The translations under genes and the position numbers were made by a program. A stretch of 64,000 bases of DNA from Burkholderia sp. GAS332 (GTDB lineage Bacteria > Pseudomonadota > Gammaproteobacteria > Burkholderiales > Burkholderiaceae), in the NCBI GenBank assembly GCA_900142905.1, contig FSRV01000003.1:186001-250000 (forward strand). The letters are read 5' to 3'. The notes below the pieces were generated by a model that saw nothing but the letters and a program-made list of their open reading frames with translations, searched no databases and had not been told where the DNA came from. Shown here in pieces: positions 1-64,000 of the stretch. Each line of letters starts with the position of its first letter. Position 1 is the stretch's first letter.

Positions 1-2
1 GC

Positions 3-1403
3 GAGTGGCAAGCGGGAGCTGAGCAGCGCACGATTCAGGTCGTGAATCCCGCCACCGAGGATGTGATTGGAACCGTAGCGCACGCGGAGCGTGCCGACCT
101 TGATGCCGCGCTAACAGCGGCAAAAAAAGGATTCGACAAGTGGAAGAGCGTCAGCGCGTTCGAGCGCGCGGGCATCATGCGCAAGGCGGCGCAGTTGCTG
201 CGCGAGCGTTCCGCAGATATCGCGCAACTGATGACGCTGGAACAGGGCAAACCACTGGCCGAGGCGCAGGGCGAGGCTATGTCCGCAGCCGACATTATCG
301 ACTGGTTTGCGGACGAAGGTCGTCGCGCCTATGGACGCATGATTCCATCCCGCATCCCGGGTTCATATCAGCTTGTCATCAAAGAACCAGTAGGGCCGGT
401 CGCCGCCTTCTCGCCGTGGAACTTTCCGATTAATCAGGTCGTGCGCAAATTGTCCGCTGCGGTCGCGGCCGGCTGCTCGATCATCGTGAAGGCGCCGGAG
501 GAAACGCCAGCGGCGCCGGCCGAACTGGTGCGAGCATTTGCGGATGCGGGCGTGCCGCCGGGTGTCATCAACCTGGTGTTCGGTGACCCGGCTACGATCT
601 CTGAATATCTGATACCACACCCGGTAATCCGAAAGGTTTCTTTCACAGGCTCGACCGTTGTTGGTAAGCATCTCGCGGCACTTGCCGGCCAACACATGAA
701 GAAGGTGACAATGGAACTCGGTGGCCACGGCCCAGTGCTCGTGTTTGACGATGCTGACGTCGAGACTGCCGCGACTCAACTGGCCACTTTCAAACTGCGC
801 AACGCAGGACAGGTCTGCACTTCCCCGACTCGCTTTATCGTGCAACGGGGAGTGTTCGGCCGGTTTGTCGAGGCCTTTATCGAAGTAACCCGGAAGGCGT
901 GCGTCGGCGACGGTCTTGTGGAAGGTACGACGATGGGGCCGTTAGCTAACGAACGTCGTTTGCGAGCGCTTGAGGGTTTGGTCGAAGACGCGATAGCGGG
1001 CGGAGCAGAATTGCGCGCCGGTGGCCGTCGAATCGGCGATCGCGGATATTTCTTCGAGCCGACCGTTCTGGTGGGCACTGCGCCGTCCGCCCGCATCATG
1101 AGCGAAGAACCGTTCGGACCCGTTGCGGTCCTGAACGCATTTGACACGATCGACGAGATGATCGCCGAGGCTAATCGCTTGCCATTTGGGCTGTGCGCAT
1201 TCGCTTACACGAAGTCCGCGAAGACTTCGCATCGCGTGGCCGCGGAAGTTGAGACCGGGATGATCACGATCAACCAGATTGCAATCGCCTTTCCTGAAGT
1301 GCCTTTCGGCGGCGTGAAGGATAGTGGGTACGGCACGGAAGGGGGGGCGGAGGCACTCGACGCATACCTCAATCTCAAATATGTCTCGCAACTAGACATC
1401 TAG
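3..1403 (+). CDS. NAD(P)-dependent aldehyde dehydrogenase (succinate-semialdehyde / aminoaldehyde dehydrogenase type), 5' end outside window
   Basis: ALDH superfamily enzyme that oxidises an aldehyde to the acid with NAD(P)+. The reading frame is open to the left edge (residues EWQAGAEQ precede the first GTG at 42), so the N-terminus lies outside the window. The catalytic Glu is in [11 protein letters not shown] (about 70% of the way to the Cys-containing loop) and the catalytic Cys in [12 protein letters not shown]. The C-terminal [11 protein letters not shown] loop is typical of GabD-like enzymes. It is followed by an aminotransferase and a polyamine-type ABC importer, so the likely substrate is the semialdehyde or aminoaldehyde made by that aminotransferase (inference). 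A strong hairpin follows the stop, so it ends its own transcript. Confidence 0.92.
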
Positions 1404-1416
1404 AGGCATTCGCCCG

Positions 1417-1450
1417 GACGGGGCGGCATGTGCATTTGTGCCGCCCCGTC
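1417..1450 (+). terminator. Rho-independent-like hairpin after the aldehyde dehydrogenase
   Basis: Perfect 12-bp stem, GACGGGGCGGCA pairing with TGCCGCCCCGTC, around a 10-nt loop, 14 bases after the stop codon. Only a weak T-rich tail follows (ggtttg), so termination may be partial. Confidence 0.7.
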
Positions 1451-1556
1451 GGTTTGCAATGATCCATTCTGGTCCTGCCAGCGGTCAGCGCGTGAGAGAG
1501 CGTACCAGTCGGTACCCTGGTGATGAAAACCCCGACCGGAAATTGATTTTGTTTGT

Positions 1557-1585
1557 TTGACATGCGTGACTTTGTCACATACCAT
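1557..1585 (+). promoter_or_regulatory. Promoter 1 with palindromic operator in the spacer
   Basis: -35 TTGACA (1557-1562), 17-bp spacer, -10-like TACCAT (1580-1585). The spacer holds the palindrome GTGAC-TTT-GTCAC (1566-1578), an ideal place for a repressor. Nearly the same 30 bp recur at 1786-1814, and the palindrome recurs before the MarR gene at 7332. About 200 bp follow before the second promoter; no gene was recognised there. Confidence 0.65.
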
Positions 1586-1785
1586 TGGTTTGAAGATGCC
1601 CTGCGGCCGAAATCTTGAACACGTGCGTTTCAGCGACTTAATTGTCGACTTCACGACGGGATGCAAGGGGGGCGTTGCGCGCGAATCGGCCCAAAAACTC
1701 GCGATAGGGCCTGTTAAAAACTGGGGCCTGCGAGACCGATGCAGCAACGCATGGTAGTAAAAACGCAAGAAAGAATTTTGATTAT

Positions 1786-1814
1786 TTGATTTGCGTGACT
1801 ATGTCACATACTAT
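1786..1814 (+). promoter_or_regulatory. Promoter 2 with palindromic operator, 90 bp before the aminotransferase
   Basis: -35 TTGATT (1786-1791), 17-bp spacer, -10 TACTAT (1809-1814), with GTGAC-TAT-GTCAC (1795-1807) in the spacer. Same architecture as the copy at 1557, so the two look like a duplicated regulated promoter in tandem. Confidence 0.65.
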
Positions 1815-1903
1815 TGTTTCGCGGCCGAAGGTGGTGAGTTTCCAGACGCCTGATTGGCCAGCCATGCAACGACTGAACTTTCACTTCTAGGCAGACGACG
1901 TAT

Positions 1904-3262
1904 ATGGAACACACTTCTCTTCGCGATCGCGACGTTGCGTACCAGATTCACCCGCATACCAACTTTGGCGCCCATGAATCCGCCGGGCCGATGGTGATCT
2001 CCTCGGGGCGCGGCATTTTCGTAACAGACGAGTCGGGCAAGGAGTACCTCGAGGGCATGTCCGGGTTGTGGTGCACCAACCTCGGTTTCAGCGAGCCGCG
2101 GCTGGCGGAGGCGGCGGCACGTCAGTTTGCGCGGCTTCCGTATTATCAGAACTTCGCGAACAAGGCTACCGAACCGGCTATCGAGCTCGCTGAGAATCTG
2201 ATTCGCCACGCGCCCTCGCCGATGTCGAAAGTGTTGTTTCAAAGCTCGGGATCGGAAGCGAACGACACCGCGATGAAGCTGGTCTGGTATTACCACCACG
2301 GCATCGGCAAGCCCGAGAAGCGGAAGATCATCAGCCGGCAACGCTCCTATCACGGCACGTCGGTGGCAACTGGTAGCTTGACGGGGTTGCCGCATATTCA
2401 CCGCGATTTCAACCTGCCCATCACGGGCGTCATACACGTAAGCTGCCCGCATTTTTACCACAGCGCGCAGCCAGGGGAGTCCGAGCAGGAATTTGTCGCA
2501 CGCTTGGTCGATGAACTGGAAAGCACGATCCTGCGCGAAGGGCCGGAGACGGTTGGCGCATTTATCGCCGAACCGGTTATGGGCACAGGCGGTGTAGTCG
2601 TGGCGCCAGACGGATATTTCGAAAAGGTGCAGGCCGTACTGAGCAAATACGAGGTGCTGTTTATCGTCGACGAAGTCATCTGTGGCATGGGGCGCACCGG
2701 TCACTGGTGGGGCTCGAACGCCTATAACCTGCAGCCTGACATGCTGGTGAGTGCCAAAGGCCTCTCGTCTGCCTATCTTCCGATTTCGGCACTGCTAGTG
2801 AACGACAAGGTCTATAGCGTACTGAAGGAACAGACCGCAAAAATCGGCCTTTTCGGCCATGGATACACCTATGGTGGCCATCCGGTGTGTGCTGCGGTGG
2901 CCAACGAAGTCTTTGCGATCTATCGCGAACGCGACGTTATCGACCACGCGAAGAAGGTCGGCGATTATTTCCAGGCCAAGCTCCACGATCGGGCGGAGCA
3001 CCCGCTCGTTGGCGAGGCGCGCGGTCTGGGTTTGATGGGCGCGCTGGAAGTCGTCGCCGACAAGAAAACCCGCATGCCGTTCGCTGCCGACCGCAAGGTA
3101 GCAGCGTCTGTAGCTGCGTTCGCCGCAGAAGCAGGGCTCAATGTACGTCCCTTGGGCGATGCGATCTGCATTGCACCGCCCGTGATCATCACCGAAGCTG
3201 AAATCGATCTGCTCTTCGAGCGGCTCGACGTCGCGCTCGACAAAGCGCTTAAAGCGCTGTAA
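1904..3262 (+). CDS. Class III (omega) aminotransferase, PLP-dependent
   Basis: Fold-type I aminotransferase of 452 residues, full family length. Visible signatures: the substrate/PLP region YLEGMSGLWCTNLGF, the phosphate-binding SSGSEANDTAMK, the Asp of FIVDEVICGMGRTG that contacts the pyridine N, and the Schiff-base Lys in VSAKGLSSAYLP. The family transaminates putrescine, beta-alanine, GABA and related omega-amino compounds with pyruvate or 2-oxoglutarate. With the upstream aldehyde dehydrogenase it would form an amine to aldehyde to acid pair, and the downstream ABC importer resembles polyamine transporters, so a polyamine-derived substrate is likely (inference). Its expression is probably controlled by the two operator-bearing promoters before it. 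Confidence 0.9.
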   Translation: MEHTSLRDRDVAYQIHPHTNFGAHESAGPMVISSGRGIFVTDESGKEYLEGMSGLWCTNLGFSEPRLAEAAARQFARLPYYQNFANKATEPAIELAENLIRHAPSPMSKVLFQSSGSEANDTAMKLVWYYHHGIGKPEKRKIISRQRSYHGTSVATGSLTGLPHIHRDFNLPITGVIHVSCPHFYHSAQPGESEQEFVARLVDELESTILREGPETVGAFIAEPVMGTGGVVVAPDGYFEKVQAVLSKYEVLFIVDEVICGMGRTGHWWGSNAYNLQPDMLVSAKGLSSAYLPISALLVNDKVYSVLKEQTAKIGLFGHGYTYGGHPVCAAVANEVFAIYRERDVIDHAKKVGDYFQAKLHDRAEHPLVGEARGLGLMGALEVVADKKTRMPFAADRKVAASVAAFAAEAGLNVRPLGDAICIAPPVIITEAEIDLLFERLDVALDKALKAL

Positions 3263-3331
3263 CGCCGGCCCCGTGCGATGCGTTCAATCGGGGATCCGGT
3301 CAAAACAATGAAGTCAGAAACAGGAGGAGTC

Positions 3332-4393
3332 GTGAAATACGAAGGCATCGGGTCCGCATTTTGTTTGACAGGGCTGGCTCTCGCCCTGGTCGGACTCACG
3401 GCTGTGCAGCCGGCGTGGTCGGCCGACACGGTTACGTTTGCAGGCTACGGCGGTGACTATCAGAAGAATATCGTGAAGGCGTTAATCAAGCCCGCCGCCG
3501 ATAAGGAAGGAATCGATTTACGCACGGAGAGTCATGATGGTCTGGCTACCGTTCGCGTGCAGGTCTCGTCAGGGCGCCCTGCGTGGGACATCGTGCAACT
3601 AGGAGCGGAGGAATGCGCGACCGGTTCGAGCCAAGGCCTGTTTGAAAAGCTCGACTACAAGCTCATCAACCTGGACGGCATTCCGCCGCAAGCCCACGCA
3701 GACGACTGGATTGCGAGCAACTACTATTCTGTCGTGCTCGCGTATCGCACCGACAAATACAAGAACAATCCGCCGAAAACGTGGGCAGACTTCTGGGACG
3801 TCAAAAAATTTCCCGGCAAACGCGCGCTGGCCCTGCAGCCGCAGGAAACGATGGAGGTCGCTTTGCTCGGCGACGGGGTAAGCCCCGACAAGCTGTATCC
3901 GCTCGATCAGAAGCGTGCCCTAGAGGCGCTCGCGCGGCTTAAGCCAAACATCGCGGCATGGTGGACCACGGGGGCCCAATCGGCGCAACTGATTCGCGAC
4001 GGGGAGGTGGATATGGAAGCGATCTGGGGCAGCCGTATTGCGCCGGTGATGCAGTCGGGTGCGCCCGTCAATTTCACGTTCAATCAGGGTCTGCTCGCGT
4101 ATGCGTGTCTCGCTATTCCGAAGGGAGCCAAACATGCGGCCGAAGCGCGCAAGGTGATCGCGGATGTGGTGACGCCGGCGATTCAGGCGAACATCCCTGA
4201 GGTGATGTCGTTCTACGGCCCCGTCAACGCCAAGGCGTTCGACGTGCGCAAGTTCTCTCCGGACGTACTTTCAAAGGCCAACTCTTCGCCGCAGAACCGC
4301 GCGGCGCAGGTGCCGATGGACGGTGCGTACTGGGGCAAGGACCAGAATCTGCAAAAAGGCAACGAGTCTCTGCGTTCCCTGATCAGTCAATAG
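3332..4393 (+). CDS. ABC transporter substrate-binding protein, spermidine/putrescine (PotD/PotF-like) type
   Basis: Periplasmic binding protein of about 353 residues. The GTG at 3332 is chosen because aggagg lies just before it and it gives a clean Sec signal peptide ending ...QPAWSA|DTVTFAGYGG. The mature part has GYGGDYQKN and NPPKTWADFWDVKKFPG, typical of family 1 extracellular binding proteins for polyamines. It is followed by the ATPase and two permeases in PotFGHI order. A close paralogue lies at 10725, about 6.3 kb downstream. Confidence 0.9.
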   Translation: MKYEGIGSAFCLTGLALALVGLTAVQPAWSADTVTFAGYGGDYQKNIVKALIKPAADKEGIDLRTESHDGLATVRVQVSSGRPAWDIVQLGAEECATGSSQGLFEKLDYKLINLDGIPPQAHADDWIASNYYSVVLAYRTDKYKNNPPKTWADFWDVKKFPGKRALALQPQETMEVALLGDGVSPDKLYPLDQKRALEALARLKPNIAAWWTTGAQSAQLIRDGEVDMEAIWGSRIAPVMQSGAPVNFTFNQGLLAYACLAIPKGAKHAAEARKVIADVVTPAIQANIPEVMSFYGPVNAKAFDVRKFSPDVLSKANSSPQNRAAQVPMDGAYWGKDQNLQKGNESLRSLISQ

Positions 4394-4468
4394 CGTTCGG
4401 CAGAACCCGCGCGTCTCGTGAGACCAGTCGAGGGCGCGGGGCGTGATCCGCATCAAGAGAGGTGGGAA

Positions 4469-5533
4469 ATGGCATCGCAAGTGTTCATCCGCAACGTCTG
4501 GAAGAGCTACGACAACTTTACGGCGCTACAGGACGTTTCGCTCGATATTAATGCCGGAGAATTCGTCACGCTTCTCGGGCCGTCGGGCTCGGGCAAGACT
4601 ACGCTGCTTATGGTGTTGGCAGGCTTCGTTCGGGCAAGTTCCGGCAGCGTGAAGGTAAGTGGGGCGGAACTGCTGCTCAAGCCACCTCACAAGCGCGGAA
4701 TCGGCATGGTGTTCCAGAACTACGCGTTGTTTCCGCATATGACCGTCGCGCAGAACGTCGCCTATCCGTTGCGGCTGCGGAAGATGAACAAGCTCGACGC
4801 AGCCGAGAAGGTCCGACATGCGTTGTCGGTCGTACGTCTTGATGATCTCGGCGACCGCAACATCGCACATCTGTCAGGGGGGCAGCGTCAACGGGTCGCG
4901 TTGGCACGCGCAATCGTGTTCGAGCCGGACATCATGCTGATGGACGAACCTCTGTCAGCACTCGACAAGCAGCTTCGTGAGCACATGCAGATAGAGATTC
5001 GGCGGCTGCATGATCAACTGGGCATGACGACTATATATGTGACGCACGATCAGACTGAGGCGCTGACGATGTCGGACCGTATCGCAATCATCAACAAAGG
5101 TCGACTGGAGCAGTTCGATACGCCAGACGCGATCTACGAGCGGCCCGCTAGCAAGTTCGTGGCAGACTTCATCGGCGAGACGGCGTTCGTTCCGCTCGAC
5201 GAAGCTCGCGGCGAGTTTACTGTGTTCGGTAATCGCTTTCGCACGCTCGCCCCAGTGCCCGACGGTGCTGGTCGTGCTTGGCTCGCGCTCCGCCCTGATC
5301 GCGCGATTCTGCTCGACTCCCCCGTTGACACGCTGAACTGTTTGCCCGGAGTGGTACGGCAGCGCATCTATCAGGGCAATTCAAATCTGTTCTACGTGGA
5401 TTTGCCTGAGGGGCACGAGATCATGATCCGGCGCGGAACCGGTGGAGCCGAAGGGCAGGGGCGCCGCCTCGAGCCAGGTGACCGGATCACCGTCGGCGTG
5501 CGTGCAGAAGATTGCGTGGTGGTACGGGACTGA
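4469..5533 (+). CDS. ABC transporter ATP-binding protein (PotA/PotG-like)
   Basis: Energises the polyamine-type importer. Walker A GPSGSGKTT, Q-loop in FQNYALFPHM, signature LSGGQRQRVALARAI, Walker B IMLMDEPLSALD and H-loop VTHDQ are all present. The C-terminal roughly 110 residues form the TOBE regulatory domain. Start ATG 4469 follows gagaggtggg; its stop overlaps the next gene's ATG, so translation is likely coupled. Confidence 0.93.
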   Translation: MASQVFIRNVWKSYDNFTALQDVSLDINAGEFVTLLGPSGSGKTTLLMVLAGFVRASSGSVKVSGAELLLKPPHKRGIGMVFQNYALFPHMTVAQNVAYPLRLRKMNKLDAAEKVRHALSVVRLDDLGDRNIAHLSGGQRQRVALARAIVFEPDIMLMDEPLSALDKQLREHMQIEIRRLHDQLGMTTIYVTHDQTEALTMSDRIAIINKGRLEQFDTPDAIYERPASKFVADFIGETAFVPLDEARGEFTVFGNRFRTLAPVPDGAGRAWLALRPDRAILLDSPVDTLNCLPGVVRQRIYQGNSNLFYVDLPEGHEIMIRRGTGGAEGQGRRLEPGDRITVGVRAEDCVVVRD

Positions 5534-6453
5534 TGATGAGAGACGCAACCGTAGATGCGCGCGACGTGCGCACGGGCGGCTACGAAGCCGAGAACAAGTC
5601 GGCACTCGCGCGACGTCGACTGTTCGAACAACTGCAATTGGCTGGCTTGATGGTGCCGGCGTTGCTGCTGGTGCTGGTAGTTCTGGTGGCTCCGATTGCA
5701 TGGCTCGGGTGGCAGTCCCTGTTCGATATGTCGGGTGTTCTTACGATCTCGAACTACACACGACTGATCACGCCGGTCTATCGCAACGCTTTCATTACAA
5801 CTTTTGAGCTTTCGGCGATTGTTACCGCTTGTGCACTAGTACTTGGTTATCCACTTGCATACATGCTGGCGCAGTTGCCATCGCGGGTCGCGTCCGCTTG
5901 CTTGGTGTTCGTGGTGCTGCCGTTCTGGACTTCCACGTTGGTGCGCACGTACGCGTGGATGGTGTTGCTGCAGCGCACGGGACTCGTCAACTCCTGGTTG
6001 ATCAGCGCGGGCATCATTGATCATCCTTTGCAACTGGTCAATAACTTCACTGGCACTGTCATCGGCATGACGCACGTCATGCTGCCGTGCCTCGTGCTAC
6101 CGCTCTATAGCGCGATGAAAGCGATCGACCCGGTCTACATGCGGGCGGCGGCCAATTGCGGCGCAACCCCGAGACAGGCTTTCTGGCAGGCGTACTTCCC
6201 AATGACGTTGCCCGGCCTGTCCGCGGGCGTCGTGCTGGTCTTCGTGTTGTGTCTGGGTTTCTACGTTACACCAGCGCTGCTTGGAGGCGGCCGGGTCAAC
6301 ATGCTGTCCATGCAGATACAGACGGATGTCGCGGTATCAGGGAATCCCGGGGCCGCGAGCGCGCTCGGCATCGTGCTTGTGGTTCTAACGATGATCACAC
6401 TCGCCGCGATCGGCAGACTGTTCGGTCTCGAAAAAATGTACGGAGGTAAATGA
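5533..6453 (+). CDS. ABC transporter permease (PotB/PotH-like)
   Basis: Inner-membrane permease of about 306 residues with six hydrophobic segments; the first follows a long charged N-terminal tail (residues about 1-35). The cytoplasmic EAA loop is around AANCGATPRQAFWQAYFPMTLPG. Start is one of two adjacent ATGs (5533 or 5536) that overlap the ATPase stop. It pairs with the next permease to make the membrane channel. Confidence 0.9.
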   Translation: MMRDATVDARDVRTGGYEAENKSALARRRLFEQLQLAGLMVPALLLVLVVLVAPIAWLGWQSLFDMSGVLTISNYTRLITPVYRNAFITTFELSAIVTACALVLGYPLAYMLAQLPSRVASACLVFVVLPFWTSTLVRTYAWMVLLQRTGLVNSWLISAGIIDHPLQLVNNFTGTVIGMTHVMLPCLVLPLYSAMKAIDPVYMRAAANCGATPRQAFWQAYFPMTLPGLSAGVVLVFVLCLGFYVTPALLGGGRVNMLSMQIQTDVAVSGNPGAASALGIVLVVLTMITLAAIGRLFGLEKMYGGK

Positions 6454-7280
6454 TGCTCGGCTACGCAACCGATACCCAGATTACCCATGAGCAGCGCCTT
6501 TGGCTCTATGTCTTCTGCGCGCTGGTGATGATGTTTCTCGTCGTGCCGTGCGCGATTGTCGTGCCGATGTCGTTTTCCAATGCAAGCTATCTGGAATTTC
6601 CGCCTCGTATATGGGGGACGCGCTGGTATCACGCGTATTTCTCATCGGACGAATGGCGGGCGGCAACCGGTGTGTCATTCCGTGTCGCGGCATCGAGCAC
6701 GCTGGTCGCAACTGTAACCGGCACGACAGCCGCGTATGCGCTGCGTGCAATCGAGAGTCGGTGGACGCGCTGGCTGCGCGCGGTCCTCATGCTTCCGATG
6801 ATGGTGCCGCTAATTCTGATCGCGATCGGTACGTTCTTTGTCTACGTCCGCGTTGATCTTAATAATACGATCACCGGGCTGGTGATCGCGCATACGATGC
6901 TGGCGCTGCCATTTGTGATCATCTCGGTGAATGGCGGCCTCGAAACATACGACGCAAATCAGGAACTGGTTGCTCGCAGCCTTGGCGCGTCCCGGCTGAA
7001 GGCCTTTTCTACCGTAACGCTTCCGCAAATCAAGCTGTCGGTGTATGCAGGGATCTTCTTTGCGTTCATGACGTCTTTCGACGAGGTGGTAGTCGCGCTT
7101 TTCGTCTCCGGCGGCGATAACGCGACGCTCACCCGCCTTATGTTCGAAGATATCCGGGACCAGCTTGATCCGACCATCACGGCGATTTCGACATTGTTGA
7201 TCTCAATCTCGGTGATATCGCTACTCGCACTTCAGTGGATCGGGGGGAGCAAGAAGGCGCGGCTGCCCAAATCGGCCTAA
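6450..7280 (+). CDS. ABC transporter permease (PotC/PotI-like)
   Basis: Second inner-membrane subunit, about 276 residues, six predicted helices. The EAA-type loop is ARSLGASRLKAFSTVTLPQIKLS. Its ATG (6450 or 6453) overlaps the previous stop and is preceded by acggaggtaa. The importer gene set ends here; the MarR gene follows after 110 bp with its own operator. Confidence 0.9.
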   Translation: MMLGYATDTQITHEQRLWLYVFCALVMMFLVVPCAIVVPMSFSNASYLEFPPRIWGTRWYHAYFSSDEWRAATGVSFRVAASSTLVATVTGTTAAYALRAIESRWTRWLRAVLMLPMMVPLILIAIGTFFVYVRVDLNNTITGLVIAHTMLALPFVIISVNGGLETYDANQELVARSLGASRLKAFSTVTLPQIKLSVYAGIFFAFMTSFDEVVVALFVSGGDNATLTRLMFEDIRDQLDPTITAISTLLISISVISLLALQWIGGSKKARLPKSA

Positions 7281-7331
7281 GCGGCACAAAACGGGGGCGA
7301 TGCTGCACTACCTTCTGTTCTGATAATATAA

Positions 7332-7344
7332 GTGACTTTGTCAT
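7332..7344 (+). promoter_or_regulatory. Third copy of the GTGAC-N3-GTCAC operator, before the MarR gene
   Basis: GTGAC-TTT-GTCAT, one base off the perfect palindromes at 1566 and 1795, 47 bp before the MarR start. It sits in an AT-rich promoter region (gataatataa just upstream). The location fits autoregulation by the MarR protein. Confidence 0.6.
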
Positions 7345-7390
7345 TTAAAAATTGCCTCGGGGAGTATTGAGGCCGCGTCTGGAGGAGAGC

Positions 7391-7957
7391 ATGGGAACTA
7401 CCGTACGAAAAGGCAAAGGTCAGGCCGCAGATAGCGCCGCTGAGACTCGCGATCTGCGTGACCTCGTTTCGTTTCAGCTGCGTCAGTTGACCAACATCTA
7501 CACGAAGGGTTCATCCAGCGCATATGAGCGCAGGTTCGACCTGACAATGAACGAGTGGCGCTGCATCGCGCTGTTGCATGGAAATCGCGGCATGTCGATG
7601 AACCGATTGGCGGGGCAGGCCCAGTTCGATCGTGGGTTAACTAGTCGCACGGTGCGCGGCCTCGAAGAAAAGGGATTGGTGGCGCGGGAGGCCGATGAGA
7701 ACGACGGGCGCGGCGTTGTGATCACCCTGACCGGCAAGGGCCAGACTCTTGTCGCGCAGATATTTCCGATCGCCGCGGAGCGGAATTCCCAACTGCTGTC
7801 CTGTCTGACGAAAGCAGAGCGGGAACTGCTGCCAACGATTCTCGAAAAACTCACCCATCAGGCGCGGGCGATGCTCGATCAGGAGCGTGAGGCGGCAGCG
7901 CTTCGCGGCGAGACCAATTTGGACCGGATCGACGAGGGCGACTCTCTGCACGCCTGA
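7391..7957 (+). CDS. MarR family transcriptional regulator
   Basis: Winged-helix regulator of 188 residues. The DNA-binding region is RCIALLHGNRGMSMNRLAGQAQFDRGLTSRTVRGLEEKGLV, followed by the wing with the DENDGRG motif. ATG 7391 is chosen because ggaggagagc precedes it; an upstream in-frame start at 7352 has no ribosome site. Its position after the transporter and the shared palindrome before this gene and before the aminotransferase make it the probable local repressor (inference). Confidence 0.88.
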   Translation: MGTTVRKGKGQAADSAAETRDLRDLVSFQLRQLTNIYTKGSSSAYERRFDLTMNEWRCIALLHGNRGMSMNRLAGQAQFDRGLTSRTVRGLEEKGLVAREADENDGRGVVITLTGKGQTLVAQIFPIAAERNSQLLSCLTKAERELLPTILEKLTHQARAMLDQEREAAALRGETNLDRIDEGDSLHA

Positions 7958-8174
7958 AGCAGCGCGGTCGGCATATGCCTGCCGGGTTTGCTTGCTGCTT
8001 GCGCGTATCGGTTTGGTACGCGTTTTAACTTCCCAGTAATCGCATCTGGCCTTGAACCGTCGGAGGGGATACGTTTTTCATTAATTTCGCTTAGTTTGAT
8101 ATAAATAGTTTGTATACCTAAATAAATAAGAATCGTGTGTGTTTGGAACGGTAATAATCTATCAGGAGATCACA

Positions 8175-9344
8175 ATGAGAAAGTGGCTGGTGGTGGCAAG
8201 TATGTCGGGACTGGTTTCAGGCGTGGCGCACGCGCAGAGCAGCGTAACGCTGTTTGGACTGATTGACGAGGGCTTGAACTATACCAACAACGTTGGCGGG
8301 AAAAGTCTCTATGCGTTGTCGAGTGGTGATGTGCAGGGAAGTCGCTGGGGCCTCAAAGGCACCGAAGATCTTGGCGGCGGATTGTCCGCGATTTTCAGGC
8401 TGGAGTCGGGCTTTGACCTCAATAGCGGAAAAATGAATCAGCAGGGGCGCGAATTCGGGCGCCAGGCATATGTTGGGGTAGCGAGTACGCGATACGGCTC
8501 GCTGACGTTCGGACGTCAATACGACTCAGTGACGGACTATCTTGGCTCGTTGACCGCCAACGGAAGCTGGGGGGGAGGCATGTTCAGCCACCCCTACGAC
8601 AACGACAACACTGACGACACCTTTCGTTTGAACAATGCGGTTAAGTATTCAAGCATTGACTATAGCGGTTTCACGTTCGGAGGCATGTACGCATTCAGCA
8701 ATGGCACGGCGTTTGGGCAGAACCGTGCCTTCAGCGCCGGTGCACAGTACGCGAACGGACCGCTGACACTGGCGGCAGCCTATCTCGATATTGATAATCC
8801 GAATGCCGATAGCGTGGGCGCGGTCTCGATCGGGCCTAATGGAAACCCGGATGGCAGCTGGTCCGCTCAACGCCAGCGGATTTGGGGTGCCGGAATCAAC
8901 TATGCCATTGGCGCCACGACACTCGGATTCTCGTTCATCCGGACCGATCTGGAGCGTCCAACTGACACACAATATGCAAACCTTGCGGCGAGTCCCGTGC
9001 TTGGGCCGGCATCGTCCATAAGGTTTGACAACTTCGAGGTCAATGCGAAGTATCAGTTCAGTCCTGCGTTTTATGTGGGCGGCATGTACACGTACACGCA
9101 GATGACCTTCGATGGCACAACGGGACGCGGTGGAAAGCCGAAATATCACCAGTTTGGCCTGATGGCGGACTATAACCTGTCGAAGCGGACGGACGTCTAT
9201 GCGCAGGCAGCTTATGTTCTGGTCGCCAATGCGGCGTCGGTTGACGGTACCGGGCTGGAGGTGGCGTCAAATCCTGACGCGGCGGGGCCTGCATCGACCA
9301 GCCGCCAGGTCATGGCTCGGATTGCGATCCGACATAAATTCTAA
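8175..9344 (+). CDS. General diffusion porin (Burkholderia OmpC-like)
   Basis: Outer-membrane trimeric porin of 389 residues. Signal peptide MRKWLVVASMSGLVSGVAHA, then QSSVTLFGLIDEGL, the conserved start of beta strand 1. The family markers SRWGLKGTEDLGGGLSAIFRLE and FGRQAYVG follow, and it ends in an aromatic Phe after RIAIRHK as required for outer-membrane assembly. Start ATG 8175 follows caggaga. It may admit the substrate of the neighbouring importer (inference). AT-rich promoter DNA lies at 8070-8130. Confidence 0.93.
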   Translation: MRKWLVVASMSGLVSGVAHAQSSVTLFGLIDEGLNYTNNVGGKSLYALSSGDVQGSRWGLKGTEDLGGGLSAIFRLESGFDLNSGKMNQQGREFGRQAYVGVASTRYGSLTFGRQYDSVTDYLGSLTANGSWGGGMFSHPYDNDNTDDTFRLNNAVKYSSIDYSGFTFGGMYAFSNGTAFGQNRAFSAGAQYANGPLTLAAAYLDIDNPNADSVGAVSIGPNGNPDGSWSAQRQRIWGAGINYAIGATTLGFSFIRTDLERPTDTQYANLAASPVLGPASSIRFDNFEVNAKYQFSPAFYVGGMYTYTQMTFDGTTGRGGKPKYHQFGLMADYNLSKRTDVYAQAAYVLVANAASVDGTGLEVASNPDAAGPASTSRQVMARIAIRHKF

Positions 9345-9639
9345 GCCGGCGGTGGGTGATCGCAGCATCGGATCGCAAGGCGGGGCCGGGGAGGGGGCGA
9401 ATTAGCGTGCGCGGCCGCATTGCGGCAAAGCTGTCACAGTGCGGTCGAAGCGGAGACGAGACATTACGTGACATTTGCAACCACCTTCCAGCGGCCCCTT
9501 TCCGATAGTTTGTTTTCTGAAACGTTTTTTGACAATAAATAGTGTAAGTACAGTCATTCTGTATAGGTGACAATATCACTCACCATCGGCTAATGAAAGG
9601 TTTCCGGAAGCGAAACGATCGAACAATTTGGAGAGAACC

Positions 9640-10659
9640 GTGCTGGCTGTTTATCACCCGGATCAGGAAAAGCATGCTCCTCAAACCCGTCTCTCGTATG
9701 GTGTGTTCAAGGAGAATCTGGAAAAGCCGGAACGCGCGCGGTTGTTGCTCGACGCGCTGCGCGGTCGTGGAGGCGACATTGTCGAGCCGCCTGACTACGG
9801 GCGTGACGCGCTGCTTCTCACGCATTCTGGTGACTATCTGCAGTTCCTCGAGCATGGTTTCGAAGAATGGCGCGCGGTACCGGGTGCGGGTCCGGAAATG
9901 CGTCCAAGCTTGCACCCGAACAGGTACATGAACGAGAAGCCCGCCGACATTCTGGGACGGGCGGGCCATTTTATGGCTGATGCGGGCTGTGTGATTCTCG
10001 ACGGGACATGGAAGGCAGCCTATGCGGCCGCGCAGACAGCTTTTCACGCTGCAGTGCTCGTACGGAATGGTCAGCGTTCAGCTTATGCGCTCTGCCGTCC
10101 CCCTGGTCACCACGCGTACAAGGACATGGCTGGTGGTTTTTGTTACCTGAACAATGCGGCGATCGCCGCCAATGTGTTGTGCCAGACGGCAAAGCGTGTC
10201 GCAATTCTGGATGTCGACGTTCACCACGGAAACGGCACGCAGGGAATTTTCTACGAACGTGACGACATAGTGTTCGTGTCGGTCCACGCGGATCCGGCAA
10301 CCACGTACCCGTATTACGCAGGTTACGCGCACGAAACGGGAGTTGGCCGTGGATTGGGATTCAACCTGAACCTGGCGCTCGAAACAAATAGCAACGATGA
10401 CACGTATCTCCGCGCGGTGCAGGCGGGTCTCGACTTCATCCGGGAGGTCGAGGCGGATGCTTTGGTTGTTTCGCTGGGACTAGACGCCTCGGCGAGCGAC
10501 CCGTTTCGCTGCATGCAGGTCACTCACGCGGGCTTCGACGGCATGGGGAAAATGATCGCGTCCTCCGGCTTGCCTACCGTCATCGTCCAGGAGGGTGGCT
10601 ATGTGTCGCCGTCATTGCCTGTCGATCTTATGCATTTTCTGCGCGGCTTTGAGTCTTGA
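9640..10659 (+). CDS. Histone-deacetylase superfamily amidohydrolase, probable acetylpolyamine amidohydrolase
   Basis: Zn-dependent deacetylase of about 339 residues. Key residues are visible: CRPPGHHAYKDMAGGFCYLNN (the paired catalytic His), LDVDVHHGNGTQ (Asp and His zinc ligands) and SLGLDASASDPF (the third ligand, Asp). Start GTG 9640 follows ggagag at good spacing. Acetylpolyamine amidohydrolases of this class remove acetyl groups from acetylputrescine and acetylspermidine. Neighbouring polyamine-type binding proteins and the aminotransferase support this substrate. The 295-bp gap before it holds TTGACA at 9529 but no clear matching -10. Confidence 0.85.
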   Translation: MLAVYHPDQEKHAPQTRLSYGVFKENLEKPERARLLLDALRGRGGDIVEPPDYGRDALLLTHSGDYLQFLEHGFEEWRAVPGAGPEMRPSLHPNRYMNEKPADILGRAGHFMADAGCVILDGTWKAAYAAAQTAFHAAVLVRNGQRSAYALCRPPGHHAYKDMAGGFCYLNNAAIAANVLCQTAKRVAILDVDVHHGNGTQGIFYERDDIVFVSVHADPATTYPYYAGYAHETGVGRGLGFNLNLALETNSNDDTYLRAVQAGLDFIREVEADALVVSLGLDASASDPFRCMQVTHAGFDGMGKMIASSGLPTVIVQEGGYVSPSLPVDLMHFLRGFES

Positions 10660-10724
10660 TAACGCTACTTAGGTGGGCCTGGCGCAGCGCAGTGTGTCAG
10701 GTGTGCCAAACCAGAGGAGAACCC

Positions 10725-11792
10725 ATGAGAAAGTCAGTCAGCCCGTTGCTCGATCCAGCGTTGCGCAGTTGCCTCGTCTCAGTTGTTGCGTTGGCACTGA
10801 TGCACGCGCCGGCTCAGGCCCAAGACACGGTGTTCTTCGCGAGCTACGGCGGGGAATATCAGAAAAACGTCGTTAAGGCCTTGATCAAACCGGCAGCGGA
10901 GCAAGCCGGCATCACGTTTCGGCAGGAGACACATGATGGCCTCGCCACCGTGCGATTGCAGGTTCTCTCAAAAAAGCCGGCATGGGATGTGGTTCAACTA
11001 GGTGCCACCGAATGTGCGATAGGAAGTAGCGAAGGGCTTTTCGAGCACATCGACTATCAGGCAATACCTACCGACGGAATGCCAGCGAGTTCGAAGGCCC
11101 GGGACTGGATCGGGACAAACTATATGTCCGTAGTTCTCGCGTACCGTACTGATAAGTACGGTAACAACCCGCCGAAGACCTGGGCAGACTTCTGGGACGT
11201 AAAGAAATTTCCTGGCCGACGAGCTCTCGAGAGCGACCCGGAAGAGACAATGGAAATTGCGCTTCTGGCTGACGGTGTTTCGCCGGATAAATTGTACCCA
11301 CTCGACGAGTCGCGGGCTCTCGCCGCTCTTAAAAAGATCAAACCTAGTGTAGCCGCATGGTGGACATCCGGTGCGCAGGCGTCTCAACTGCTGAAAGACG
11401 GCGAAGCCGATATGGTGCAGATCTGGGGTAGCAGGGTACCGCCGTTGATACGAGATGGTGCTCCCGTCGCATACACGTACAACCAGGCATTGCTCACGTA
11501 TTCGTGCATGGCCATCCCCAAAGGCGCGCAACATGCGGCTGCAGCGCAGCGCTTGCTAGCGAAGGTGGTATCACCGACAGTCCAGGCAAACCTGATTGAC
11601 GTAATGCCTTATTACGGGCCAGTCAACGAGCTCGCATTCAAACATGCCAACTACAGTGCTGATCAACTCTCTGGGACTAATTCAGCTCCCGCAAACCGAG
11701 CGAAACAGGTGATGATGGATCCGGACTACTGGGGCAAAGCCGGGCGGCAGCAAAAGGCGTCGATGGCCCTGCGAGGCGTAATCAACGACTGA
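10725..11792 (+). CDS. Second polyamine-type ABC substrate-binding protein (orphan)
   Basis: A close paralogue of the protein at 3332 (shared NPPKTWADFWDVKKFPG, AWWTSGAQ, PYYGPVNE and similar blocks), about 355 residues with signal peptide ending APAQA|QDTVFF. ATG 10725 follows gaggaga. No ATPase or permease follows, so it probably feeds the importer at 4469-7280. Placement beside the deacetylase suggests the two binding proteins split free and acetylated ligands (inference). Confidence 0.88.
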   Translation: MRKSVSPLLDPALRSCLVSVVALALMHAPAQAQDTVFFASYGGEYQKNVVKALIKPAAEQAGITFRQETHDGLATVRLQVLSKKPAWDVVQLGATECAIGSSEGLFEHIDYQAIPTDGMPASSKARDWIGTNYMSVVLAYRTDKYGNNPPKTWADFWDVKKFPGRRALESDPEETMEIALLADGVSPDKLYPLDESRALAALKKIKPSVAAWWTSGAQASQLLKDGEADMVQIWGSRVPPLIRDGAPVAYTYNQALLTYSCMAIPKGAQHAAAAQRLLAKVVSPTVQANLIDVMPYYGPVNELAFKHANYSADQLSGTNSAPANRAKQVMMDPDYWGKAGRQQKASMALRGVIND

Positions 11793-11873
11793 ATCGCGAA
11801 CCGCAAACAGCGGTGAATTCTTATCTGCTTGATAAGTATAACTAATGTAAATTTAATATTTTTCGGAAGATCG

Positions 11874-11976
11874 ATGAGATTGAGAACCGGAACAGTCTTC
11901 TCGGCTGCCACGTGCGTTGCACTGGGATTGGCCGGAACAAATGCACACGCGCAAAGCTCGGTCACGCTCTACGGCA
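11874..11976 (+). pseudogene. Porin 5' fragment, cut at the island junction
   Basis: Reads MRLRTGTVFSAATCVALGLAGTNAHA|QSSVTLYG, a complete porin signal peptide plus the first residues of strand 1, then homology ends at about 11976. The following bases belong, on the other strand, to an AbiEii gene start. The break is thus a recombination or insertion scar. AT-rich promoter DNA is retained at 11820-11870. Confidence 0.8.
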
Positions 11977-12078
11977 TTCGTTCTGCACTGCAGTGCCGAG
12001 GCGCGTGGCGGTAGTGACGAAGAGGTCTCGCCGGTCGGTCTCGCTGGCTTCGATTACCGCCCTGAAAGCCTCGTTCAT
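11962..12078 (-). pseudogene. AbiEii-type nucleotidyltransferase toxin, 5' fragment only
   Basis: 38 codons: MNEAFRAVIEASETDRRDLF then VTTATRLGTAVQN, which matches the start of AbiEii-family (type IV toxin) nucleotidyltransferases. Homology stops after QN where the family normally continues into the EKDxW region, and the frame runs into porin DNA. Its ATG overlaps the antitoxin stop as ATGA, the normal coupling of these pairs. The nucleotidyltransferase domain is absent, so no toxin is made here. Confidence 0.75.
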
Positions 12079-12797
12079 CGTGAGCCCCGTGCAGGGTGGC
12101 TTTTGAGTGGCGATGAGCAAGTCTCCGCGAGGTTTTTCGACGGGCGCGGAATATCCGTGTCCTCGACGCTCGGGTTGAATCCAGGGACGGTGCGCAGAAA
12201 CGTCTGCATCCAGATCGGCAGGTGCGAAAATCCCTGGATCAGGTCCTTGATAATTGCGGGCCCGTGCTTTGGGTCTGTCAGTACATTGTGGAGGCGGTGA
12301 CGAATCCGATCTGCGTCCCCCGACAGTGTGTCTTTGAGCCAGTGCAGAGCCTGCACTACACGCATGGCGGGCCGCCCTGCCCAGTAAAGACGGCTGGGCG
12401 CTGTCTGCTTGAAGTCGATCAGAAGATTGTCCAGTTGAATCGAGCGGCGTCGCGCATCGGTATGGATGGTGACTCGCGCCGGTACTGCGTCAGTCAGGCC
12501 AAGATCGTTGGCAGCCGTCATGCCATCGACAAGGAGCCGCAATTGATCGCGCCGGGCGAGGGCATCGATCACGGCACGGTAGTCGGGCACTGTCGAACGC
12601 CTCGTCAGGCGGTTGACCGCTGGCAGATCATAGAGGCCCCGATCAATTCGACGCAGATTTCCGCTGGTGACGAGTCGCTGCAAAGTCTTGTCGATCACAT
12701 CGCGCGAGCCAAGATGAGCGAAATCCGTGGGCACCCAGACGACGGCGGGCCCGGCGGCGGTGACAAGCGACATGATGCGGGCGCTGGCGTCTGACAT
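12075..12797 (-). CDS. AbiEi/DUF6088-type antitoxin, orphaned
   Basis: 240-residue antitoxin and transcriptional autoregulator of the type IV AbiE family. The N-terminal winged helix is VWVPTDFAHLGSRDVIDKTLQRLVTSGNLRRIDRGLYDLP, followed by the AbiEi_3/4-like region. ATG at 12797 follows aaggagattttc; in-frame upstream codons lack a ribosome site. The cognate toxin gene starts in an ATGA overlap but is truncated after 38 codons. The antitoxin is therefore intact but unpaired, perhaps kept as protection against related toxins (inference). Confidence 0.82.
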   Translation of the reverse strand: MSDASARIMSLVTAAGPAVVWVPTDFAHLGSRDVIDKTLQRLVTSGNLRRIDRGLYDLPAVNRLTRRSTVPDYRAVIDALARRDQLRLLVDGMTAANDLGLTDAVPARVTIHTDARRRSIQLDNLLIDFKQTAPSRLYWAGRPAMRVVQALHWLKDTLSGDADRIRHRLHNVLTDPKHGPAIIKDLIQGFSHLPIWMQTFLRTVPGFNPSVEDTDIPRPSKNLAETCSSPLKSHPARGSR

Positions 12798-12855
12798 GAA
12801 AATCTCCTTGTCCGATATTTGTATATGTTTTTCAGACAAATTGCAATGCCGAAAT

Positions 12856-12883
12856 GTCCGAAAAATGTAGCATAATTTCGGAC
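12856..12883 (-). promoter_or_regulatory. Inverted repeat before abiEi, probable autoregulatory operator
   Basis: GTCCGAAA (12856-12863) and TTTCGGAC (12876-12883), perfect 8-bp arms 12 bp apart, about 60 bp before the antitoxin ATG. More TCGGACA-like half sites lie between it and the start. AbiEi proteins are known to bind inverted repeats in their own promoters. Confidence 0.55.
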
Positions 12884-13354
12884 GCGATTCTGATCGAACC
12901 CTTTAGCATGTCAGTGAGGTGTTCTCTCGCCGGTCTAATGTTACAAGCTCCCGCTGACGAGCTCGCTTGCCGTTCCACCGACCGCTGGGCACGTTAGAGC
13001 TGTTGTACAAGGTTCGATACCGGGGTTAAACCGTTTGTCGCAGCCTGAAACGTCGCAAACCGCACTCCGCGCACCGAAACGCGTCGTCGCAGGGACCGAT
13101 TATTTTCCTGAACTGTACGAACCGGCTGCGTAGCAGGAATCTCAGCGATCCAATGCCCGGGCTGCTTCCTGCGAGAGCCTCGGGGCGGTCTGCCTGATTA
13201 GTCGTGTTGCGTTGCCAATAGTTGCTCAGGGCCATGTGGCGGAGCTGGATGCCGCTGCGTCGGCAGTCGCGCAGGAGTTGATTTCTGATAAATTAAATAG
13301 TGCGAAGCGCAGTATGGGTAGAGAAGTCCGAGAACGATACTGTTGAGGCAAGTT
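12884..13354. other. 470 bp without a recognised gene
   Basis: Between the AbiEi operator and the DUF1488 gene. A leftward 69-codon frame (13026-13235) has a CAEC motif but no recognisable family or ribosome site, so it is not called. The last 70 bp are AT-rich and probably contain the DUF1488 promoter. Confidence 0.4.
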
Positions 13355-13624
13355 ATGGAAGTCCTTGATCACGTCACCGCCGTCTCAACGGACGGACGCA
13401 CCGTGCTGTTCACCCTTTCGGTTCGCAACCGCGAGGTTGAATGTACTGTCACACGTGACGCACTTGAGCAGCACTTCTGGCTAACACCCGATGCCGACGC
13501 AGCGCGCACGATCAGGGCCTTTGAAGACGGGCGTGACCGTATTGTTGCGCTTGCGCGGAGGAAGCTGCTTGCGCGGTCGACTGAACCGGTGCGGCTGACC
13601 GTCAAAGATTTCGCGCCTCGCTGA
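13355..13624 (+). CDS. DUF1488 family protein
   Basis: 89 residues, MEVLDHVTAVSTDGRTVLF... through RLTVKDF. Matches the small DUF1488 family, of unknown function, common in Burkholderiaceae. ATG 13355 is chosen as the first Met in homology; a gaggca lies before it. Single gene, no operon partner. Confidence 0.75.
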   Translation: MEVLDHVTAVSTDGRTVLFTLSVRNREVECTVTRDALEQHFWLTPDADAARTIRAFEDGRDRIVALARRKLLARSTEPVRLTVKDFAPR

Positions 13625-13684
13625 ACTGGGATTCACACACGACACGCTGAACGGTGATCGTTACTAAAAAAGCACGATCGTTCA

Positions 13685-13712
13685 GATGTTGATAATTTCT
13701 TTTATGTCGAAT
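13685..13712 (+). repeat. 28-bp dif-like site A
   Basis: GATGTTGATAA, six bases, TTATGTCGAAT: two 11-bp arms and a 6-bp centre, the layout of XerCD recombination sites. It matches the site at 17483 at 19 of 22 arm positions with identical spacing. Function is inferred only. Confidence 0.4.
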
Positions 13713-13733
13713 CGTATAGGAATACGAACCATA

Positions 13734-13976
13734 TTACACCCGCGCTGTTTGTCCTAACATCTTCTCGCCATTCCAGATACGCCAGCGCGTGGACACTCCA
13801 GCAAGAACAGGCGATGCTCGGATCGTAGCCGGGGCGCCATAGACCATCGTTGGTATGTCGACGACATAAAGTGGCTGCAACTCTGCGCCAGACTCGCGGG
13901 CAAGTTGCAGGGCGGCGTCGAACGCTCGTGCTGATGTTTCACTGCCGTCGATGGCGGCAAGAATGTGTCCATCCAT
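13734..13976 (-). pseudogene. Universal stress protein (UspA-like), frameshifted fragment
   Basis: Begins MDGHILAAIDGSETSARAFD and continues LARESGAELQPLYVVDIPTMVYGAP, the first beta-alpha-beta unit of a Usp domain. After GAP the family sequence GYDPSI continues in a different frame, so a 1-base shift broke it. The ATP-binding GxxGH region is missing. A dead gene. Confidence 0.7.
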
Positions 13977-14346
13977 GTCAGAGCTCGTCGATGCGAACAG
14001 CATGCGCTCATCATCGGCAACGAACGGGTGGAGATTACTGATTGGATCAAGCCGTTGGGTTCCGCTGCCACCGCTGGCACATTCAGGCGGCGCTCTGGCA
14101 ACCTACCGCGCCCCAGCCGCTTGTCTGCCAATGGGGCGTGTCGCTTCAAACAGCGTGGCTGACCGGACTCTCCGGGTGGAGGCGGATCAACAGTGGTTCC
14201 CAGTACGTCGCGCGCTGAAAGCGCTGACCGCCGGGTACGTGGATCGGAGGGCGAGTGGGGATGATCTCAACTTCTGTATCGAATCTGGCTGCAGCGATTC
14301 TCAAAACCGGCAGCGCGGCAGCGCATGCGCAGTCACGGAGCAGCGC
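13977..14346. other. 370 bp without a recognised gene
   Basis: No frame on either strand has a recognisable family or ribosome site. It lies between the broken Usp gene and the small membrane protein gene and looks like decayed DNA. Confidence 0.4.
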
Positions 14347-14694
14347 TTATTTCAGTCGATCCTCGTCGTGGAACTCTACGTCCTCGATCACGTCGCCGAT
14401 ATCCATGCGCTGGCCCGCGCGCTCGCGCACCTGCTGATCGTGCGTCTGCTGCGCGCGTATTGCCTGCTCACGAATCTGTTTGCGTAGATCGCGCGTCTTC
14501 CACCAGACGAAACCGCCGATCACAATTCCTGCTGCAAGGATCACTGCCAACATTACGAGCGAAACGGCGAACCCCACGACGAGCAGGGCAGCGCCTATCA
14601 TCACGGCCAGTACCTTTGCCACCAAGCTTGGCGAGCCAGGACGCATGGTTACGTCACTTTGCCTGAGCCTCTTTTGTTGCTTGTCCAATTGCAT
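14347..14694 (-). CDS. Small two-helix inner-membrane protein, unknown function
   Basis: 115 residues. Two adjacent hydrophobic segments (about residues 25-47 and 46-66: VLAVMIGAALLVVGFAVSL and VILAAGIVIGGFVWW), then a charged, partly helical C-terminal tail (KTRDLRKQIREQAIRAQQTHD...). No catalytic motif. A second Met at residue 17 (MRPGSPS) is an alternative start. Confidence 0.55.
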   Translation of the reverse strand: MQLDKQQKRLRQSDVTMRPGSPSLVAKVLAVMIGAALLVVGFAVSLVMLAVILAAGIVIGGFVWWKTRDLRKQIREQAIRAQQTHDQQVRERAGQRMDIGDVIEDVEFHDEDRLK

Positions 14695-14827
14695 CGCATC
14701 TCCAATCGCGGTGTTCCCGGGGCCGTATCAGCGTGAAACGCAACAGCGAAATCAATAATTTTGAGGTTCGAAGTTGATTCGCGGATATGACAGTCGCCCC
14801 TCAGGAACAAAGTCGATTTGTTGCCGC

Positions 14828-15148
14828 TCAGTATGCGCCGAAGATCCGGTCGAGCGCCGCAAGAATGGCCTCGCGTCGATCTGAAAGGGAACCAATGCAC
14901 TTGCCGAGAGCCTTTAACGGGACCGCGCTCATGGCAGGCGTATCAAGGAAACATTCTTCGCCGTGGACTTCGAAAACAGGAAGCAGATCGGATGGTTTGC
15001 CGGAGAAGCCAAGATGTCGGGCAGGTCGCAGGGGAATCACAATGCGCGTCGGCAAAATACCGACGTGAGTGCTTTGTACGTCGAGCAGGTACGGGGCAAG
15101 TTTGCGCGTCTCAATGTCGGGGTTGGCGTAAAGATCAAATCGGGCCAT
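14828..15148 (-). CDS. ccdB: CcdB family toxin
   Basis: 106 residues. MARFDLYANPD at the start, PYLLDVQSTHV and TRIVIPLRP in the middle, and a C-terminal LDRIFGAY match CcdB, which poisons DNA gyrase. Length is right for the family. The ATG overlaps the antitoxin stop (TAATG), the usual coupling in ccdAB. Confidence 0.88.
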   Translation of the reverse strand: MARFDLYANPDIETRKLAPYLLDVQSTHVGILPTRIVIPLRPARHLGFSGKPSDLLPVFEVHGEECFLDTPAMSAVPLKALGKCIGSLSDRREAILAALDRIFGAY

Positions 15149-15390
15149 TAAAACGTCCTGTATTTCGCGAGCGGAAGCCCGTCGCGATCGACCATCGTCG
15201 TGTAGGCGGTGACCAATTCGGCGTTATCATCGGCCCACCGCCGAGCCTCGACTTCCTGGATTTCTTCGCGTACACCCCGTTCGCTCGCGCGCGAAAGATT
15301 AATGCCAAGCTGTTTGGCGCGCTCCAGCACCTCGGGAGGCAAGGTGACGTTGGTCGATTTGCGCGGTCTAGCTTCGAGTGCTTTGCCCAT
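15148..15390 (-). CDS. ccdA: CcdA family antitoxin
   Basis: 80 residues: a ribbon-helix-helix N-terminus (RKSTNVTLPPEVLERAKQLG) and a C-terminal toxin-binding tail (RRWADDNAELVTAYTTMVDRDG). ATG 15390 is preceded by ggag at 7-bp spacing; an in-frame ATG at 15402 is the alternative. It neutralises the adjacent CcdB and represses the operon. Confidence 0.87.
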   Translation of the reverse strand: MGKALEARPRKSTNVTLPPEVLERAKQLGINLSRASERGVREEIQEVEARRWADDNAELVTAYTTMVDRDGLPLAKYRTF

Positions 15391-15414
15391 GTGCGGCTCC
15401 ATGTTGCATACTAT

Positions 15415-15430
15415 GTGCATTATGCTGCAC
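15415..15430 (-). promoter_or_regulatory. Palindrome before ccdAB, probable CcdA operator
   Basis: GTGCA (15415-15419), six bases, TGCAC (15426-15430), 25 bp before the ccdA start, with a related TTGCATA half site between. Position and symmetry fit ribbon-helix-helix autoregulation. Confidence 0.5.
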
Positions 15431-15598
15431 ATGAACGATGGCTCGCAAGCGTGTCGGCGCCGGTGGATCCCCGAGGAAAGCATTGGCCCGATCAAAGTCC
15501 CCAAGTTTTTTAGAAGGGACGGCTGGATGGCAAATCGCTCGGGAATGGGATTTAATCTAATCAATGTCGGGAGGCTGCGATGCGGAACTACGCAGCGG

Positions 15599-15910
15599 AT
15601 GAGTATTACGCTAACCAATGAAATGGCGGAATTTGTCCGCGACAAGGTTGCTCGTGGCGACTACGCATCCCACAGCGAAGTGCTTCGAGATGCGCTCCGG
15701 GTAACTCGTGAGCGGGATCGGGCAGTCGAAGCATGGTTGCGCGATCAGGTTGTTCCTGCTGCGCAAGCACTTCGGGACTGCCCCGAGAGAGCGCTGTCTG
15801 CCGGTCAGCTGCGCGCTGAGCTCATGAAATCCCGGTACGTGGCGGATAAATTGGAAGGTTCAGTTCGCGCCCGAAGCCCTCGGCCAGTTGCGGGCACTCG
15901 TCAGAGCTGA
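15599..15910 (+). pseudogene. ParD-type antitoxin, damaged
   Basis: MSITLTNEMAEFV...GDYASHSEVLRDALR matches the ribbon-helix-helix of ParD. The family often has a short leader (RTTQQ-like) before this Met; here the RTTQR leader is split from its own ATG (15580, with gggagg before it) by one extra A, so only the inner ATG at 15599 can start the antitoxin frame. The C-terminus runs past its normal stop into the ParE region. It may still make an antitoxin-like protein, but the pair is decayed. Confidence 0.6.
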
Positions 15911-15920
15911 AATCTTATAG
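15846..15920 (+). pseudogene. ParE toxin N-terminal remnant
   Basis: The frame NWKVQFAPEALGQLRALVRA overlaps the end of the ParD frame and matches the first strand and helix of ParE/RelE-fold toxins. It has no start codon (ATA at the expected place) and stops after about 25 codons. Confidence 0.6.
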
Positions 15921-16190
15921 GCGTACATATGCTTGCTGGCGCAGGCTTGCCGGACGGGGAATTTGTGCAGCAACCTGCTGCACAATTGCGTTGGGTCCGA
16001 CGCGCCATGATCAAGGATGTGAGCACCCATGCCGGTCTGTCGGCGAGGCGCTTGAGCACGGCAGGTCACGGCAAGCGCTGACAACGCAGATCGAGACAAC
16101 GGCATATTCGCGAGCGGGCAACGTCTCGCGGAATATGCGGTGCGACGCAACGCCAAGCGAATGGGCGCCGCGCAGTAGCCATTTCCAGAT
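15921..16190 (+). pseudogene. Decayed second copy of a YhcG/DUF1016 nuclease
   Basis: Scattered frames match the intact YhcG-type protein at 16313-17362: GEFVQQPAAQL, then EHGRSRQALTTQIETTAYSRAGN, then RLAEYAVRRNAKRMG just before a stop. These blocks are in order but in different frames with large deletions, so only a ghost remains, on the opposite strand to the live copy. Confidence 0.7.
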
Positions 16191-16204
16191 GCACCCATTA
16201 CTTA

Positions 16205-16232
16205 ATTTGACACAACATAATTTGCATCTGCC
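16205..16232 (-). repeat. dif-like site B (inverted), left of the live yhcG gene
   Basis: Read on the minus strand: GGCAGATGCAA, centre ATTATG, TTGTGTCAAAT. The right arm and centre match the site at 17483 at 16 of 17 bases; the left arm is diverged. With that site it forms a 21-bp inverted repeat (one mismatch) flanking the nuclease gene. Confidence 0.4.
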
Positions 16233-16312
16233 CCTTAAATCAAGGATGCCCGATTGGTCAAGGCGCAACGTCCGTAAGGGTGTTCAAAGGGTGGGGCGCT
16301 GATCAACTAATA

Positions 16313-17362
16313 CTACGTAGTAGGGTCCGGAAGATCGGGGCGTAATTCCGCCTCAATCTGGTCAATGGTGGGCAAGTCCGTCTCAAATGACTCCGGTACC
16401 TCGCGCATGAGCTGATACTCGGACACACCCATCGGCTTGGCTATGCCGCGCAGCGCGTATTCCGCCACGAGCCGGTTCTTTTCCTTGCACAGCAGCAGAC
16501 CGATGGTCGGCTGGTCCTCCTGCGTCTTGACCTGCGCATCGACAGCAGAAAGGTAGAAGTTCAACTGGCCCGCGTACTCGGGCTTGAACGGCGTCGTTTT
16601 CAGTTCGACAACGACATAGCAACGCAGCTTGAGATGGTAGAAAAGCAAATCGAGAAAAAACTCGTCACCACCTACCTCCAGCCGGTACTGGCGCCCTACG
16701 AAAGCGAACCCTGCACCCAGTTCGAGCAGGAAACGCGTGATGTGCTGGGTGAGCGCACGCTCGATGTCACGCTCCTGTGCGCTCTCAGTCAGGCCAAGGA
16801 AGTCGAAGATATAAGGATCCTTGAGTACGTCGCGTGCGAGATCCGATTGCGCTGGCGGCAGCCGGTCGGCGAAATTTGTCACGGCCTTGCCGGTACGAGC
16901 ATGGGCGGCCGTCTCGATCTGCATGGTCAGCACACTGCGTGACCAGCCGTGCTCAAGCGATTTTTCCGCATACCAAAGCCGCTGCGCGGGGTTGTCCAGC
17001 TTGTCGAGCAGCGTCACTACGTGCGACCACGGTAATTGTGCAACGGGTTGTTGCACAAATTCCGGCTGCGGAAAGGCTTGCGCGAGCGCACGCATGTACT
17101 TGAGGTTGCGCGGCGAGAAGCCGCGCATGTCGGGAAATGCCGCCTTGAGATCGCGCGCCAGCCGGTCGACAACGCCCGCGCCCCAGCCTTGTTTCTGCTG
17201 CCTGTCAATAATGTCGCGGCCGATCTGCCAGTACAGTGCGACCAGTTCGCGATTGACGCTGGCCGCCGCGCGCTGCCGCGCGCGCTCGACGCGCTGCTTG
17301 AGTTCGGCAAGCCAGTGACGATAGTCCTCAGCCCACACGGGAGTATCCGGATCTTTGGTCAT
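16313..17362 (-). CDS. YhcG-type (DUF1016) PD-(D/E)XK nuclease
   Basis: 349 residues. N-terminal DUF1016_N region (ELVALYWQIGRDIIDRQQKQGWG, then FSPRNLKYMRAL and AQLPWSHVVTLLDKL), C-terminal nuclease fold with FFLDLLFYHLKLRCYVVVELK, which supplies the D...ExK active site, and GQLNFYLSAVD after it. Members are often found in defence islands and beside restriction genes. Single gene, its own AT-rich promoter region with TATAAT at 17459-17464 (minus strand). Confidence 0.88.
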   Translation of the reverse strand: MTKDPDTPVWAEDYRHWLAELKQRVERARQRAAASVNRELVALYWQIGRDIIDRQQKQGWGAGVVDRLARDLKAAFPDMRGFSPRNLKYMRALAQAFPQPEFVQQPVAQLPWSHVVTLLDKLDNPAQRLWYAEKSLEHGWSRSVLTMQIETAAHARTGKAVTNFADRLPPAQSDLARDVLKDPYIFDFLGLTESAQERDIERALTQHITRFLLELGAGFAFVGRQYRLEVGGDEFFLDLLFYHLKLRCYVVVELKTTPFKPEYAGQLNFYLSAVDAQVKTQEDQPTIGLLLCKEKNRLVAEYALRGIAKPMGVSEYQLMREVPESFETDLPTIDQIEAELRPDLPDPTT

Positions 17363-17482
17363 GCGTTTGGTCGGTGGGCGCCGATGATCGCGCTCGGAAC
17401 AGAAATTATCCTGGGGGAGCCGGCAATCGACAAGCTGGAACTGTTTGAAGTCGCGTCGATTATAGCATCGTACCCTGTTAAA

Positions 17483-17510
17483 ATTGTTGATAAATTATGT
17501 TATGTCAAAT
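17483..17510 (+). repeat. 28-bp dif-like site C, right of yhcG
   Basis: ATTGTTGATAA, centre ATTATG, TTATGTCAAAT. The right arm differs at two positions from a gamma-proteobacterial XerD arm as I recall it (TTATGTTAAAT has one change), and both arms match site A at 13685. It overlaps the yhcG promoter region, so shared promoter ancestry is the alternative. Confidence 0.4.
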
Positions 17511-17788
17511 TAGATGCTTCCCGTTGAGCTTTCCCACTCGATCATCAACAGACCGCTCAAACCCGCGTGGTTAAAGGATTTGGCCTGGATCGACATGGTC
17601 CTTTATCGTCACTTTTACCGTCAGAAGCGCGCACCTTTTTGCGGGTGCGGAAGATGGAGCACTTTGTGGGGGAGCAACGTTTTCGACACCATGATCAATC
17701 AGCTCTCAGGATATCGGAGAAATCTCCCACCGTCAGCCAAAAGCGCGCGCAAGCGACCACCATCCGGAAGCTAATACTTGGAGGGGGT
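17511..17788. other. Gap between yhcG and the Argonaute operon, no gene seen
   Basis: About 280 bp. A rightward frame of 86 codons (17514-17774) has no recognisable family and no ribosome site. Probably the 3' flank of the operon that ends at 17789; no clear terminator hairpin was seen. Confidence 0.4.
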
Positions 17789-18238
17789 CTAAGGATGCTC
17801 CCCCGATTGCTCTGCTTCCCAAAATCGCTGCATCGCTTCGAATGCTTTTCGCTCAACGTCCTGCATTCGTGTCAAAGCATGAGGCTCCGGCACGGGCCGG
17901 AAGCTTGAGGAAAGCTGTTCAACGTCTCGTCGAGCGGCCAGCCCTGCCTGCAGTAAAGGCTGCCACTGTCGATCCCAGTGGCCGACGGGCCGGGAATCCG
18001 GCGACGACACCTTGCGTAGCGCTTGATGCATGACTGCTTCGGCGGTCCGCGTTGGGTCATCCCATTTCACCGGAATGCTCCAACCAGCGTCCCGGACGCC
18101 ACCGGTGCTTCGGGCGTCTGGGCCAACCATAGCTACAGGTGCGCCCGCGACGGTTCCAAACCCGAAGAGCTTGTGATCAATGCGGTCACCTTCCTCAAGT
18201 GGACAGTTCGAGCTACTCACTGGGTCTCCTCTCTGCAT
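17789..18238 (-). CDS. Accessory protein of the Argonaute operon, beta-barrel-like N-terminus, unknown function
   Basis: 149 residues, last gene of the leftward operon, 33 bp after the nuclease gene. N-terminal EEGDRIDHKLFGFGTVAGAP resembles the Tudor/PcrA-C-like modules that begin with a GDRVxHxxFGxGTV motif. The C-terminal half is helical and charged (VERKAFEAMQRFWEAEQ). I do not recognise a named family; a nucleic-acid or polymerase-contacting role is only a guess from the fold motif. Confidence 0.65.
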   Translation of the reverse strand: MQRGDPVSSSNCPLEEGDRIDHKLFGFGTVAGAPVAMVGPDARSTGGVRDAGWSIPVKWDDPTRTAEAVMHQALRKVSSPDSRPVGHWDRQWQPLLQAGLAARRDVEQLSSSFRPVPEPHALTRMQDVERKAFEAMQRFWEAEQSGEHP

Positions 18239-18271
18239 GCAATTACCTCATTGGTTTCGTATGGGCGCTGC

Positions 18272-19486
18272 TCAAACCATAAACGCTGGTTGAGCGATAA
18301 CGACCGGACTAATCACGTCTCGAATCTCACTAAGTCCCGCAATGAGCAGGTCGTATTGCTCAGTGCGTCGTCCTTGATCCCAGATGATCGGAAGCACTTT
18401 GCGATAGGGGCTGCCTCGCTTCAGGTAAAGACTGACATCTTCACCAATCTGCGAAATCAGGTCTTGCGGCGTGCTTTTTTTCCGCCAGTATTTGACCTCG
18501 ATCACTAGGTGCAACGACGGGACCACCAAGTCTGCCCGTGGCTTCTTTTGTCCCACCGACGCGAGCCACTCCTCATCGCGCAGGTCGGGCAACACCGGCG
18601 CGAGCACCGCACACAGAAGATTCTGAAAGTGGTATTCGTTTTCAACCGCCCACTTTTGCGCGGTCGAGTTCGGTGTCTTCTTCTGATCGTCCCAGGTCCA
18701 CCGACGCAACCCGGATGGGAGCCGGCGAAGCAGCAGCCCGACATCGTCGAGGCTCGGTGCGCGCAGATCAATCTGCGCCGCCCCCTGGGCGAGATAGTGA
18801 AACGCCGCCAAGTCCAAGGCTGCCTGTTCGGGGTCGTCATAAACAACCAACTTGATGCGGCTAAGCAACCGCGACGCAAAGTCGTTATCGACCGCCGGCA
18901 AAGCGTCTGCCAAGCGACGTGCGACGTAGATAGCTGCGCACGCGGTAGCCGGCACCACTTTCAGTTCGCCGTCCAATCCCACCTCGGACCGAATCTTGAT
19001 CATGGATAGCAGTTCATGGCGCCAGCCGACTTCCGCCGGCAACAGCGGCTGTAGCCTTGCATAGAGCGACGCGAACCATGTGCCGAATTTCGGCCATCGC
19101 ATATCATCGGCAGTCGCCGACAAACCAACCAGAACGCCGGTATGCGCTAACGGTTGCATCAGGCTGACGAGAGCCGTCTGAGATTCGCCGCTGCGCCCCA
19201 TCAACCAGTCCACGCCCTGCGCAAATGAATCGCAGCATGCATCACTCAAGGTCGGATCGATGCTCAGCAGGAACCCCAAAGCCGCAACGGCATGAATCGA
19301 CCGGCCGCCGCCGGAGATCTCTTCGCACAGCTCCCGCGCCATCGCTGCGCTCTGCTGGGTGGACAACCCTTCGGCGAGCACCCAGTGATAAAAGGCGATC
19401 GACAGCGGGCTCGCAGTCATCAGTGTCTCGGCCTGGCCCGCTACTGCGCGCAGCGCCTCGTGCAACATCGGGTTGCCGGCGCTCAC
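18272..19486 (-). CDS. Large protein with C-terminal PD-(D/E)XK nuclease domain, Argonaute partner
   Basis: 404 residues. GTG 19486 is chosen because its GTGA overlaps the Argonaute stop; a longer frame from 19537 would overlap by 54 bp. Residues 1-275 are mostly helical with no family I recognise. Residues 280-380 have the nuclease core: Glu in VENEYHFQNLL (E284), Asp in KPRADLVVP (D319), and ExK in LVIEVKYW (E330, K332), then an SLYLKRGSPYRKVLPIIWD strand. The complete active site makes it the best candidate nuclease effector of the system, working with a dead Argonaute as guide holder (inference). Confidence 0.8.
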   Translation of the reverse strand: MSAGNPMLHEALRAVAGQAETLMTASPLSIAFYHWVLAEGLSTQQSAAMARELCEEISGGGRSIHAVAALGFLLSIDPTLSDACCDSFAQGVDWLMGRSGESQTALVSLMQPLAHTGVLVGLSATADDMRWPKFGTWFASLYARLQPLLPAEVGWRHELLSMIKIRSEVGLDGELKVVPATACAAIYVARRLADALPAVDNDFASRLLSRIKLVVYDDPEQAALDLAAFHYLAQGAAQIDLRAPSLDDVGLLLRRLPSGLRRWTWDDQKKTPNSTAQKWAVENEYHFQNLLCAVLAPVLPDLRDEEWLASVGQKKPRADLVVPSLHLVIEVKYWRKKSTPQDLISQIGEDVSLYLKRGSPYRKVLPIIWDQGRRTEQYDLLIAGLSEIRDVISPVVIAQPAFMV

Positions 19487-21738
19487 AGAAACCACCGCGT
19501 TGTGCCGATCTTGCCCAGCATCACACTCGGACTCCACCGGCTACCCAAACGGTCAAGCCGCCCTAAGAGGCCCGCGACAAGGTCGGAGTAGTAGATGGTG
19601 ACCGGCATCGCCGCCGGCAGGAAGCTGCGCCAAGAATGGTTCGAAAACCAATACACCTGCTTGGTTAGATAGATGATGTCCGTGAACGTCGAATCGCGAT
19701 GCAGGCTTAGCAGCAGCGGTTTGGGCAACCCATCCGTCGGACGCTTGAGCTGCTGCGGCCCCGTCAACGTCAACAACGTCTCGTTGTGTCCGAGTTCCGC
19801 AAAGAGGCCTCGAACTGGCGTCTTCTCTCCCCTGCCCTTGGTCCCGACGGAGTCATCGTCGAACAGCAGATACGGATGGTCCTGTTTGACATGCAGGAAG
19901 GCGAACTGCAGATCGAATTCAGAGAACTCCTTCAACGCCGCCTTGACCGATTCGACCTCCGTATTGCGCATCGGCTTGAACGCATGAACGATCACACGTA
20001 CTGAATCGCCCTTGATCCAGTTCATCTCGTTGCGCACGCGCTGAAGGGTTGCCTGCAATGATTCGGTCAGGGCTTCGCCGTACTTCGACATGGGTACGGC
20101 ATTCGACAGATTCGACAGCAGATAGCCGCCGTCGCCGCGAAAGACGCTGGTAATGCCCACGATTCTTTCTTTCCTGGAAAAGCGGGATTCGCCAATCGCA
20201 GCGCTGCCCAGGCCGATGACCACCTCATGTGCGATGCCCTTGTCCGACTTGATCAGCCACGGAATGCCGCCGAGCTTGGCGTAGACCGCAAGGGCAAGAT
20301 TGCTGAGGGTATAGGCGAGACTGGCCGGCGCCATCGAGAACGTCTCGAACGCGACGAACTGCGTGGGGATTTGATTGGAGAGAAACGCCGCCTTGGCCAC
20401 CAGATACGGATTCTTCTGCGGCGTCAACTGTCGCGAGTCCCGCTCGGTCTGCACCAAGGCCAGATGCCAGGGCGCGCCGTCGGCGCCCATCCGAACTGCT
20501 TTGGAAGCAGCCGCATGGTAGGCGTCGGCCGTGAAGGCATCCGCCTCCACGAAGGTCAGGGTGATGTCCTGCAGTCCGTAAATGCCGAGAAATCCTCGCC
20601 CGAATGGCAATGACTTACCATCGACCGATAAACCATCTCGAAACTTTCGAAGGAAAAGTTCAAATTGGCCACGCCGCGCGCGGTCGCAGATCACACAGAC
20701 ATTCGGTCGCGTGGGCGTGAAGACGTGCCGGCTGTAGGGACCGAACTTGCTTAGACCGACCGCTGCACGCGACTCCGACTTGAGCGTGCCGGCGTCGAAA
20801 ACATAGGTCGGCGTCGTGGCCTCCGTGAAACGAGGAAAGTTCGGCGCATCTTTCTCGCTCAGCAGGTTGCCGATGCCAACGCTGAGACCCTCCTGCAGTT
20901 CGATCTCGCCGAGGCCACGAAGCCAGTCCGAAATGCGGGCAATGTGCTCCATGCGCGCGCGCCCTCTGCTGTTCTCGAACACGATCTCATCGATCTTGCC
21001 CAACACCCTGCCCGACGCGTTCCGCGTGAAGTGCTGCAGCAGGTGCCGAAGATTCTCAGGTGAGGCCTCCAGATACAGCTCATCGAGTGGAAGTAACTCC
21101 TCCACATTTTGAAAACGCTCGGACATGCGTGCGTGGCCGTCCGTGATGGCGCCGACTCGACCCACCAGCCGGCGATAAGGCAGCATGCGCACATCTTCGA
21201 TCGGCACCAAGCGCTCAACCGTCAACCCATCCAGTCGAACGCCCTGCTCATGCAAGACGGCAAGGCTTGTTGCGCAGGTCTTCTGTATCTCGATGTCCCA
21301 CAAAAGACCGAGTGGTTCTGAGTCTGGCAGCTTTAATGACCGGATCGCGATCAAGACGCGCGACTGCAGATGAAGATGCCTGTCGGCCTCAATGAAGCCC
21401 GTCGGCAAGGTGCGCCCTACCGTGGTAATCGGGTTATAGCGCGCCACCAATCGCCGATTGGAGCTAAGCAAGGTCACGAGACGCTGCTCGAGCAGCGGAC
21501 GGACGAGCGAGGCATGCTCGGCCACCGAAACAACGTTCTCCTCGCTAATGGGCGCGGCGCCCAAGGCAAGCGGCAGCGCCACGATCTGATCCGAGCGACG
21601 GGTCACGGCGTAGTGCGTGCGGTACTCGTCACGCAGATCTCGGAACTGCTGCGCGTCCTTGAAAGGCAAGGTCTGCAGCCGAATGGCATCACCGCGCACC
21701 CACAGCGGCGTGAAATTGAGCTGCAGCTGTCGTCCCAT
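19483..21738 (-). CDS. Long prokaryotic Argonaute (PIWI), catalytic residues lost
   Basis: 751 residues from ATG 21738 (after aaggatgtaactcct; 5 bp after the protease stop). The N-terminal 370 residues fit N, L1, PAZ-like and L2 regions. The MID pocket has the 5'-phosphate binding set Y445, K449 (NPYLVAK), Q460 (IPTQ) and K488 (VYAKLGG). PIWI follows: VVIGLGSAAIGES where active pAgos have Asp (G510 area), RNTE where the RDGE-type Asp would be, then the C-terminal YYSDLVAGLL motif. The DEDX tetrad is thus missing, as in long-B pAgos, which bind guide and target without cutting. Function likely is guided sensing that triggers partner proteins (inference). Confidence 0.87.
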   Translation of the reverse strand: MGRQLQLNFTPLWVRGDAIRLQTLPFKDAQQFRDLRDEYRTHYAVTRRSDQIVALPLALGAAPISEENVVSVAEHASLVRPLLEQRLVTLLSSNRRLVARYNPITTVGRTLPTGFIEADRHLHLQSRVLIAIRSLKLPDSEPLGLLWDIEIQKTCATSLAVLHEQGVRLDGLTVERLVPIEDVRMLPYRRLVGRVGAITDGHARMSERFQNVEELLPLDELYLEASPENLRHLLQHFTRNASGRVLGKIDEIVFENSRGRARMEHIARISDWLRGLGEIELQEGLSVGIGNLLSEKDAPNFPRFTEATTPTYVFDAGTLKSESRAAVGLSKFGPYSRHVFTPTRPNVCVICDRARRGQFELFLRKFRDGLSVDGKSLPFGRGFLGIYGLQDITLTFVEADAFTADAYHAAASKAVRMGADGAPWHLALVQTERDSRQLTPQKNPYLVAKAAFLSNQIPTQFVAFETFSMAPASLAYTLSNLALAVYAKLGGIPWLIKSDKGIAHEVVIGLGSAAIGESRFSRKERIVGITSVFRGDGGYLLSNLSNAVPMSKYGEALTESLQATLQRVRNEMNWIKGDSVRVIVHAFKPMRNTEVESVKAALKEFSEFDLQFAFLHVKQDHPYLLFDDDSVGTKGRGEKTPVRGLFAELGHNETLLTLTGPQQLKRPTDGLPKPLLLSLHRDSTFTDIIYLTKQVYWFSNHSWRSFLPAAMPVTIYYSDLVAGLLGRLDRLGSRWSPSVMLGKIGTTRWFL

Positions 21739-21743
21739 AGGAG

Positions 21744-22568
21744 TTACATCCTTTTGTTGTGCCGGACCAGCATCCGGATTTTTCTGATTGATGTACCGAT
21801 AAACCAGGTCCAACGCATCCGCCAGGACGGCTTTCCGAAACCGTTGTCGATGCCACCAACTAGCGCTTCAATGATCTGGCGGTTCTTGCCAGGGTAGATG
21901 CCGTTGTCGTGCAACATGACCAGCAGCGGCTCGATCGAGATGGCGCTCGAATAGCCGGTCTCGGCATCCTTGCCCTTCATCACGAGCGCTTCAACGAGCA
22001 CTCCCAGCAAAAAGCCATATTCACTCAACACGGGGCCACCGCTAAAACCCCCCCTGGCAGGACACGAAATGATGAAATGCGGGTGCGGCCCGCTGTATTT
22101 GTCCACCACTGCATTGACCTCGCCCTCCGAGGCCAGGAGAACGGCTCTCTGCGAGAACGGAATCGGCGGATATCCCATGAGCAGCACTTTCGACAGCACC
22201 AACTCATCGCCGAGCCAGTCGTCCAAGTGCCCACCGATTTCGATATGGTCCGTCTGTACAAAGCCTTTCGGCGAGCCAAAAATCGTCGTCTTGTACAGGT
22301 AGTGCGACAGATCCAAATCGGTCTTCATTAAGGCCAGGTCGATCCGATCGTCGTTGTTGAAGATCACCGATCGCACGTTTAGCGGCTCTGAAAGCTGTTC
22401 GGACACCACTTCCTGCACGACACCATCCCGCAACACATGGGCCGCCGTGACCAGCCAGCCGTCACCGATGTGGAAGGCAGTGCCGGTACTCAAATCACCG
22501 GCCGGCGTCTTCACCGTGACACGTACCAGCGCTGGCTTGTAACTTTGGAATAGTGCCAGCAGGTCCAT
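21744..22568 (-). CDS. Trypsin-like (S1 fold) serine protease in the Argonaute operon
   Basis: 274 residues. Full catalytic triad: His44 in WLVTAAHVL, Asp77 in DRIDLALMK, Ser176 in RGGFSGGPV. No signal peptide, so it acts in the cytoplasm, unlike DegP-type proteases, and no PDZ domain follows; the last 60 residues are basic. ATG 22568 is chosen as it starts the homology and lies 17 bp after the previous stop. Possible roles: effector that degrades host proteins or activator that cleaves a partner of the operon. Confidence 0.85.
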   Translation of the reverse strand: MDLLALFQSYKPALVRVTVKTPAGDLSTGTAFHIGDGWLVTAAHVLRDGVVQEVVSEQLSEPLNVRSVIFNNDDRIDLALMKTDLDLSHYLYKTTIFGSPKGFVQTDHIEIGGHLDDWLGDELVLSKVLLMGYPPIPFSQRAVLLASEGEVNAVVDKYSGPHPHFIISCPARGGFSGGPVLSEYGFLLGVLVEALVMKGKDAETGYSSAISIEPLLVMLHDNGIYPGKNRQIIEALVGGIDNGFGKPSWRMRWTWFIGTSIRKIRMLVRHNKRM

Positions 22569-22585
22569 AGCCGTCAGCCTGATGG

Positions 22586-23725
22586 TTACGGGATCAAGGT
22601 CAGCAGAACTTGCTGAGCGACGCCACTGGTGGCGCCGGGGAACCATCCCGGCATGGCCACGTTGAAGCCGCCGGCCCCGACCGGCCGATACGGATCGGTC
22701 TTGATATCGATCTCGTAGTAACGCAGCTGGTTGCCAAACTTCCCCAGCGCGACGCCCGTCACGGAGGCAGCACCTGCTTTGCGCAAGAAGGCTGCGGCAA
22801 CGCCAAAAGACACGCCATAGGTCGTGCAGTCATCCACAACGATCACATGCTTCCCGACCAATCGGCTGCTCTGTTTATAGAACGGGTTCAGATGAATGGT
22901 CAGAATTTGGCCGGTCGGATCGGTTCGATCACCGCCGCCGCCAGCCGAGCGCTTCGGCGAAGATGTGTGTCGAATGAACAGGGGCTCGTCCCGCTTGGAA
23001 AACCGAACGCGGGAAACCGTTGTCCGTAAGCGATGCGTGAAATCGCTGAGGATCTCGTCATCGTCGTTGGCGCTTTTCGACGACGGATAGACACCCCATA
23101 CCAAGCCATCCAGTTGATTCACTTTTTCCATCAGCAGCGAACGCGTCGTGACGGCCAGCAATGCATTCAGTCGTCCTCCGCCACCTTTGACGGTGGCGGT
23201 CAGTCGCTGCGCGAACAGTTGCTGCGTGACGCCTTTGCCAAGGCCGGACAAGTCGCTGAGCGCACGCACGCGATAGCGGCCAGCGTCGCCCGCATACCAC
23301 CACTGTCCTGACCAGCCGGCCGTCAAGTCGATGATCTCTTGCAACTGCGCAGCGTTGTCAATGCGAATGCCCAGGGACGCAACCTGCTGTGCTGCCGACC
23401 ACCCGGCCGCAACGAGAATCGCACCGCCGTTCTTTCCCATCTGGACGTCTTCGTCCTTTGCCGCGAGAACCAGCGCATCGAATGGATTGAGTGCGAACTT
23501 CTTGGCGTTCTGCGACACGATCTCGCCCGACTGCCGCCCTCGACTTTGCAGGAGCTGAACGCCGCTGGTTCCAAACGTCCCGTTGAACCAGGCCGGTTCC
23601 GCATGATTGGAAATCAAGCCCACAGGATTGCCCGCCGCCTTGGCGTTAATCAGTACCTGAGCCAGCTGCGGATCGGGTTTTCCGTTCCGCAAGACTGCAT
23701 CCGGAGATGTCATGACAATCAGCAT
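22586..23725 (-). CDS. HAD-like domain fused to a phosphoribosyltransferase domain
   Basis: 379 residues. N-terminal 130 residues look like a HAD fold: strand MLIVMTSPDAVL, then PVGLISNH (motif II-like Ser) and AAGWSAAQQVASLGI, but the motif I DxD is absent, so phosphatase activity is doubtful. The C-terminal domain has the PRPP loop VIVVDDCTTYGVSFG (residues 294-308) of type I phosphoribosyltransferases. HAD and PRTase pairs are known in ter-type stress operons, where nucleoside-like metabolites are proposed. Lies 24 bp after the ComF-like gene. Confidence 0.7.
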   Translation of the reverse strand: MLIVMTSPDAVLRNGKPDPQLAQVLINAKAAGNPVGLISNHAEPAWFNGTFGTSGVQLLQSRGRQSGEIVSQNAKKFALNPFDALVLAAKDEDVQMGKNGGAILVAAGWSAAQQVASLGIRIDNAAQLQEIIDLTAGWSGQWWYAGDAGRYRVRALSDLSGLGKGVTQQLFAQRLTATVKGGGGRLNALLAVTTRSLLMEKVNQLDGLVWGVYPSSKSANDDDEILSDFTHRLRTTVSRVRFSKRDEPLFIRHTSSPKRSAGGGGDRTDPTGQILTIHLNPFYKQSSRLVGKHVIVVDDCTTYGVSFGVAAAFLRKAGAASVTGVALGKFGNQLRYYEIDIKTDPYRPVGAGGFNVAMPGWFPGATSGVAQQVLLTLIP

Positions 23726-23749
23726 GTGGCGTGTCCCCTAGTCCTGGTA

Positions 23750-24388
23750 TTAGATGCTGTCAAAATCCAAATCGACCGACTTGGGCGCCCGCCGTGCGAT
23801 AAACAGCCCGACGATGCGCGCCTCGGGGAATCGCCGCTCCAACACTTGCTTCACTGCCTTGAAATGGCACCCCGTGGTCAGCACATCGTCCACGACAAAG
23901 ATGGTCTGCGGCGCCGGCTCGGCCAAGCTCTCGTCGAGCCGATAGTTGGCCACCAATTCGTCGGGTGTCGGGCGCGTGTCCGATAGATGGGCCGCCGGCA
24001 GTGACTGCCGTTGGACGACCAGTTCGCGGATATCGGTGTGACGCCCCCTGCAAACGGCCTGCAGCAGTTGCAGCATGCGGTCGTCGTATTGCGGGTCGCT
24101 CTTCGCCTTCGACGGAGGAATCGGTACGAAAGTGATTTCGGCGTCGCCCTTGATCGCAGCGCGAAAGATCGCAGCCGCCTGCAGGATCGCGCGCTCTTTG
24201 TATTGCCACTGCGCGGTCCCGCGCTTGTCCACGGACTTCTTGAAGTTGTGGATCAGCTGGTTGGTCTCGCTGTAGGCATGCCCTTCGCCCGCAGTGTATT
24301 CACCTGCGTAGTAGCAAATGTCTTGCGCTTCCAGATAGTGATGATCCGGAAGCGTCAGGGCATCGACCTTGAGAACGCGCTTAGCCAA
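23750..24388 (-). CDS. ComF-like phosphoribosyltransferase
   Basis: 212 residues, the size of ComFC (24 kDa). CYYAGEYTAGEGHAYSETNQLIHNFK at the N-terminus, VPIPPSKAKSDPQYDDRM in the middle and the PRPP loop IFVVDDVLTTGCHF at residues 163-176. The N-terminal Cys-rich zinc ribbon of ComFC is not seen. It overlaps the DprA-like gene by 8 bp; ComF and DprA are both single-stranded DNA uptake proteins in competent bacteria, so their joint use here is notable. Confidence 0.75.
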   Translation of the reverse strand: MAKRVLKVDALTLPDHHYLEAQDICYYAGEYTAGEGHAYSETNQLIHNFKKSVDKRGTAQWQYKERAILQAAAIFRAAIKGDAEITFVPIPPSKAKSDPQYDDRMLQLLQAVCRGRHTDIRELVVQRQSLPAAHLSDTRPTPDELVANYRLDESLAEPAPQTIFVVDDVLTTGCHFKAVKQVLERRFPEARIVGLFIARRAPKSVDLDFDSI

Positions 24389-25298
24389 GAGCTGCCCTAA
24401 TGTCGTCGATGCCGGTTACGCGAATGGCTCCTTGAGCCTGAAACCGAGCCGGCCAGGTCAGCTTTGGATTGCGAAAGCAGTTGTCGAGGATGAACAACTT
24501 GCGACCCTGCTGAAGCGCCGCCCGTGCCTGCGCCAAAGTGCCCGACGTATCGCTGGCTTCTACGATGACGGTTGCCTGCGCCAGCGCTGACATCGTGGCG
24601 TTACGTTCCGGGAAGAACAGGCGATTGCTACGGTAGTCCTGCGTCGAGTAGCGCCAAATCGGCACTTGGCTCACGAGCAAGAACTTCTCGGCAATCAGGT
24701 CTTGCAGTGCCTTGTTCTCGGGCGGGTAATACTCGGTAATCGGCGTACCGATCACTGCGATCGTACTGCCGCCATTGTCAATTGCCGTGGTATGTGCCGC
24801 GGTGTCCACGCCTTTCGCCAGGCCGGAGACGATGGTGTAGCCATCCTTGACTAGCAGCTTCACCAGCCTGCGAGTTCTACGCAGACCGTCCTCGGAGACG
24901 CTGCGGGAGCCAACGATCGCGATCCGTTTGGGCGAGTCGATCAGATCCCACCACCCTCGGTAGTACAGGAGCTCGACGGGATGCGCGGCATCGCGCAACC
25001 GATCGGGGTAGTCCTCCGAACCATGCACACGCACACCAAAATCATGAATATTCGCGTGCGCAATCTTGTCTCGCACCTGCAGCAGCGCGGCATCAATCTC
25101 CTCTTCCGAAACCAGCTCGGAGGGCATCGCATTCGGACTGTCACGGAAACAGTCCGCGATCGTCTTGAAAGTCGCTTTTTGATGCGCCCACAACGCTTCG
25201 TATGCCGCCATCTCCCGCGACGGCGAAATCGGCTTGTCGCTCAGCACTGCGTCAATGTCATTCATCGGTTCACTGACCTCCATCGGCGCGCCGATCAA
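24381..25298 (-). CDS. DprA/Smf-like protein (SLOG superfamily Rossmann fold)
   Basis: 305 residues. Core motifs of DprA: RIAIVGSRSVSEDGLRR (about residue 125), TIVSGLAKGVDTAAH, then FFPERNATMSALAQATVIVEASDTSGTLAQA (about 228). N-terminal 95 residues are helical. DprA binds single-stranded DNA and loads RecA; SLOG relatives bind nucleotide-like ligands in conflict systems. ATG overlaps the previous stop as ATGA. In this operon it could be the nucleic-acid or nucleotide sensor (inference). It is not the housekeeping dprA, which is normally next to topA or def/fmt. Confidence 0.82.
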   Translation of the reverse strand: MIGAPMEVSEPMNDIDAVLSDKPISPSREMAAYEALWAHQKATFKTIADCFRDSPNAMPSELVSEEEIDAALLQVRDKIAHANIHDFGVRVHGSEDYPDRLRDAAHPVELLYYRGWWDLIDSPKRIAIVGSRSVSEDGLRRTRRLVKLLVKDGYTIVSGLAKGVDTAAHTTAIDNGGSTIAVIGTPITEYYPPENKALQDLIAEKFLLVSQVPIWRYSTQDYRSNRLFFPERNATMSALAQATVIVEASDTSGTLAQARAALQQGRKLFILDNCFRNPKLTWPARFQAQGAIRVTGIDDIRAALG

Positions 25299-26500
25299 CG
25301 CTTCGGCGTAAATCTAAACGGCACGACATTGCCTTCCGTGGCAACAGGCGCATCTGAGCTGGGCACTGAACGCAAACGAGCCAGTTGTACAATCTTGGGC
25401 TTGCCCTGAAAGTATCCTTCCGATAAACCCGCCAGCATCTCAATGTCATGAGCCGCCAAGCCAATGTGCCTGGGGATCGAGTCGAGGGGCATCACGTTTT
25501 CCTCGACAAGAAGATCGATCGTTCGACGTAGCAGGCGCGGCCGCTCTGGCGACCTATCGCCATCGCCCGGCTCGGACTTGGCGCCCCAACGTGCGGACCG
25601 TCGTTTGAAAAGTGACTGCGCCGCCTCTTCATCGAGAATCTTCAACGCACGCAAACGCATCACGATCGCAGCGACGGAAACACCCCATCGGCGTTTGAGC
25701 AAGAGAAGATCGTCCAGCGTCACCGGCGTGCGAACCTCACTCGCGAATGTTTCCGCCGGCAGCAGGAACGCACCCGCGAAGCGATGGGCTTGCTGTTCCA
25801 ACTGCTTATGGCGATCACGCTCGGTCGGTCGGGGAATAAACCGATGCAGGATCAGGTGGCCGAGTTCATGCGCCAAGTCGAAACGACTTCGATAGCCGTT
25901 ATCCTTGTCGGCCGAGAGCAAAACCAGCGGCCGTCCCAGCGCATCGCTCCATGCCGACAGGCCCTCGATCTGCGAAATACCAGTTTCCTCGCGGATCAGG
26001 ATTACGCCAGCGCCTTCAATAGCCAGCGCCAGGTCCGGCACCGCAGTACGGCCGATACGCCAAAGATCGCGGCATTCACTCGCTGCCAGTTCAATTTCGT
26101 CAGGCGTGATCTCATCAGGCTCCTTAAACTGCCGGCTCGGCAAATTCAATGCTGGATAGTCCACGAACTCCGACAACGCGAGCGCGACGTCCTGCGCCCA
26201 CTCCATGCGCGCTTCCAGCATCGCACGTGCCGCCACGTGGGCGGACGCGTTGCTGCGAAACAGCGGCAGCGACACTTTGGCGGAGGGTGCCCGGGTGAAC
26301 CATTCGGGCGTGACGTTGACCACGCCGGCAAGGCGCTCCAAGGTTTCACGTTCGGGCGCCTGATTGCCCGATCGCCATTTGCTGACCGTCGCGGGCGACA
26401 CGCCGACCAGCGAGGCCAGTTGCGCTTGGCTCAAACGCCTCGCAGCAAGGATCTGACTGAGGCGCTCACTCTCAAAGCCTTGAATACCACCGCGACTCAT
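25295..26500 (-). CDS. XRE-ImmA/IrrE fusion: HTH regulator with Zn metalloprotease domain
   Basis: 401 residues. N-terminal XRE helix-turn-helix at residues 8-62 (RLSQAQLASLVGVSPATVSKW), ImmA/IrrE zinc protease with HELGH at 211-215, and FAGAFLLPAE about 30 residues later that gives the third ligand Glu. ImmA cleaves phage-type repressors after DNA damage; IrrE cleaves DdrO. Here both functions are in one chain, so it may repress the operon and be inactivated by self-cleavage or cleave another regulator (inference). ATGA overlaps on both sides show tight coupling. Confidence 0.87.
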   Translation of the reverse strand: MSRGGIQGFESERLSQILAARRLSQAQLASLVGVSPATVSKWRSGNQAPERETLERLAGVVNVTPEWFTRAPSAKVSLPLFRSNASAHVAARAMLEARMEWAQDVALALSEFVDYPALNLPSRQFKEPDEITPDEIELAASECRDLWRIGRTAVPDLALAIEGAGVILIREETGISQIEGLSAWSDALGRPLVLLSADKDNGYRSRFDLAHELGHLILHRFIPRPTERDRHKQLEQQAHRFAGAFLLPAETFASEVRTPVTLDDLLLLKRRWGVSVAAIVMRLRALKILDEEAAQSLFKRRSARWGAKSEPGDGDRSPERPRLLRRTIDLLVEENVMPLDSIPRHIGLAAHDIEMLAGLSEGYFQGKPKIVQLARLRSVPSSDAPVATEGNVVPFRFTPKR

Positions 26501-27144
26501 GGCGCGCCACCCTCGTTGCCCTGCTTCTTGAGTTTCTTGAGTTTGGGTTTGGCCAAATCGTCTTGTGCCGCAGGCGTTTGCTCGTACCGCTGCAAGAACG
26601 CGTTCAGCGGCTCCTTGAACAGCCAGCCCTGCATCTCGCGGTCAGGAACCGCGATCTGGACCGACACGGGCGAGTCTGGCTGGATATGCAGGGAGCCCGA
26701 GAAGCATGCCACGAAGAACGCGACCGCCTCGGAGGGTGTGGAATATTGATCGAACAATTCCGGCTGCACCAACGGTTCGATAGCCTTGTTGGCAAATGAC
26801 ATCTGGCGGCGCGTGTGACTACGTCGGCCATTGATCCAGAAACCATCCGGAATGTTGAACCTGGCAAGCGTGAAGATCCCTGCCCGGCCGCTGACGATGC
26901 CATTACCGCGAATAGCGGTCGGCGACGCCTCCCCCATTTCCAACGCACGGTGAAAGGCTTCGTTCATATGAAAATGCCGTAGCTGACCCACCACATGAGG
27001 AAGATGGCCCTCGTCCATGCCTTTGGCAGCTGCATGGGCGCGCTGGGCACCAGCTATTAGGGCTTCATCGATGCCCATAACCAAACCACGCGGGATGTGT
27101 TGCAACAACAATTCAGGAATCGAATCTTTCGTTGATTCAGACAT
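26497..27144 (-). CDS. First gene of the Argonaute operon, unknown family
   Basis: 215 residues, no signal peptide or membrane segment. It has a mixed alpha/beta body (GLVMGIDEALIAGAQRAHAAAKG, HFHMNEAFHRALEMGEASPTAIRGN) and a Lys-rich tail (KPKLKKLKKQGNEGG). I do not recognise the family. The stop is in an ATGA overlap with the XRE-ImmA/IrrE gene, so the two are likely made as partners; it could be the substrate of the metalloprotease (inference). Confidence 0.7.
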   Translation of the reverse strand: MSESTKDSIPELLLQHIPRGLVMGIDEALIAGAQRAHAAAKGMDEGHLPHVVGQLRHFHMNEAFHRALEMGEASPTAIRGNGIVSGRAGIFTLARFNIPDGFWINGRRSHTRRQMSFANKAIEPLVQPELFDQYSTPSEAVAFFVACFSGSLHIQPDSPVSVQIAVPDREMQGWLFKEPLNAFLQRYEQTPAAQDDLAKPKLKKLKKQGNEGGAP

Positions 27145-27207
27145 AGGCGCCCCTACGGTTTGATTTCGCTTTCCGGGATTTTACATCGATTTTATTTCGT
27201 TTAGAAG

Positions 27208-27220
27208 AGAAATCATTTCT
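27208..27220 (-). promoter_or_regulatory. Palindrome in the operon promoter, candidate XRE operator
   Basis: AGAAAT-C-ATTTCT, a perfect 6+1+6 palindrome, 64-76 bp before the first ATG. AT-rich DNA with two TAAAAT -10-like boxes on the minus strand lies between it and the start. Confidence 0.5.
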
Positions 27221-27859
27221 TTACTTGCGGGAAGCTGGTTGGTGCCGCGAGCCGTGTGGCCGACCTCGCCCGCGCGTTTAGTTACGGTGGCGCTGCGGCG
27301 GGACGGTGGGACGGTCGTTGGCGGGTTCGCTCCCCTTCGGCAACGGTGCTGGTCCAACTCAAGAGTAGGTATTTGCCAATGCTTGGCTCGGGTTCGCCTC
27401 CGAATAGCCTCGCCGGATAAGGGCATGCAGGCAATTTCACCCTTGGGGGGAAAGCCAGCCTTTCGAGCCAAGAGCCAACCAGGAGCGGTGGCGGCGCGGA
27501 ATGGATCCGCCTGTGCCGCAGTGCGCGGCGCTGTGACGGCGTGTCACAACTGGAATGTTGAGACAGGTGGACGCAGAAAATTCAGACCAAATTGAGCCCC
27601 CTCTCGAAGGAACTCTCGAGGTCAAACTCGGTGAGGTTTTTGAACGATGAGTCCGGGCCGACGCCGAGGTAAGCCCGCGGGTCGAAAGATCAAAAGGAAG
27701 GTATAGAGCGCAAACGTCCGCCACGGTGTCGCCGCAAACGAGGCCGTTCTGGCACACGAAGCGGAACTATGTCCCGCACCGAGCTATGTCCCGCAGCCCC
27801 AGCAGCCCCCGCGTACACACGAGGGCTGCGTGTGAGCGAGGTACATAGTCCGGCCGGAA
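27221..27859. other. 640 bp of scar DNA, no intact gene
   Basis: Right flank of the Argonaute operon. Short unrelated frames only. The bases ctatgtcccgca repeat twice around 27767-27795. Looks like remnants of mobile elements, none identifiable by eye. Confidence 0.4.
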
Positions 27860-28098
27860 TCACAGGCCTTTGAGAAACGCCAGCAACTTGTCGTCAGGCC
27901 TGAATCGTCCGGGCTTGCCATCGGGCGGCGCTGTCTTCGCGAGCATCTTCTCCTTTAACTCCAGGTTCGCATCCAGGCAGATCTGCGTCGTCTGGATCGA
28001 CTCGTGCCCAAGCCATAGTGCGATGACAGACTGCTCGACACCCTCTTGCAGCAGGTCCATCGCCGTCGTGTGGCGCCAATGTCGTTGGAGACATTGAG
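27860..28098 (-). pseudogene. Tyrosine recombinase, C-terminal fragment with mutated Tyr
   Basis: Frame HWRHTTAMDLLQEGV...VIALWLGHESIQTTQICLDAN matches the end of phage-type/XerD-like integrases: HxxR box (HWRH), the LGHxxIxTT box and the region where the nucleophile Tyr should be. The Tyr is Cys here (QICLDAN against the usual QIYL). Everything before HWRH is missing. Dead, but evidence that the island arrived by integration. Confidence 0.78.
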
Positions 28099-28189
28099 CA
28101 GAGATTTTTTTGGTTGGCGATCGCGGCTACTGACGCGTGAACAGGCCGCTCGGGGCCAGTCCGCGATCGGTAATCAAAAAAATCTCTGC
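28098..28189. repeat. 92-bp inverted repeat with 29-bp arms
   Basis: Left arm 28098-28126 starts GCAGAGATTTTTTTGGTT; right arm 28161-28189 is its complement (ends ...AATCTCTGC) with only about three mismatches, around a 34-bp GC-rich loop. It begins exactly where integrase homology ends. Could be the tips of a deleted element or a MITE-like unit. The next 20 bases (28191-28210) form a second palindrome, CTATGCA-N6-TGCATAG. Confidence 0.65.
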
Positions 28190-28210
28190 CCTATGCAAAT
28201 CTCTGCATAG

Positions 28211-28632
28211 CGACCCACAACTGCCGTCCGGTCCAGCGGAATCACAACGACCGCTTCCACGGTACAACGGCCATTGCCCTTTGAGTCGGCCGCCAAGTCA
28301 TTGGCCCATTCAGTCGTTCACTGCACGATCATCAACGCTAATTGCTATGTCCACTCAGACGACGCGCCCCGCACCACCAACCGCAGTGTGCGGGCCGTTC
28401 GCCTGGAGGTGTACTGGCTTTTCGAGTGTCTCGACTCCGGTTAGCTGTCACTGAGATATCAAACGAGGCTAATGACATACGATCACCTCCGTATTACCCA
28501 GACTCGTCCCAGTCTCTCGCTGGCGTCGAATCTGCGCAGGCCGACTCGATTCACTGCATCGCCATGCCGATCGATGGCGGCACGGTGGCAATGTCCTCCG
28601 GAGCCTCTGTCGAATGGGAATCGCCATGAGAC
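28211..28632. other. 420 bp without a gene
   Basis: Between the inverted repeat and the fghA terminator. No family recognised in any frame; probably more remnants of the integrated element. Confidence 0.4.
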
Positions 28633-28657
28633 AAAAAAAGCCCTCGTTTCGGAGGGC
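28633..28657 (-). terminator. Rho-independent terminator after fghA
   Basis: On the minus strand GCCCTC-CGAAAC-GAGGGC followed by seven T. It lies about 90 bp after the fghA stop and closes the leftward oxygenase/formaldehyde operon. Confidence 0.85.
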
Positions 28658-28744
28658 GAACAGTGCTCAGACAGGAGAGATGCGAGCACTGGAGACGACG
28701 AACTAGCCATTGCGGGGAGGCGGCCGTCCGCCCGCCCGTCCTGC

Positions 28745-29617
28745 TCAAGGTCCGCGAAAGGCGGTCCGACCGATCGCACCCAGCTGTGCTGCATGGTGCG
28801 CGATATGGTCTCTCATGAAGGTAGAAATGAAGTAATACCCGTGGTCATAGCCCGCGTGCCGGCGCAACGTGAGTGGCTGATCGGCGCGCTGGCAAGCCAG
28901 TTCGAGCAGGTGTGGATGGAGTTGATCGTCGAGAAATTTGTCGTCAAGTCCCTGATCGATCAGTATTCCTGCCGGATACGGCGTCTCGCATACGGACATC
29001 AGTTCACTGGCGTCATAGTCCCTCCAGGCATGCACATCTATACCAAGATATCGGCTGAACGCCTTTTGACCCCATGGGCATTGCATCGGAGCAGAAATCG
29101 GTGCGAATGCCGACACGGAAGCGAAACGGCCGGGATGCCGCAGCGCTAGAACCAGTGCGCCATGGCCACCCATCGAGTGCCCCGAAATTCCCACGCGACC
29201 GGTCGCCGCGCCTAACCTGTCGAGCGCCAGTTCGTAGAGTTCATCAACGATGTAGCTTTCCATCCGGTAATGTCGCCGCCAGGGCTCCTGCGTCGCATCG
29301 ATGTAAAATCCGGCACCCAGCCCGAAATCCCAGTCGTTTGTCTCCCCATCAATTTCCGCCCCCCGCGGACTGGTGTCGGGCAAGATCAGCATCAGGCCAT
29401 GCTCTGCTGCAAACTGCTGGGCGCCGGCCTTGATCGCAAACGTTTCTTCGGTACAGGTCAACCCTGCAAGAAAGAATAATGCCGGCACGGGACCCAATTC
29501 AGCTGCCGGCGGCCGATAGACGGTGAACTTCATCGGCAGGCCGATTTCCCTGGACTGGTGCAGGTAGCGTTGTTGCTTTCCGCCAAAACAGCGATTTTCG
29601 CCAAGCAGTTCTAGCAT
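28745..29617 (-). CDS. fghA: S-formylglutathione hydrolase
   Basis: 290 residues, alpha/beta hydrolase of the esterase D family: hydrolyses S-formylglutathione to formate and glutathione. Nucleophile Ser in GISGHSMGGHGAL; the catalytic His is in HAGYDHGYYF near the C-terminus; TSPRGAEIDGE and LTCTEETFAIKAGAQ are family hallmarks. ATG 29617 is chosen because ggagg lies 6 bases before it. Works with frmA two genes upstream in the same direction, so formaldehyde is expected to arise from the oxygenase encoded further upstream. A dead copy of its 3' half lies at 42043-42330. Confidence 0.93.
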   Translation of the reverse strand: MLELLGENRCFGGKQQRYLHQSREIGLPMKFTVYRPPAAELGPVPALFFLAGLTCTEETFAIKAGAQQFAAEHGLMLILPDTSPRGAEIDGETNDWDFGLGAGFYIDATQEPWRRHYRMESYIVDELYELALDRLGAATGRVGISGHSMGGHGALVLALRHPGRFASVSAFAPISAPMQCPWGQKAFSRYLGIDVHAWRDYDASELMSVCETPYPAGILIDQGLDDKFLDDQLHPHLLELACQRADQPLTLRRHAGYDHGYYFISTFMRDHIAHHAAQLGAIGRTAFRGP

Positions 29618-29811
29618 GTGTTCCTCCAAAGCCTGGTGTCATGAGTTGCAAATTCGATACATTGTTTGGCTCGTTGTTTTCCTTTTTCATCGTGGTCCTG
29701 CTCGAACAACGATACGATGAGGCGGCCCCTTCTCAATGCTTTTGCGCGAAGCATGCTTCAGCGGCGATCGGTGTTCGGTCACGCCCGCAGACATCCCAAT
29801 CACGCCGCGCG

Positions 29812-30048
29812 TCAAGCAACACTCATCGCCGGGCGTTCGATCTCCGGCGGGAACACACCCCAGGTGCCGTCGCCTTGACGGAAGAAATAGATTGCAAACG
29901 CGCCTGTCGATATCGATGCCTCGACGCATACATAGCGCGTCTGATTCGAGCCTGCACGACTTCCGCGTGTTACCCGAGCCGACATTGCATGAGCCATCGC
30001 AAGCCATTTTTCCACCGTGAAACGCAAAGGTCGTTCAGTCTTTTCCAT
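29812..30048 (-). CDS. Small conserved-looking protein, unknown function
   Basis: 78 residues: MEKTERPLRFTVEKWLAMAHAMS then RYVCVEASISTGAFAIYFFRQGDGTWGVFPPE. ATG 30048 has aaggag 6 bases before it, which is the main reason to call it. Compact alpha/beta profile, no membrane segment. Sits between frmA and fghA, 174 and 194 bp away. Confidence 0.5.
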   Translation of the reverse strand: MEKTERPLRFTVEKWLAMAHAMSARVTRGSRAGSNQTRYVCVEASISTGAFAIYFFRQGDGTWGVFPPEIERPAMSVA

Positions 30049-30222
30049 CGGTTTCTCCTTCAATCTCGTTTCTGCTGAGGCGGCCCCACGTTCATTTTTC
30101 TACCAAGCAGGCGGTGCCCGAGAAGTGCGGTTCCGTCGCACGACTCGCAAAGCGTTATCGCGACAACGTGTCCCTGGTTGCCAGGGCGCAGATGCTGCAT
30201 GCGAATTTCTAACTGACGACAA

Positions 30223-31329
30223 CTAGTAGACGACGACCGAGCGGATCGACTCGCCCTTCTTCATCAGATCGAAGCCTTCATTGATACGCTCGAGCGGCAG
30301 ACGGTGTGTGATCAAATCATCGATGTTGATCTTGCCTTCCATGTACCAGTCGACGATCTTCGGCACGTCCGTACGGCCGCGTGCGCCGCCGAATGCCGAG
30401 CCTTTCCACTCGCGGCCCGTCACCAGCTGGAACGGACGCGTGCTGATCTCCTCGCCCGCCGCCGCCACGCCGATGATGAACGACTGCCCCCAGCCCTTGT
30501 GCGTGCACTCCAGCGCCTGACGCATCACTTTGGTGTTGCCGATACATTCGAATGAGTAGTCCGCGCCGCCATCAGTGAGTTGCACGATGTGATCGACCAC
30601 GTTCTCCACCTCATTCGGGTTGACGAAGTGCGTCATGCCGAACTTCTTCGCCAGTTCCACACGGCCCGGGTTCAGATCGACGCCGATGATCTTGTCCGCA
30701 CCCACCATCTTCGCGCCCTGGATCACGTTCAGGCCGATACCGCCGAGGCCGAACACCACCACGCTCGCTCCCGCCTCGACCTTCGCCGAATACACCACTG
30801 CGCCGACACCCGTCGTCACGCCGCAGCCGATGTAGCAGATCTTGTCGAACGGCGCGTCTTCACGCACCTTCGCAACGGCGATTTCCGGCACCACAATGTA
30901 GTTCGAGAACGTCGATGTACCCATGTAGTGGAACAGAGGTTTGCCGTCGAGCGAAAAACGCGAAGTTGCGTCGGGCATCAGGCCCTTGCCTTGCGTCGAA
31001 CGGATCGCCTGGCAAAGATTGGTCTTGCGCGACAGACAGAATTTGCACTGGCGGCATTCCGGCGTGTACAGCGGAATGACGTGGTCGCCCTTCTTCAACG
31101 TGCCCACGCCCGGGCCGACATCGACGATCACGCCCGCGCCTTCGTGGCCGAGAATCGCCGGGAAGATGCCTTCCGGATCGGCGCCCGACAGCGTGTAGTA
31201 GTCGGTGTGGCAGATGCCCGTCGCCTTCACTTCGATCAGCACTTCACCGGCGCGCGGTCCTTCCAGATCGACTTCCTCGATCGTCAACGGTGCGCCGGCT
31301 TTCCATGCAATGGCTGCTTTGGTCTTCAT
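30223..31329 (-). CDS. frmA: S-(hydroxymethyl)glutathione dehydrogenase / class III alcohol dehydrogenase
   Basis: 368 residues, Zn-dependent MDR enzyme that oxidises S-hydroxymethylglutathione with NAD+. Catalytic zinc site CHTDYYTLSG and GHEGAGVI; structural zinc Cys cluster ECRQCKFCLSRKTNLC; NAD-binding VFGLGGIGLNVIQGAK. ATG 31329 begins MKTKAAIAWKAG, the standard class III start, after aggactcct. First step of the glutathione formaldehyde pathway, ahead of fghA. Confidence 0.95.
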   Translation of the reverse strand: MKTKAAIAWKAGAPLTIEEVDLEGPRAGEVLIEVKATGICHTDYYTLSGADPEGIFPAILGHEGAGVIVDVGPGVGTLKKGDHVIPLYTPECRQCKFCLSRKTNLCQAIRSTQGKGLMPDATSRFSLDGKPLFHYMGTSTFSNYIVVPEIAVAKVREDAPFDKICYIGCGVTTGVGAVVYSAKVEAGASVVVFGLGGIGLNVIQGAKMVGADKIIGVDLNPGRVELAKKFGMTHFVNPNEVENVVDHIVQLTDGGADYSFECIGNTKVMRQALECTHKGWGQSFIIGVAAAGEEISTRPFQLVTGREWKGSAFGGARGRTDVPKIVDWYMEGKINIDDLITHRLPLERINEGFDLMKKGESIRSVVVY

Positions 31330-31449
31330 AGGAGTCCTGCTTGAATTTCGTAAGTTATCGTTGAAGTGAACCCACCGCGGCATGCGTAGATCGCGTACTA
31401 CCGCGGCCCCGATTACCGAGGCGCACCGGGTTCGCTCCCAGAGCGTTCG

Positions 31450-32091
31450 TTAGAGGTTCGGTGAGAAAATTCCGGGCATCCCGACGAAGCCGTGCAGATG
31501 GCGGATCCGGTCAACCCACCGACGCAGGGCCGGGTACGCGTCCAGCGGGATGCCGCCCTCATTCGAAAGGGCCACGTAAGGAAAACAGGCAATGTCGGCA
31601 ACCGTCGGCGCGTTTCCAGCCAGCCACTCCCTTCCTTCCATCTCGGAGTCGGCAAGGTGATCGTCGATCAGCCGGAAAACCGCGTGTGCTCCGGTGCGAC
31701 AGCGCTCGACATCGAACGGGTAACCCATCGCATCGTGAAGACGCGCCGCAGATGCCGTCCGGGTGATCTCATCAGCTATGGCGAGCCACGCCACGATTTG
31801 CCCCTGGACCCTCGGTTCCTGCGGATACCACGAGCGCTCCCGGTCGTACTGGCTCGCGAGATACACGAGGATCGCCTGAGCGTCCCGCAGTACAAAGCCG
31901 TTGTCGTCGATAACCGGAATCTGTCCAAGTGGATTGACGGATTCGACGAACCAGTCGGACTTGTGTTCCTTCCCGGGATAAAAGTTTATCTCCACGGGTT
32001 CGAACGCAACATTCAGAAAAGCCAGCAGAAGCCGCACCTTGTAGCAGTTTCCGGATAACTCGTAGTTGTATAGCTTGATCAATTTGCCCAT
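31450..32091 (-). CDS. Glutathione S-transferase-like protein (NdmE-like by context)
   Basis: 213 residues. Thioredoxin-fold N-terminus with SGNCYKVRLLLAFLNV, SVNPLGQIPVIDDNG (cis-Pro) and RDAQAILVYLASQYD; helical C-terminal domain with AGNAPTVADIACFPY. In caffeine degradation the GST-like NdmE is a structural partner of an NdmC/NdmD oxygenase complex. Here it follows the reductase by 25 bp in the same direction, so a structural role is plausible, as is true glutathione transfer. Start ATG 32091 has aaagg right before it, so the start is uncertain. Confidence 0.8.
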   Translation of the reverse strand: MGKLIKLYNYELSGNCYKVRLLLAFLNVAFEPVEINFYPGKEHKSDWFVESVNPLGQIPVIDDNGFVLRDAQAILVYLASQYDRERSWYPQEPRVQGQIVAWLAIADEITRTASAARLHDAMGYPFDVERCRTGAHAVFRLIDDHLADSEMEGREWLAGNAPTVADIACFPYVALSNEGGIPLDAYPALRRWVDRIRHLHGFVGMPGIFSPNL

Positions 32092-32116
32092 CCTTTTGTG
32101 CTGATGCACATCGCGC

Positions 32117-33088
32117 TCAAATATCAAGAACCAGTCGCTCGCCTTTGGCTCGCGAGCAACACGGTGTCATCTGGTCGCAGGCCTGCTTCTCGGTGTCGCT
32201 CAGATAAACGTCCCGATGATCGGGTTCACCCGACAGCACGCGAGTCACACAGGTTCCGCATACGCCCTGTTCACAGGAAACGTCGATGACAACCCCGCGC
32301 TCGTACAGCGCCTGTACGATCGTTTTATCGGCCGGAACCATGCAGCTCACGCCACTCCTGGCTGCCACCACCTCGAACGCCTCGCCGCCAGCCGACAGCT
32401 CGACCGGCGCCTGGAAGTACTCAAAGTGAACGTTCTGCGGCGAAATCCGGCGCCGAGCCTGAACGCCGACCATCTCCATGAACGGTGTCGGCCCGCAGCT
32501 ATAAACATGCGCGTCGGGCGGCAACGTCGTGAGGGCGGCCCGCACTGCAGCCTCGGTCCCTTCTGGAGTGAGCCCATAGTGAAAATGGACACGGCCACCA
32601 GTTTCCGCGCGCTCCAGCCTTTCCCTGAATGCGACGAACTCCAGTGAGCGCGTGAAATAGTGCAGTTCGAAACAGCGTTCCCGATACTCCATCGACTGCG
32701 CCATCGCGAGCAGCGGCGTGATGCCAATCCCGGCGCCGAAAAGAATGCTTGGTCCCGCTGTGTCGTGCAGCGAAAAGTTATTTCTCGGTGCACTGATGAA
32801 AAGGCGATCGCCTTCCTGGACATCGCGGTGAACACCCAACGACCCGCCTCTCGACTCCGGTTCGAGCTTGATTCCCAGTACATAGGTTTGGGTCTCGCCA
32901 GGAGCATTGCACAACGAGTACTGGCGGACGACCGTCCGCGAGGCATCGCGTTGGGAGATATGCAGATCAACGTGAGACCCAGCGGTAAAGGGCGGCAGTT
33001 GGGTGCCCGGTTCCGGTGCAAGCTCCAACCCGACAATGTCACGCGCGGCAAACCATTTCCTGCGCACCACCACACAAATCTTTTCCAT
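32117..33088 (-). CDS. Phthalate dioxygenase reductase-type oxidoreductase (FMN, NAD, plant-type [2Fe-2S])
   Basis: 323 residues. Ferredoxin-reductase FMN domain with RQYSLCNAP, NAD domain with LFGAGIGITPLLAMAQ and YSCGPTPFMEMV, C-terminal ferredoxin with CEQGVCGTCVTRVLSGE. This is the order of VanB and PDR proteins, which pass electrons from NADH to Rieske oxygenases. ATG 33088 follows ggaacgg. It ends 25 bp before the GST gene and lies 26 bp after the oxygenase subunit. Confidence 0.92.
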   Translation of the reverse strand: MEKICVVVRRKWFAARDIVGLELAPEPGTQLPPFTAGSHVDLHISQRDASRTVVRQYSLCNAPGETQTYVLGIKLEPESRGGSLGVHRDVQEGDRLFISAPRNNFSLHDTAGPSILFGAGIGITPLLAMAQSMEYRERCFELHYFTRSLEFVAFRERLERAETGGRVHFHYGLTPEGTEAAVRAALTTLPPDAHVYSCGPTPFMEMVGVQARRRISPQNVHFEYFQAPVELSAGGEAFEVVAARSGVSCMVPADKTIVQALYERGVVIDVSCEQGVCGTCVTRVLSGEPDHRDVYLSDTEKQACDQMTPCCSRAKGERLVLDI

Positions 33089-33114
33089 CACCGTTCCTTC
33101 GTTGCCTTGCCGTG

Positions 33115-33969
33115 CTATCGACCCGTTTGCATGCCGAACGTCAATCCGCTGCTGCGCAACCACCGCCGGTAGAGGGCAGAGGCCGCGTCTGCCCGCGCGG
33201 GCACCTCGAACTTTGGATCGACGGGAATAAGTTGTGGGTGATGGTTTTCGAGAATTGGCTTGTCCTGTCCGAGGATGGTCTGCTGGAACGATGTGATCGC
33301 GGTATCGGAACTCATGTCGTCAAACAGCGCGATCGCGAAGTGAAGGACTGAACGTGTCGGCGTCATCGGCTGCACAAACAGAAAAATCAGATCCATTTCA
33401 TCGTCACGATTGTCCGAGGTCTTGTAGAGCATCGGCGCGAACAGGTTCGCGACCCGATACGTATAGTCGACCCGCTTTGCCTGCGTGGACGCGGCGGTCG
33501 ATCTCGGCTGGACAAATTCACAACCCGATGCCCACAGCTCGCCAGTCTCCGGGCGCAGTTCGGCCTTGTATTCGTTCACCTCGGTCAGCGGTTCGGCACC
33601 CAGGATGCCGGTGTGAACGTAGGGGAAATGCGCCATGTCGAGAAAGTTCTCGACGACCCGCAGCCCGTTTGCGTGGATGCCGATCGCGCCCATATACAGG
33701 TAGCGCCGGCCGGCATGGTCGAATTCCGGCAGTTCGAACAGCGGGCGAGGGCAGTCCCCGAACGCCACCCACACATGTCCGTAACGATCGAGACAATGCA
33801 CGGGTAATGCACAGGTGGGTGAGCGGCCGACCAGGGTTCCATTGGCGAGGCGTGTGATTGCCACGGTCTGTTCGAGCAGAACGGTGGTGAATTCGGAACC
33901 GGGAGTCAGGTCCGCGGCGTTGCTCACCGCGAACCACTCGTTGACGAGAACAGGGTCAATTGATGTCAT
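33115..33969 (-). CDS. Rieske-type oxygenase catalytic subunit lacking the Rieske cluster
   Basis: 284 residues from ATG 33969 (gaggt 6 bases before it); a longer form from 34044 would overlap the previous stop as ATGA. The N-terminal part has the Rieske-like fold (VNEWFAVSNAADL) but no CxH...CxxH ligands: the region is only PTCALPVHCLDRYGH. The mononuclear iron site is intact: NFLDMAHFPYVH (D111, H114, H119) and QDKPILE (D236). Electrons must come from another Rieske protein, most likely the one upstream. The same division occurs in NdmC, the N7-demethylase of caffeine degradation. Confidence 0.82.
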   Translation of the reverse strand: MTSIDPVLVNEWFAVSNAADLTPGSEFTTVLLEQTVAITRLANGTLVGRSPTCALPVHCLDRYGHVWVAFGDCPRPLFELPEFDHAGRRYLYMGAIGIHANGLRVVENFLDMAHFPYVHTGILGAEPLTEVNEYKAELRPETGELWASGCEFVQPRSTAASTQAKRVDYTYRVANLFAPMLYKTSDNRDDEMDLIFLFVQPMTPTRSVLHFAIALFDDMSSDTAITSFQQTILGQDKPILENHHPQLIPVDPKFEVPARADAASALYRRWLRSSGLTFGMQTGR

Positions 33970-34040
33970 GTTTACCTCAGGCAATGTGCTTTCCAGCCAG
34001 ATTTCCTCGTGTCGCGGGGCCATAAGGCCGCACCCGTGAG

Positions 34041-34712
34041 TCATGCCGCCACTTCCAGACGGGACACATGCCGCAGCGCTGACTTCAATCGCGCGTTCTC
34101 CGCAGTGCGTTCCGACGCTGTCGCCTCACCATCGATCCACAGGTGCAGGAGATGCTGCTTTTCGTCCATCGGAGCCACCAGCAGCGTTCTTCCGCGCTCG
34201 TGGCCGACAGGCTCCGCACGGAACACGGCGTGCGAGACCTGCTGAAAGCCGATAGCGTCAAAACAGGCGGCAATCTCATCGAAATCGCCATCGCGAACAT
34301 AGCTGCGGCAGAACGTGCCGCTTACCGCGACCGGTTGATCCGTCGGGCTTTCCGAGGCGAGACTCGCCCAGACGAGTCCGTTCTTTTCCTTCGCGGGGAA
34401 CGTCTTGATGCAGGCGCTGCGGGGCGGTGGCGCTGACGGGTGGGCCGGGATGTAGGTACAGGCTCCGGTGCTCCCGTAACGCCAGCCATGATAGCCGCAT
34501 GAGAGCTGGTCGTTGACGATCCGTCCAAGCGTGAGTCGAACGCTTCGATGGGCGCAGCGGTTCTCCCACACCATGACCTGCCCCGCCTGATTTCTCCAGA
34601 CCGCGAGTTCCTGCCCGAACAGGAACGCCTGGGTAATGGCGCCTGCGCGGATGTTGCCTGACAGCTCGATGGGGTACCAGGCGTCGGTGACAGGGAATGT
34701 TCTGTTATCCAT
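34041..34712 (-). CDS. Rieske [2Fe-2S] protein lacking the mononuclear iron domain
   Basis: 223 residues. Rieske ligands are complete: CAH at 53-55 and CGYH at 72-75. Downstream there is no NxxDxxHxxxxH site; the last 90 residues are a short alpha/beta tail. It starts at MDNRTFPVTDAWYPIEL, like a normal oxygenase alpha subunit, so it looks like an oxygenase cut down to its electron-transfer half, complementing the next gene. 47 bp after the BMP binding protein gene. Confidence 0.83.
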   Translation of the reverse strand: MDNRTFPVTDAWYPIELSGNIRAGAITQAFLFGQELAVWRNQAGQVMVWENRCAHRSVRLTLGRIVNDQLSCGYHGWRYGSTGACTYIPAHPSAPPPRSACIKTFPAKEKNGLVWASLASESPTDQPVAVSGTFCRSYVRDGDFDEIAACFDAIGFQQVSHAVFRAEPVGHERGRTLLVAPMDEKQHLLHLWIDGEATASERTAENARLKSALRHVSRLEVAA

Positions 34713-34759
34713 GATGGCTACTCGCCGATGATTGATGTATGTGAAGGGGCGCCGGAGAG

Positions 34760-35836
34760 CTACTTCGGCAAGGAGCCGTTGATGCCCTCGACGAGCCAGT
34801 TCATCGATCCGATGTCCTTGTCGGCAAGGCTGGCGCCTGCGGCAACACGCTGTACGCCCTGACTATCGCGCAACGGGCCGGCGAAGATCACCTTTCGTCC
34901 GGCAGCGATGTCGTTCTGGGTCTGCTGCGCCAGCGTAACTACGTCTGGCGGAACCTTCGCATTCCACTTTGTCAGCGCAACCGCACCGTCCTTGAAACCA
35001 CCCCAGTAGGCAGACCCGTTGGGCTTGCCAGCCAGCGAATCCTCGGTGACTTTTCGCAGATAGGGGAGCCAGTCATGCGTAACCGACGTCAGGAGGTAGT
35101 TCGGTGCATATTTACTGACGTCGGAAAACATCCCAACGACGAAAACATGCTTCTCCTCAGCTGCCTGCGCAATTGACGGAGAGTCCTGAAAGCCGGACAT
35201 GATCACATCGCTCTGCTCGTTGATTAGGACCGTCGCCGCATCCCGCTCCTTGCCGGGGTTGTACCAGTCATTGACCCACGCGACCTTGACCGTCACCTTG
35301 GGGTTGACGCTGCGCGCGCCGAGAGTGAATGCATCCAGCGTCGAAACCACGTCAGGAATGGGAACCGCACCGACAAAGCCCAGCTGATTGGTTTTGGTCA
35401 CCCTGCCCGCGACCACCCCGGCTACATATGCACCTTCATACCAGCGAGCGTTATAGGTGCTGAAATTATTTGCCTGTTTGTAACCGGACGCATGACAAAA
35501 ATTTATTTCGGGGTGCTCACGGGCTGCCTTCAGCCCGTCGTTCATGTAGCCGAATGATCCGAGCACGAGCATCTTGTAGCCCTGATCGCTGAGATCCGCG
35601 ATGTTGCGGGCGGCGTCTGGACCGACCTTGACGCTGCTGAGGACGTGCGTCTGGATTCTCGAGCCGAATTCCTTTTCCAGCGCCTTGCGCGCTTCTTCAT
35701 GCACCGCAACCCAGCCGACGTCCGACACCGGACTCTGGTAGATGAAGCCTATTTTGAGCGGCTCCTGAGCCAACGCAGCGACGTTGGCCGCGAGGAGAAT
35801 TGCACCGGCCACCAGCGATTTCAGACTCCAAGACAT
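34760..35836 (-). CDS. BMP family ABC substrate-binding protein
   Basis: 358 residues with signal peptide ending AALAQ|EPLKIGFIYQSPVSDVGW. BMP (PnrA/Med) proteins bind nucleosides and purines. Typical blocks: YKMLVLGSFGYMNDGL, NNFSTYNARWYEGAYVAGVVAG, and VVSTLDAFTLGARSVNP. First gene of the leftward oxygenase operon, divergent from the GntR gene, with GTATAC palindromes between them. Its permeases and ATPase are at 38217-41758. Confidence 0.92.
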   Translation of the reverse strand: MSWSLKSLVAGAILLAANVAALAQEPLKIGFIYQSPVSDVGWVAVHEEARKALEKEFGSRIQTHVLSSVKVGPDAARNIADLSDQGYKMLVLGSFGYMNDGLKAAREHPEINFCHASGYKQANNFSTYNARWYEGAYVAGVVAGRVTKTNQLGFVGAVPIPDVVSTLDAFTLGARSVNPKVTVKVAWVNDWYNPGKERDAATVLINEQSDVIMSGFQDSPSIAQAAEEKHVFVVGMFSDVSKYAPNYLLTSVTHDWLPYLRKVTEDSLAGKPNGSAYWGGFKDGAVALTKWNAKVPPDVVTLAQQTQNDIAAGRKVIFAGPLRDSQGVQRVAAGASLADKDIGSMNWLVEGINGSLPK

Positions 35837-35884
35837 GATGTCTCCCGTAGGGTTATGTGCGACACAATTTCAGTATATCTTCAC

Positions 35885-35995
35885 TGTATACACTTTAAAC
35901 AGGTCAAAATCGTATACGGATTATGCGGAACTGGATATGTAACGTTGTGCTACCCTTCGCGCAGTCCGGCCGGCTCCTTACCGCCGCGCGTATAC
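35885..35995. promoter_or_regulatory. Divergent promoter region with three GTATAC-centred sites
   Basis: TGTATACA at 35885-35892, CGTATACG at 35911-35918, and GTATAC at 35990-35995 directly before the gntR ATG. The same core occurs upstream of the transporter ATPase gene (41830 and 41967). These are the likely operators of the GntR protein between them. Confidence 0.55.
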
Positions 35996-35996
35996 C

Positions 35997-36701
35997 ATGA
36001 AAGCAACGACCAAAACCCAAACCATCATTGACAGCATCAAGAGCGCAGTCATCGGGCACCAGTTGGTGCCCGGTACCAAGCTGCGGGAAGAACACCTGGC
36101 CGAAATCTATGGCGTCAGCCGCACACTGATCCGGCAGGCGCTCCTCCAGCTCTCCAAGGAACGGCTCGTGACTCTTGAGCCGGGGAAAGTTGCCTGCATT
36201 TCGCAGATCAATCCCCGTGAAGCCAATGAAATATTCGATGCGCGACTGATGGTGGAACGGCATGTCCTCCAGCGCCTTTGCAGCCATGCCACTGCCAGTA
36301 CAGTCGCTACCCTGCGCGCTCACGTCGTCAAGGAGCGGGCTGCGTTCAAGGCCGGCAACCAGGACGAAATCGTGCGCCTCGGGTCGGGTTTTCACCTGCT
36401 CCTCGCCAGGGAGTCCGGCAACCAGCTCCTTGCCGAATGGCTTGACGAACTGCTCAACCGGGTAGCCCTCATTTTTGTGCTGTACCGGCACACGTATGCC
36501 CAGCACCAGGACTGTCTCATCGACGAACATGCCCAGTTGATCGATGCCATTGAAAAGAAACGCTCGTCCGATGCCGTCGCCCTGATCGAACCGCACCTGA
36601 AACTCGTCCAGGGCAGCCTCATGAGCGAGGATTCACCCGCGGAAATTGACACGCTCCGGCAAGCACTTGTCGGCACCGGCCGTCGGAGCGCCACCGGCTG
36701 A
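35997..36701 (+). CDS. GntR family (FadR/FCD) transcriptional regulator
   Basis: 234 residues. Winged helix at 10-70 (GTKLREEHLAEIYGVSRTLIRQALLQLSKERLV), FCD ligand domain after (EIFDARLMVERHVLQRL, FHLLLARESGN, EHAQLIDAIEKK). Divergent from the BMP gene, so it should sense the imported compound or a product of its oxidation (inference). The start overlaps an operator-like GTATAC, which fits autorepression. Confidence 0.88.
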   Translation: MKATTKTQTIIDSIKSAVIGHQLVPGTKLREEHLAEIYGVSRTLIRQALLQLSKERLVTLEPGKVACISQINPREANEIFDARLMVERHVLQRLCSHATASTVATLRAHVVKERAAFKAGNQDEIVRLGSGFHLLLARESGNQLLAEWLDELLNRVALIFVLYRHTYAQHQDCLIDEHAQLIDAIEKKRSSDAVALIEPHLKLVQGSLMSEDSPAEIDTLRQALVGTGRRSATG

Positions 36702-36726
36702 GGGGCGATTCGAGATGAATCGCCCC
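36702..36726 (+). terminator. Hairpin after gntR
   Basis: GGGGCGATTC-GAGAT-GAATCGCCCC, perfect 10-bp stem right after the stop; no T tract on either side, so strength is uncertain. Confidence 0.55.
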
Positions 36727-36834
36727 GCTACGGGCGGTTGGAATTGCATCGTCGCAGGATCAAAACAGATGACGTATTCCCCACGCCGAAACTGTTTCCC
36801 GACGACTGATTCGTGATTCTGTCGTACCTTGCGA

Positions 36835-38001
36835 TCAGAACGCGTGCCGCAGGCCGACCATAACGGCCACTTGCTTGCCCGTCGATGACGGCGAGAGCGT
36901 GTTGATCATCGCGTCTCCGAGCACGGAGCCCCCAGGCGCACCATGCACATGCTGATACACGCCCTCGAGATAGACGTCGGTGCGCTTGCTCAGCGAGTAG
37001 TCGGTCTGGAGCATGACCGTATTCCACGCCGGGGTCGCGTTTGTCGCGCCGTCCGAGTACGCGCCGTCCGTGAACGTATACGCGCCCGACACCGTCAAGG
37101 CCGGAGTGATCGAATATTTCGCGTTCACTTCGTAATTGTCGAGGCGCAGGGTCCCGCCCAGCGGCATGTAGCTGCCGGAGCCCAGGGAGATCACGCTCGC
37201 CATATTGTCGATTTGCGTATGGCTCCAGACCAGTCCGACCGTAGCCGGACCGAACGTGTAGTTGCCGCCGGCGCCCCAGATACGCTGGCGCTGCGCGACA
37301 AAGTTGGCGCTGCCGTCGCCTAGTGCAATTGCGCCGTTCGGATTGGTACCGAGCGCGCCGCCGCCTGCATTGTTGAACTGGAGATATCCTGCCGCGAGAT
37401 TCACAGGACCTTGCGCATACGATGCGCTAAAGCCGTATGCGCGGTTGTTCGAAAAGCTACCTGCCTTGTTGCTGAAGGAATACATGCCCTCGGCAGTGAC
37501 ACCGCCGTAGGTGGGGCTCGTGTACTTGACCATGTTGTTGACGACCACCGAGTCCATAGCGAGGTTGTCGTTCTCAAACGGATGCGCGGCGAGGTTGCCA
37601 CCCCACGTGTTGCTCGAGGCAGACATCGGTCCGAGGAGGTCGTTGACCACGTCGAACTGGCGGCCGAAGGTCACGGTGCCGTACGGGTCGCTCTGCAGCC
37701 CGACCCACGCCTGTGAGCCGAAGGCGTCGCCAGGAAAGGCCTGGGTGCCGTTATTCAGACTGAAGCCTTGTTCCAGTTTGAAGGTGGCATGCAAACCGCC
37801 GCCCAGGTCTTCTGAGCCCTTGAGCCCGAAAACCGTGTTCACCGTCGAGCCGGTTGTCATCTGCCAGCTGCTGTGACCGGTCTGGTTGTTCGCATAGACC
37901 AGACCTGTATCGATCTGGCCGTACAGGGTCACGCTGCTTTGCGCGTGCGCCGATACTGCAAACGCTCCAGATACGGCGAAGGTCAGCAAAGACTTTTTCA
38001 T
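36835..38001 (-). CDS. General diffusion porin, second copy
   Basis: 388 residues. Signal peptide MKKSLLTFAVSGAFAVSAHA then QSSVTLYGQIDTGL; family blocks FGLKGSEDLGGGLHATFKLEQ and FGRQFDVVND; ends VMVGLRHAF. Located between the BMP binding protein and BMP permease genes, so it likely supplies the same substrate across the outer membrane (inference). 215 bp of promoter DNA separate it from the permease gene. Confidence 0.93.
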   Translation of the reverse strand: MKKSLLTFAVSGAFAVSAHAQSSVTLYGQIDTGLVYANNQTGHSSWQMTTGSTVNTVFGLKGSEDLGGGLHATFKLEQGFSLNNGTQAFPGDAFGSQAWVGLQSDPYGTVTFGRQFDVVNDLLGPMSASSNTWGGNLAAHPFENDNLAMDSVVVNNMVKYTSPTYGGVTAEGMYSFSNKAGSFSNNRAYGFSASYAQGPVNLAAGYLQFNNAGGGALGTNPNGAIALGDGSANFVAQRQRIWGAGGNYTFGPATVGLVWSHTQIDNMASVISLGSGSYMPLGGTLRLDNYEVNAKYSITPALTVSGAYTFTDGAYSDGATNATPAWNTVMLQTDYSLSKRTDVYLEGVYQHVHGAPGGSVLGDAMINTLSPSSTGKQVAVMVGLRHAF

Positions 38002-38216
38002 ACTTGTACGCTCCGTAATTTAGCAAAGACTGCGAAATAACCTTTCCCATCCGGCATTGACAGCCGTCAAACGTGATCGCACCGTCGCCGCTTCCAGGCT
38101 GGTTTAACATTAGTATTCCTTAGCTATTACTTTGGAAAAATCATTCGAACTGAATCCATGGCTAAGAATTAATGCGGTGTCTGGCTGAAGGTAGTGCCCC
38201 TGTTGCGTGCGCTGGC

Positions 38217-39134
38217 CTAGCCTGCCGCGCGGAACGGACGACCCAATGAGGCCGGCATATTGACCCTGATCCAGGTAGCGTTACTTGAAATCAGCAGCAG
38301 AACGATCACTGTGGCAAGGTAAGGCAGCATCGAGAGAATCTGCGACGGGATCGCGACTCCCGCCGTCTGCAGGTAAAACTGGATGATCGTGACGCCGCCA
38401 AACAGCCAAGCGCCGAGCAGGACCCGCGCCGGACGCCATGTTGCAAACGTCGTCAGGGCGAGGGCAATCCATCCTCGGCCCGCCGACATCCCTTCGACCC
38501 ACATTGGGGTGTATACAAGGGACAGGTACGCGCCCGCCAGGCCAGTGCATGCCCCACCGAACAGTAAGGCGGCGAACCGGATGCGCTTCACCGAATAGCC
38601 AAGCGCATGCGCTGACTCCGGCGATTCGCCAACCGCGCGCAGAACGAGTCCCGCACGCGCCTTGTACAGAAAGAGCTGGATCGCAATCGTCAGTCCGATG
38701 CCGAAATAAACCACCCAGTGGTACGAAAAGAGCGCAACGCCTGCAAACGGCAGATCCGACAGCCACGGGATATGCACGGGTAACGACTGTAGTGAAGCAC
38801 CGACGTATTTCTGGCCGACGAACGCCGAAAAACCCGTGCCGAATAAGGAAATCGCCAGACCGGTCGCCACCTGGTTTGTAGTCAGGCCGATCGCGAACAC
38901 TGCGAACAGCGCGGCCATGGCCATGCCGGCGAGCGTGCCGCAAACAAACCCCAACGCCACCGAATGCGTCCCGATCGCCGTGGCAAAGGCGATGACTGCG
39001 GAGACGAGCATGGTGCCTTCGGCGCCAAGGTTCAATGTGCCGGCGCGCTCGTTAATCAGGAGCCCGAGCGCCACGATTAAAATCGGCGTGGCGGCGTTAA
39101 CAGATGTTGCGATCAAGGATGCGAACTGGTCCAT
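38217..39134 (-). CDS. BMP-type ABC transporter permease (BPL_transp_2 family)
   Basis: 305 residues, about eight hydrophobic segments. NERAGTLNLGAEGTMLVSAVIAFATA and WIALALTTFATWRPARVLLGAWLFGG are typical of the nucleoside (NupQ/YufQ-like) permeases. ATG 39134 has ggag 8 bases before; a GTG at 39143 is the alternative. One base separates it from the preceding permease stop. Confidence 0.9.
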   Translation of the reverse strand: MDQFASLIATSVNAATPILIVALGLLINERAGTLNLGAEGTMLVSAVIAFATAIGTHSVALGFVCGTLAGMAMAALFAVFAIGLTTNQVATGLAISLFGTGFSAFVGQKYVGASLQSLPVHIPWLSDLPFAGVALFSYHWVVYFGIGLTIAIQLFLYKARAGLVLRAVGESPESAHALGYSVKRIRFAALLFGGACTGLAGAYLSLVYTPMWVEGMSAGRGWIALALTTFATWRPARVLLGAWLFGGVTIIQFYLQTAGVAIPSQILSMLPYLATVIVLLLISSNATWIRVNMPASLGRPFRAAG

Positions 39135-39135
39135 C

Positions 39136-40209
39136 TCAGACACTCCATTTCAGGCGGTAGCTGATCAACAAGTCAGTGGCCAGCAACGAGAGCAGTAGCA
39201 GGCCCTGGAAGATTCCGGTAATCGACGACGGCATGCCGAGCCGGGATTGGGCGAGGTCGCCGCCGAGATACATGAGCGACATGATCAGGCCACCAAAGAC
39301 AGCCCCCACAGGATGCAGGCGCCCGATGAATACAACGATGATGGCGGCAAAGCCGTATCCGGGAGAAATGGAAGGAAGAAGTTGCCCGATCGGGCCGGCC
39401 ACTTCATACGCGCCTGCCATCCCGGCAAGTGCCCCCGATAGCAGCAGTGGTACCCAGAGCGCCTCCCGACCTGAAAACCCGGCATACCGCGCCGCGGCCG
39501 GCGCAAGGCCCTGGGTTCTCAGGCGGTACCCGAGGAACGTCTTGCTGATTAGCCACGTGACCACCGCGCAGCAGACAAGCGCCACCGCGAAGCCCGCATG
39601 CAGCCGGGTGCCGGGCCAGATGATCGGCAACGATGCCGAGAACAGCTGCGATTGCGGGAAATTCATGCCACCCGGATCTTTCAGGGGACCATTAACGGCA
39701 TACACCATGGCCAGCTGTGCCACATAGGTCAGCATGAGCGACACCAGGATCTCATTCGCGTTGAACCAGTCCTTTCCCATCGCGACGAGGCTTGCCCAGA
39801 AGGCCCCGCCAGCGATGCCGGCAACCGTGACGATAGCCAGTGCTGCATAGGCGGAAAGGTCGACGTGATGGTTGTCGAGCGCAATCAGCGTCGCTCCGGC
39901 GGCAATCGCTCCAGCAATCAATTGCCCTTCAGCCCCGATATTCCAGATGTTCGCCCGATAGCAGCCGACCAGACCCAGCGCGCAGAGAATGATGGGCGTC
40001 GATTTAAGCAACAGTTCAGAAATGGACCTCATTCCGCGCAGCGGCTCGATGAAATACACCTCGAGTGATTCAAATGGATTCTTGCCAATTGCCGCAAACA
40101 GGCCCATGCCGATCACAACGGTAATGGCCAGGGCGAAGAGCGGTGAAAGGTAAGCCATTCGGCGTGAAAGATCAGGGCGGATCTCGACAGTGAGGACTCT
40201 AGACAGCAT
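39136..40209 (-). CDS. BMP-type ABC transporter permease, first subunit
   Basis: 357 residues, eight to ten hydrophobic segments. YRANIWNIGAEGQLIAGAIAAGATL and YGFAAIIVVFIGRLHPVGAVFGGLIMSL match NupP/YufP permeases. Its start overlaps the ATPase stop by 11 bp. Confidence 0.9.
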   Translation of the reverse strand: MLSRVLTVEIRPDLSRRMAYLSPLFALAITVVIGMGLFAAIGKNPFESLEVYFIEPLRGMRSISELLLKSTPIILCALGLVGCYRANIWNIGAEGQLIAGAIAAGATLIALDNHHVDLSAYAALAIVTVAGIAGGAFWASLVAMGKDWFNANEILVSLMLTYVAQLAMVYAVNGPLKDPGGMNFPQSQLFSASLPIIWPGTRLHAGFAVALVCCAVVTWLISKTFLGYRLRTQGLAPAAARYAGFSGREALWVPLLLSGALAGMAGAYEVAGPIGQLLPSISPGYGFAAIIVVFIGRLHPVGAVFGGLIMSLMYLGGDLAQSRLGMPSSITGIFQGLLLLSLLATDLLISYRLKWSV

Positions 40210-41758
40210 AGATTATCTCCGGTTGTTCCGGCTCGCGGGCTGGCAGGGCATCCCAGAGCCCACTCATCCACACGCCGATCTGTTCGCGCGAAACGGTGTT
40301 GGTGTCGACCGCGGGCGACAGACGCCCCTTGGCCATAACGTGAAGCCGGTCGCTTAACGTCATCAGTTCGTCGAGTTCATCCGAGACCACGAGGATGGCG
40401 CATCCCCTGTCGCGCAGTTCGATCAGTTGCCCGTGAATTTGTGCGGCGGCGCCGACGTCGACACCCCAGGTTGGCTGGGACACGAGAAGCACCGCCGGCT
40501 CCCGTGCAATCTCGCGCCCCACGATAAATTTCTGAAGATTCCCGCCGGAGAGACTCTTAGCTGTTGCATCAACGCCAGATGCCTTGACACGATACTTCGT
40601 GATGATTTCCATCGCGGCGTGCCGGATCTTTGTAAAGTCGATCATGCCGTGCCGTATGAATGGAGGTTCATGAAACGACAGCATCATATTGTCAGCCAGA
40701 CTGGCAAGCGGCACGGCTCCGCGACCGAGACGCTCTTCAGGCACGAAAGCCAGTCCCAGTTCCCGCCTTTCCCATGCGCCCAGTTTGCCGACAGGCTGTC
40801 CCCGCAACAGGATGGCTGCGTGGTCGACGCGGTGGCTTTCACCCGACAGGGCGGCCATCAGTTCGTTCTGGCCATTCCCCGACACTCCCGCAATACCGAC
40901 GATTTCGCCGGCATGGACGGTCAACGATATCGATTCGAGAGCACTTGAAAACGCGTCCGTCGCGGGTAATGACAGGTTTTCGGTCGACAGGCGAGGCTCG
41001 GGCTTCGCCTGCCGCACACTCCGCTCGATGGGGCGCGGCACTGCGCCCCCAATCATCAGTTTTGACAGACTTTCCGAGGTTTCGTCTGACGGAATGCACT
41101 CGCCGACCACCTTCCCGCCGCGCATCACCGTGGCTCGATGGCAAAGCGCACGGATCTCATCAAGCTTATGACTGATGTAAAGGATGCTGCAGCCTTCCGA
41201 CGCAAGTTGGCGCAGGGTCACGAATAGTTTCTGGACAGCCTGCGGCGTGAGAACCGACGTCGGTTCATCAAGGATCAGCAGTTGCGGGTGCGTCAGCAGC
41301 GCACGGATAATCTCAACCCGCTGGCGTTCTCCCACCGACAGACTGTGCACCGGTCGATCGGGCTCGACCTCCAGCCCGTAACGCTCACCCGTAGAGCGGA
41401 TCTGCGCGACAAGGTCGGCCATCGGAATATCGCCGGGCAGACCCAGGGCAATGTTTTCGCAGACCGTCAGGGTATCGAATAGCGAAAAATGCTGGAAGAC
41501 CATTGCGACCCCCAATGCGCGCGCTTCATGGGGATTTTTCATATGCGCGGGGGCACCGTTCCACTTCACTTCGCCGCTGTCCGGCGAGGTAACGCCATAG
41601 ATGATCTTCATCAGCGTCGACTTGCCAGCACCGTTTTCGCCGAGCACCGCGTGAATCTCTCCCGCTCCCACGGTCAGGCTCACACCGTCGTTCGCTGTGA
41701 CCTTGCCGTAGCGCTTCGTAATTGCGGCAAGCTGCAGCCTGGGGCAATGCACATCCAT
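40199..41758 (-). CDS. BMP-type ABC transporter ATPase, two nucleotide-binding domains
   Basis: 519 residues, two tandem ABC domains as in NupO/YufO. Domain 1: GENGAGKSTLMKIIYG, LSVGERQRVEIIRALL, LLILDEPTSVLT. Domain 2: GVSGNGQNELMAALSG (degenerate Walker A, usual in this family) and LSGGNLQKFIVGREI. First gene of the transporter operon; operators with GTATAC lie 70 and 210 bp before its ATG. Confidence 0.93.
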   Translation of the reverse strand: MDVHCPRLQLAAITKRYGKVTANDGVSLTVGAGEIHAVLGENGAGKSTLMKIIYGVTSPDSGEVKWNGAPAHMKNPHEARALGVAMVFQHFSLFDTLTVCENIALGLPGDIPMADLVAQIRSTGERYGLEVEPDRPVHSLSVGERQRVEIIRALLTHPQLLILDEPTSVLTPQAVQKLFVTLRQLASEGCSILYISHKLDEIRALCHRATVMRGGKVVGECIPSDETSESLSKLMIGGAVPRPIERSVRQAKPEPRLSTENLSLPATDAFSSALESISLTVHAGEIVGIAGVSGNGQNELMAALSGESHRVDHAAILLRGQPVGKLGAWERRELGLAFVPEERLGRGAVPLASLADNMMLSFHEPPFIRHGMIDFTKIRHAAMEIITKYRVKASGVDATAKSLSGGNLQKFIVGREIAREPAVLLVSQPTWGVDVGAAAQIHGQLIELRDRGCAILVVSDELDELMTLSDRLHVMAKGRLSPAVDTNTVSREQIGVWMSGLWDALPAREPEQPEIIYAV

Positions 41759-41821
41759 GGCGCTGAACTCCTGATTTTGTGTACGTGAGTGACTCTACGC
41801 CGCCAAAATTGAGATGGCATA

Positions 41822-41974
41822 CCGTTACTGTATACCGTAAATCACAATTGTCACATACAGAGGTCACCGTCTTACATCCCGAAAACCATCCCTGATGGCG
41901 GTGCGACAAGGCGCACACGCCATACTGCATATCGAGTTTGATCGAACCCCGGAAATGGGGATTGGTGTATACAC
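41822..41974 (-). promoter_or_regulatory. Operator region of the BMP transporter operon
   Basis: TTAC-TGTATACC-GTAA (41825-41840) is a 16-bp near palindrome, and GTGTATACAC (41965-41974) is a perfect 10-bp palindrome. Both share GTATAC with the divergent promoter at 35885, linking the two operons to one regulator. Confidence 0.55.
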
Positions 41975-42042
41975 TGAGGGTAGACAGCTCTAGTCCTTCC
42001 CTTAGGGAGACTTTCTTGACGGGGATACGTTGCCCGGCTCAT

Positions 42043-42330
42043 TCAATGAAAAAGGCGCGCCCGCGGCGGAAGTCCGCAGGTCGGGTCGCGCGGGTCAGGG
42101 TTACGACAGGTCAAACCTGCCTTCATCGACAGGCAACGGGCATGATGCGCGAGATGATCCCCGATGAAGGTCGAGATGAAGTGGTACTCGTGGTCGTAGG
42201 CCTCGTGACGGCGCAATGTCAACCGTTGGCCTGCGGAACGCACGCTGCTTCGACGACGCGCGGGCTTAACTGCTCGCCGAGAAACTGATCCGACAGCCCT
42301 CGATCTATCAGGGTAAGGACGTTCATCGAC
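42043..42330 (-). pseudogene. S-formylglutathione hydrolase 3' remnant
   Basis: Frames LIDRGLSDQFLGEQLSP and RSAGQRLTLRRHEAYDHEYHFISTFIGDHLAHHA match the C-terminal quarter of the intact fghA at 28745, including the catalytic-His region, but in two frames. The 5' three quarters are absent. A relic of an older fghA near this catabolic region. Confidence 0.75.
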
Positions 42331-42443
42331 TTCGTGGTCGCCTGCCTCGCGGGGAACAAGAATTTCTATTTCGAGCCATCCGACCTTCGTGTCGCCCGCT
42401 GAGCCTGTCGGGTCGACGAGCGAGAGGCTTCTGAACCCTGGTA

Positions 42444-42684
42444 ATGGAACGCGCGGGCCGCTTTTTCCGCAGCCTGAACGAATCCTTCTGCCTTTGCCGT
42501 CCGTTCGGGTATGGGATCAAGCTGAAACGGACCGAACTCAGCACGGCCTACCCGGTGATGGTGGGCATGACGATCCGCGCGCTATGACCTTGGAACATTC
42601 GCCGACGAAGCCATCATGCTGAAGGAGCTGGCCGGTGCGGCCATGGGCGTGTTTGGCGTCGTGCTGATCTACTTGTTACGCGAT
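42444..42684 (+). pseudogene. Remnant of a small multidrug-resistance-like (DMT) transporter
   Basis: IKLKRTELSTAYPVMVGMTIRAL in one frame, then FADEAIMLKELAGAAMGVFGVVLIYLL in another, together resemble the third and fourth helices of SMR proteins (STAYPVxVG, then GxxLIxxGVVxL). A frameshift near 42587 and missing 5' half mark it as dead. Confidence 0.5.
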
Positions 42685-42893
42685 ACCGTCCAAGTTCAAC
42701 CGTCAAGACGGTATGACGGACGTGATGATTACCCGAACGTCCGGTGCCTGGGCGTAGCTGACCGCCGAATGTCCGCACGAAAGCGAGGGCCAACGGCCGG
42801 AGATGGCCGAACGCGGTCCGACGCAGACCTCGATCGTTCGCTGATCGCAGCAGGTATCTAGCACCGCTGACCGAGTTCATTCCGTATCTCGAA

Positions 42894-43931
42894 ATGATCT
42901 GGGACAGCAAAACGCTCACAAATGGCGGTCCTTTTCATCAGCAACTCGAGAGTGCGCTGTGCGACTATCTTGGCGTGAAGCATCTCTCGCTTTTTGCAAA
43001 TGGCACGCTCGCGCTCGTCACCGCGTTGCAAGAGCTACGCATCACCGGTGGAGTGATCAGCACACCCTATTCGTTTGTTGCGACTGCTCACTCACTTCTT
43101 TGGAACGGCATCAAACCCGTGTTCGCCGATATCGACGCGCGCACGTTGAATTTAGATCCCGCAAAGATCGAGGCGGCGATTACGCCACAAACAACGGCCA
43201 TTATGCCGGTGCACTGCTATGGGCATCCCTGCGACGTCGAAGCCATTCAAGAGATCGCGAATAATTACAATCTGAAAGTAATTTACGATGCCGCTCATGC
43301 GTTCGGCGTCGAAACCGGCGACGGCAGCGTATTGCAGCACGGCGACCTGTCGGTGTTGAGCTTCCATGCGACCAAAGTGTTTAACACGTTTGAAGGCGGT
43401 GCGATCATTTGCGCGGACGCGAAAACCAAGCAGCGCATTGACCGTTTAAAAAATTACGGCTTCGTCGATGAAACGACCGTGGTCGCAACGGGCATTAACG
43501 GCAAGATGAGCGAAATCAACGCGGCGTTCGGAATCTTGCAGTTGCAGCACATTGACGTTGCGTTCAGCCTCCGCAAGCAAGTCGACACGATGTACCGCGG
43601 CATGCTGCGTAACATTCCCGGCGCGCACTGCTTGGAAGGCGTCGGTGAAACTCGCAGCAATTATTCTTATTTTCCTGTCCTACTCGACGCCAGCTATTCC
43701 ATCAGTCGCGACGCACTTTATCAGAAACTGAAAAATGAAAACATCCACACGCGGCGCTATTTTTACCCATTGATTTCAGACTTCCCCATGTATCGTGGCC
43801 TGCCGTCAGCGCATCGAGACAATCTTCCGGTTGCGGCGGACGCCGCGGAAAAAGTATTGTGTTTGCCGATCTATCCAGCGTTGTCGCGGGAGAACGTCGA
43901 GCGGGTCGTCAACATCATCGCCGAAGCATGA
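42894..43931 (+). CDS. DegT/DnrJ/EryC1-type sugar aminotransferase, N-terminally clipped
   Basis: 345 residues, PLP enzyme that transaminates a keto-sugar nucleotide. Blocks: FANGTLALVTALQ, PYSFVATAHSLLWNGIKPVF, YDAAHAFGV and the PLP Lys in FHATKVFNTFEGGA. Homology in frame begins before the first ATG (RYLAPLTEFIPYLE at 42852-42893), so the original start and about 6 residues were lost and no ribosome site is seen at 42894. Lower GC than neighbours suggests transfer from elsewhere. Its usual surface-polysaccharide partners are absent. May be inactive. Confidence 0.72.
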   Translation: MIWDSKTLTNGGPFHQQLESALCDYLGVKHLSLFANGTLALVTALQELRITGGVISTPYSFVATAHSLLWNGIKPVFADIDARTLNLDPAKIEAAITPQTTAIMPVHCYGHPCDVEAIQEIANNYNLKVIYDAAHAFGVETGDGSVLQHGDLSVLSFHATKVFNTFEGGAIICADAKTKQRIDRLKNYGFVDETTVVATGINGKMSEINAAFGILQLQHIDVAFSLRKQVDTMYRGMLRNIPGAHCLEGVGETRSNYSYFPVLLDASYSISRDALYQKLKNENIHTRRYFYPLISDFPMYRGLPSAHRDNLPVAADAAEKVLCLPIYPALSRENVERVVNIIAEA

Positions 43932-44090
43932 GCTCCACTCGCGCCTTGCTGACTTGACTATTTGCGGCACCTGTTTTTGATAGTAGTCCATATAACATGC
44001 CGCAATAATTGGACAGGACATTCTCTTGCCGGAATATGAAGTCCGCGTGACATGGCAAGTGCGAGAGGTGTCAAAGGAGGGGCGCTGGTA

Positions 44091-45957
44091 ATCGGGATAG
44101 GGGCAGGCCTCGCGACCCGACCCCTCCCACACCACCGTGCGTACGGGTCCGAACACGGCGGTTCGGATCAGTTGGCCGGCTATTTGCGCAACGATGGAAG
44201 GCCGAGAGAGCCAAGATAGCGGTTGGTGAGGGCACGTTGCAGGGCGGGACTGTTACTCAGTCGCCATGCAGCGTGCGGGGAACCGACCGTTTGGGCGGCC
44301 AGATCCCGATCGACGCCGCGGGCCGTCAGTTCCCTGAACCGTTTGGAGCTGTTCTTCCACTGTTTCCAGAAGACGAAGCGAACACGGCGTCGTACCCACT
44401 CATCCAGCCGTTGTAATGTGCTGGGCGTCTCACAGAAGCCGAAGTAGCCGCGCCACCCTGTACGGTAGCGTGTCAGCCGCTCCATCAACTGCTCAATGCT
44501 GATCCCTCGTGCGCGTTGGGTCAGTTTCCGGATTCGTTCCTTGAAGCGGGCTAGTGCCTTGGGCGCAATGCGCCGTTTGACCTGATCCCGGTTCGAGAAG
44601 CTAAATCCCAGAAACTTCCGCATGTGTGGCCGCGCGACCGCGCTCTTCGCCTTATTGACCTTCAGCTTCAGCTTGCCGGTGAGGAAGGCCTTCAGCCCAG
44701 CCATCACCCGTTGGCCAGCGCGTTCGCTGCGTACGTAGACGTTACAGTCGTCGGCGTACCTCACGAACCGCAGTCCGCGCCGCTCAAGCTCCCGGTCGAG
44801 ATCGTCGAGCATCAGATTGGATAACAACGGTGACAGGGGACCACCCTGGGGCGTCCCTTCGTCCGTTGCGCCAACCAGCCCGTTCTCCAGCACGCCCGCC
44901 GTCAGGAAGGAGCGGATCAGCTTCAACATTCGTTTGTCGCTGACCCGCTTTGCCACCCGGCTCATCAGGATATCGTGGCTCACGCGATCGAAGAATTTCT
45001 CGAGGTCCAAATCTACAATCCAGCGATGTCCCGCCTGAATGTAGTCTTGCGCGCGCGTCACGGCCTGATGCGCCGAGCGTCCCGGACGGAAGCCGTAACT
45101 GGTATCCGAGAACGTTGGGTCCCACTGCCTTTGCAGCACCTGCAATACCGCCTGCTGGACGAACCGGTCAAGCGCAGAGGGAATGCCGAGCTTACGCACG
45201 CCACCTCCATCCGGCTTGGGTATCTCGACCCGTCTCACAGGTTGTGGCCTGTAGGTTCCTTCGAGCAATGAGGCCCGTATCGACGGCCAATGCTCACGCA
45301 GGTACGCCGGTCGTGCCTGAACCGTCATACCGTCCACGCCCGGCGCACCCTTGTTCGCCTTCACACGCTTCAACGCCCGTTGCAGGTTTCCCCGCTCACA
45401 GACTTCTTCCATCAGTCGGTCACAAGCCGACGGGCTTTCAGTTTCGGGGTCCGCCGCCATAGGTTCAGCCCCTCGGGCGGCAGTCATCCGGGCTTCACCC
45501 AGACCTCCGCCGTCAAGGACGCGTCGCGTTTTCTGCTGCTCTCCCATGTCGAGTTCTCCGGCTTACTCGCCGCTCCTCTCCGTTTGGGCCGTCAGGCGTC
45601 GCCGCCCTACTATGCCCGCTGCTGACTCCTGCACGGCGATCAGCAACCCTTGCAAGTTGCTCAGTCCTGAGTCCAGGACACCGGGCAGGCCTCCCGAGGT
45701 AAGCACAACCGCCTTCGCCACACGCCTGCCAGATCTACCACCCCGGGCCTTGATGGTTATGGACTTCGCGATCATCGGCTCGCTCGTCCGGCCGGGTAGG
45801 CCTCATATCTGGTTTCTGTTCGTCAGGTCGTGGCTTTGCTCCACGCTTCCTTCAGACCCCGCCTCGCGACGACGCCCTTGCGTTTCACTAGCCCTTCACC
45901 ACCATCAGGTTGGGCAGGGGACTTGCACCCCCAAGCTGTTGCGCATGCTCGGCGCAC
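44091..45957 (-). mobile_element. Group II intron (class C type), about 1.87 kb
   Basis: Minus strand. 5' end GTGCGCCGAGC at 45957, right after a terminator hairpin and T run (45959-45984). The maturase lies in domain IV. Domain V is at about 44105-44160 (GAACCGCCGTG...CACGGTGGTGTGGGAGGG) and a short domain VI ends near ...CCTATCCCGAT at 44091. Insertion behind a Rho-independent terminator is the class C habit. Both ends look intact, so it may be mobile. Confidence 0.85.
44180..45547 (-). CDS. ltrA: Group II intron reverse transcriptase/maturase
   Basis: 455 residues. RT motifs in order: GAPGVDGMTV, RPVRRVEIPKPDGGGVRKLGIP-type block 2, SYGFRPGRSAHQAV, VDLDLEKFFDRV, GTPQGGPLSPLLSN, and the active-site RYADDCNVYV. 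Maturase X domain after (RRIAPKALARFKERIRKLTQR, LTRYRTGWRGYFGFCETP). Start has ggag 8 bases before. No C-terminal endonuclease domain, as in class C. Complete length. Confidence 0.93.
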   Translation of the reverse strand: MGEQQKTRRVLDGGGLGEARMTAARGAEPMAADPETESPSACDRLMEEVCERGNLQRALKRVKANKGAPGVDGMTVQARPAYLREHWPSIRASLLEGTYRPQPVRRVEIPKPDGGGVRKLGIPSALDRFVQQAVLQVLQRQWDPTFSDTSYGFRPGRSAHQAVTRAQDYIQAGHRWIVDLDLEKFFDRVSHDILMSRVAKRVSDKRMLKLIRSFLTAGVLENGLVGATDEGTPQGGPLSPLLSNLMLDDLDRELERRGLRFVRYADDCNVYVRSERAGQRVMAGLKAFLTGKLKLKVNKAKSAVARPHMRKFLGFSFSNRDQVKRRIAPKALARFKERIRKLTQRARGISIEQLMERLTRYRTGWRGYFGFCETPSTLQRLDEWVRRRVRFVFWKQWKNSSKRFRELTARGVDRDLAAQTVGSPHAAWRLSNSPALQRALTNRYLGSLGLPSLRK

Positions 45958-45958
45958 C

Positions 45959-45984
45959 GAAAAAAAGCCCGGCGACGCCGGGCT
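45959..45984 (-). terminator. Rho-independent terminator used as the intron target
   Basis: On the minus strand AGCCCGGCG-T-CGCCGGGCT followed by seven T, then CG and the intron. Perfect 9-bp stem. It would terminate the small leftward gene at 46125 or an older gene now lost. Confidence 0.85.
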
Positions 45985-46124
45985 AACAGCTCGCGAACTC
46001 GCGGACACGAGCTGGCGTGGAAAGCTTTGCAACGACATCAATTTGTAGATGGGCAGCCCCGTTACGTTACCAGCCAAGCCAGCACGGCCGATGCGGTCCC
46101 GTGCAGGCGCAACAGGGTCAAGAC

Positions 46125-46322
46125 TCAGTTGTAACCGAGGATTGCCGCAGAATACACATCGGCGCCGTCACTGGCGTTGCTGACCAACGATGACATTGGC
46201 GCCTGAAGCAGGGCTGCATACTGCGATGTCTGATCAGCCTTGTTCCGTTCCAGATGCGTCTTGAATTCCATTGCCGTGTCAGACAATCTGAGCGCCGCTA
46301 CGTTGACTTTAAGGGATAACAT
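46125..46322 (-). CDS. Small hypothetical protein
   Basis: 65 residues: MLSLKVNVAALRLSDTAMEFKTHLERNKADQTSQYAALLQAPMSS... ending SAAILGYN. ATG 46322 with aaggcagagaa before it; a longer frame starts at 46385. No known family and no membrane segment. The terminator 140 bp downstream supports transcription in this direction. Confidence 0.4.
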   Translation of the reverse strand: MLSLKVNVAALRLSDTAMEFKTHLERNKADQTSQYAALLQAPMSSLVSNASDGADVYSAAILGYN

Positions 46323-46496
46323 TTTCTCTGCCTTGTCGTTACAGTTGCTGGAGTACCCGGTGTGCACACGGCGCGCATCTATCACGCAATTCCATGGCGC
46401 AGGTCGCTAGATCACATTTTTTTTGCGCACGACCTCGACGGCCCGGCTCACCAGAAGTTCGAGCAGCGGCTCAACTCTCGATGCGCGAGTCTCGTC

Positions 46497-46796
46497 TTAT
46501 GTGTAGGGCATCTCCTTGTCCATACAGGTGCGCTGAGAAAGTTCAAGTTGAAGGGCGTGGATGCCGTCTTCCGGCCGGCCATAACCGGACTTTATTTCGA
46601 CTGCCGTGACGCCTTCCGCGAGCAGCGCTTCGAGACGCGCAGCGGATTGCGCGAATAGCGCGTCTTCGCTCGCTTCGTGTGTCGCCCGCACGGTCGAGAC
46701 GATGCCACCGCCGCGCCGCGCAATCTCTTCATAGCTCACACCTTCGAGACGCTCGGCAAACTCGTCTGCGCGCTCCCCGCTGTAGGTTGGCTGCAT
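46497..46796 (-). pseudogene. hutI: Imidazolonepropionase (HutI), internal fragment
   Basis: [35 protein letters not shown]...[21 protein letters not shown] is the HutI segment just after the metal-binding HxH region. About 80 N-terminal residues are missing and homology ends at GYG, more than 250 residues too early. It starts at the hutD stop, so hutI was deleted at both ends. The histidine pathway cannot be completed from this cluster alone. Confidence 0.82.
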
Positions 46797-46798
46797 GA

Positions 46799-47437
46799 TT
46801 AAGTGACAACTTCGTCAGTTGGAACCTTGTGGAGGCGGACGGCGAGCATTGCGGCGCCCTCGCCTCGCAGCTTGCATGAAAGACTGCGCGGCGAGTCGAC
46901 ACGCAGTGTGTCGAGGGTGTCGAGGGTGTGCATCGCGCCGACGCCCAGTTCAACGTCGACCGGGCCGTGCGCGCAGAAGAGCAGGAGTGTGTCGGCATCC
47001 TGGACGTCGAATGCGCCGCTGCGCCAGACCGTGAGATCAGCGCGCGCCGATGAGCGGCGCACCATCAGGTTGAAGTCGCGTGTCGGGCCATCGACGGGAT
47101 GCGCAACAATAGCCGTCTCGCCTTCGAAGCGCGCGATATCGAGCGGCTCGCGGAGAGTGTGCACGACCACATGAGGGCCGCCCGCTTCGACAAGCAGCAT
47201 TCGCGCGCCCGACAGCAACACGAGCGTCCGGTCGATGCCCGCGAAGCGCGAGAAAGGTCCCGCCTGCGTGACATCGGCGACGCTCACGCGCCACACGAAC
47301 ACATCGAGCGCCGCGCCCGCGGGAAACGCCGCCACCTCACGCATGACGCCGCCGCCGTTCTTCCACGGCGACGCCACGAGATCCGCGCCGCGAATCAGCG
47401 ACACGCTTGCCATCGATGGCGTCGCGCTCACGATCAA
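46799..47437 (-). CDS. hutD: HutD family protein
   Basis: About 212 residues; cupin-like HutD family, proposed to moderate histidine catabolism. [27 protein letters not shown] and [14 protein letters not shown] are family blocks. Starts possible at TTG 47437 (TTGA overlap with hutU stop), GTG 47431 or ATG 47413 (MASVSLIRG, where homology begins); no clear ribosome site separates them. Confidence 0.85.
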
Positions 47438-49122
47438 CGGCCCAGCATCGGCAGGTTGAGAGCGGCTTCGCGGGCCGTCGTCTGCGCGAGCTCGTAGCCG
47501 GCGTCCGCGTGACGCATCACACCCGTCGCGGGGTCATTGAACAGCACACGACCGAGGCGCTCCTTCGCAGAATCCGTGCCGTCGGCGACGATCACGACGC
47601 CCGAGTGCTGGCTGAAGCCCATGCCGACGCCGCCGCCGTGATGCAGCGAGACCCATGACGCGCCGCCTGCCGTGTTCAGCAGTGCGTTGAGCAGCGGCCA
47701 GTCGCTGACTGCGTCAGAGCCGTCCTTCATCGATTCGGTTTCGCGATTCGGGCTTGCCACCGAACCGGTATCGAGGTGATCGCGGCCGATCACGATCGGC
47801 GCCTTCAACTCGCCGTTCCTGACCATTTCGTTGAACGCCTGGCCCAGACGATAACGATCCTTCACGCCGACCCAGCAGATCCGCGCCGGCAGACCCTGGA
47901 ACGCAATGCGTTCGCGCGCCATGTCGAGCCAGTTGTGCAGATGCGGATCGTCAGGAATCAGTTCCTTGACCTTCGCATCGGTCTTGTAGATGTCTTCCGG
48001 ATCACCCGACAGCGCGACCCAGCGGAACGGACCTTTGCCTTCGCAGAACAACGGGCGGATATATGCCGGCACGAAGCCCGGAAAATTGAACGCATTTTCC
48101 ACGCCCATTTCCAACGCCATCTGACGGATGTTGTTACCGTAGTCGAGCGTGGCCGCACCGCGATCCTGCAGCGTCAGCATCGCCTGAACCTGCTTGGCCA
48201 TCGATTGCTTGGCGGGCAGCACGATGCTATCCGGCACGGTCTTCTGACGCTCGCGCCAGTCTTCGACGCTCCAGCCTTGCGGCAGGTAGCCGTGGATCGG
48301 ATCGTGCGCGCTGGTCTGGTCGGTCACGCAATCCGGCGTGATGCCACGCGTCACGCATTCAGCAAACACATCGGCTGCATTGCCCAACAGACCGATCGAC
48401 ACCGGCTTGCCGGCTTTCTTCGCCTCTTCAAGCATGGCGAGCGCTTCGTCGAGCGTCTTCGCTTTCTTGTCGACGTAGCGGGTCTTCAGACGGAAGTCGA
48501 TACGCGTCTCGTCGCATTCCACCGCGATCATCGAGAAGCCGGCCATCGTCGCGGCCAACGGTTGCGCGCCGCCCATGCCGCCCAAACCGCCGGTCAGAAT
48601 CCAGCGGCCCGACGGATCGCCGTTGAAGTGCTGGTTCGCCACCGAGAAGAACGTCTCATAGGTGCCCTGCACGATGCCCTGGCTGCCGATGTAAATCCAG
48701 CTGCCCGCGGTCATCTGACCGTACATCATCAGACCCTTGCGATCGAGTTCGTGGAAGTGTTCCCACGTCGCCCAATGCGGCACCAGATTCGAGTTCGCCA
48801 GCAGCACGCGCGGTGCGTCCGCATGCGTCCTGAACACGCCGACCGGCTTGCCCGATTGAATCAGCAGCGTCTCGTTCTCTTCGAGATCTTTCAGCGACGT
48901 GAGAATCTGATCGAAGCAATCCCAGTTACGCGCGGCACGGCCAATACCGCCGTACACGACCAGCGCGTGCGGATGCTCAGCAACTTCCGGGTCCAGATTG
49001 TTCTGGATCATCCGGTACGCGGCTTCCGCGATCCATGTCTTGCAGGTCTTTTCCGCGCCGCGCGGTGCGCGGATCGTGCGGGTCGGGTCCAGACGCGGAT
49101 CAACGTGTTTGCGACTGTTCAC
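47434..49122 (-). CDS. hutU: Urocanate hydratase
   Basis: 562 residues, full length. Converts urocanate to 4-imidazolone-5-propionate using tightly bound NAD+. [58 protein letters not shown] and the active-site [10 protein letters not shown] region are present. Overlaps hutH end by 4 bp (ATGA-type coupling). Confidence 0.96.
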
Positions 49123-50666
49123 AGGATGCCTCCTCGAAACGAGGCTGATTCTGACGTGAAAGACAGCGGAGCATGCGCTCCAATTTCGCCGCTCCGCACG
49201 AGTGAGGCGGCTGCAGCAATGTCCGGCGAGAAGTAACGGTCTGTGTCGTAGTGAGCCACTTCCCGGCGGATTGCGCGCATCACCAGTTGCAGAGTCGGGC
49301 TTGTCTCATGCGGGGAACGCAGTTCCACGCCTTGTGCCGCTGCGAGCAGTTCAATCGCGAGAATATGGGCGACATTCTCGGCAATATCGGCCAGCCTGCG
49401 GGCGGCGAACGTAGCCATCGACACGTGGTCTTCCTGATTCGCTGATGTCGGCAGTGAATCCACGGATGCCGGATGCGCCAGGCTTTTGTTTTCCGAAGCG
49501 AGTGCCGCCGCGGTGACGTGAGCAATCATGAAGCCGGAGTTCACTCCACCATCCTTTACCAGGAAAGGCGGCAGGCCCGACAGGGTCGCATCAATCAGCA
49601 GCGCAATACGCCTCTCGGCCAGAGCGCCGATTTCCGACGCCGCAATGGCAAGATTGTCTGCGGCAAACGCGACAGGCTCTGCGTGGAAGTTCCCGCCAGA
49701 AAGCACCTCGCCGGTGTCCGGGAAGATGAGCGGGTTGTCAGATACAGCATTGGCTTCGATGAGCAAGATTCCTGCTGCGTGACGAATCTGGTCAAGGCAG
49801 GCTCCCATGACTTGCGGCTGGCAGCGCAGGCTGTACGGGTCCTGAACCTTGTCGCAGTCAGCGTGGGACGCGTTGATTGCAGAATCTTCAAGGAGCGTCC
49901 GATAGGCCAATGCCGCATCGATTTGCCCCTGGTGACCACGCAGTGCATGGATCCGATGGTCGAATGGCGCAACGGAACCCATCGCCGCATCCACCGATAG
50001 CGCGCCTGCCACCAGCGCGGTGCGATACAGGTCTTCAATTGCAAACAGGCTGTAAAGCGCGAGTGCCGCGGACGCCTGTGTGCCGTTGAGCAGCGCAAGG
50101 CCTTCCTTTGCCTGCAGCTTAAGCGGCTCGAGGCCGACGAGTTTCAAACCATCCATCGCGCTCATGCGCTCGCCTTTCGCGAACACTTCGCCGACGCCCA
50201 GCAGCACCGCCGACATGTGCGCGAGGGGCGACAGGTCGCCCGATGCCCCGACCGAACCCTTCACGGGAATTACCGGCAGCACATCAGCGTTGAAAAGCTT
50301 GATCAGCGCGCCCATGACTTCGCGGCGGATACCCGAGTGGCCTCGGCCCAGACTCGACAATTTGAGAGCAATCAACAGGCGCACGACCGGTCGCGCCATC
50401 GGCTCGCCCACTCCAACAGAGTGTGACAGCACAAGGTTGCGCTGCAGCAGCTCAAGCTGGTCACGCGGTATGTGGGTGCTGGCAAGCCGCCCAAAACCCG
50501 TGTTGATGCCGTAGGCAGGAGCTCCCTTTTCTGTGATCTCCGCTACTGTGCGGGCCCCGGCATCAATAGCCTCGAAGCTATCGGGGTCAAGCTCAATGGA
50601 AACATCCTCACGCGCCAGGCGGCGCAACTGGGCCAAGGTCAACTTACCGGGTGTCAATTTGATCAT
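49119..50666 (-). CDS. hutH: Histidine ammonia-lyase
   Basis: 515 residues. Deaminates histidine to urocanate. The MIO prosthetic group forms from Ala-Ser-Gly in [32 protein letters not shown] (catalytic Tyr) and [14 protein letters not shown] follow the family. ATG 50666 follows agagga; the upstream in-frame ATG at 50705 lies in the promoter palindrome. First gene of hutH-hutU-hutD-(hutI). Confidence 0.95.
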
Positions 50667-50704
50667 CACAACGTCCTCTGCATGAATGGTCAACTGACTA
50701 TACA

Positions 50705-50724
50705 TGAATGTATATTTTCATTCA
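50705..50724. promoter_or_regulatory. Inverted repeat in the hutH / DUF3830 divergent region
   Basis: TGAATG (50705-50710), eight bases, CATTCA (50719-50724), about 40 bp before the hutH ATG. The classical HutC site (TTGTATATACAA-like) is not seen. The rest of 50725-50930 is AT-rich promoter DNA for the rightward gene. Confidence 0.45.
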
Positions 50725-50930
50725 ATACACGTAAACCAACGTTCATGACTGACTTCGACCAACGCACCGCGGCACTACCCAATGGATGATGAAAGTAGCC
50801 AGCAGGCTCAATCTCTCCCGCTCGACGCCGTTCACGAGCGTGAATCAATTTAGACGTTGCGATCGCTAATGAATTGTTTTATTCTTAATCATGTTTTACA
50901 CATGAAAGTTTTCATCCAAACGGAGTATCC

Positions 50931-51350
50931 ATGTCAACTGACCTGCTCGAATTCCATGCGCCGGGCCCGGACCTCAAGTTCCGCGTGCAGCTGCTGGCGC
51001 AAGACAATCCAGATGTCGTATCGCAAGTCCTCAAGCAACTGCCGCTCGATAGCGTTCTGGGGCACGTCGTAATCTCCGGCGAGGCAATCTGGATGCCTAC
51101 AAAGATCGTCCACCTTGGCAAATCGAACATGGTGAAGCGATCACCGGGCGCCGTGTACCTGTACGCACCCGGCCAGACAATCTGTCTCACCTACGGCGCT
51201 ATTACCGAGAGCGCACTCGTCAACAAGTTTGGCGAGGTCCTTGAAAGCGATTTGCCTACGCTGGCCAAGCTCGGAGAGCATGTCTGGGAACAGACAGTCA
51301 CCGAGCCGCGTAGAAATGTCGTCAACATCGTTGTGCGGAGGGTTGCTTAA
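50931..51350 (+). CDS. DUF3830 family protein
   Basis: 139 residues, predicted cyclophilin-like barrel: LKQLPLDSVLGHVVISGEAIWMP, SPGAVYLYAPGQTICLTYGAITE, VNKFGEVLE. The family occurs near genes for cyclic amide, pyrimidine or amino-acid derivative breakdown but its reaction is not established. ATG follows acggag. Stop overlaps the next gene's ATG (TAAATG), so the two are a unit. Confidence 0.8.
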   Translation: MSTDLLEFHAPGPDLKFRVQLLAQDNPDVVSQVLKQLPLDSVLGHVVISGEAIWMPTKIVHLGKSNMVKRSPGAVYLYAPGQTICLTYGAITESALVNKFGEVLESDLPTLAKLGEHVWEQTVTEPRRNVVNIVVRRVA

Positions 51351-51896
51351 ATGTCTACGATCAAGAAATTCGAGGGACACTGGCTGGAAGCAAAGAAAGA
51401 AATCGACCGCCAGGTCGAACGGGTGTGGCTTTCGGAGCCGGACGAAATCCAGAAAATCCGCTGGGGCATTATTGATAGCGGCGCGGGCAGTGGCCAGCAA
51501 TCATTCAGCGTGCTGGTACACCTTGAGGCCTATCTCATGCTGGTCGGTGCTGATGTCATGTACCGGTTCCTGAAGGTCTCGCAGTATCCGGACGTCGAGC
51601 TCCCAACCCTCATCAAGATGACCCGGGAGTTCCTGACGGGCACATTCAACGTCTTCGAATTCATGACTGACCTCGGCCTGACAAACATGCACGAGGTTGG
51701 CCAGATGTACAGTGACGCTCTGGATCAGCTGGAAACCAAGGATGAGTATGTGCAGCTCACCGGCTCCATGATGACCTATGTGATCCGCATGCACCGGTGG
51801 ATTCACTTTATCTTCCCCTGGAACCTCGGGGTCGCCTTCCCTCACCGCAAACCTCAGGAAGTCGCAGCCATTTCCGCTGTCCTCAGCAATGCCTGA
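51351..51896 (+). CDS. Partner of DUF3830, unknown function
   Basis: 181 residues, mostly helical, no signal peptide. FEGHWLEAKKEIDRQVERVWLSEPDEIQ at the start; FNVFEFMTDLGLTNMHEVGQMY and VIRMHRWIHFIFPWNLGVAFPHRK near the end. I recognise no family. Starts immediately after the DUF3830 stop. Confidence 0.7.
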   Translation: MSTIKKFEGHWLEAKKEIDRQVERVWLSEPDEIQKIRWGIIDSGAGSGQQSFSVLVHLEAYLMLVGADVMYRFLKVSQYPDVELPTLIKMTREFLTGTFNVFEFMTDLGLTNMHEVGQMYSDALDQLETKDEYVQLTGSMMTYVIRMHRWIHFIFPWNLGVAFPHRKPQEVAAISAVLSNA

Positions 51897-52132
51897 TTAT
51901 CGCGGGGCAAGCGTTCCGGTGCACTGACAAAAGCCAGTGGCCGAACGCAACCGCCCCGGCTCTCGCCGGCCGTCCAGCATGTTTCGGCCGGGGAATATCG
52001 GTACCCAAAACACCAACACTTCCGGGTTGCGCCCTCCGGTGCAGTCATGCTCCGGAGCACAAACTCGCCATGCTTTCGGGTAATATGCCAAACGTGTTAC
52101 AACAGTCCCCCGTTCAAATTCCGGAGAGAAAC

Positions 52133-53041
52133 TTGGCTGGCGTAGCCCGCAACGTGAAACCCAAATCTGCCGCGCGCGCCCCTGAAGGGCCAGTTGCCTC
52201 CAGGACATTGCGCAACGAGCTCGAAGGCAGACTCGAAGGGCAACGACTCACACCCGCGCATCGCCGCATTACGCAGATACTGGTCGACCATGCTGCTGAC
52301 ATAGGCTTCCTGACCAGCATGGAGCTAGCCGAGCTTGCGAATGTCAGTCAGCCATCCGTATCCCGCTTCGCCGTGGCATTGGGATTCGATGGCTTCCTGG
52401 ATATGCGTCGCGCACTTCGTTCGTTCGCAGAGCCGACGACGATGTCCTCCGGTGCGGGACCCAACGCAAACAAATATCAGGCAGCGGTCGCAGCCGAAGC
52501 ACGAAATGTCGCCGAGCTTTCGGAACAGCTCGGCGACCTCGAACGAATCAGAGCCTTTGGGAAAGCCCTCGCCGAATCCTCGCCGCTCGTGACGTTGGGA
52601 ATTCGCGCCTCCGCCGGTCTTGCGACGCAGTTTTCCTACTTCGCAGCGAAAGTCCATCCAGACGTTCGACCCATCTCGAATGGCGGGTCCTTCGCGGAGG
52701 ACCAGCTCGAGCAGGCCTATGCGGCTGGCGCGAAGTGTCTCCTTGCCTTCGCGATGCCCCTGTATCCACGAGAAACGATACAGGCACTCCAGTTCGCAAG
52801 GCAGTTGGGTTTTAAGCTGGCGGTCGTTTCAGACCCGGCATTCCCAGCGCAGGGTATTGTCCCTGATTTCAGCCTTTCTGCACGAATCCACTCGACACTC
52901 GTGTTCGATTCGTACGCAGCTAGCACCTTTCTTGTTACGGTGCTGCTGGATGCGATGTGCGACGCCATGCCTGAGCACGCCGAAAGCCGCCTGGAAGCGG
53001 GTGACCGTTCATCGTTACGACGAAAGGTCTTCATCCGCTGA
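52133..53041 (+). CDS. MurR/RpiR family transcriptional regulator
   Basis: About 302 residues. N-terminal HTH (RRITQILVDHAADIGFLTSMELAELANVSQPSVSRFAVALG) and C-terminal SIS domain (LVTLGIRASAGLATQFSYFAAKV, then LLAFAMPLYPRETIQALQFAR). The SIS domain of RpiR regulators usually binds phosphosugars, but relatives control amino-acid and hydantoin genes too. TTG 52133 has ggagag 5 bases before; ATG 52085 is the alternative. Convergent with the GntR gene. Confidence 0.82.
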   Translation: MAGVARNVKPKSAARAPEGPVASRTLRNELEGRLEGQRLTPAHRRITQILVDHAADIGFLTSMELAELANVSQPSVSRFAVALGFDGFLDMRRALRSFAEPTTMSSGAGPNANKYQAAVAAEARNVAELSEQLGDLERIRAFGKALAESSPLVTLGIRASAGLATQFSYFAAKVHPDVRPISNGGSFAEDQLEQAYAAGAKCLLAFAMPLYPRETIQALQFARQLGFKLAVVSDPAFPAQGIVPDFSLSARIHSTLVFDSYAASTFLVTVLLDAMCDAMPEHAESRLEAGDRSSLRRKVFIR

Positions 53042-53066
53042 AGGCCCCGAACCCAGGCACGCTGCC

Positions 53067-53720
53067 TCAGCAGCCGCCGTCCTTGTGTCCCAGGACATGG
53101 CAACGCATTGTTTCAAGCAATGCGTCACGATTTCCGTCTGCCACGTGCCTGACCATATCGAAATGATCTTGCGCGGACCTGGCAAGCATGACCGACGTAT
53201 TGTTCTCACGACGCACGGCTAGCGGAATCCGGTCGCGCAGGTCAAAAATCATCTTTACGAGCTCGCTATTGCTGCAGTGGCAAAGCAACTGGCTGTGAAA
53301 CGCCCTGTTGCACTGTTCCTGCTCGGTCGCTGTGCCAGAGACGACAGCGTCTGAAAATGCCTGAGCGAGTTTATCCAAATTCCTGATGTCGTCATCGTCT
53401 ACCTTCCCCACGATCGAATTGACCGCAGAAACCTCGAGAATGGCCCGGATTTGCCGGATGTTCTGCAGGCGCTCATGAGTGAACACCTGGACACGGTAGC
53501 CGCGATTGGGAATGGACTCCACGACGTCGCGTGCGACGAGGTGCTCCAGCGCCTGCCGCACGTCGATACGCGAATGGCCATAGGTCTGCTCAAGCTCTAC
53601 CTGCTTGAGCCACGCGCCTTCACCCAGGCGCCCCGAGGTAATGTCTCGCTCTATCAGTGTCGCGAGGTCGCGAACCCGGAAGCCCGACCCACGTTGTCCG
53701 TTGATTGATAACTTGCTCAT
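53067..53720 (-). CDS. GntR family (FCD) transcriptional regulator
   Basis: 217 residues. HTH at 18-75 (LATLIERDITSGRLGEGAWLKQVELEQTYGHSRIDVRQALEHLVARDVVESIPNRGY in part), FCD domain after (IRAILEVSAVNSIV, NRAFHSQLLCHCSN). ATG 53720 is MSKLSINGQ. Lies at the 3' end of the leftward hydantoinase operon, 129 bp after the binding protein gene, so it probably controls it. Confidence 0.85.
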   Translation of the reverse strand: MSKLSINGQRGSGFRVRDLATLIERDITSGRLGEGAWLKQVELEQTYGHSRIDVRQALEHLVARDVVESIPNRGYRVQVFTHERLQNIRQIRAILEVSAVNSIVGKVDDDDIRNLDKLAQAFSDAVVSGTATEQEQCNRAFHSQLLCHCSNSELVKMIFDLRDRIPLAVRRENNTSVMLARSAQDHFDMVRHVADGNRDALLETMRCHVLGHKDGGC

Positions 53721-53849
53721 GCTTTTGTGTTGGAGAGGGGGCAGCAGAGGTGGATAGACCACCGTCCATTGATGCGTACGCATCCCGACGTGCCTCGTCC
53801 AGCATCCCTGAAGACGGGAAGCACGGAAACGTCGGGATGGCTCCCCAAA

Positions 53850-54722
53850 TTATTGCGTCGGGGTCACATCCATGTGGAAAGTCTGCTCCGAAAGCTTCTT
53901 GATTGTACCGTCGGCCTGCGCAGCATGAATCGCCTGATCAAACATCGCCTTAAGCTGTACGTCACCCTTACGCAGGCCCACGCCGGATCCCTTCCCAATG
54001 ACGCCGCCCTCGAAACAGGGACCCGCCAGCACCATGTTCTCGTTGCCCGGTTTCGCCGCGGTTCCCAATAGCGAATCCTTTGCACCAATGACCGCATCCA
54101 CCCGGCCGGCTAACAGGTCCAGATCTCGCGACTCGGGCGTCTTGTACTGGCGCACCGATATGCCTTTGAGATACATGTTTGCGAATTCCACTGACGTGCC
54201 GGCGGACAGAGTGCCTACAACCTTGTCCGAAAGCGCGGCCTTTACCTGAGATAGTGCTTTCGTGGACCCCGCCTCATCACCCATTGGAATCTTGTGCCCG
54301 TCCGCCGGAAGCTTCTTCGCAACGTCACTGTCCTTCAGGGTACCGAACGTGTAGCAGAGGGCTGCATAGGGTACCGAAAACGCAATCACCTGCTCGCGCT
54401 TCGGAGTTATGGCTATATCGTCGATGATGGCATCGTACTTTCCAGCGTTCAGAGCAGGAATCATACTGTCGAACGACTGCGCAGTGATTGTGCACTTGAC
54501 GTGCATACGGTCACACAGGTTATGTGCGAGGTCGATTTCGAATCCCGCCAGAGTTCCGTCTGACTTCGTGTAGTTCCATGGCACGAAGCCGCCTTCAGTC
54601 ACAATCCGCACTTCCTTAGGTGCAGTCTGCGCGAGCGCCGGCCCAAACCAGAGCGCGGCGACGCCACCAACAGCCATTGCAAGAACGAATGAGCGCGCGG
54701 GGTATTGCTTAAAAGTCTTCAT
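53850..54722 (-). CDS. Polar amino-acid-type ABC substrate-binding protein
   Basis: 290 residues, signal peptide ending GPALAQ|TAPKEVRIVTEGGFVPWNY. Family 3 binding protein (lysine/arginine/ornithine/histidine or opine type): GTLAGFEIDLAHNLCDRM, YDAIIDDIAITPKREQVIAFS, RDLDLLAGRVDAVIGAK. Expected ligand is an amino acid or a cyclic derivative. Follows its ATPase gene by 45 bp. Confidence 0.92.
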   Translation of the reverse strand: MKTFKQYPARSFVLAMAVGGVAALWFGPALAQTAPKEVRIVTEGGFVPWNYTKSDGTLAGFEIDLAHNLCDRMHVKCTITAQSFDSMIPALNAGKYDAIIDDIAITPKREQVIAFSVPYAALCYTFGTLKDSDVAKKLPADGHKIPMGDEAGSTKALSQVKAALSDKVVGTLSAGTSVEFANMYLKGISVRQYKTPESRDLDLLAGRVDAVIGAKDSLLGTAAKPGNENMVLAGPCFEGGVIGKGSGVGLRKGDVQLKAMFDQAIHAAQADGTIKKLSEQTFHMDVTPTQ

Positions 54723-54767
54723 GTTCGCATCCTTTGCGAGGTTATTGATTAACCGCCTGTGTTCGGA

Positions 54768-55550
54768 CTATCCTGCAAGGAATTGCTGAAGACGAACCGA
54801 ACGGCCTGCACCAAAGACTTCGTTGGGCGTTCCCTCTTCCTTCACCCTTCCCTGGTCCACAAACACCACCCGGCTCGACACTTCCCGAGCGAAGCCCATC
54901 TCGTGAGTGACGATGAGCATCGTGCGGCCTTCGTCTGCCAGACGTCGCATGACTCGCAGCACTTCACCGACGAGTTCGGGGTCAAGTGCAGACGTCGGCT
55001 CATCGAACAGCATGAGCGACGGTCGCATCGCCAAAGCGCGAGCGATGGCCACGCGCTGCTGTTGCCCGCCCGAAAGTTGGGAGGGGTAGAAGCTTTCCCT
55101 GTTTGATATCCCGACCTTCTCCAGAAGTTCTCGCGCATCCTCAATGCATTCCCTTCTCGGCCGACGCTGCACGTGAATGGGCGCCTCGATGACGTTCTCG
55201 AGAACTGTCTTGTGAGACCACAGATTGAAGCTCTGGAACACCATGCCGACACTTGAACGGATGCGGTCGACCTGCCTGAGGTCGTAGCGCCTTGGCCCGC
55301 TCGACGCTGAACCCGACATATCGATACGCTCACCGGCGACCGTAACTTCCCCTGCATCCGGAACTTCCAGCATGTTGATACAACGAAGCAGCGTCGATTT
55401 GCCCGAGCCGGACGAACCGAGGATCGAAATCACTTCACCTTCACCTGCTTCAAGTGAAATACCCTTGAGCACCTCAAGGTTCCCGTACCGCTTGCGGATG
55501 TCCGTCAACTGGACTGCCTTCGGTCGGGGCAGATTGCCAATAGTACTCAT
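54768..55550 (-). CDS. Polar amino-acid-type ABC ATPase (HisP-like)
   Basis: 260 residues. Walker [17 protein letters not shown]-loop [13 protein letters not shown], signature [15 protein letters not shown], Walker [14 protein letters not shown]-loop VTHEM. A long insertion [21 protein letters not shown] before the Q-loop is typical of HisP/OccP. Overlaps the permease stop by 4 bp. Confidence 0.94.
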
Positions 55551-56275
55551 ACTGGGTTCCCCTCAATGAGCTGGTTGTTTTCAATTACTGGAGGCCGCAG
55601 ATGAGGGTTGAGCCGGTACTCAAGCCAATGCACGGCCCGCGTCAGGACGTAAGTGATGAGGAAGTAGATAATCCCCGCCGATACGAACACTTCGATTGGC
55701 CGATATGTTTCGGTGGCAATGGAGGAAGCGATGCCCGTCACGTCCATGAGTGTCACAAGGGACGCCAGGGAAGTCGCCTTCACCATCGCGATGATTTCAT
55801 TGCTATACGCGGGGAGCGCCTGTCTGACTGCGAGCGGCAGGATAATCCTACGCATCACCAGTGCTGGGGACATCCCGCACGCATATGCCGCCTCCCGTTG
55901 ACCACGCGGAACAGAGCGCAACCCGCCACGAATGATTTCGCTCGCGTAGGCTGACGTGTTGATGGTGAGAGCAATGAGAGCACACCAGTACGGTTCGCGT
56001 AGAAAAGGCCATAGGAAACTCGCGCGAATAGTTGGGAACTGGCTCAAGCCGTAATAAATCATGAAAAGCAGCACAAGCAGCGGCACACTACGAATCACCT
56101 GCACATAGACCCATGCGAGTGCCCGGGCGGGCGCCGACGGCGACAGTCGGAGCAGTGCAATGATGAGTCCCAGCAGACCGCCCAGAACGACGCTGAACGA
56201 AGCCAGTTCAAGCGTCAGCGGGATACCAGGTAGCAACTGGACAAAAGTCTGGTAGATAAACGGCAGGTCCATCAT
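55547..56275 (-). CDS. Polar amino-acid-type ABC permease (HisM-like)
   Basis: 242 residues, five hydrophobic segments. EAA loop [29 protein letters not shown]. Start overlaps the partner permease stop by 4 bp. Confidence 0.92.
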
Positions 56276-57003
56276 GCCCTCCCTGTCAGGCTACGTGCCT
56301 GGTACCGCTCAACGCGCTGAATGGCAAGAGTCGACCCCGCGCACAGAACAAAGTAAATGAGAGCAGCAGCAACATAGAAATCGAACGGTAGTCTCGTAGA
56401 CCCGGAACCGACTTGTGCCTGACGCATCAGTTCTGCAAGCCCCGTGACTGACAGCAGTGACGACTCCTTCAGCGCACTGAGCCAGACGTTACCCATTCCC
56501 GGAAGGGCGTGGCGCAACGTTAGCGGAGCGACTATCCTGCGAAAGCGCAACAGACGCCTCATGCCGCAGGCGCGCGCCGCTTCGATTTCGCCTTTGTTGA
56601 CGGCATTTAGGCCGCCTCGGAGGACCTCTGTGCTTTGGGCTCCCGACGTAACACCGATTGCAATTGTCCCGGCAACGAATCCGGGAAAATTGAGAAAGCC
56701 GGTAGAACCGAGGAGCGGCTGCAACCACGTCAGTACTGCGCTCCCACCGAAGTAAATGACGTAGATGATTAAAAGGTCCGGCAGTCCGCGGATGATTGTG
56801 GTGTAAGCGTCAGCAATCCCTGCGAAAGGTCTGCGCCTCGACGCTTTAGCCCACGCCCCCAGCGTGCCGAATACCATTCCCAGAGACATCCCGCATATTG
56901 CTACGGCAAGGGTTACAGCCGCACCACTGAGCAGCGTCAGGCCCCACCCGTTCGGTCCAAATCCAACGACCTGTATGAAGTTCAACTGGTTCACGATGAC
57001 CAT
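56272..57003 (-). CDS. Polar amino-acid-type ABC permease (HisQ-like)
   Basis: 243 residues, five hydrophobic segments. EAA loop IEAARACGMRRLLRFRRIVAPLTLRHALPG; GLPDLLIIYVIYFGG is typical. 66 bp after hyuB, so probably on the same transcript. Confidence 0.92.
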   Translation of the reverse strand: MVIVNQLNFIQVVGFGPNGWGLTLLSGAAVTLAVAICGMSLGMVFGTLGAWAKASRRRPFAGIADAYTTIIRGLPDLLIIYVIYFGGSAVLTWLQPLLGSTGFLNFPGFVAGTIAIGVTSGAQSTEVLRGGLNAVNKGEIEAARACGMRRLLRFRRIVAPLTLRHALPGMGNVWLSALKESSLLSVTGLAELMRQAQVGSGSTRLPFDFYVAAALIYFVLCAGSTLAIQRVERYQARSLTGRA

Positions 57004-57069
57004 ATCCGATTAGAAGTTCAGTTCGCCGAGCCGGCGCCGCACAAGATGACTGTTACGGCGCCCCGGGCG

Positions 57070-58758
57070 TTAGAGCAGCGAGGAATCGAGCCCGTAGATG
57101 TCCCGTGCGGCCGCCTCGGAAATTCGATCTTCTTTCAGATCGCGAAGCACGTGTTCACGGAGGCGATGCCTGGGGTCGCCGTAACCCCCGCCGCCGGCTG
57201 CGACCATCCCAACCGACTGGCCTGCCTGGAGGACGCTCTTGCGACGCTCGAGAGGTGGGGCGCCTTCCGGCATCTCGACGCGCGCCGGAGTTCCGCCATG
57301 TCCTCCGAAAATGCCATATGGCGACAGACGACTGTTTGTACCACCAGCAGAAATCATCGCCTCGTGATCAAGTATCCGCACTCTACGCCTCATGGTCATT
57401 CCACCCCTGTACTCCCCAGGGCCACCCGAGTCACGCACAAGTTCGTAGCACTCAACCATGACCGGATGCTCCGTTTCAAGCGCCTCGATGGGCAGGTTGG
57501 CGGAGTTCGTCGTATTAACCTGAACTCCGTCGAGTCCATCTTTTCTTGCCCTGGCCCCCATGCCTCCTCCCTGCATTTCGTTGTAGACGTAGAAGCGTCC
57601 CGTACGTGGATGCATACCGCTCGTTGTAAGGAGGATTCCGCCAGTCGAGGCGGCCACTACCCGTTCAGGCAGAACCGGCGCCAGCGCGGCGAATATCATG
57701 TCGACAAGACGCATGGCGATATCCGTGCGGCTGTACACCGCCGCAGGCGGAGTGGAATTCAGCACGCTGCCAGCGGGCGCCGAAATGTGTATGGGACGAT
57801 GGAAACCCGCGTTCGCCGGAATATCCGGATCAACAAGAGCTCTAACCGCGAAGAAGACCGTTGCCTGCAGGGCGGTGAACACCATATTGATTGGCGCCCG
57901 GACCTGTGGTGGCGCGTCAGGAAAATCAACGAACAGCTCCTCACCCTGCACACTGACACGAACCTTGAGGTCCAGAATGTCGTCAATCAGATTCGTGTCG
58001 AATTCGTGCTGGAACTCGTATACGCCATCTGCAATCAGCGCGATACCCGCTCGGGTGCGGCGTTCTGTGTAGTCGAGAATCTCGGCCGCAGCCTGATCAA
58101 CTACGTCGCGGCCGTAGCGTTCGCACAAATCCTGGAAGCGCTGCACACCCAGGCGATTTGCAGCCATCTGTGCCCGGAAATCACTCGTGCGTTCGTGCGG
58201 CACCTGACAGTTCAGCAGGATGAGGTCCATCACGTCATCCTGAAGCACGCCCTCCTTATACAGTCGCACGGGTGGAATCCGGAGCCCTTCCTGGAAGATA
58301 TGGGCATGCCCGCGGTCAACGAAGTCCGAGTGATGCGCGAGGTTGGCCACCCAACCAACCAGCTCTTCCTTGAAAAACACTGCCTCGATAAGCACGATAT
58401 CGTTCAGATGCGTGCCGCCGCCCGTATATGCGTCATTTCCGATGAACACATCACCGGGCCGGATTGTTGTCATGTCGTGGTGCTCGAGCACGTATCCGGC
58501 GATGCCCAGCAGTGAACCCAGATGGATGGGGATGTGCTCGGCCTGCGCAATGATGTGCCCCGCAGTATCGAACAGAGCCGTCGAACAGTCCTGTCGTTCC
58601 TTGATATTCGTGGAGTACGCCGCCCGGATGAGTGCTTTGCCCATTTCTTCGGCAATGGTCGACAACGCGCTCCCAATCACCGCCACGGTGATTGGGTCAA
58701 GCTTCGCAGGTTGAACGTCTGCCGGCATACGGCCGGACGTCGATTCGCGGATGTTCAT
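57070..58758 (-). CDS. hyuB: Hydantoinase/oxoprolinase subunit B
   Basis: 562 residues. LDPITVAVIGSALSTIAEEMGKALIRAAYSTNIKERQDCSTALFD in the N-terminus, DVFIGNDAYTGGGTHLNDIVLI, GGMTMRRRVRILDHEAMISAGG and FGGHGGTPARVEM are family hallmarks. With subunit A it opens a cyclic amide ring (5-oxoproline, N-methylhydantoin or similar) using ATP. ATG 58758 has gaggagcg before it and overlaps the hyuA stop as ATGA. Confidence 0.93.
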   Translation of the reverse strand: MNIRESTSGRMPADVQPAKLDPITVAVIGSALSTIAEEMGKALIRAAYSTNIKERQDCSTALFDTAGHIIAQAEHIPIHLGSLLGIAGYVLEHHDMTTIRPGDVFIGNDAYTGGGTHLNDIVLIEAVFFKEELVGWVANLAHHSDFVDRGHAHIFQEGLRIPPVRLYKEGVLQDDVMDLILLNCQVPHERTSDFRAQMAANRLGVQRFQDLCERYGRDVVDQAAAEILDYTERRTRAGIALIADGVYEFQHEFDTNLIDDILDLKVRVSVQGEELFVDFPDAPPQVRAPINMVFTALQATVFFAVRALVDPDIPANAGFHRPIHISAPAGSVLNSTPPAAVYSRTDIAMRLVDMIFAALAPVLPERVVAASTGGILLTTSGMHPRTGRFYVYNEMQGGGMGARARKDGLDGVQVNTTNSANLPIEALETEHPVMVECYELVRDSGGPGEYRGGMTMRRRVRILDHEAMISAGGTNSRLSPYGIFGGHGGTPARVEMPEGAPPLERRKSVLQAGQSVGMVAAGGGGYGDPRHRLREHVLRDLKEDRISEAAARDIYGLDSSLL

Positions 58759-60845
58759 GAACGCTCCTCGATAATCAGGTTGAGGAAAGAATCGACGCGC
58801 GCCGTCTGGCCAGGCAGGACCAAGGTCGTCGAGTCCATTTGATTGATGACGGCCGGCCCAACGACGGCATGTCCCGGCCCGAGTTTCTCCCGGTCGAACA
58901 GCGGGCACTCAGTGAAACCACCCGCCTCCGGAATCCAGACTTCCCGCGTGCCGGCGATCGCATCCTCTGCTCGCGTGACTGCGTCTGGCTGTGCCCGGAA
59001 TTCAGCCTTCCTGACCCGACCAACAGCACTGACACGCAGCGTTGTAACCTGGATGGCCTCATTCTTCGCGACGTAACCATATGTGAGGTGGTGCGCAACT
59101 TCGAATGCCTCACGAAGCAGCTCGATTGCCTGCCTGTCAAACTTGCCTGCCGGGCACGGCACACTCAGTTCAAAACCCTGACCGCCGTAGCGCATGTCGA
59201 GCGTTCGGGTGACAGCCCTGCGGTCCTCCTCAATCTCTTCTTCCTCAAACCACCGCGCAACCTGCTGATCAAGCTCCTCGAAACCTTGCTGCAGACTGGC
59301 AGAGCTTCGATCCTCAAGCGGCAGAAGCCGCGTCAAGGACGTAGACGTTCGCAAGTCCGTCAGGAGGAGCCCGAGCGCACACATAATTCCTGGATATTTC
59401 GGGATGACGATTTTTGGCATGTCGAGAGCACGGGCCAGTCTCGACGCGTGAATCGGGCCTGCGCCTCCGAATCCGAACATCACGTAATCGCGAGGGTCGT
59501 GTCCGCGCTCCACGGACACGACTCGAATCGCTTTTGCCATGTTGGCGATGACTACACTGATGATGCCTTGCGCGGTCTCCATCACTCCCAGTCCAAGGCG
59601 CTCGCCCAACTTCGCGATGGCTTCCTTCGCCTTGGCCTGATTGACTGGCAGCCGGCCATTCAGTAGTGCAACGGGGTTCAGAACCTGGAGCACGACGTTT
59701 GCATCGGTGACCGTCGGCTCGTCATTGTTACCCCGCTCGAAGCAGATCGGCCCCGGGTCAGCGGCGGCGCTGCGCGGTCCCACCTTGAGCAGGCCGCCTG
59801 CATCAACGTATGCGATTGACCCACCGCCTGCGCCCACGGTGTGAATATCGAGCATCGGAAGCTTAAGCGGGTGACCATGCACGACCGACTGGTTCGACAT
59901 GATTGGCACGCCACCCTTGATGAGGGAGACGTCAGTAGACGTCCCGCCCATGTCAAAGGTAATCAGGTTCTCGAACCCGGCCGCTTCTGCAATGGCGAGG
60001 GTACCCATTACACCTGCCGCAGGCCCGGAGAGAACTGTACGTGCCGGGAAACGCTGAGCTGATTCGGACGAGATAATGCCGCCGTTCGACTGCGTGAGAT
60101 GCACGGGCGACCTGACACCAATCTCGTCAAGGCGAGGCTTTAGCCGCTGCAGATAGTTCTTCATGATCGGGCCGAGGTAGGCATTGACCACCGTCGTGGA
60201 GAACCGCTCATACTCACGAAACTCGCGCGCGACTTCGTGCGAGACAGTGACGTATGCCCCGGGAATTTCTTCTTCAACAATGCGTCTTGCGCTCAGCTCG
60301 TGTTCGGGATTCACGTAGCTGAACAGAAAGCACACAGCGATTGAACGGATACCCGCCGCACCAAGTTGGCAAGCTGCAGCACGAACGGCTTCTTCATCGA
60401 GTTCCGTGAAAACACGACCATCGAAGAGCACGCGCTCAGGAACCTCAAGGCGTCGGTCACGCGAAACGATAGGCTTTGGCTTCTCGGTTTGCAGGTCGTA
60501 CAGCGCGTCGCGCTTCTGGCGGCGCAACTCCAGAACGTCGCGGAAACCGGAAGTCGTAATGAGGCCAGTCTCAGCGCCCCGGCCGACGATTAGCGCATTC
60601 GTCGCGACGGTTGTGCCGTGACCGAAGTAATGAACGTCCGGGTCCCGACCCGAGAGTCGCGACACTTCACTGAGGCCCTGCTCAACCGCGTTCGCGATGC
60701 CAAGCGAAGGGTCCTGTGGGGTGCTACTCACTTTCCAGACGAAGATGTCGCCCTTCACTTCATCAAACATACAGATGTCGGTAAAGGTACCACCTGAATC
60801 GACGCCAACGCGAAGACGCAGGCGATTATCGGTCGAACTGAGCAT
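58755..60845 (-). CDS. hyuA: Hydantoinase/oxoprolinase subunit A (ATP-binding)
   Basis: 696 residues, ASKHA-fold subunit that phosphorylates the ring carbonyl. LRVGVDSGGTFTDICMFDE (phosphate 1), YFGHGTTVATNALI, NLITFDMGGTSTDVSLI (phosphate 2) and MFGFGGAGPIHASRLARAL are all present. Complete length. A 70-codon gene overlaps its start by 20 bp, suggesting translational coupling. Confidence 0.93.
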   Translation of the reverse strand: MLSSTDNRLRLRVGVDSGGTFTDICMFDEVKGDIFVWKVSSTPQDPSLGIANAVEQGLSEVSRLSGRDPDVHYFGHGTTVATNALIVGRGAETGLITTSGFRDVLELRRQKRDALYDLQTEKPKPIVSRDRRLEVPERVLFDGRVFTELDEEAVRAAACQLGAAGIRSIAVCFLFSYVNPEHELSARRIVEEEIPGAYVTVSHEVAREFREYERFSTTVVNAYLGPIMKNYLQRLKPRLDEIGVRSPVHLTQSNGGIISSESAQRFPARTVLSGPAAGVMGTLAIAEAAGFENLITFDMGGTSTDVSLIKGGVPIMSNQSVVHGHPLKLPMLDIHTVGAGGGSIAYVDAGGLLKVGPRSAAADPGPICFERGNNDEPTVTDANVVLQVLNPVALLNGRLPVNQAKAKEAIAKLGERLGLGVMETAQGIISVVIANMAKAIRVVSVERGHDPRDYVMFGFGGAGPIHASRLARALDMPKIVIPKYPGIMCALGLLLTDLRTSTSLTRLLPLEDRSSASLQQGFEELDQQVARWFEEEEIEEDRRAVTRTLDMRYGGQGFELSVPCPAGKFDRQAIELLREAFEVAHHLTYGYVAKNEAIQVTTLRVSAVGRVRKAEFRAQPDAVTRAEDAIAGTREVWIPEAGGFTECPLFDREKLGPGHAVVGPAVINQMDSTTLVLPGQTARVDSFLNLIIEERS

Positions 60846-61038
60846 CGGTGATGCGCTCCGAAAATATTACATAATACTGATCAACGAATGGCGTCCAAAT
60901 TGGCGCCAATATTGGAACGACAAAATCCACAGGTCTAGCGCCAATATGACCCCATTTTTCTTTATCTCTCCAGAAGTGCGTGACGTGACCCAGCAGCCGT
61001 TTTGCCCACCCGGCTCCGTTCAGATTTACGCTATGCAT
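60826..61038 (-). CDS. Small protein overlapping the hyuA start
   Basis: 70 residues: MHSVNLNGAGWAKRLLGHVTHFWRD then KEKWGHIGARPVDFVVPILAPIWTPFVDQYYVIFSERI. ATG 61038 has aggagcag before it. Its 3' end overlaps hyuA by 20 bp in another frame, the usual sign of coupling. Two Trp/Pro-rich hydrophobic stretches but no clear membrane helix. No family recognised; the upstream promoter module is 85 bp away. Confidence 0.5.
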   Translation of the reverse strand: MHSVNLNGAGWAKRLLGHVTHFWRDKEKWGHIGARPVDFVVPILAPIWTPFVDQYYVIFSERITDAQFDR

Positions 61039-61122
61039 TCGCTGCTCCTATGGTCCCCGCGCGCTCCCGCCGGAGTTCGATGTGCCCAGTTGCGACTAGA
61101 GTCTTTCAACTTGACCGCCGCC

Positions 61123-61175
61123 TAAACGAATAGTAACTATCCATAAATAATTTTCAAGCATAAAATTATTCATTC
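61123..61175 (-). promoter_or_regulatory. Promoter module 1 of the hydantoinase operon (repeated at 63521)
   Basis: On the minus strand -35 TTGAAA (61157-61152), 16-bp spacer, -10 TACTAT (61135-61130). The -10 is inside the palindrome ATAGT-A-ACTAT. The whole 53 bp recurs at 63521-63574 with few changes, so both are likely bound by one regulator. The DNA from 61176 to 61721 holds no gene except a long inverted repeat at 61501. Confidence 0.6.
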
Positions 61176-61500
61176 AAGGCAGAACGAGCGTAAACCCCGA
61201 CATGTCCGTCACTTCAAGCGCCGACGGTCTGGCTTGCCTTCGGCCCAACCACGGCGCTCGCACTCCCGCCTGCACCCATGCCGCCTGGCTCCCGCCGATC
61301 AACGGCGCCTGCACATAAATTATGAGCTTTGCGTCGGGGGCACCGCAGTACACGCCTGATCGCGGTATCGTGGATCCGGATCTCTATTGCGGGATATCAG
61401 TGACGCAGACGCGCTTGCCCCGCCGGGACTTTCGCTCCACCCAGACCGGCCTCAGGAAAAGCTTTGCATGGGGTTTGCTTTAAGGTCGACGCATTGGCGA

Positions 61501-61550
61501 CGCCCGATAAGAACGTCTCCCTGAAGCGGCGATCACGTTCTTGTCGGGCG
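61501..61550. repeat. Stem-loop with 16-bp arms
   Basis: CGCCCGATAAGAACGT (61501-61516), 18-nt loop, ACGTTCTTGTCGGGCG (61535-61550): one mismatch. No T tract. Between the hyuA promoter and the porin 3' end; could be a transcription barrier or a mobile repeat. Confidence 0.6.
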
Positions 61551-61721
61551 TGCACGAGACCTGATGGGAGAGACCAATCGGTCCTGACGCAGAAGCTTTT
61601 TTGCACGGCAGGTCGCGAGCGTACCTGGGTGGTGACGCACCGCGCAGCACGGTGTCAACGTTGCAACTGGCGCCAAATTCGATGGCGGGAGCAGTCTGTT
61701 ACACGTATGAGACCGCTATTT

Positions 61722-62852
61722 TTAAAACCGATGACGCATCCCCAGGAAGACCAGTGTCTGACTCGCGTTGCCAGCAGCAGGGTAAGAGTCAGCAATGACC
61801 GCTTGTGCGGCCCCCGCTCCGTTTTGACCGGAAGCGTGACCATATGAAGCGGATGCGTAAACGTCGGTCTGCTTCGATAACAGATAATCTGCCATAAGCG
61901 TTGCTTGATTGTACGTAGCTGACGAATCGCCGTGAGATTTCAGGAGATCGTAGCCGATTTGCACCAGCACGGCCGGGGTGATAGTCCAAACAGCATAGAT
62001 GGAGCCGTTGTTGTATCGTTCAGCGCTTTTGAATTTCGAATATGCATCGGCGAGATACTCCGAATAACTATAGTATCCACCAAGCGTCACTGGGCCAAAC
62101 GAATATTTGGCCCCGGCGCGAGCGATATTGATTGCTTTCGCCGACGAATATGCTTCATTGACAGGGCTTAGAAACAAGCTGCCAAATGATGATGTGCCAC
62201 GGGTGGAGACAGTAGGGTTCCCCTGGTCGGCGTGGGAGTAGCCTCCCGCCAACATCAACGACCCTCTGGTGTACGACGTTGCAAGACTATATGACTGCCC
62301 GGACCCCACTGAGCCAGCTACGCCACCGAGTGAATAAGCCGCCACCGCGCGAAATCCTGCCCAATCTGGACTCAGCCATTTCACCTCGCTGTTAACACGT
62401 GCACTGCCGTCAGCGTTGTCTACATCTCCCGGAGCGGTGAAATAATAACCATAGTCATTCGGCTGAACGGGGTACACCAAATCCATCAACGCATCGTATT
62501 GACGTCCCGCAAGGATCGTTCCGTAGGTATCCGACTTCATGCCCACATATGCATAACGCCCAAACAACGCACCGCCCTGTTTTGCTTTGCCGGTGTTGAT
62601 GTCGAAGCCGTTTTCCAGTCGAAATACGGCTTGAAGTCCGCCGCCCAGGTCTTCTGTTCCTTTAAGACCCCACTTATTGGTTCCCACCTGGCTTCCCTGA
62701 AGGCTGATCTGCGAGTGCTGGCCTCCAGTGTTGTGTACGTACTGGATCGTTTCGTCCAGCTCGCCGTAGAGCGTAACGGAGCTTTGGGAAAACGCTGAAG
62801 TGCAGGCTACGAGTGATCCGACAGCAGCGAAAACGGCCTTACGGTTATTCAT
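61722..62852 (-). CDS. General diffusion porin, third copy
   Basis: 376 residues. Signal peptide MNNRKAVFAAVGSLVACTSAFS then QSSVTLYGELDETIQYVHN; NKWGLKGTEDLGGGLQAVFRLENGFD and FGRYAYVGMKSDTYGTILAGRQYD; ends LVFLGMRHRF. ATG 62852 has ggagtac before it. Upstream 680 bp lies the second promoter module, so it may share regulation with the hydantoinase operon. Confidence 0.92.
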   Translation of the reverse strand: MNNRKAVFAAVGSLVACTSAFSQSSVTLYGELDETIQYVHNTGGQHSQISLQGSQVGTNKWGLKGTEDLGGGLQAVFRLENGFDINTGKAKQGGALFGRYAYVGMKSDTYGTILAGRQYDALMDLVYPVQPNDYGYYFTAPGDVDNADGSARVNSEVKWLSPDWAGFRAVAAYSLGGVAGSVGSGQSYSLATSYTRGSLMLAGGYSHADQGNPTVSTRGTSSFGSLFLSPVNEAYSSAKAINIARAGAKYSFGPVTLGGYYSYSEYLADAYSKFKSAERYNNGSIYAVWTITPAVLVQIGYDLLKSHGDSSATYNQATLMADYLLSKQTDVYASASYGHASGQNGAGAAQAVIADSYPAAGNASQTLVFLGMRHRF

Positions 62853-62997
62853 TTTGTACTCCGAATTATGGTTTAGGATTGGCCAAAAAACAACTAGATA
62901 AAAGGGTTGCAAAGGTCCACATCGAGGTACTGATCGAACCGACCGCATCTGAGACGATCAGGTCATGAGCAAGCGGACTCAGTACTGACTGTGAGAA

Positions 62998-63402
62998 TCA
63001 TGCGGACCCGCAGGCGGGAGTATCTTGAGGAAGCCATCCCGCATCAGATAGAACACCTGAAAAAAAGGAGTCAAGCCAATACGTTTGTCCTTTCAGAGTG
63101 GACATAAGGAGGTTCGGCTTGATCGAGGCATGAGCAGGAAAACCATGAAGTGCGTCATGAATTTGTAATTTTCTGATGGGCGGCAATCGGTTGCACGCTC
63201 CCGCTGCGTCGTTCAGGCGCCATAGAGACGACGTGTTCTTGCCCGCCTGAAATGACAGCAATGTCGAACCGTCTTCATGGCTGCCACCATTTCGTCGTTG
63301 CCTAAAGCCCGCCTCCATCAGCCCAAAAGGAATGACGCTCGACCGGGCGGCCGTAGCGCCCGCATCCGGACCAGGTAAAACTGCTGAAAATACCTTTTTC
63401 AT
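62998..63402 (-). CDS. Doubtful ORF between promoter module 2 and the porin
   Basis: 134 codons from ATG 63402 (MKKVFSAVLPGPDAGATAARSS). It has cggag 10 bases before the ATG, but no family, no clear signal peptide and a biased composition. It may be a leader or decayed gene. Confidence 0.25.
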   Translation of the reverse strand: MKKVFSAVLPGPDAGATAARSSVIPFGLMEAGFRQRRNGGSHEDGSTLLSFQAGKNTSSLWRLNDAAGACNRLPPIRKLQIHDALHGFPAHASIKPNLLMSTLKGQTYWLDSFFSGVLSDAGWLPQDTPACGSA

Positions 63403-63520
63403 GGAGGGATCTCCGCGCTCGTCGTCACGTGTGGTTATGTCCGCCCTTACTTCCCTAAGGCTTCTTTGCTCTTCAAGAATGTCCCGCCCAGATCGGGTTT
63501 TGCGGACCATCTCCAGCCCA

Positions 63521-63574
63521 TAAACGTGATAGTAACTATCCATAAATATTTTACAAGCATAAATTTATTCATTC
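63521..63574 (-). promoter_or_regulatory. Promoter module 2 (copy of 61123-61175)
   Basis: -35 TTGTAA (63556-63551, minus), 16-bp spacer, -10 TACTAT (63534-63529) inside ATAGT-A-ACTAT. Oriented leftward towards the porin gene. Confidence 0.6.
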
Positions 63575-64000
63575 GTTGCAGCTACGCGAAAACCCCTATC
63601 GACACCTGAACGCCATCAGAATGGTTGATGGGCTACACCTATGGGTAGACTTCCGGCTATGCCATCGCCTCCTGTATTCGCCTGGTTCTACAAGCTCAAT
63701 CCCAGGAAGCGCGAACGAGCCGCCGGCGTCCTCGCCGCCTGCCGGACTGGGCGAGCAGACATGGTTGCGCTTAATCGCAATGTGCAAGGTGGAGAACCTG
63801 CTCACGCGGCGCGGCCGCGTAAGGGTGCACTAGATGGCAATGTGCTCGGGTAGTCACAAAATTAGTTGAAATCTGGACACAACTTTAGTTGTGTGAGCGG
63901 CCGCGTCGTCACGCCAGGGGCCATCCGGCGACGTCATCCGGTTCCTATAAGGGCCGATGTCCCGAAACGAAGGGTCGGATAACTCTGATCCGGGCCTTCA
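63575..64000. other. Right end, no gene recognised
   Basis: Only short frames. A perfect palindrome ACACAACT-TT-AGTTGTGT lies at 63877-63894. It may be an element end or terminator of a gene beyond the edge. Confidence 0.4.

Follow-up and report, generated by a model that had tools for sequence, protein, structure and literature searches.

A nine-gene run on the reverse strand

The window analysed here is a stretch of 64,000 nucleotides from Burkholderia sp. GAS332. Between positions 17,789 and 27,144 it contains nine open reading frames (g1 to g9, Table 1), all on the reverse strand, collinear and tightly packed. With the chosen start codons, the successive junctions from g1 to g9 measure -4, -4, -8, +24, +17, +5, +5 and +33 bp. 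The original prediction had described an operon-like unit in this gene order, and order, single strand and overlaps or short gaps are all borne out. The next gene on this strand is YhcG-like and lies 426 bp beyond the cassette.

Domain calls made earlier from the letters agree with the Pfam families matched in the cassette: XRE together with Peptidase_M78, DprA, phosphoribosyltransferase (PRTase, two proteins, both matches falling below the Pfam cut-off), Trypsin_2, Piwi and DpnII-MboI. No Pfam family matched g1 or g9. The NCBIfam models for DprA, AgoRhdb and the spr1629 antitoxin matched only below their own cut-offs. By family and structure matches, the genes fall into an RmrT-RmrA pair (g1-g2), a ShosA with two PRTases and a protease (g3-g6), a long-B Argonaute (pAgo) with a nuclease (g7-g8), and g9.

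Table 1. Genes and leader of the cassette (window coordinates; values are E-values unless stated otherwise)
Feature	Assignment	Position	Strand	Evidence
leader	possible promoter/operator	27145..27212	(-)	two AA[AG]CGAAA repeats (27195-27202, 27164-27171) around TAAAAT (27178-27183)
g1	RmrT-like, 215 aa	26497..27144	(-)	PADLOC RmrT 5.8e-23; no Pfam/NCBIfam match
g2	RmrA-like XRE-M78 fusion, 401 aa	25295..26500	(-)	PADLOC RmrA 3.7e-127; Peptidase_M78 4.7e-19; HTH_3 1.1e-11; HELGH
g3	ShosA-like, DprA family, 305 aa	24381..25298	(-)	PF02481 1.7e-55; PADLOC ShosA 4.9e-100; solved ShosA 9vzo 1.1e-17
g4	short ShosT-type PRTase, 212 aa	23750..24388	(-)	PADLOC ShosT 4.5e-50; Pfam PRTase below cut-off
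g5	degenerate HAD + PRTase, 379 aa	22586..23725	(-)	PADLOC ShosT 8.2e-51; solved ShosT 4.3e-12 by profile search
g6	trypsin-like serine protease, 274 aa	21744..22568	(-)	Trypsin_2 6.9e-14; triad motifs
g7	long-B pAgo, 751 aa	19483..21738	(-)	pAgo_II 5.1e-245; EcAgo 2.5e-107
g8	bAgaN-type PD-(D/E)XK nuclease	18272..19468	(-)	PF18742 4.5e-41; Aga_Helical-REase 1.7e-120; EcbAgaN 3.1e-35
g9	small barrel + two helices, ~143 aa	17789..18220	(-)	84 relatives; model pLDDT 87.5; frame open to 18238

The two repeats in the leader are 31 bp apart. A consensus promoter scan returned nothing at the head of the cassette and fewer sites than shuffled sequences (1 vs 3.4). On the reverse strand, no terminator-like site was found between any two cassette genes; one weak terminator-like match lies inside g8. 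A single promoter ahead of g1 would transcribe the cassette, with the RmrA-like protein as its repressor.

A second copy in a Ralstonia MAG

The 64-kb window and a 21-kb locus from a Ralstonia MAG share one alignable block (17531-27212; 9,691 columns, 89.3% identity). This block of 9.7 kb consists of the nine cassette genes and little else, and its flanks are unrelated. Strand, overlaps and short gaps are the same in both copies, the leader motifs recur at the same distances from g1, and the block stops at 27212. All nine frames are open in both copies, with dN/dS values of 0.030-0.105; all nine genes are under purifying selection. Block-wise sharing and selection led us to reject chance adjacency.

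Cassette proteins are 85.1-97.5% identical between the source genome and the MAG, compared with 84.8% for the 3' part of rpoB. Synonymous divergence of the cassette (dS 0.29-0.96) is similar to that of rpoB (0.58) and of the start of rpoC (0.52) in the same two genomes, and is therefore no sign of recent transfer. The conjugation genes TrbL, VirB8 and TrbI lie beside the MAG copy. The cassette is likely mobile, with modules that are separable and co-inherited. Piwi matches occur in 2 of 398 genomes of the family, and g9 is whole in 2 of 279 genomes; in both cases these are the source and the Ralstonia MAG. The complete set was found in two genomes, both of one family. Recurrence of at least five of the nine genes in distant genomes had been proposed as a check: all nine recur in one other genus, which belongs to the same family and is not distant.

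At the other edge of the shared block (17531), TTCCCACTCGATCAT was considered as a possible attachment site; it has one copy in the window. A longer TTCCCACTCGATCAT pattern has one exact and one 2-mismatch copy genome-wide.

The modules and their relatives at other loci

The pAgo_II model spans residues 30-776 of the 776-aa frame of g7, whose best PDB match is EcAgo and whose next-closest solved relative we take to be RsAgo. Read against known catalytic motifs, the PIWI domain of g7 appears to lack the catalytic Asp. EcAgo is reported to cleave none of the substrates tested (PMC10620215). The nuclease g8 retains D...ExK and lies directly downstream of the pAgo; its start is uncertain, with the frame open from GTG 19537 and the first ATG at 19468. 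In class, gene order and nuclease family, and in the sequence match of each protein to its solved partner, g7-g8 correspond to the already published BPAN type (EcAgo-EcbAgaN, a long-B pAgo with bAgaN; PMC10620215; PDB 23wq). The predicted pairing of a long, probably inactive pAgo with an effector nuclease is supported. BPAN systems are described as simple operons of 2-3 genes and are reported to clear invading plasmids (PMC10620215), whereas the cassette run holds seven more genes; the words "DprA" and "phosphoribosyl" are absent from the main text of that paper. Two scans of viral contigs for pAgo relatives found none. The pAgo relatives listed include 29 proteins (P0001-P0029) with 70-96% identity.

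The neighbouring genes g1 and g2, which overlap by 4 bp, match the PADLOC family pair RmrT and RmrA and form a candidate toxin-antitoxin-type pair. They differ from RmrTA in a modest RmrT match and in a 4-bp overlap between the RmrA and ShosA genes. Among the loci compared, the RmrT profile found no RmrT outside the window and the Ralstonia copy, and RmrA is present in only 4 of 14 loci containing g5 relatives (g5 loci). CapH/CapP is a DNA-damage switch encoded by two genes. With this switch (PDB 7t5t) g2 shares HTH and M78 peptidase domains (CapP match 2.5e-9), but it is one fused protein, whereas PADLOC has separate capH and capP models; g2 departs from the two-gene layout of CapHP, in which repressor and peptidase are encoded apart.

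ShosTA pairs a DprA-like antitoxin with a PRTase toxin (PDB 8zvb-8zvd, 9vzo, 9w2p, 9w2q). The genes g3-g4 are such a ShosA-PRTase pair, and g5 is predicted to carry the ShosT fold, the best match of its structure model being ShosT 8zvd. The sequence of g4 had no PDB match at E 0.1. Unlike ShosTA, which comprises two genes with a single PRTase, the cassette has two PRTase genes after ShosA, a short one without HAD and another with a degenerate HAD, and a serine protease adjoins them. We therefore name this module a ShosTA-like dual-PRTase variant rather than plain ShosTA. Among the papers listed in our literature searches, where Shos names brought up mostly noise, there was no dual-PRTase, protease-linked Shos variant. 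A DprA-PRTase pair is reported to confer protection against T7 and lambda (PMC9122126). The PRTases might make a nucleotide signal, as the original prediction proposed; in the related RqlH, toxicity is reported to reside in the PRTase domain (PMC4670107). DprA-like genes in 324 of the 369 class genomes reach 1e-30 with the PADLOC ShosA model, which is therefore unfit for per-genome ShosA counts; among the matches listed, it reaches 1e-90 or better in only four genomes, including the source. A comparison of g5 with phage records gave no match.

For the protease g6, a sequence search of the PDB gave no match within the limits set. The protease adjoins g5 in 6 of 14 g5 loci, a count that excludes a weaker match to the protease profile (1e-51) in Pseudomonas fragi (L028), about 2 kb from ShosA; we therefore group the protease with ShosA/PRTase rather than with the pAgo. 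Proteases also stand beside ShosA-ShosT pairs in L029, L086 and L087. A role of g6 as pAgo partner was rejected, since the protease adjoins ShosA/PRTase genes without a pAgo in L022, L029, L031, L032, L040, L086 and L087. Three plasmid loci (L085, L092, L107) carry the protease without ShosA. PADLOC scans gave no system name for the protease-ShosA-PRTase group.

The start of g9 is probably GTG 18220, since it would give a length of about 143 aa, as in most of the relatives listed. The protein has a weak likeness to CarD and to UvrD/PcrA Tudor domains (best E 7.3e-3) and may bind RNA polymerase or DNA. No match to g9 was found in plasmids.

Elsewhere the modules occur apart. All three distant pAgo-nuclease loci examined (L026, L083, L084) are without the other seven genes. 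ShosA lies upstream of g5 in 13 of 14 g5 loci, and 11 of the 14 have no pAgo in the locus sequence compared. Patterns of this kind had been named in the original prediction as refuting it. We therefore reject one wholly new, indivisible system. The anatomy and the operon-like unit of the original prediction stand; its single new system centred on the pAgo has only partial support. BPAN is published, and ShosA/ShosT and RmrT/RmrA match named PADLOC families. In Bordetella petrii (L036), a short pAgo-SIR2 pair lies in one run with ShosT-ShosA-g5. This SPARSA-like pair (short pAgo with SIR2-APAZ) adjoins Shos genes as BPAN does in the cassette, but it represents another pAgo class and effector and stands on the opposite side of the Shos genes. 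Other neighbours of g5 are Shedu, a type III-A retron and SPARSA. An Agrobacterium "antidote" of 286 aa was read as SLOG by eye only; Pfam names just its C-terminus.

A predicted layered defence and its alternatives

Our preferred reading, to which we give a probability of about 0.55, is that the nine genes form a collinear cassette, intact in two genera, and a predicted layered anti-invader system. The pAgo would take RNA guides, recognise plasmid or phage DNA and switch on g8 to degrade DNA, by analogy with BPAN. The modules controlled by DprA and by the metallopeptidase would be the fallback. DNA damage would lift repression by g2, raising operon expression and freeing g1. ShosA would keep g4 and g5 inactive until single-stranded DNA or phage interference released them, and g6 would serve as trigger or effector of this module. 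Every module should be functional by itself, and an invader that blocks one would meet the next. The modules may also be coupled. If they do cooperate, we know of no earlier Argonaute system with a built-in toxin-antitoxin guard and a protease, and DprA-type and PRTase sensing during infection would become testable. Even as a simple stack, the locus offers a compact natural nine-gene cassette and points to a recurring protease-ShosA-PRTase group.

Such a plain defence-island stack, in which modules that are each useful alone moved together once on a mobile element without shared regulation or cooperation, appears rather unlikely. It would account for every module type being found apart, for the island-like neighbours of g5 and for the full set in only two genomes. 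Against it speak the shared strand, overlaps and short gaps, which both copies retain, the selection on all nine genes, and the two pAgo classes that independently adjoin Shos genes. A bolder proposal is speculative: Argonaute systems and the three-part Shos module (ShosA with two PRTases, one dead-HAD), often with the trypsin-like protease, would be functional partners. DNA breakdown by the Argonaute effector, or an invader's attack on that effector, would be read by ShosA and the protease, releasing the PRTase toxins. Such a partnership would have at least two origins, one with the long-B pAgo-nuclease in the cassette and another with the short pAgo-SIR2 in B. petrii.

One integrated pathway, with recognition by the pAgo in direct control of the ShosA/PRTases and the protease and with no dispensable part, comes near the original prediction but seems improbable. 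Collinear conservation and the second pAgo-Shos run in L036 are consistent with it; the BPAN loci without Shos and the Shos loci without pAgo are not. Circumstantially, a pAgo (P0024, 78%) and a g5 relative (P0125, 82%) possibly lie on one contig (3 contigs each, the longest 9,769 bases), but we noticed no other such coincidence between the pAgo and g5 lists. Across the pAgo, g5 and g9 protein lists there are two such coincidences in all (9,769 and 15,957), which is weak evidence. An addiction cassette that stabilises its own mobile element, with defence as a side effect, is very improbable. The two toxin-antitoxin-type modules and the conjugation genes of the Ralstonia MAG would suit it, but a module devoted purely to addiction would not be expected to contain a protease or a pAgo with its nuclease, and the reported activity of BPAN is the removal of invading plasmids (PMC10620215).

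Composition of the cassette

Nine open frames, all on the minus strand, run from 27144 to 17789 of the window, with the coordinates and in the gene order of the original prediction. This prediction had proposed a single pAgo-centred system; we read the nine genes as layered, separable modules with common expression. With the chosen start codons, the junctions from g1 to g9 measure -4, -4, -8, +24, +17, +5, +5 and +33 bp. No terminator-like site was found on the minus strand between any two of these genes, and one weak match lies inside g8. Upstream of g1, two AA[AG]CGAAA repeats, 31 bp apart, flank the motif TAAAAT, both here and in L030, a locus in a Ralstonia metagenome-assembled genome (G165). 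A consensus promoter scan did not flag this region; the arrangement would suit a single repressed promoter. The window (G000:C3:186001-250000) is part of a contig of 804,682 bases in a three-contig genome of 10.4 Mb.

The first two genes match the PADLOC families RmrT (g1, 5.8e-23) and RmrA (g2, 3.7e-127), a toxin-antitoxin-type pair. The g2 protein combines an XRE helix-turn-helix with an M78 peptidase that contains HELGH. The DprA-family protein g3 finds the antitoxin ShosA as its best PADLOC match (4.9e-100); among solved structures, ordinary DprA (3uqz, 5.6e-31) ranks above ShosA (9vzo, 1.1e-17). The PADLOC model for the phosphoribosyltransferase (PRTase) toxin ShosT matches both g4 (4.5e-50) and g5 (8.2e-51), and the Pfam PRTase matches of both stay below cut-off. 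A sequence search of the PDB with g4 returned no match at E 0.1. For g5, a profile that includes 31 relatives found the solved ShosT at 4.3e-12. The AlphaFold model of g5 (mean pLDDT 84.1) is most similar to ShosT (8zvd, TM 0.70/0.65), followed by HAD phosphatases. Residues S7-P8 are invariant in 32 of 32 g5 sequences (MTSPDAVL in the window); the same position reads FDLDDTL in the HAD-PRTase of the Rhizobium locus L022. From these motifs, we consider the HAD domain of g5 to be probably dead.

The Trypsin_2 protein g6 retains the His and Ser motifs in all 15 aligned sequences and the Asp motif in 14 (exception: plasmid region L107). The long-B pAgo g7 (pAgo_II, 5.1e-245, PADLOC) has as its nearest solved relative the EcAgo of 23wq (2.5e-107), followed by 6d95, 5awh and 6d8a, which we take to be RsAgo. 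The nuclease g8 matches the type that accompanies long-B pAgo in BPAN systems (Aga_Helical-REase, 1.7e-120; EcbAgaN of 23wq, 3.1e-35). The last protein, g9, is predicted to fold into a small barrel with two helices. Among its 84 relatives are proteins listed under Paraburkholderia, Burkholderia and Halomonas. The g9 protein weakly resembles CarD and UvrD/PcrA Tudor domains, with no match at E 0.001.

Coordinates of features in the window and in comparison loci
Feature	Sequence	Position	Strand	Remark
CcdB and CcdA type toxin-antitoxin genes	window	14828-15645		near the cassette
YhcG/DUF1016 nuclease (PDC-S02 in PADLOC)	window	16313-17362	minus	next same-strand gene after g9, at a distance of 426 bp; not part of the shared block
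Block shared with L030	window	17531-27212		
End of shared block	window	17531-17545		same end in G165: C11 about 46437
g9	window	17789-18220	minus	
Group II intron reverse transcriptase/maturase (RVT_1 + GIIM)	window	44180-45547		
PRTase-type effector and reverse transcriptase (type III-A retron models)	L032, Rhizobium sp. Leaf453	12130-14690		after g5-protease genes
SIR2-APAZ, short pAgo, HAD-PRTase, ShosA, g5	L036, Bordetella petrii	3601-10840	one strand	
Protease-ShosA-HAD-PRTase, convergent with ShosA-short PRTase	L086, Rhizobium leguminosarum plasmid	5824-10591		
Same layout	L087, Sinorhizobium alkalisoli plasmid	5854-10601		

Modules in other neighbourhoods

With profiles built for this analysis, we compared 14 loci with g5: the window, nine from a scan of 84,980 species genomes (including L030), three viral contigs and one plasmid. 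All but one of these loci (13 of 14) carry ShosA upstream of g5; the exception, L038, is a broken remnant. The order is ShosA-short PRTase-g5 in the window, L030 and L034, HAD-PRTase-ShosA-g5 in L022, L031, L032, L033, L035 and L036, and ShosA-g5 only in L037, L039, L040 and L041. The protease adjoins g5 in six loci (window, L030, L022, L031, L032 and, on the other strand, L040), a count in which the sequence of L036, L039 and L041 stops at or shortly past g5. RmrA is present in four (window, L030, L022, L033) and pAgo in three (window, L030, L036). The other seven cassette genes were absent from all three distant pAgo-nuclease loci (L026, L083, L084; 16-20 kb examined in each). ShosA-short PRTase pairs with no g5 or pAgo in the sequence examined occur at L080-L082 and, by annotation, also at L110-L112.

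In Bordetella petrii, genes for SIR2-APAZ (1e-216, PADLOC) and a short pAgo (5.6e-206) precede HAD-PRTase, ShosA and g5, and the contig stops shortly past the matching part of g5. Together with the window cassette, this run shows pAgo systems of two classes adjoining Shos genes. These two adjacencies may reflect ordinary defence-island clustering; Shedu and a type III-A retron are further neighbours of g5 loci.

Seventeen plasmid records matched g6 in a search, and the regions of 15 (all except H47 and H48) were examined. The protease stands beside ShosA and a ShosT-type PRTase in four regions (L022, L029, L086, L087) and with a ComF-type PRTase plus HTH 'antidote' in three (L089, L090, L091). 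The 'antidote' is separated from it by a transposase in three more (L088, L103, L104) and accompanies a degraded protease in two (L105, L106); three regions hold the protease without any such partners (L085, adjoining a KwaB gene; L092; L107). The convergent layout of L086 and L087 unites g3, g4, g5-like and g6 types without pAgo. By annotation, L108 (NT-25) has the same two ShosA-PRTase pairs and lacks the protease; L109 combines one such pair with IS66-type genes and another DprA. In L089-L091 (Agrobacterium and Rhizobium plasmids), protease and PRTase-'antidote' genes lie head to head, with HTH, M78 and CBASS-type genes as neighbours.

Proposed mechanism and relation to described systems

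In BPAN, RNA-guided recognition of DNA activates the nuclease, DNA is degraded and the cell dies (Song et al., PMC10620215). By analogy, RNA-guided recognition of DNA by the pAgo would switch on g8, with DNA degradation and cell killing as the outcome. A DprA-PRTase pair gives protection against T7 and lambda (PMC9122126), and the toxic part of RqlH/RqlI is reported to be a PRTase domain held in check by its partner (PMC4670107). On this model, the PRTases of the Shos step would be toxic and restrained by their partner. The domains of g2 and its match to CapP (2.5e-9), the peptidase half of the CapH/CapP damage switch, suggest that RmrA may be a damage-responsive repressor.

In open-licence PMC text, the only paper to combine three of the terms Argonaute, DprA, phosphoribosyltransferase and 'defence island' is PMC9122126, which names Argonaute once. 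Among the matches listed, no title or abstract start describes this gene set, and the terms DprA, phosphoribosyl, protease and trypsin do not occur in a pAgo review (PMC6279821). Judged by this open-licence text, we rate the cassette as a new and conserved arrangement of modules that are already known, including a dual-PRTase, protease-linked Shos form.

One cassette in two genera

Within the family, g5 matched in 19 of 299 genomes, at full length only in the window genome and G165. The Piwi family model, which is weak on short pAgos and scores that of L036 below its cut-off, matched only the same two among 398 genomes. Among 279 genomes, g9 is whole in these two, and one more has a 39-residue piece. 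G165 carries all nine genes in the same order, and all frames are open in both copies. The sole alignable block between window and L030 spans 9,691 columns at 89.3% identity. Values of dN/dS are 0.084, 0.030, 0.058, 0.054, 0.057, 0.105, 0.082, 0.105 and 0.103 for g1 to g9, those of g8 and g9 computed from shortened starts.

Protein identity across the cassette is 85.1-97.5%; the same two genomes share 84.8% over 1,143 residues of the 3' part of rpoB and 89.1% over 387 residues at the start of rpoC. Since dS of the cassette (0.29-0.96) is similar to that of rpoB (0.58) and rpoC (0.52), the case for transfer rests on other evidence. The flanks of the two copies are unrelated, their proteins are this similar, and the cassette is rare in the family; in G165 it also adjoins the conjugation genes TrbL, VirB8 and TrbI, together with an AbiEii gene. 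The shared block ends in the window with TTCCCACTCGATCAT, and the reverse complement is found at the same end in G165. This sequence resembles a gene-end attachment site and may be one.
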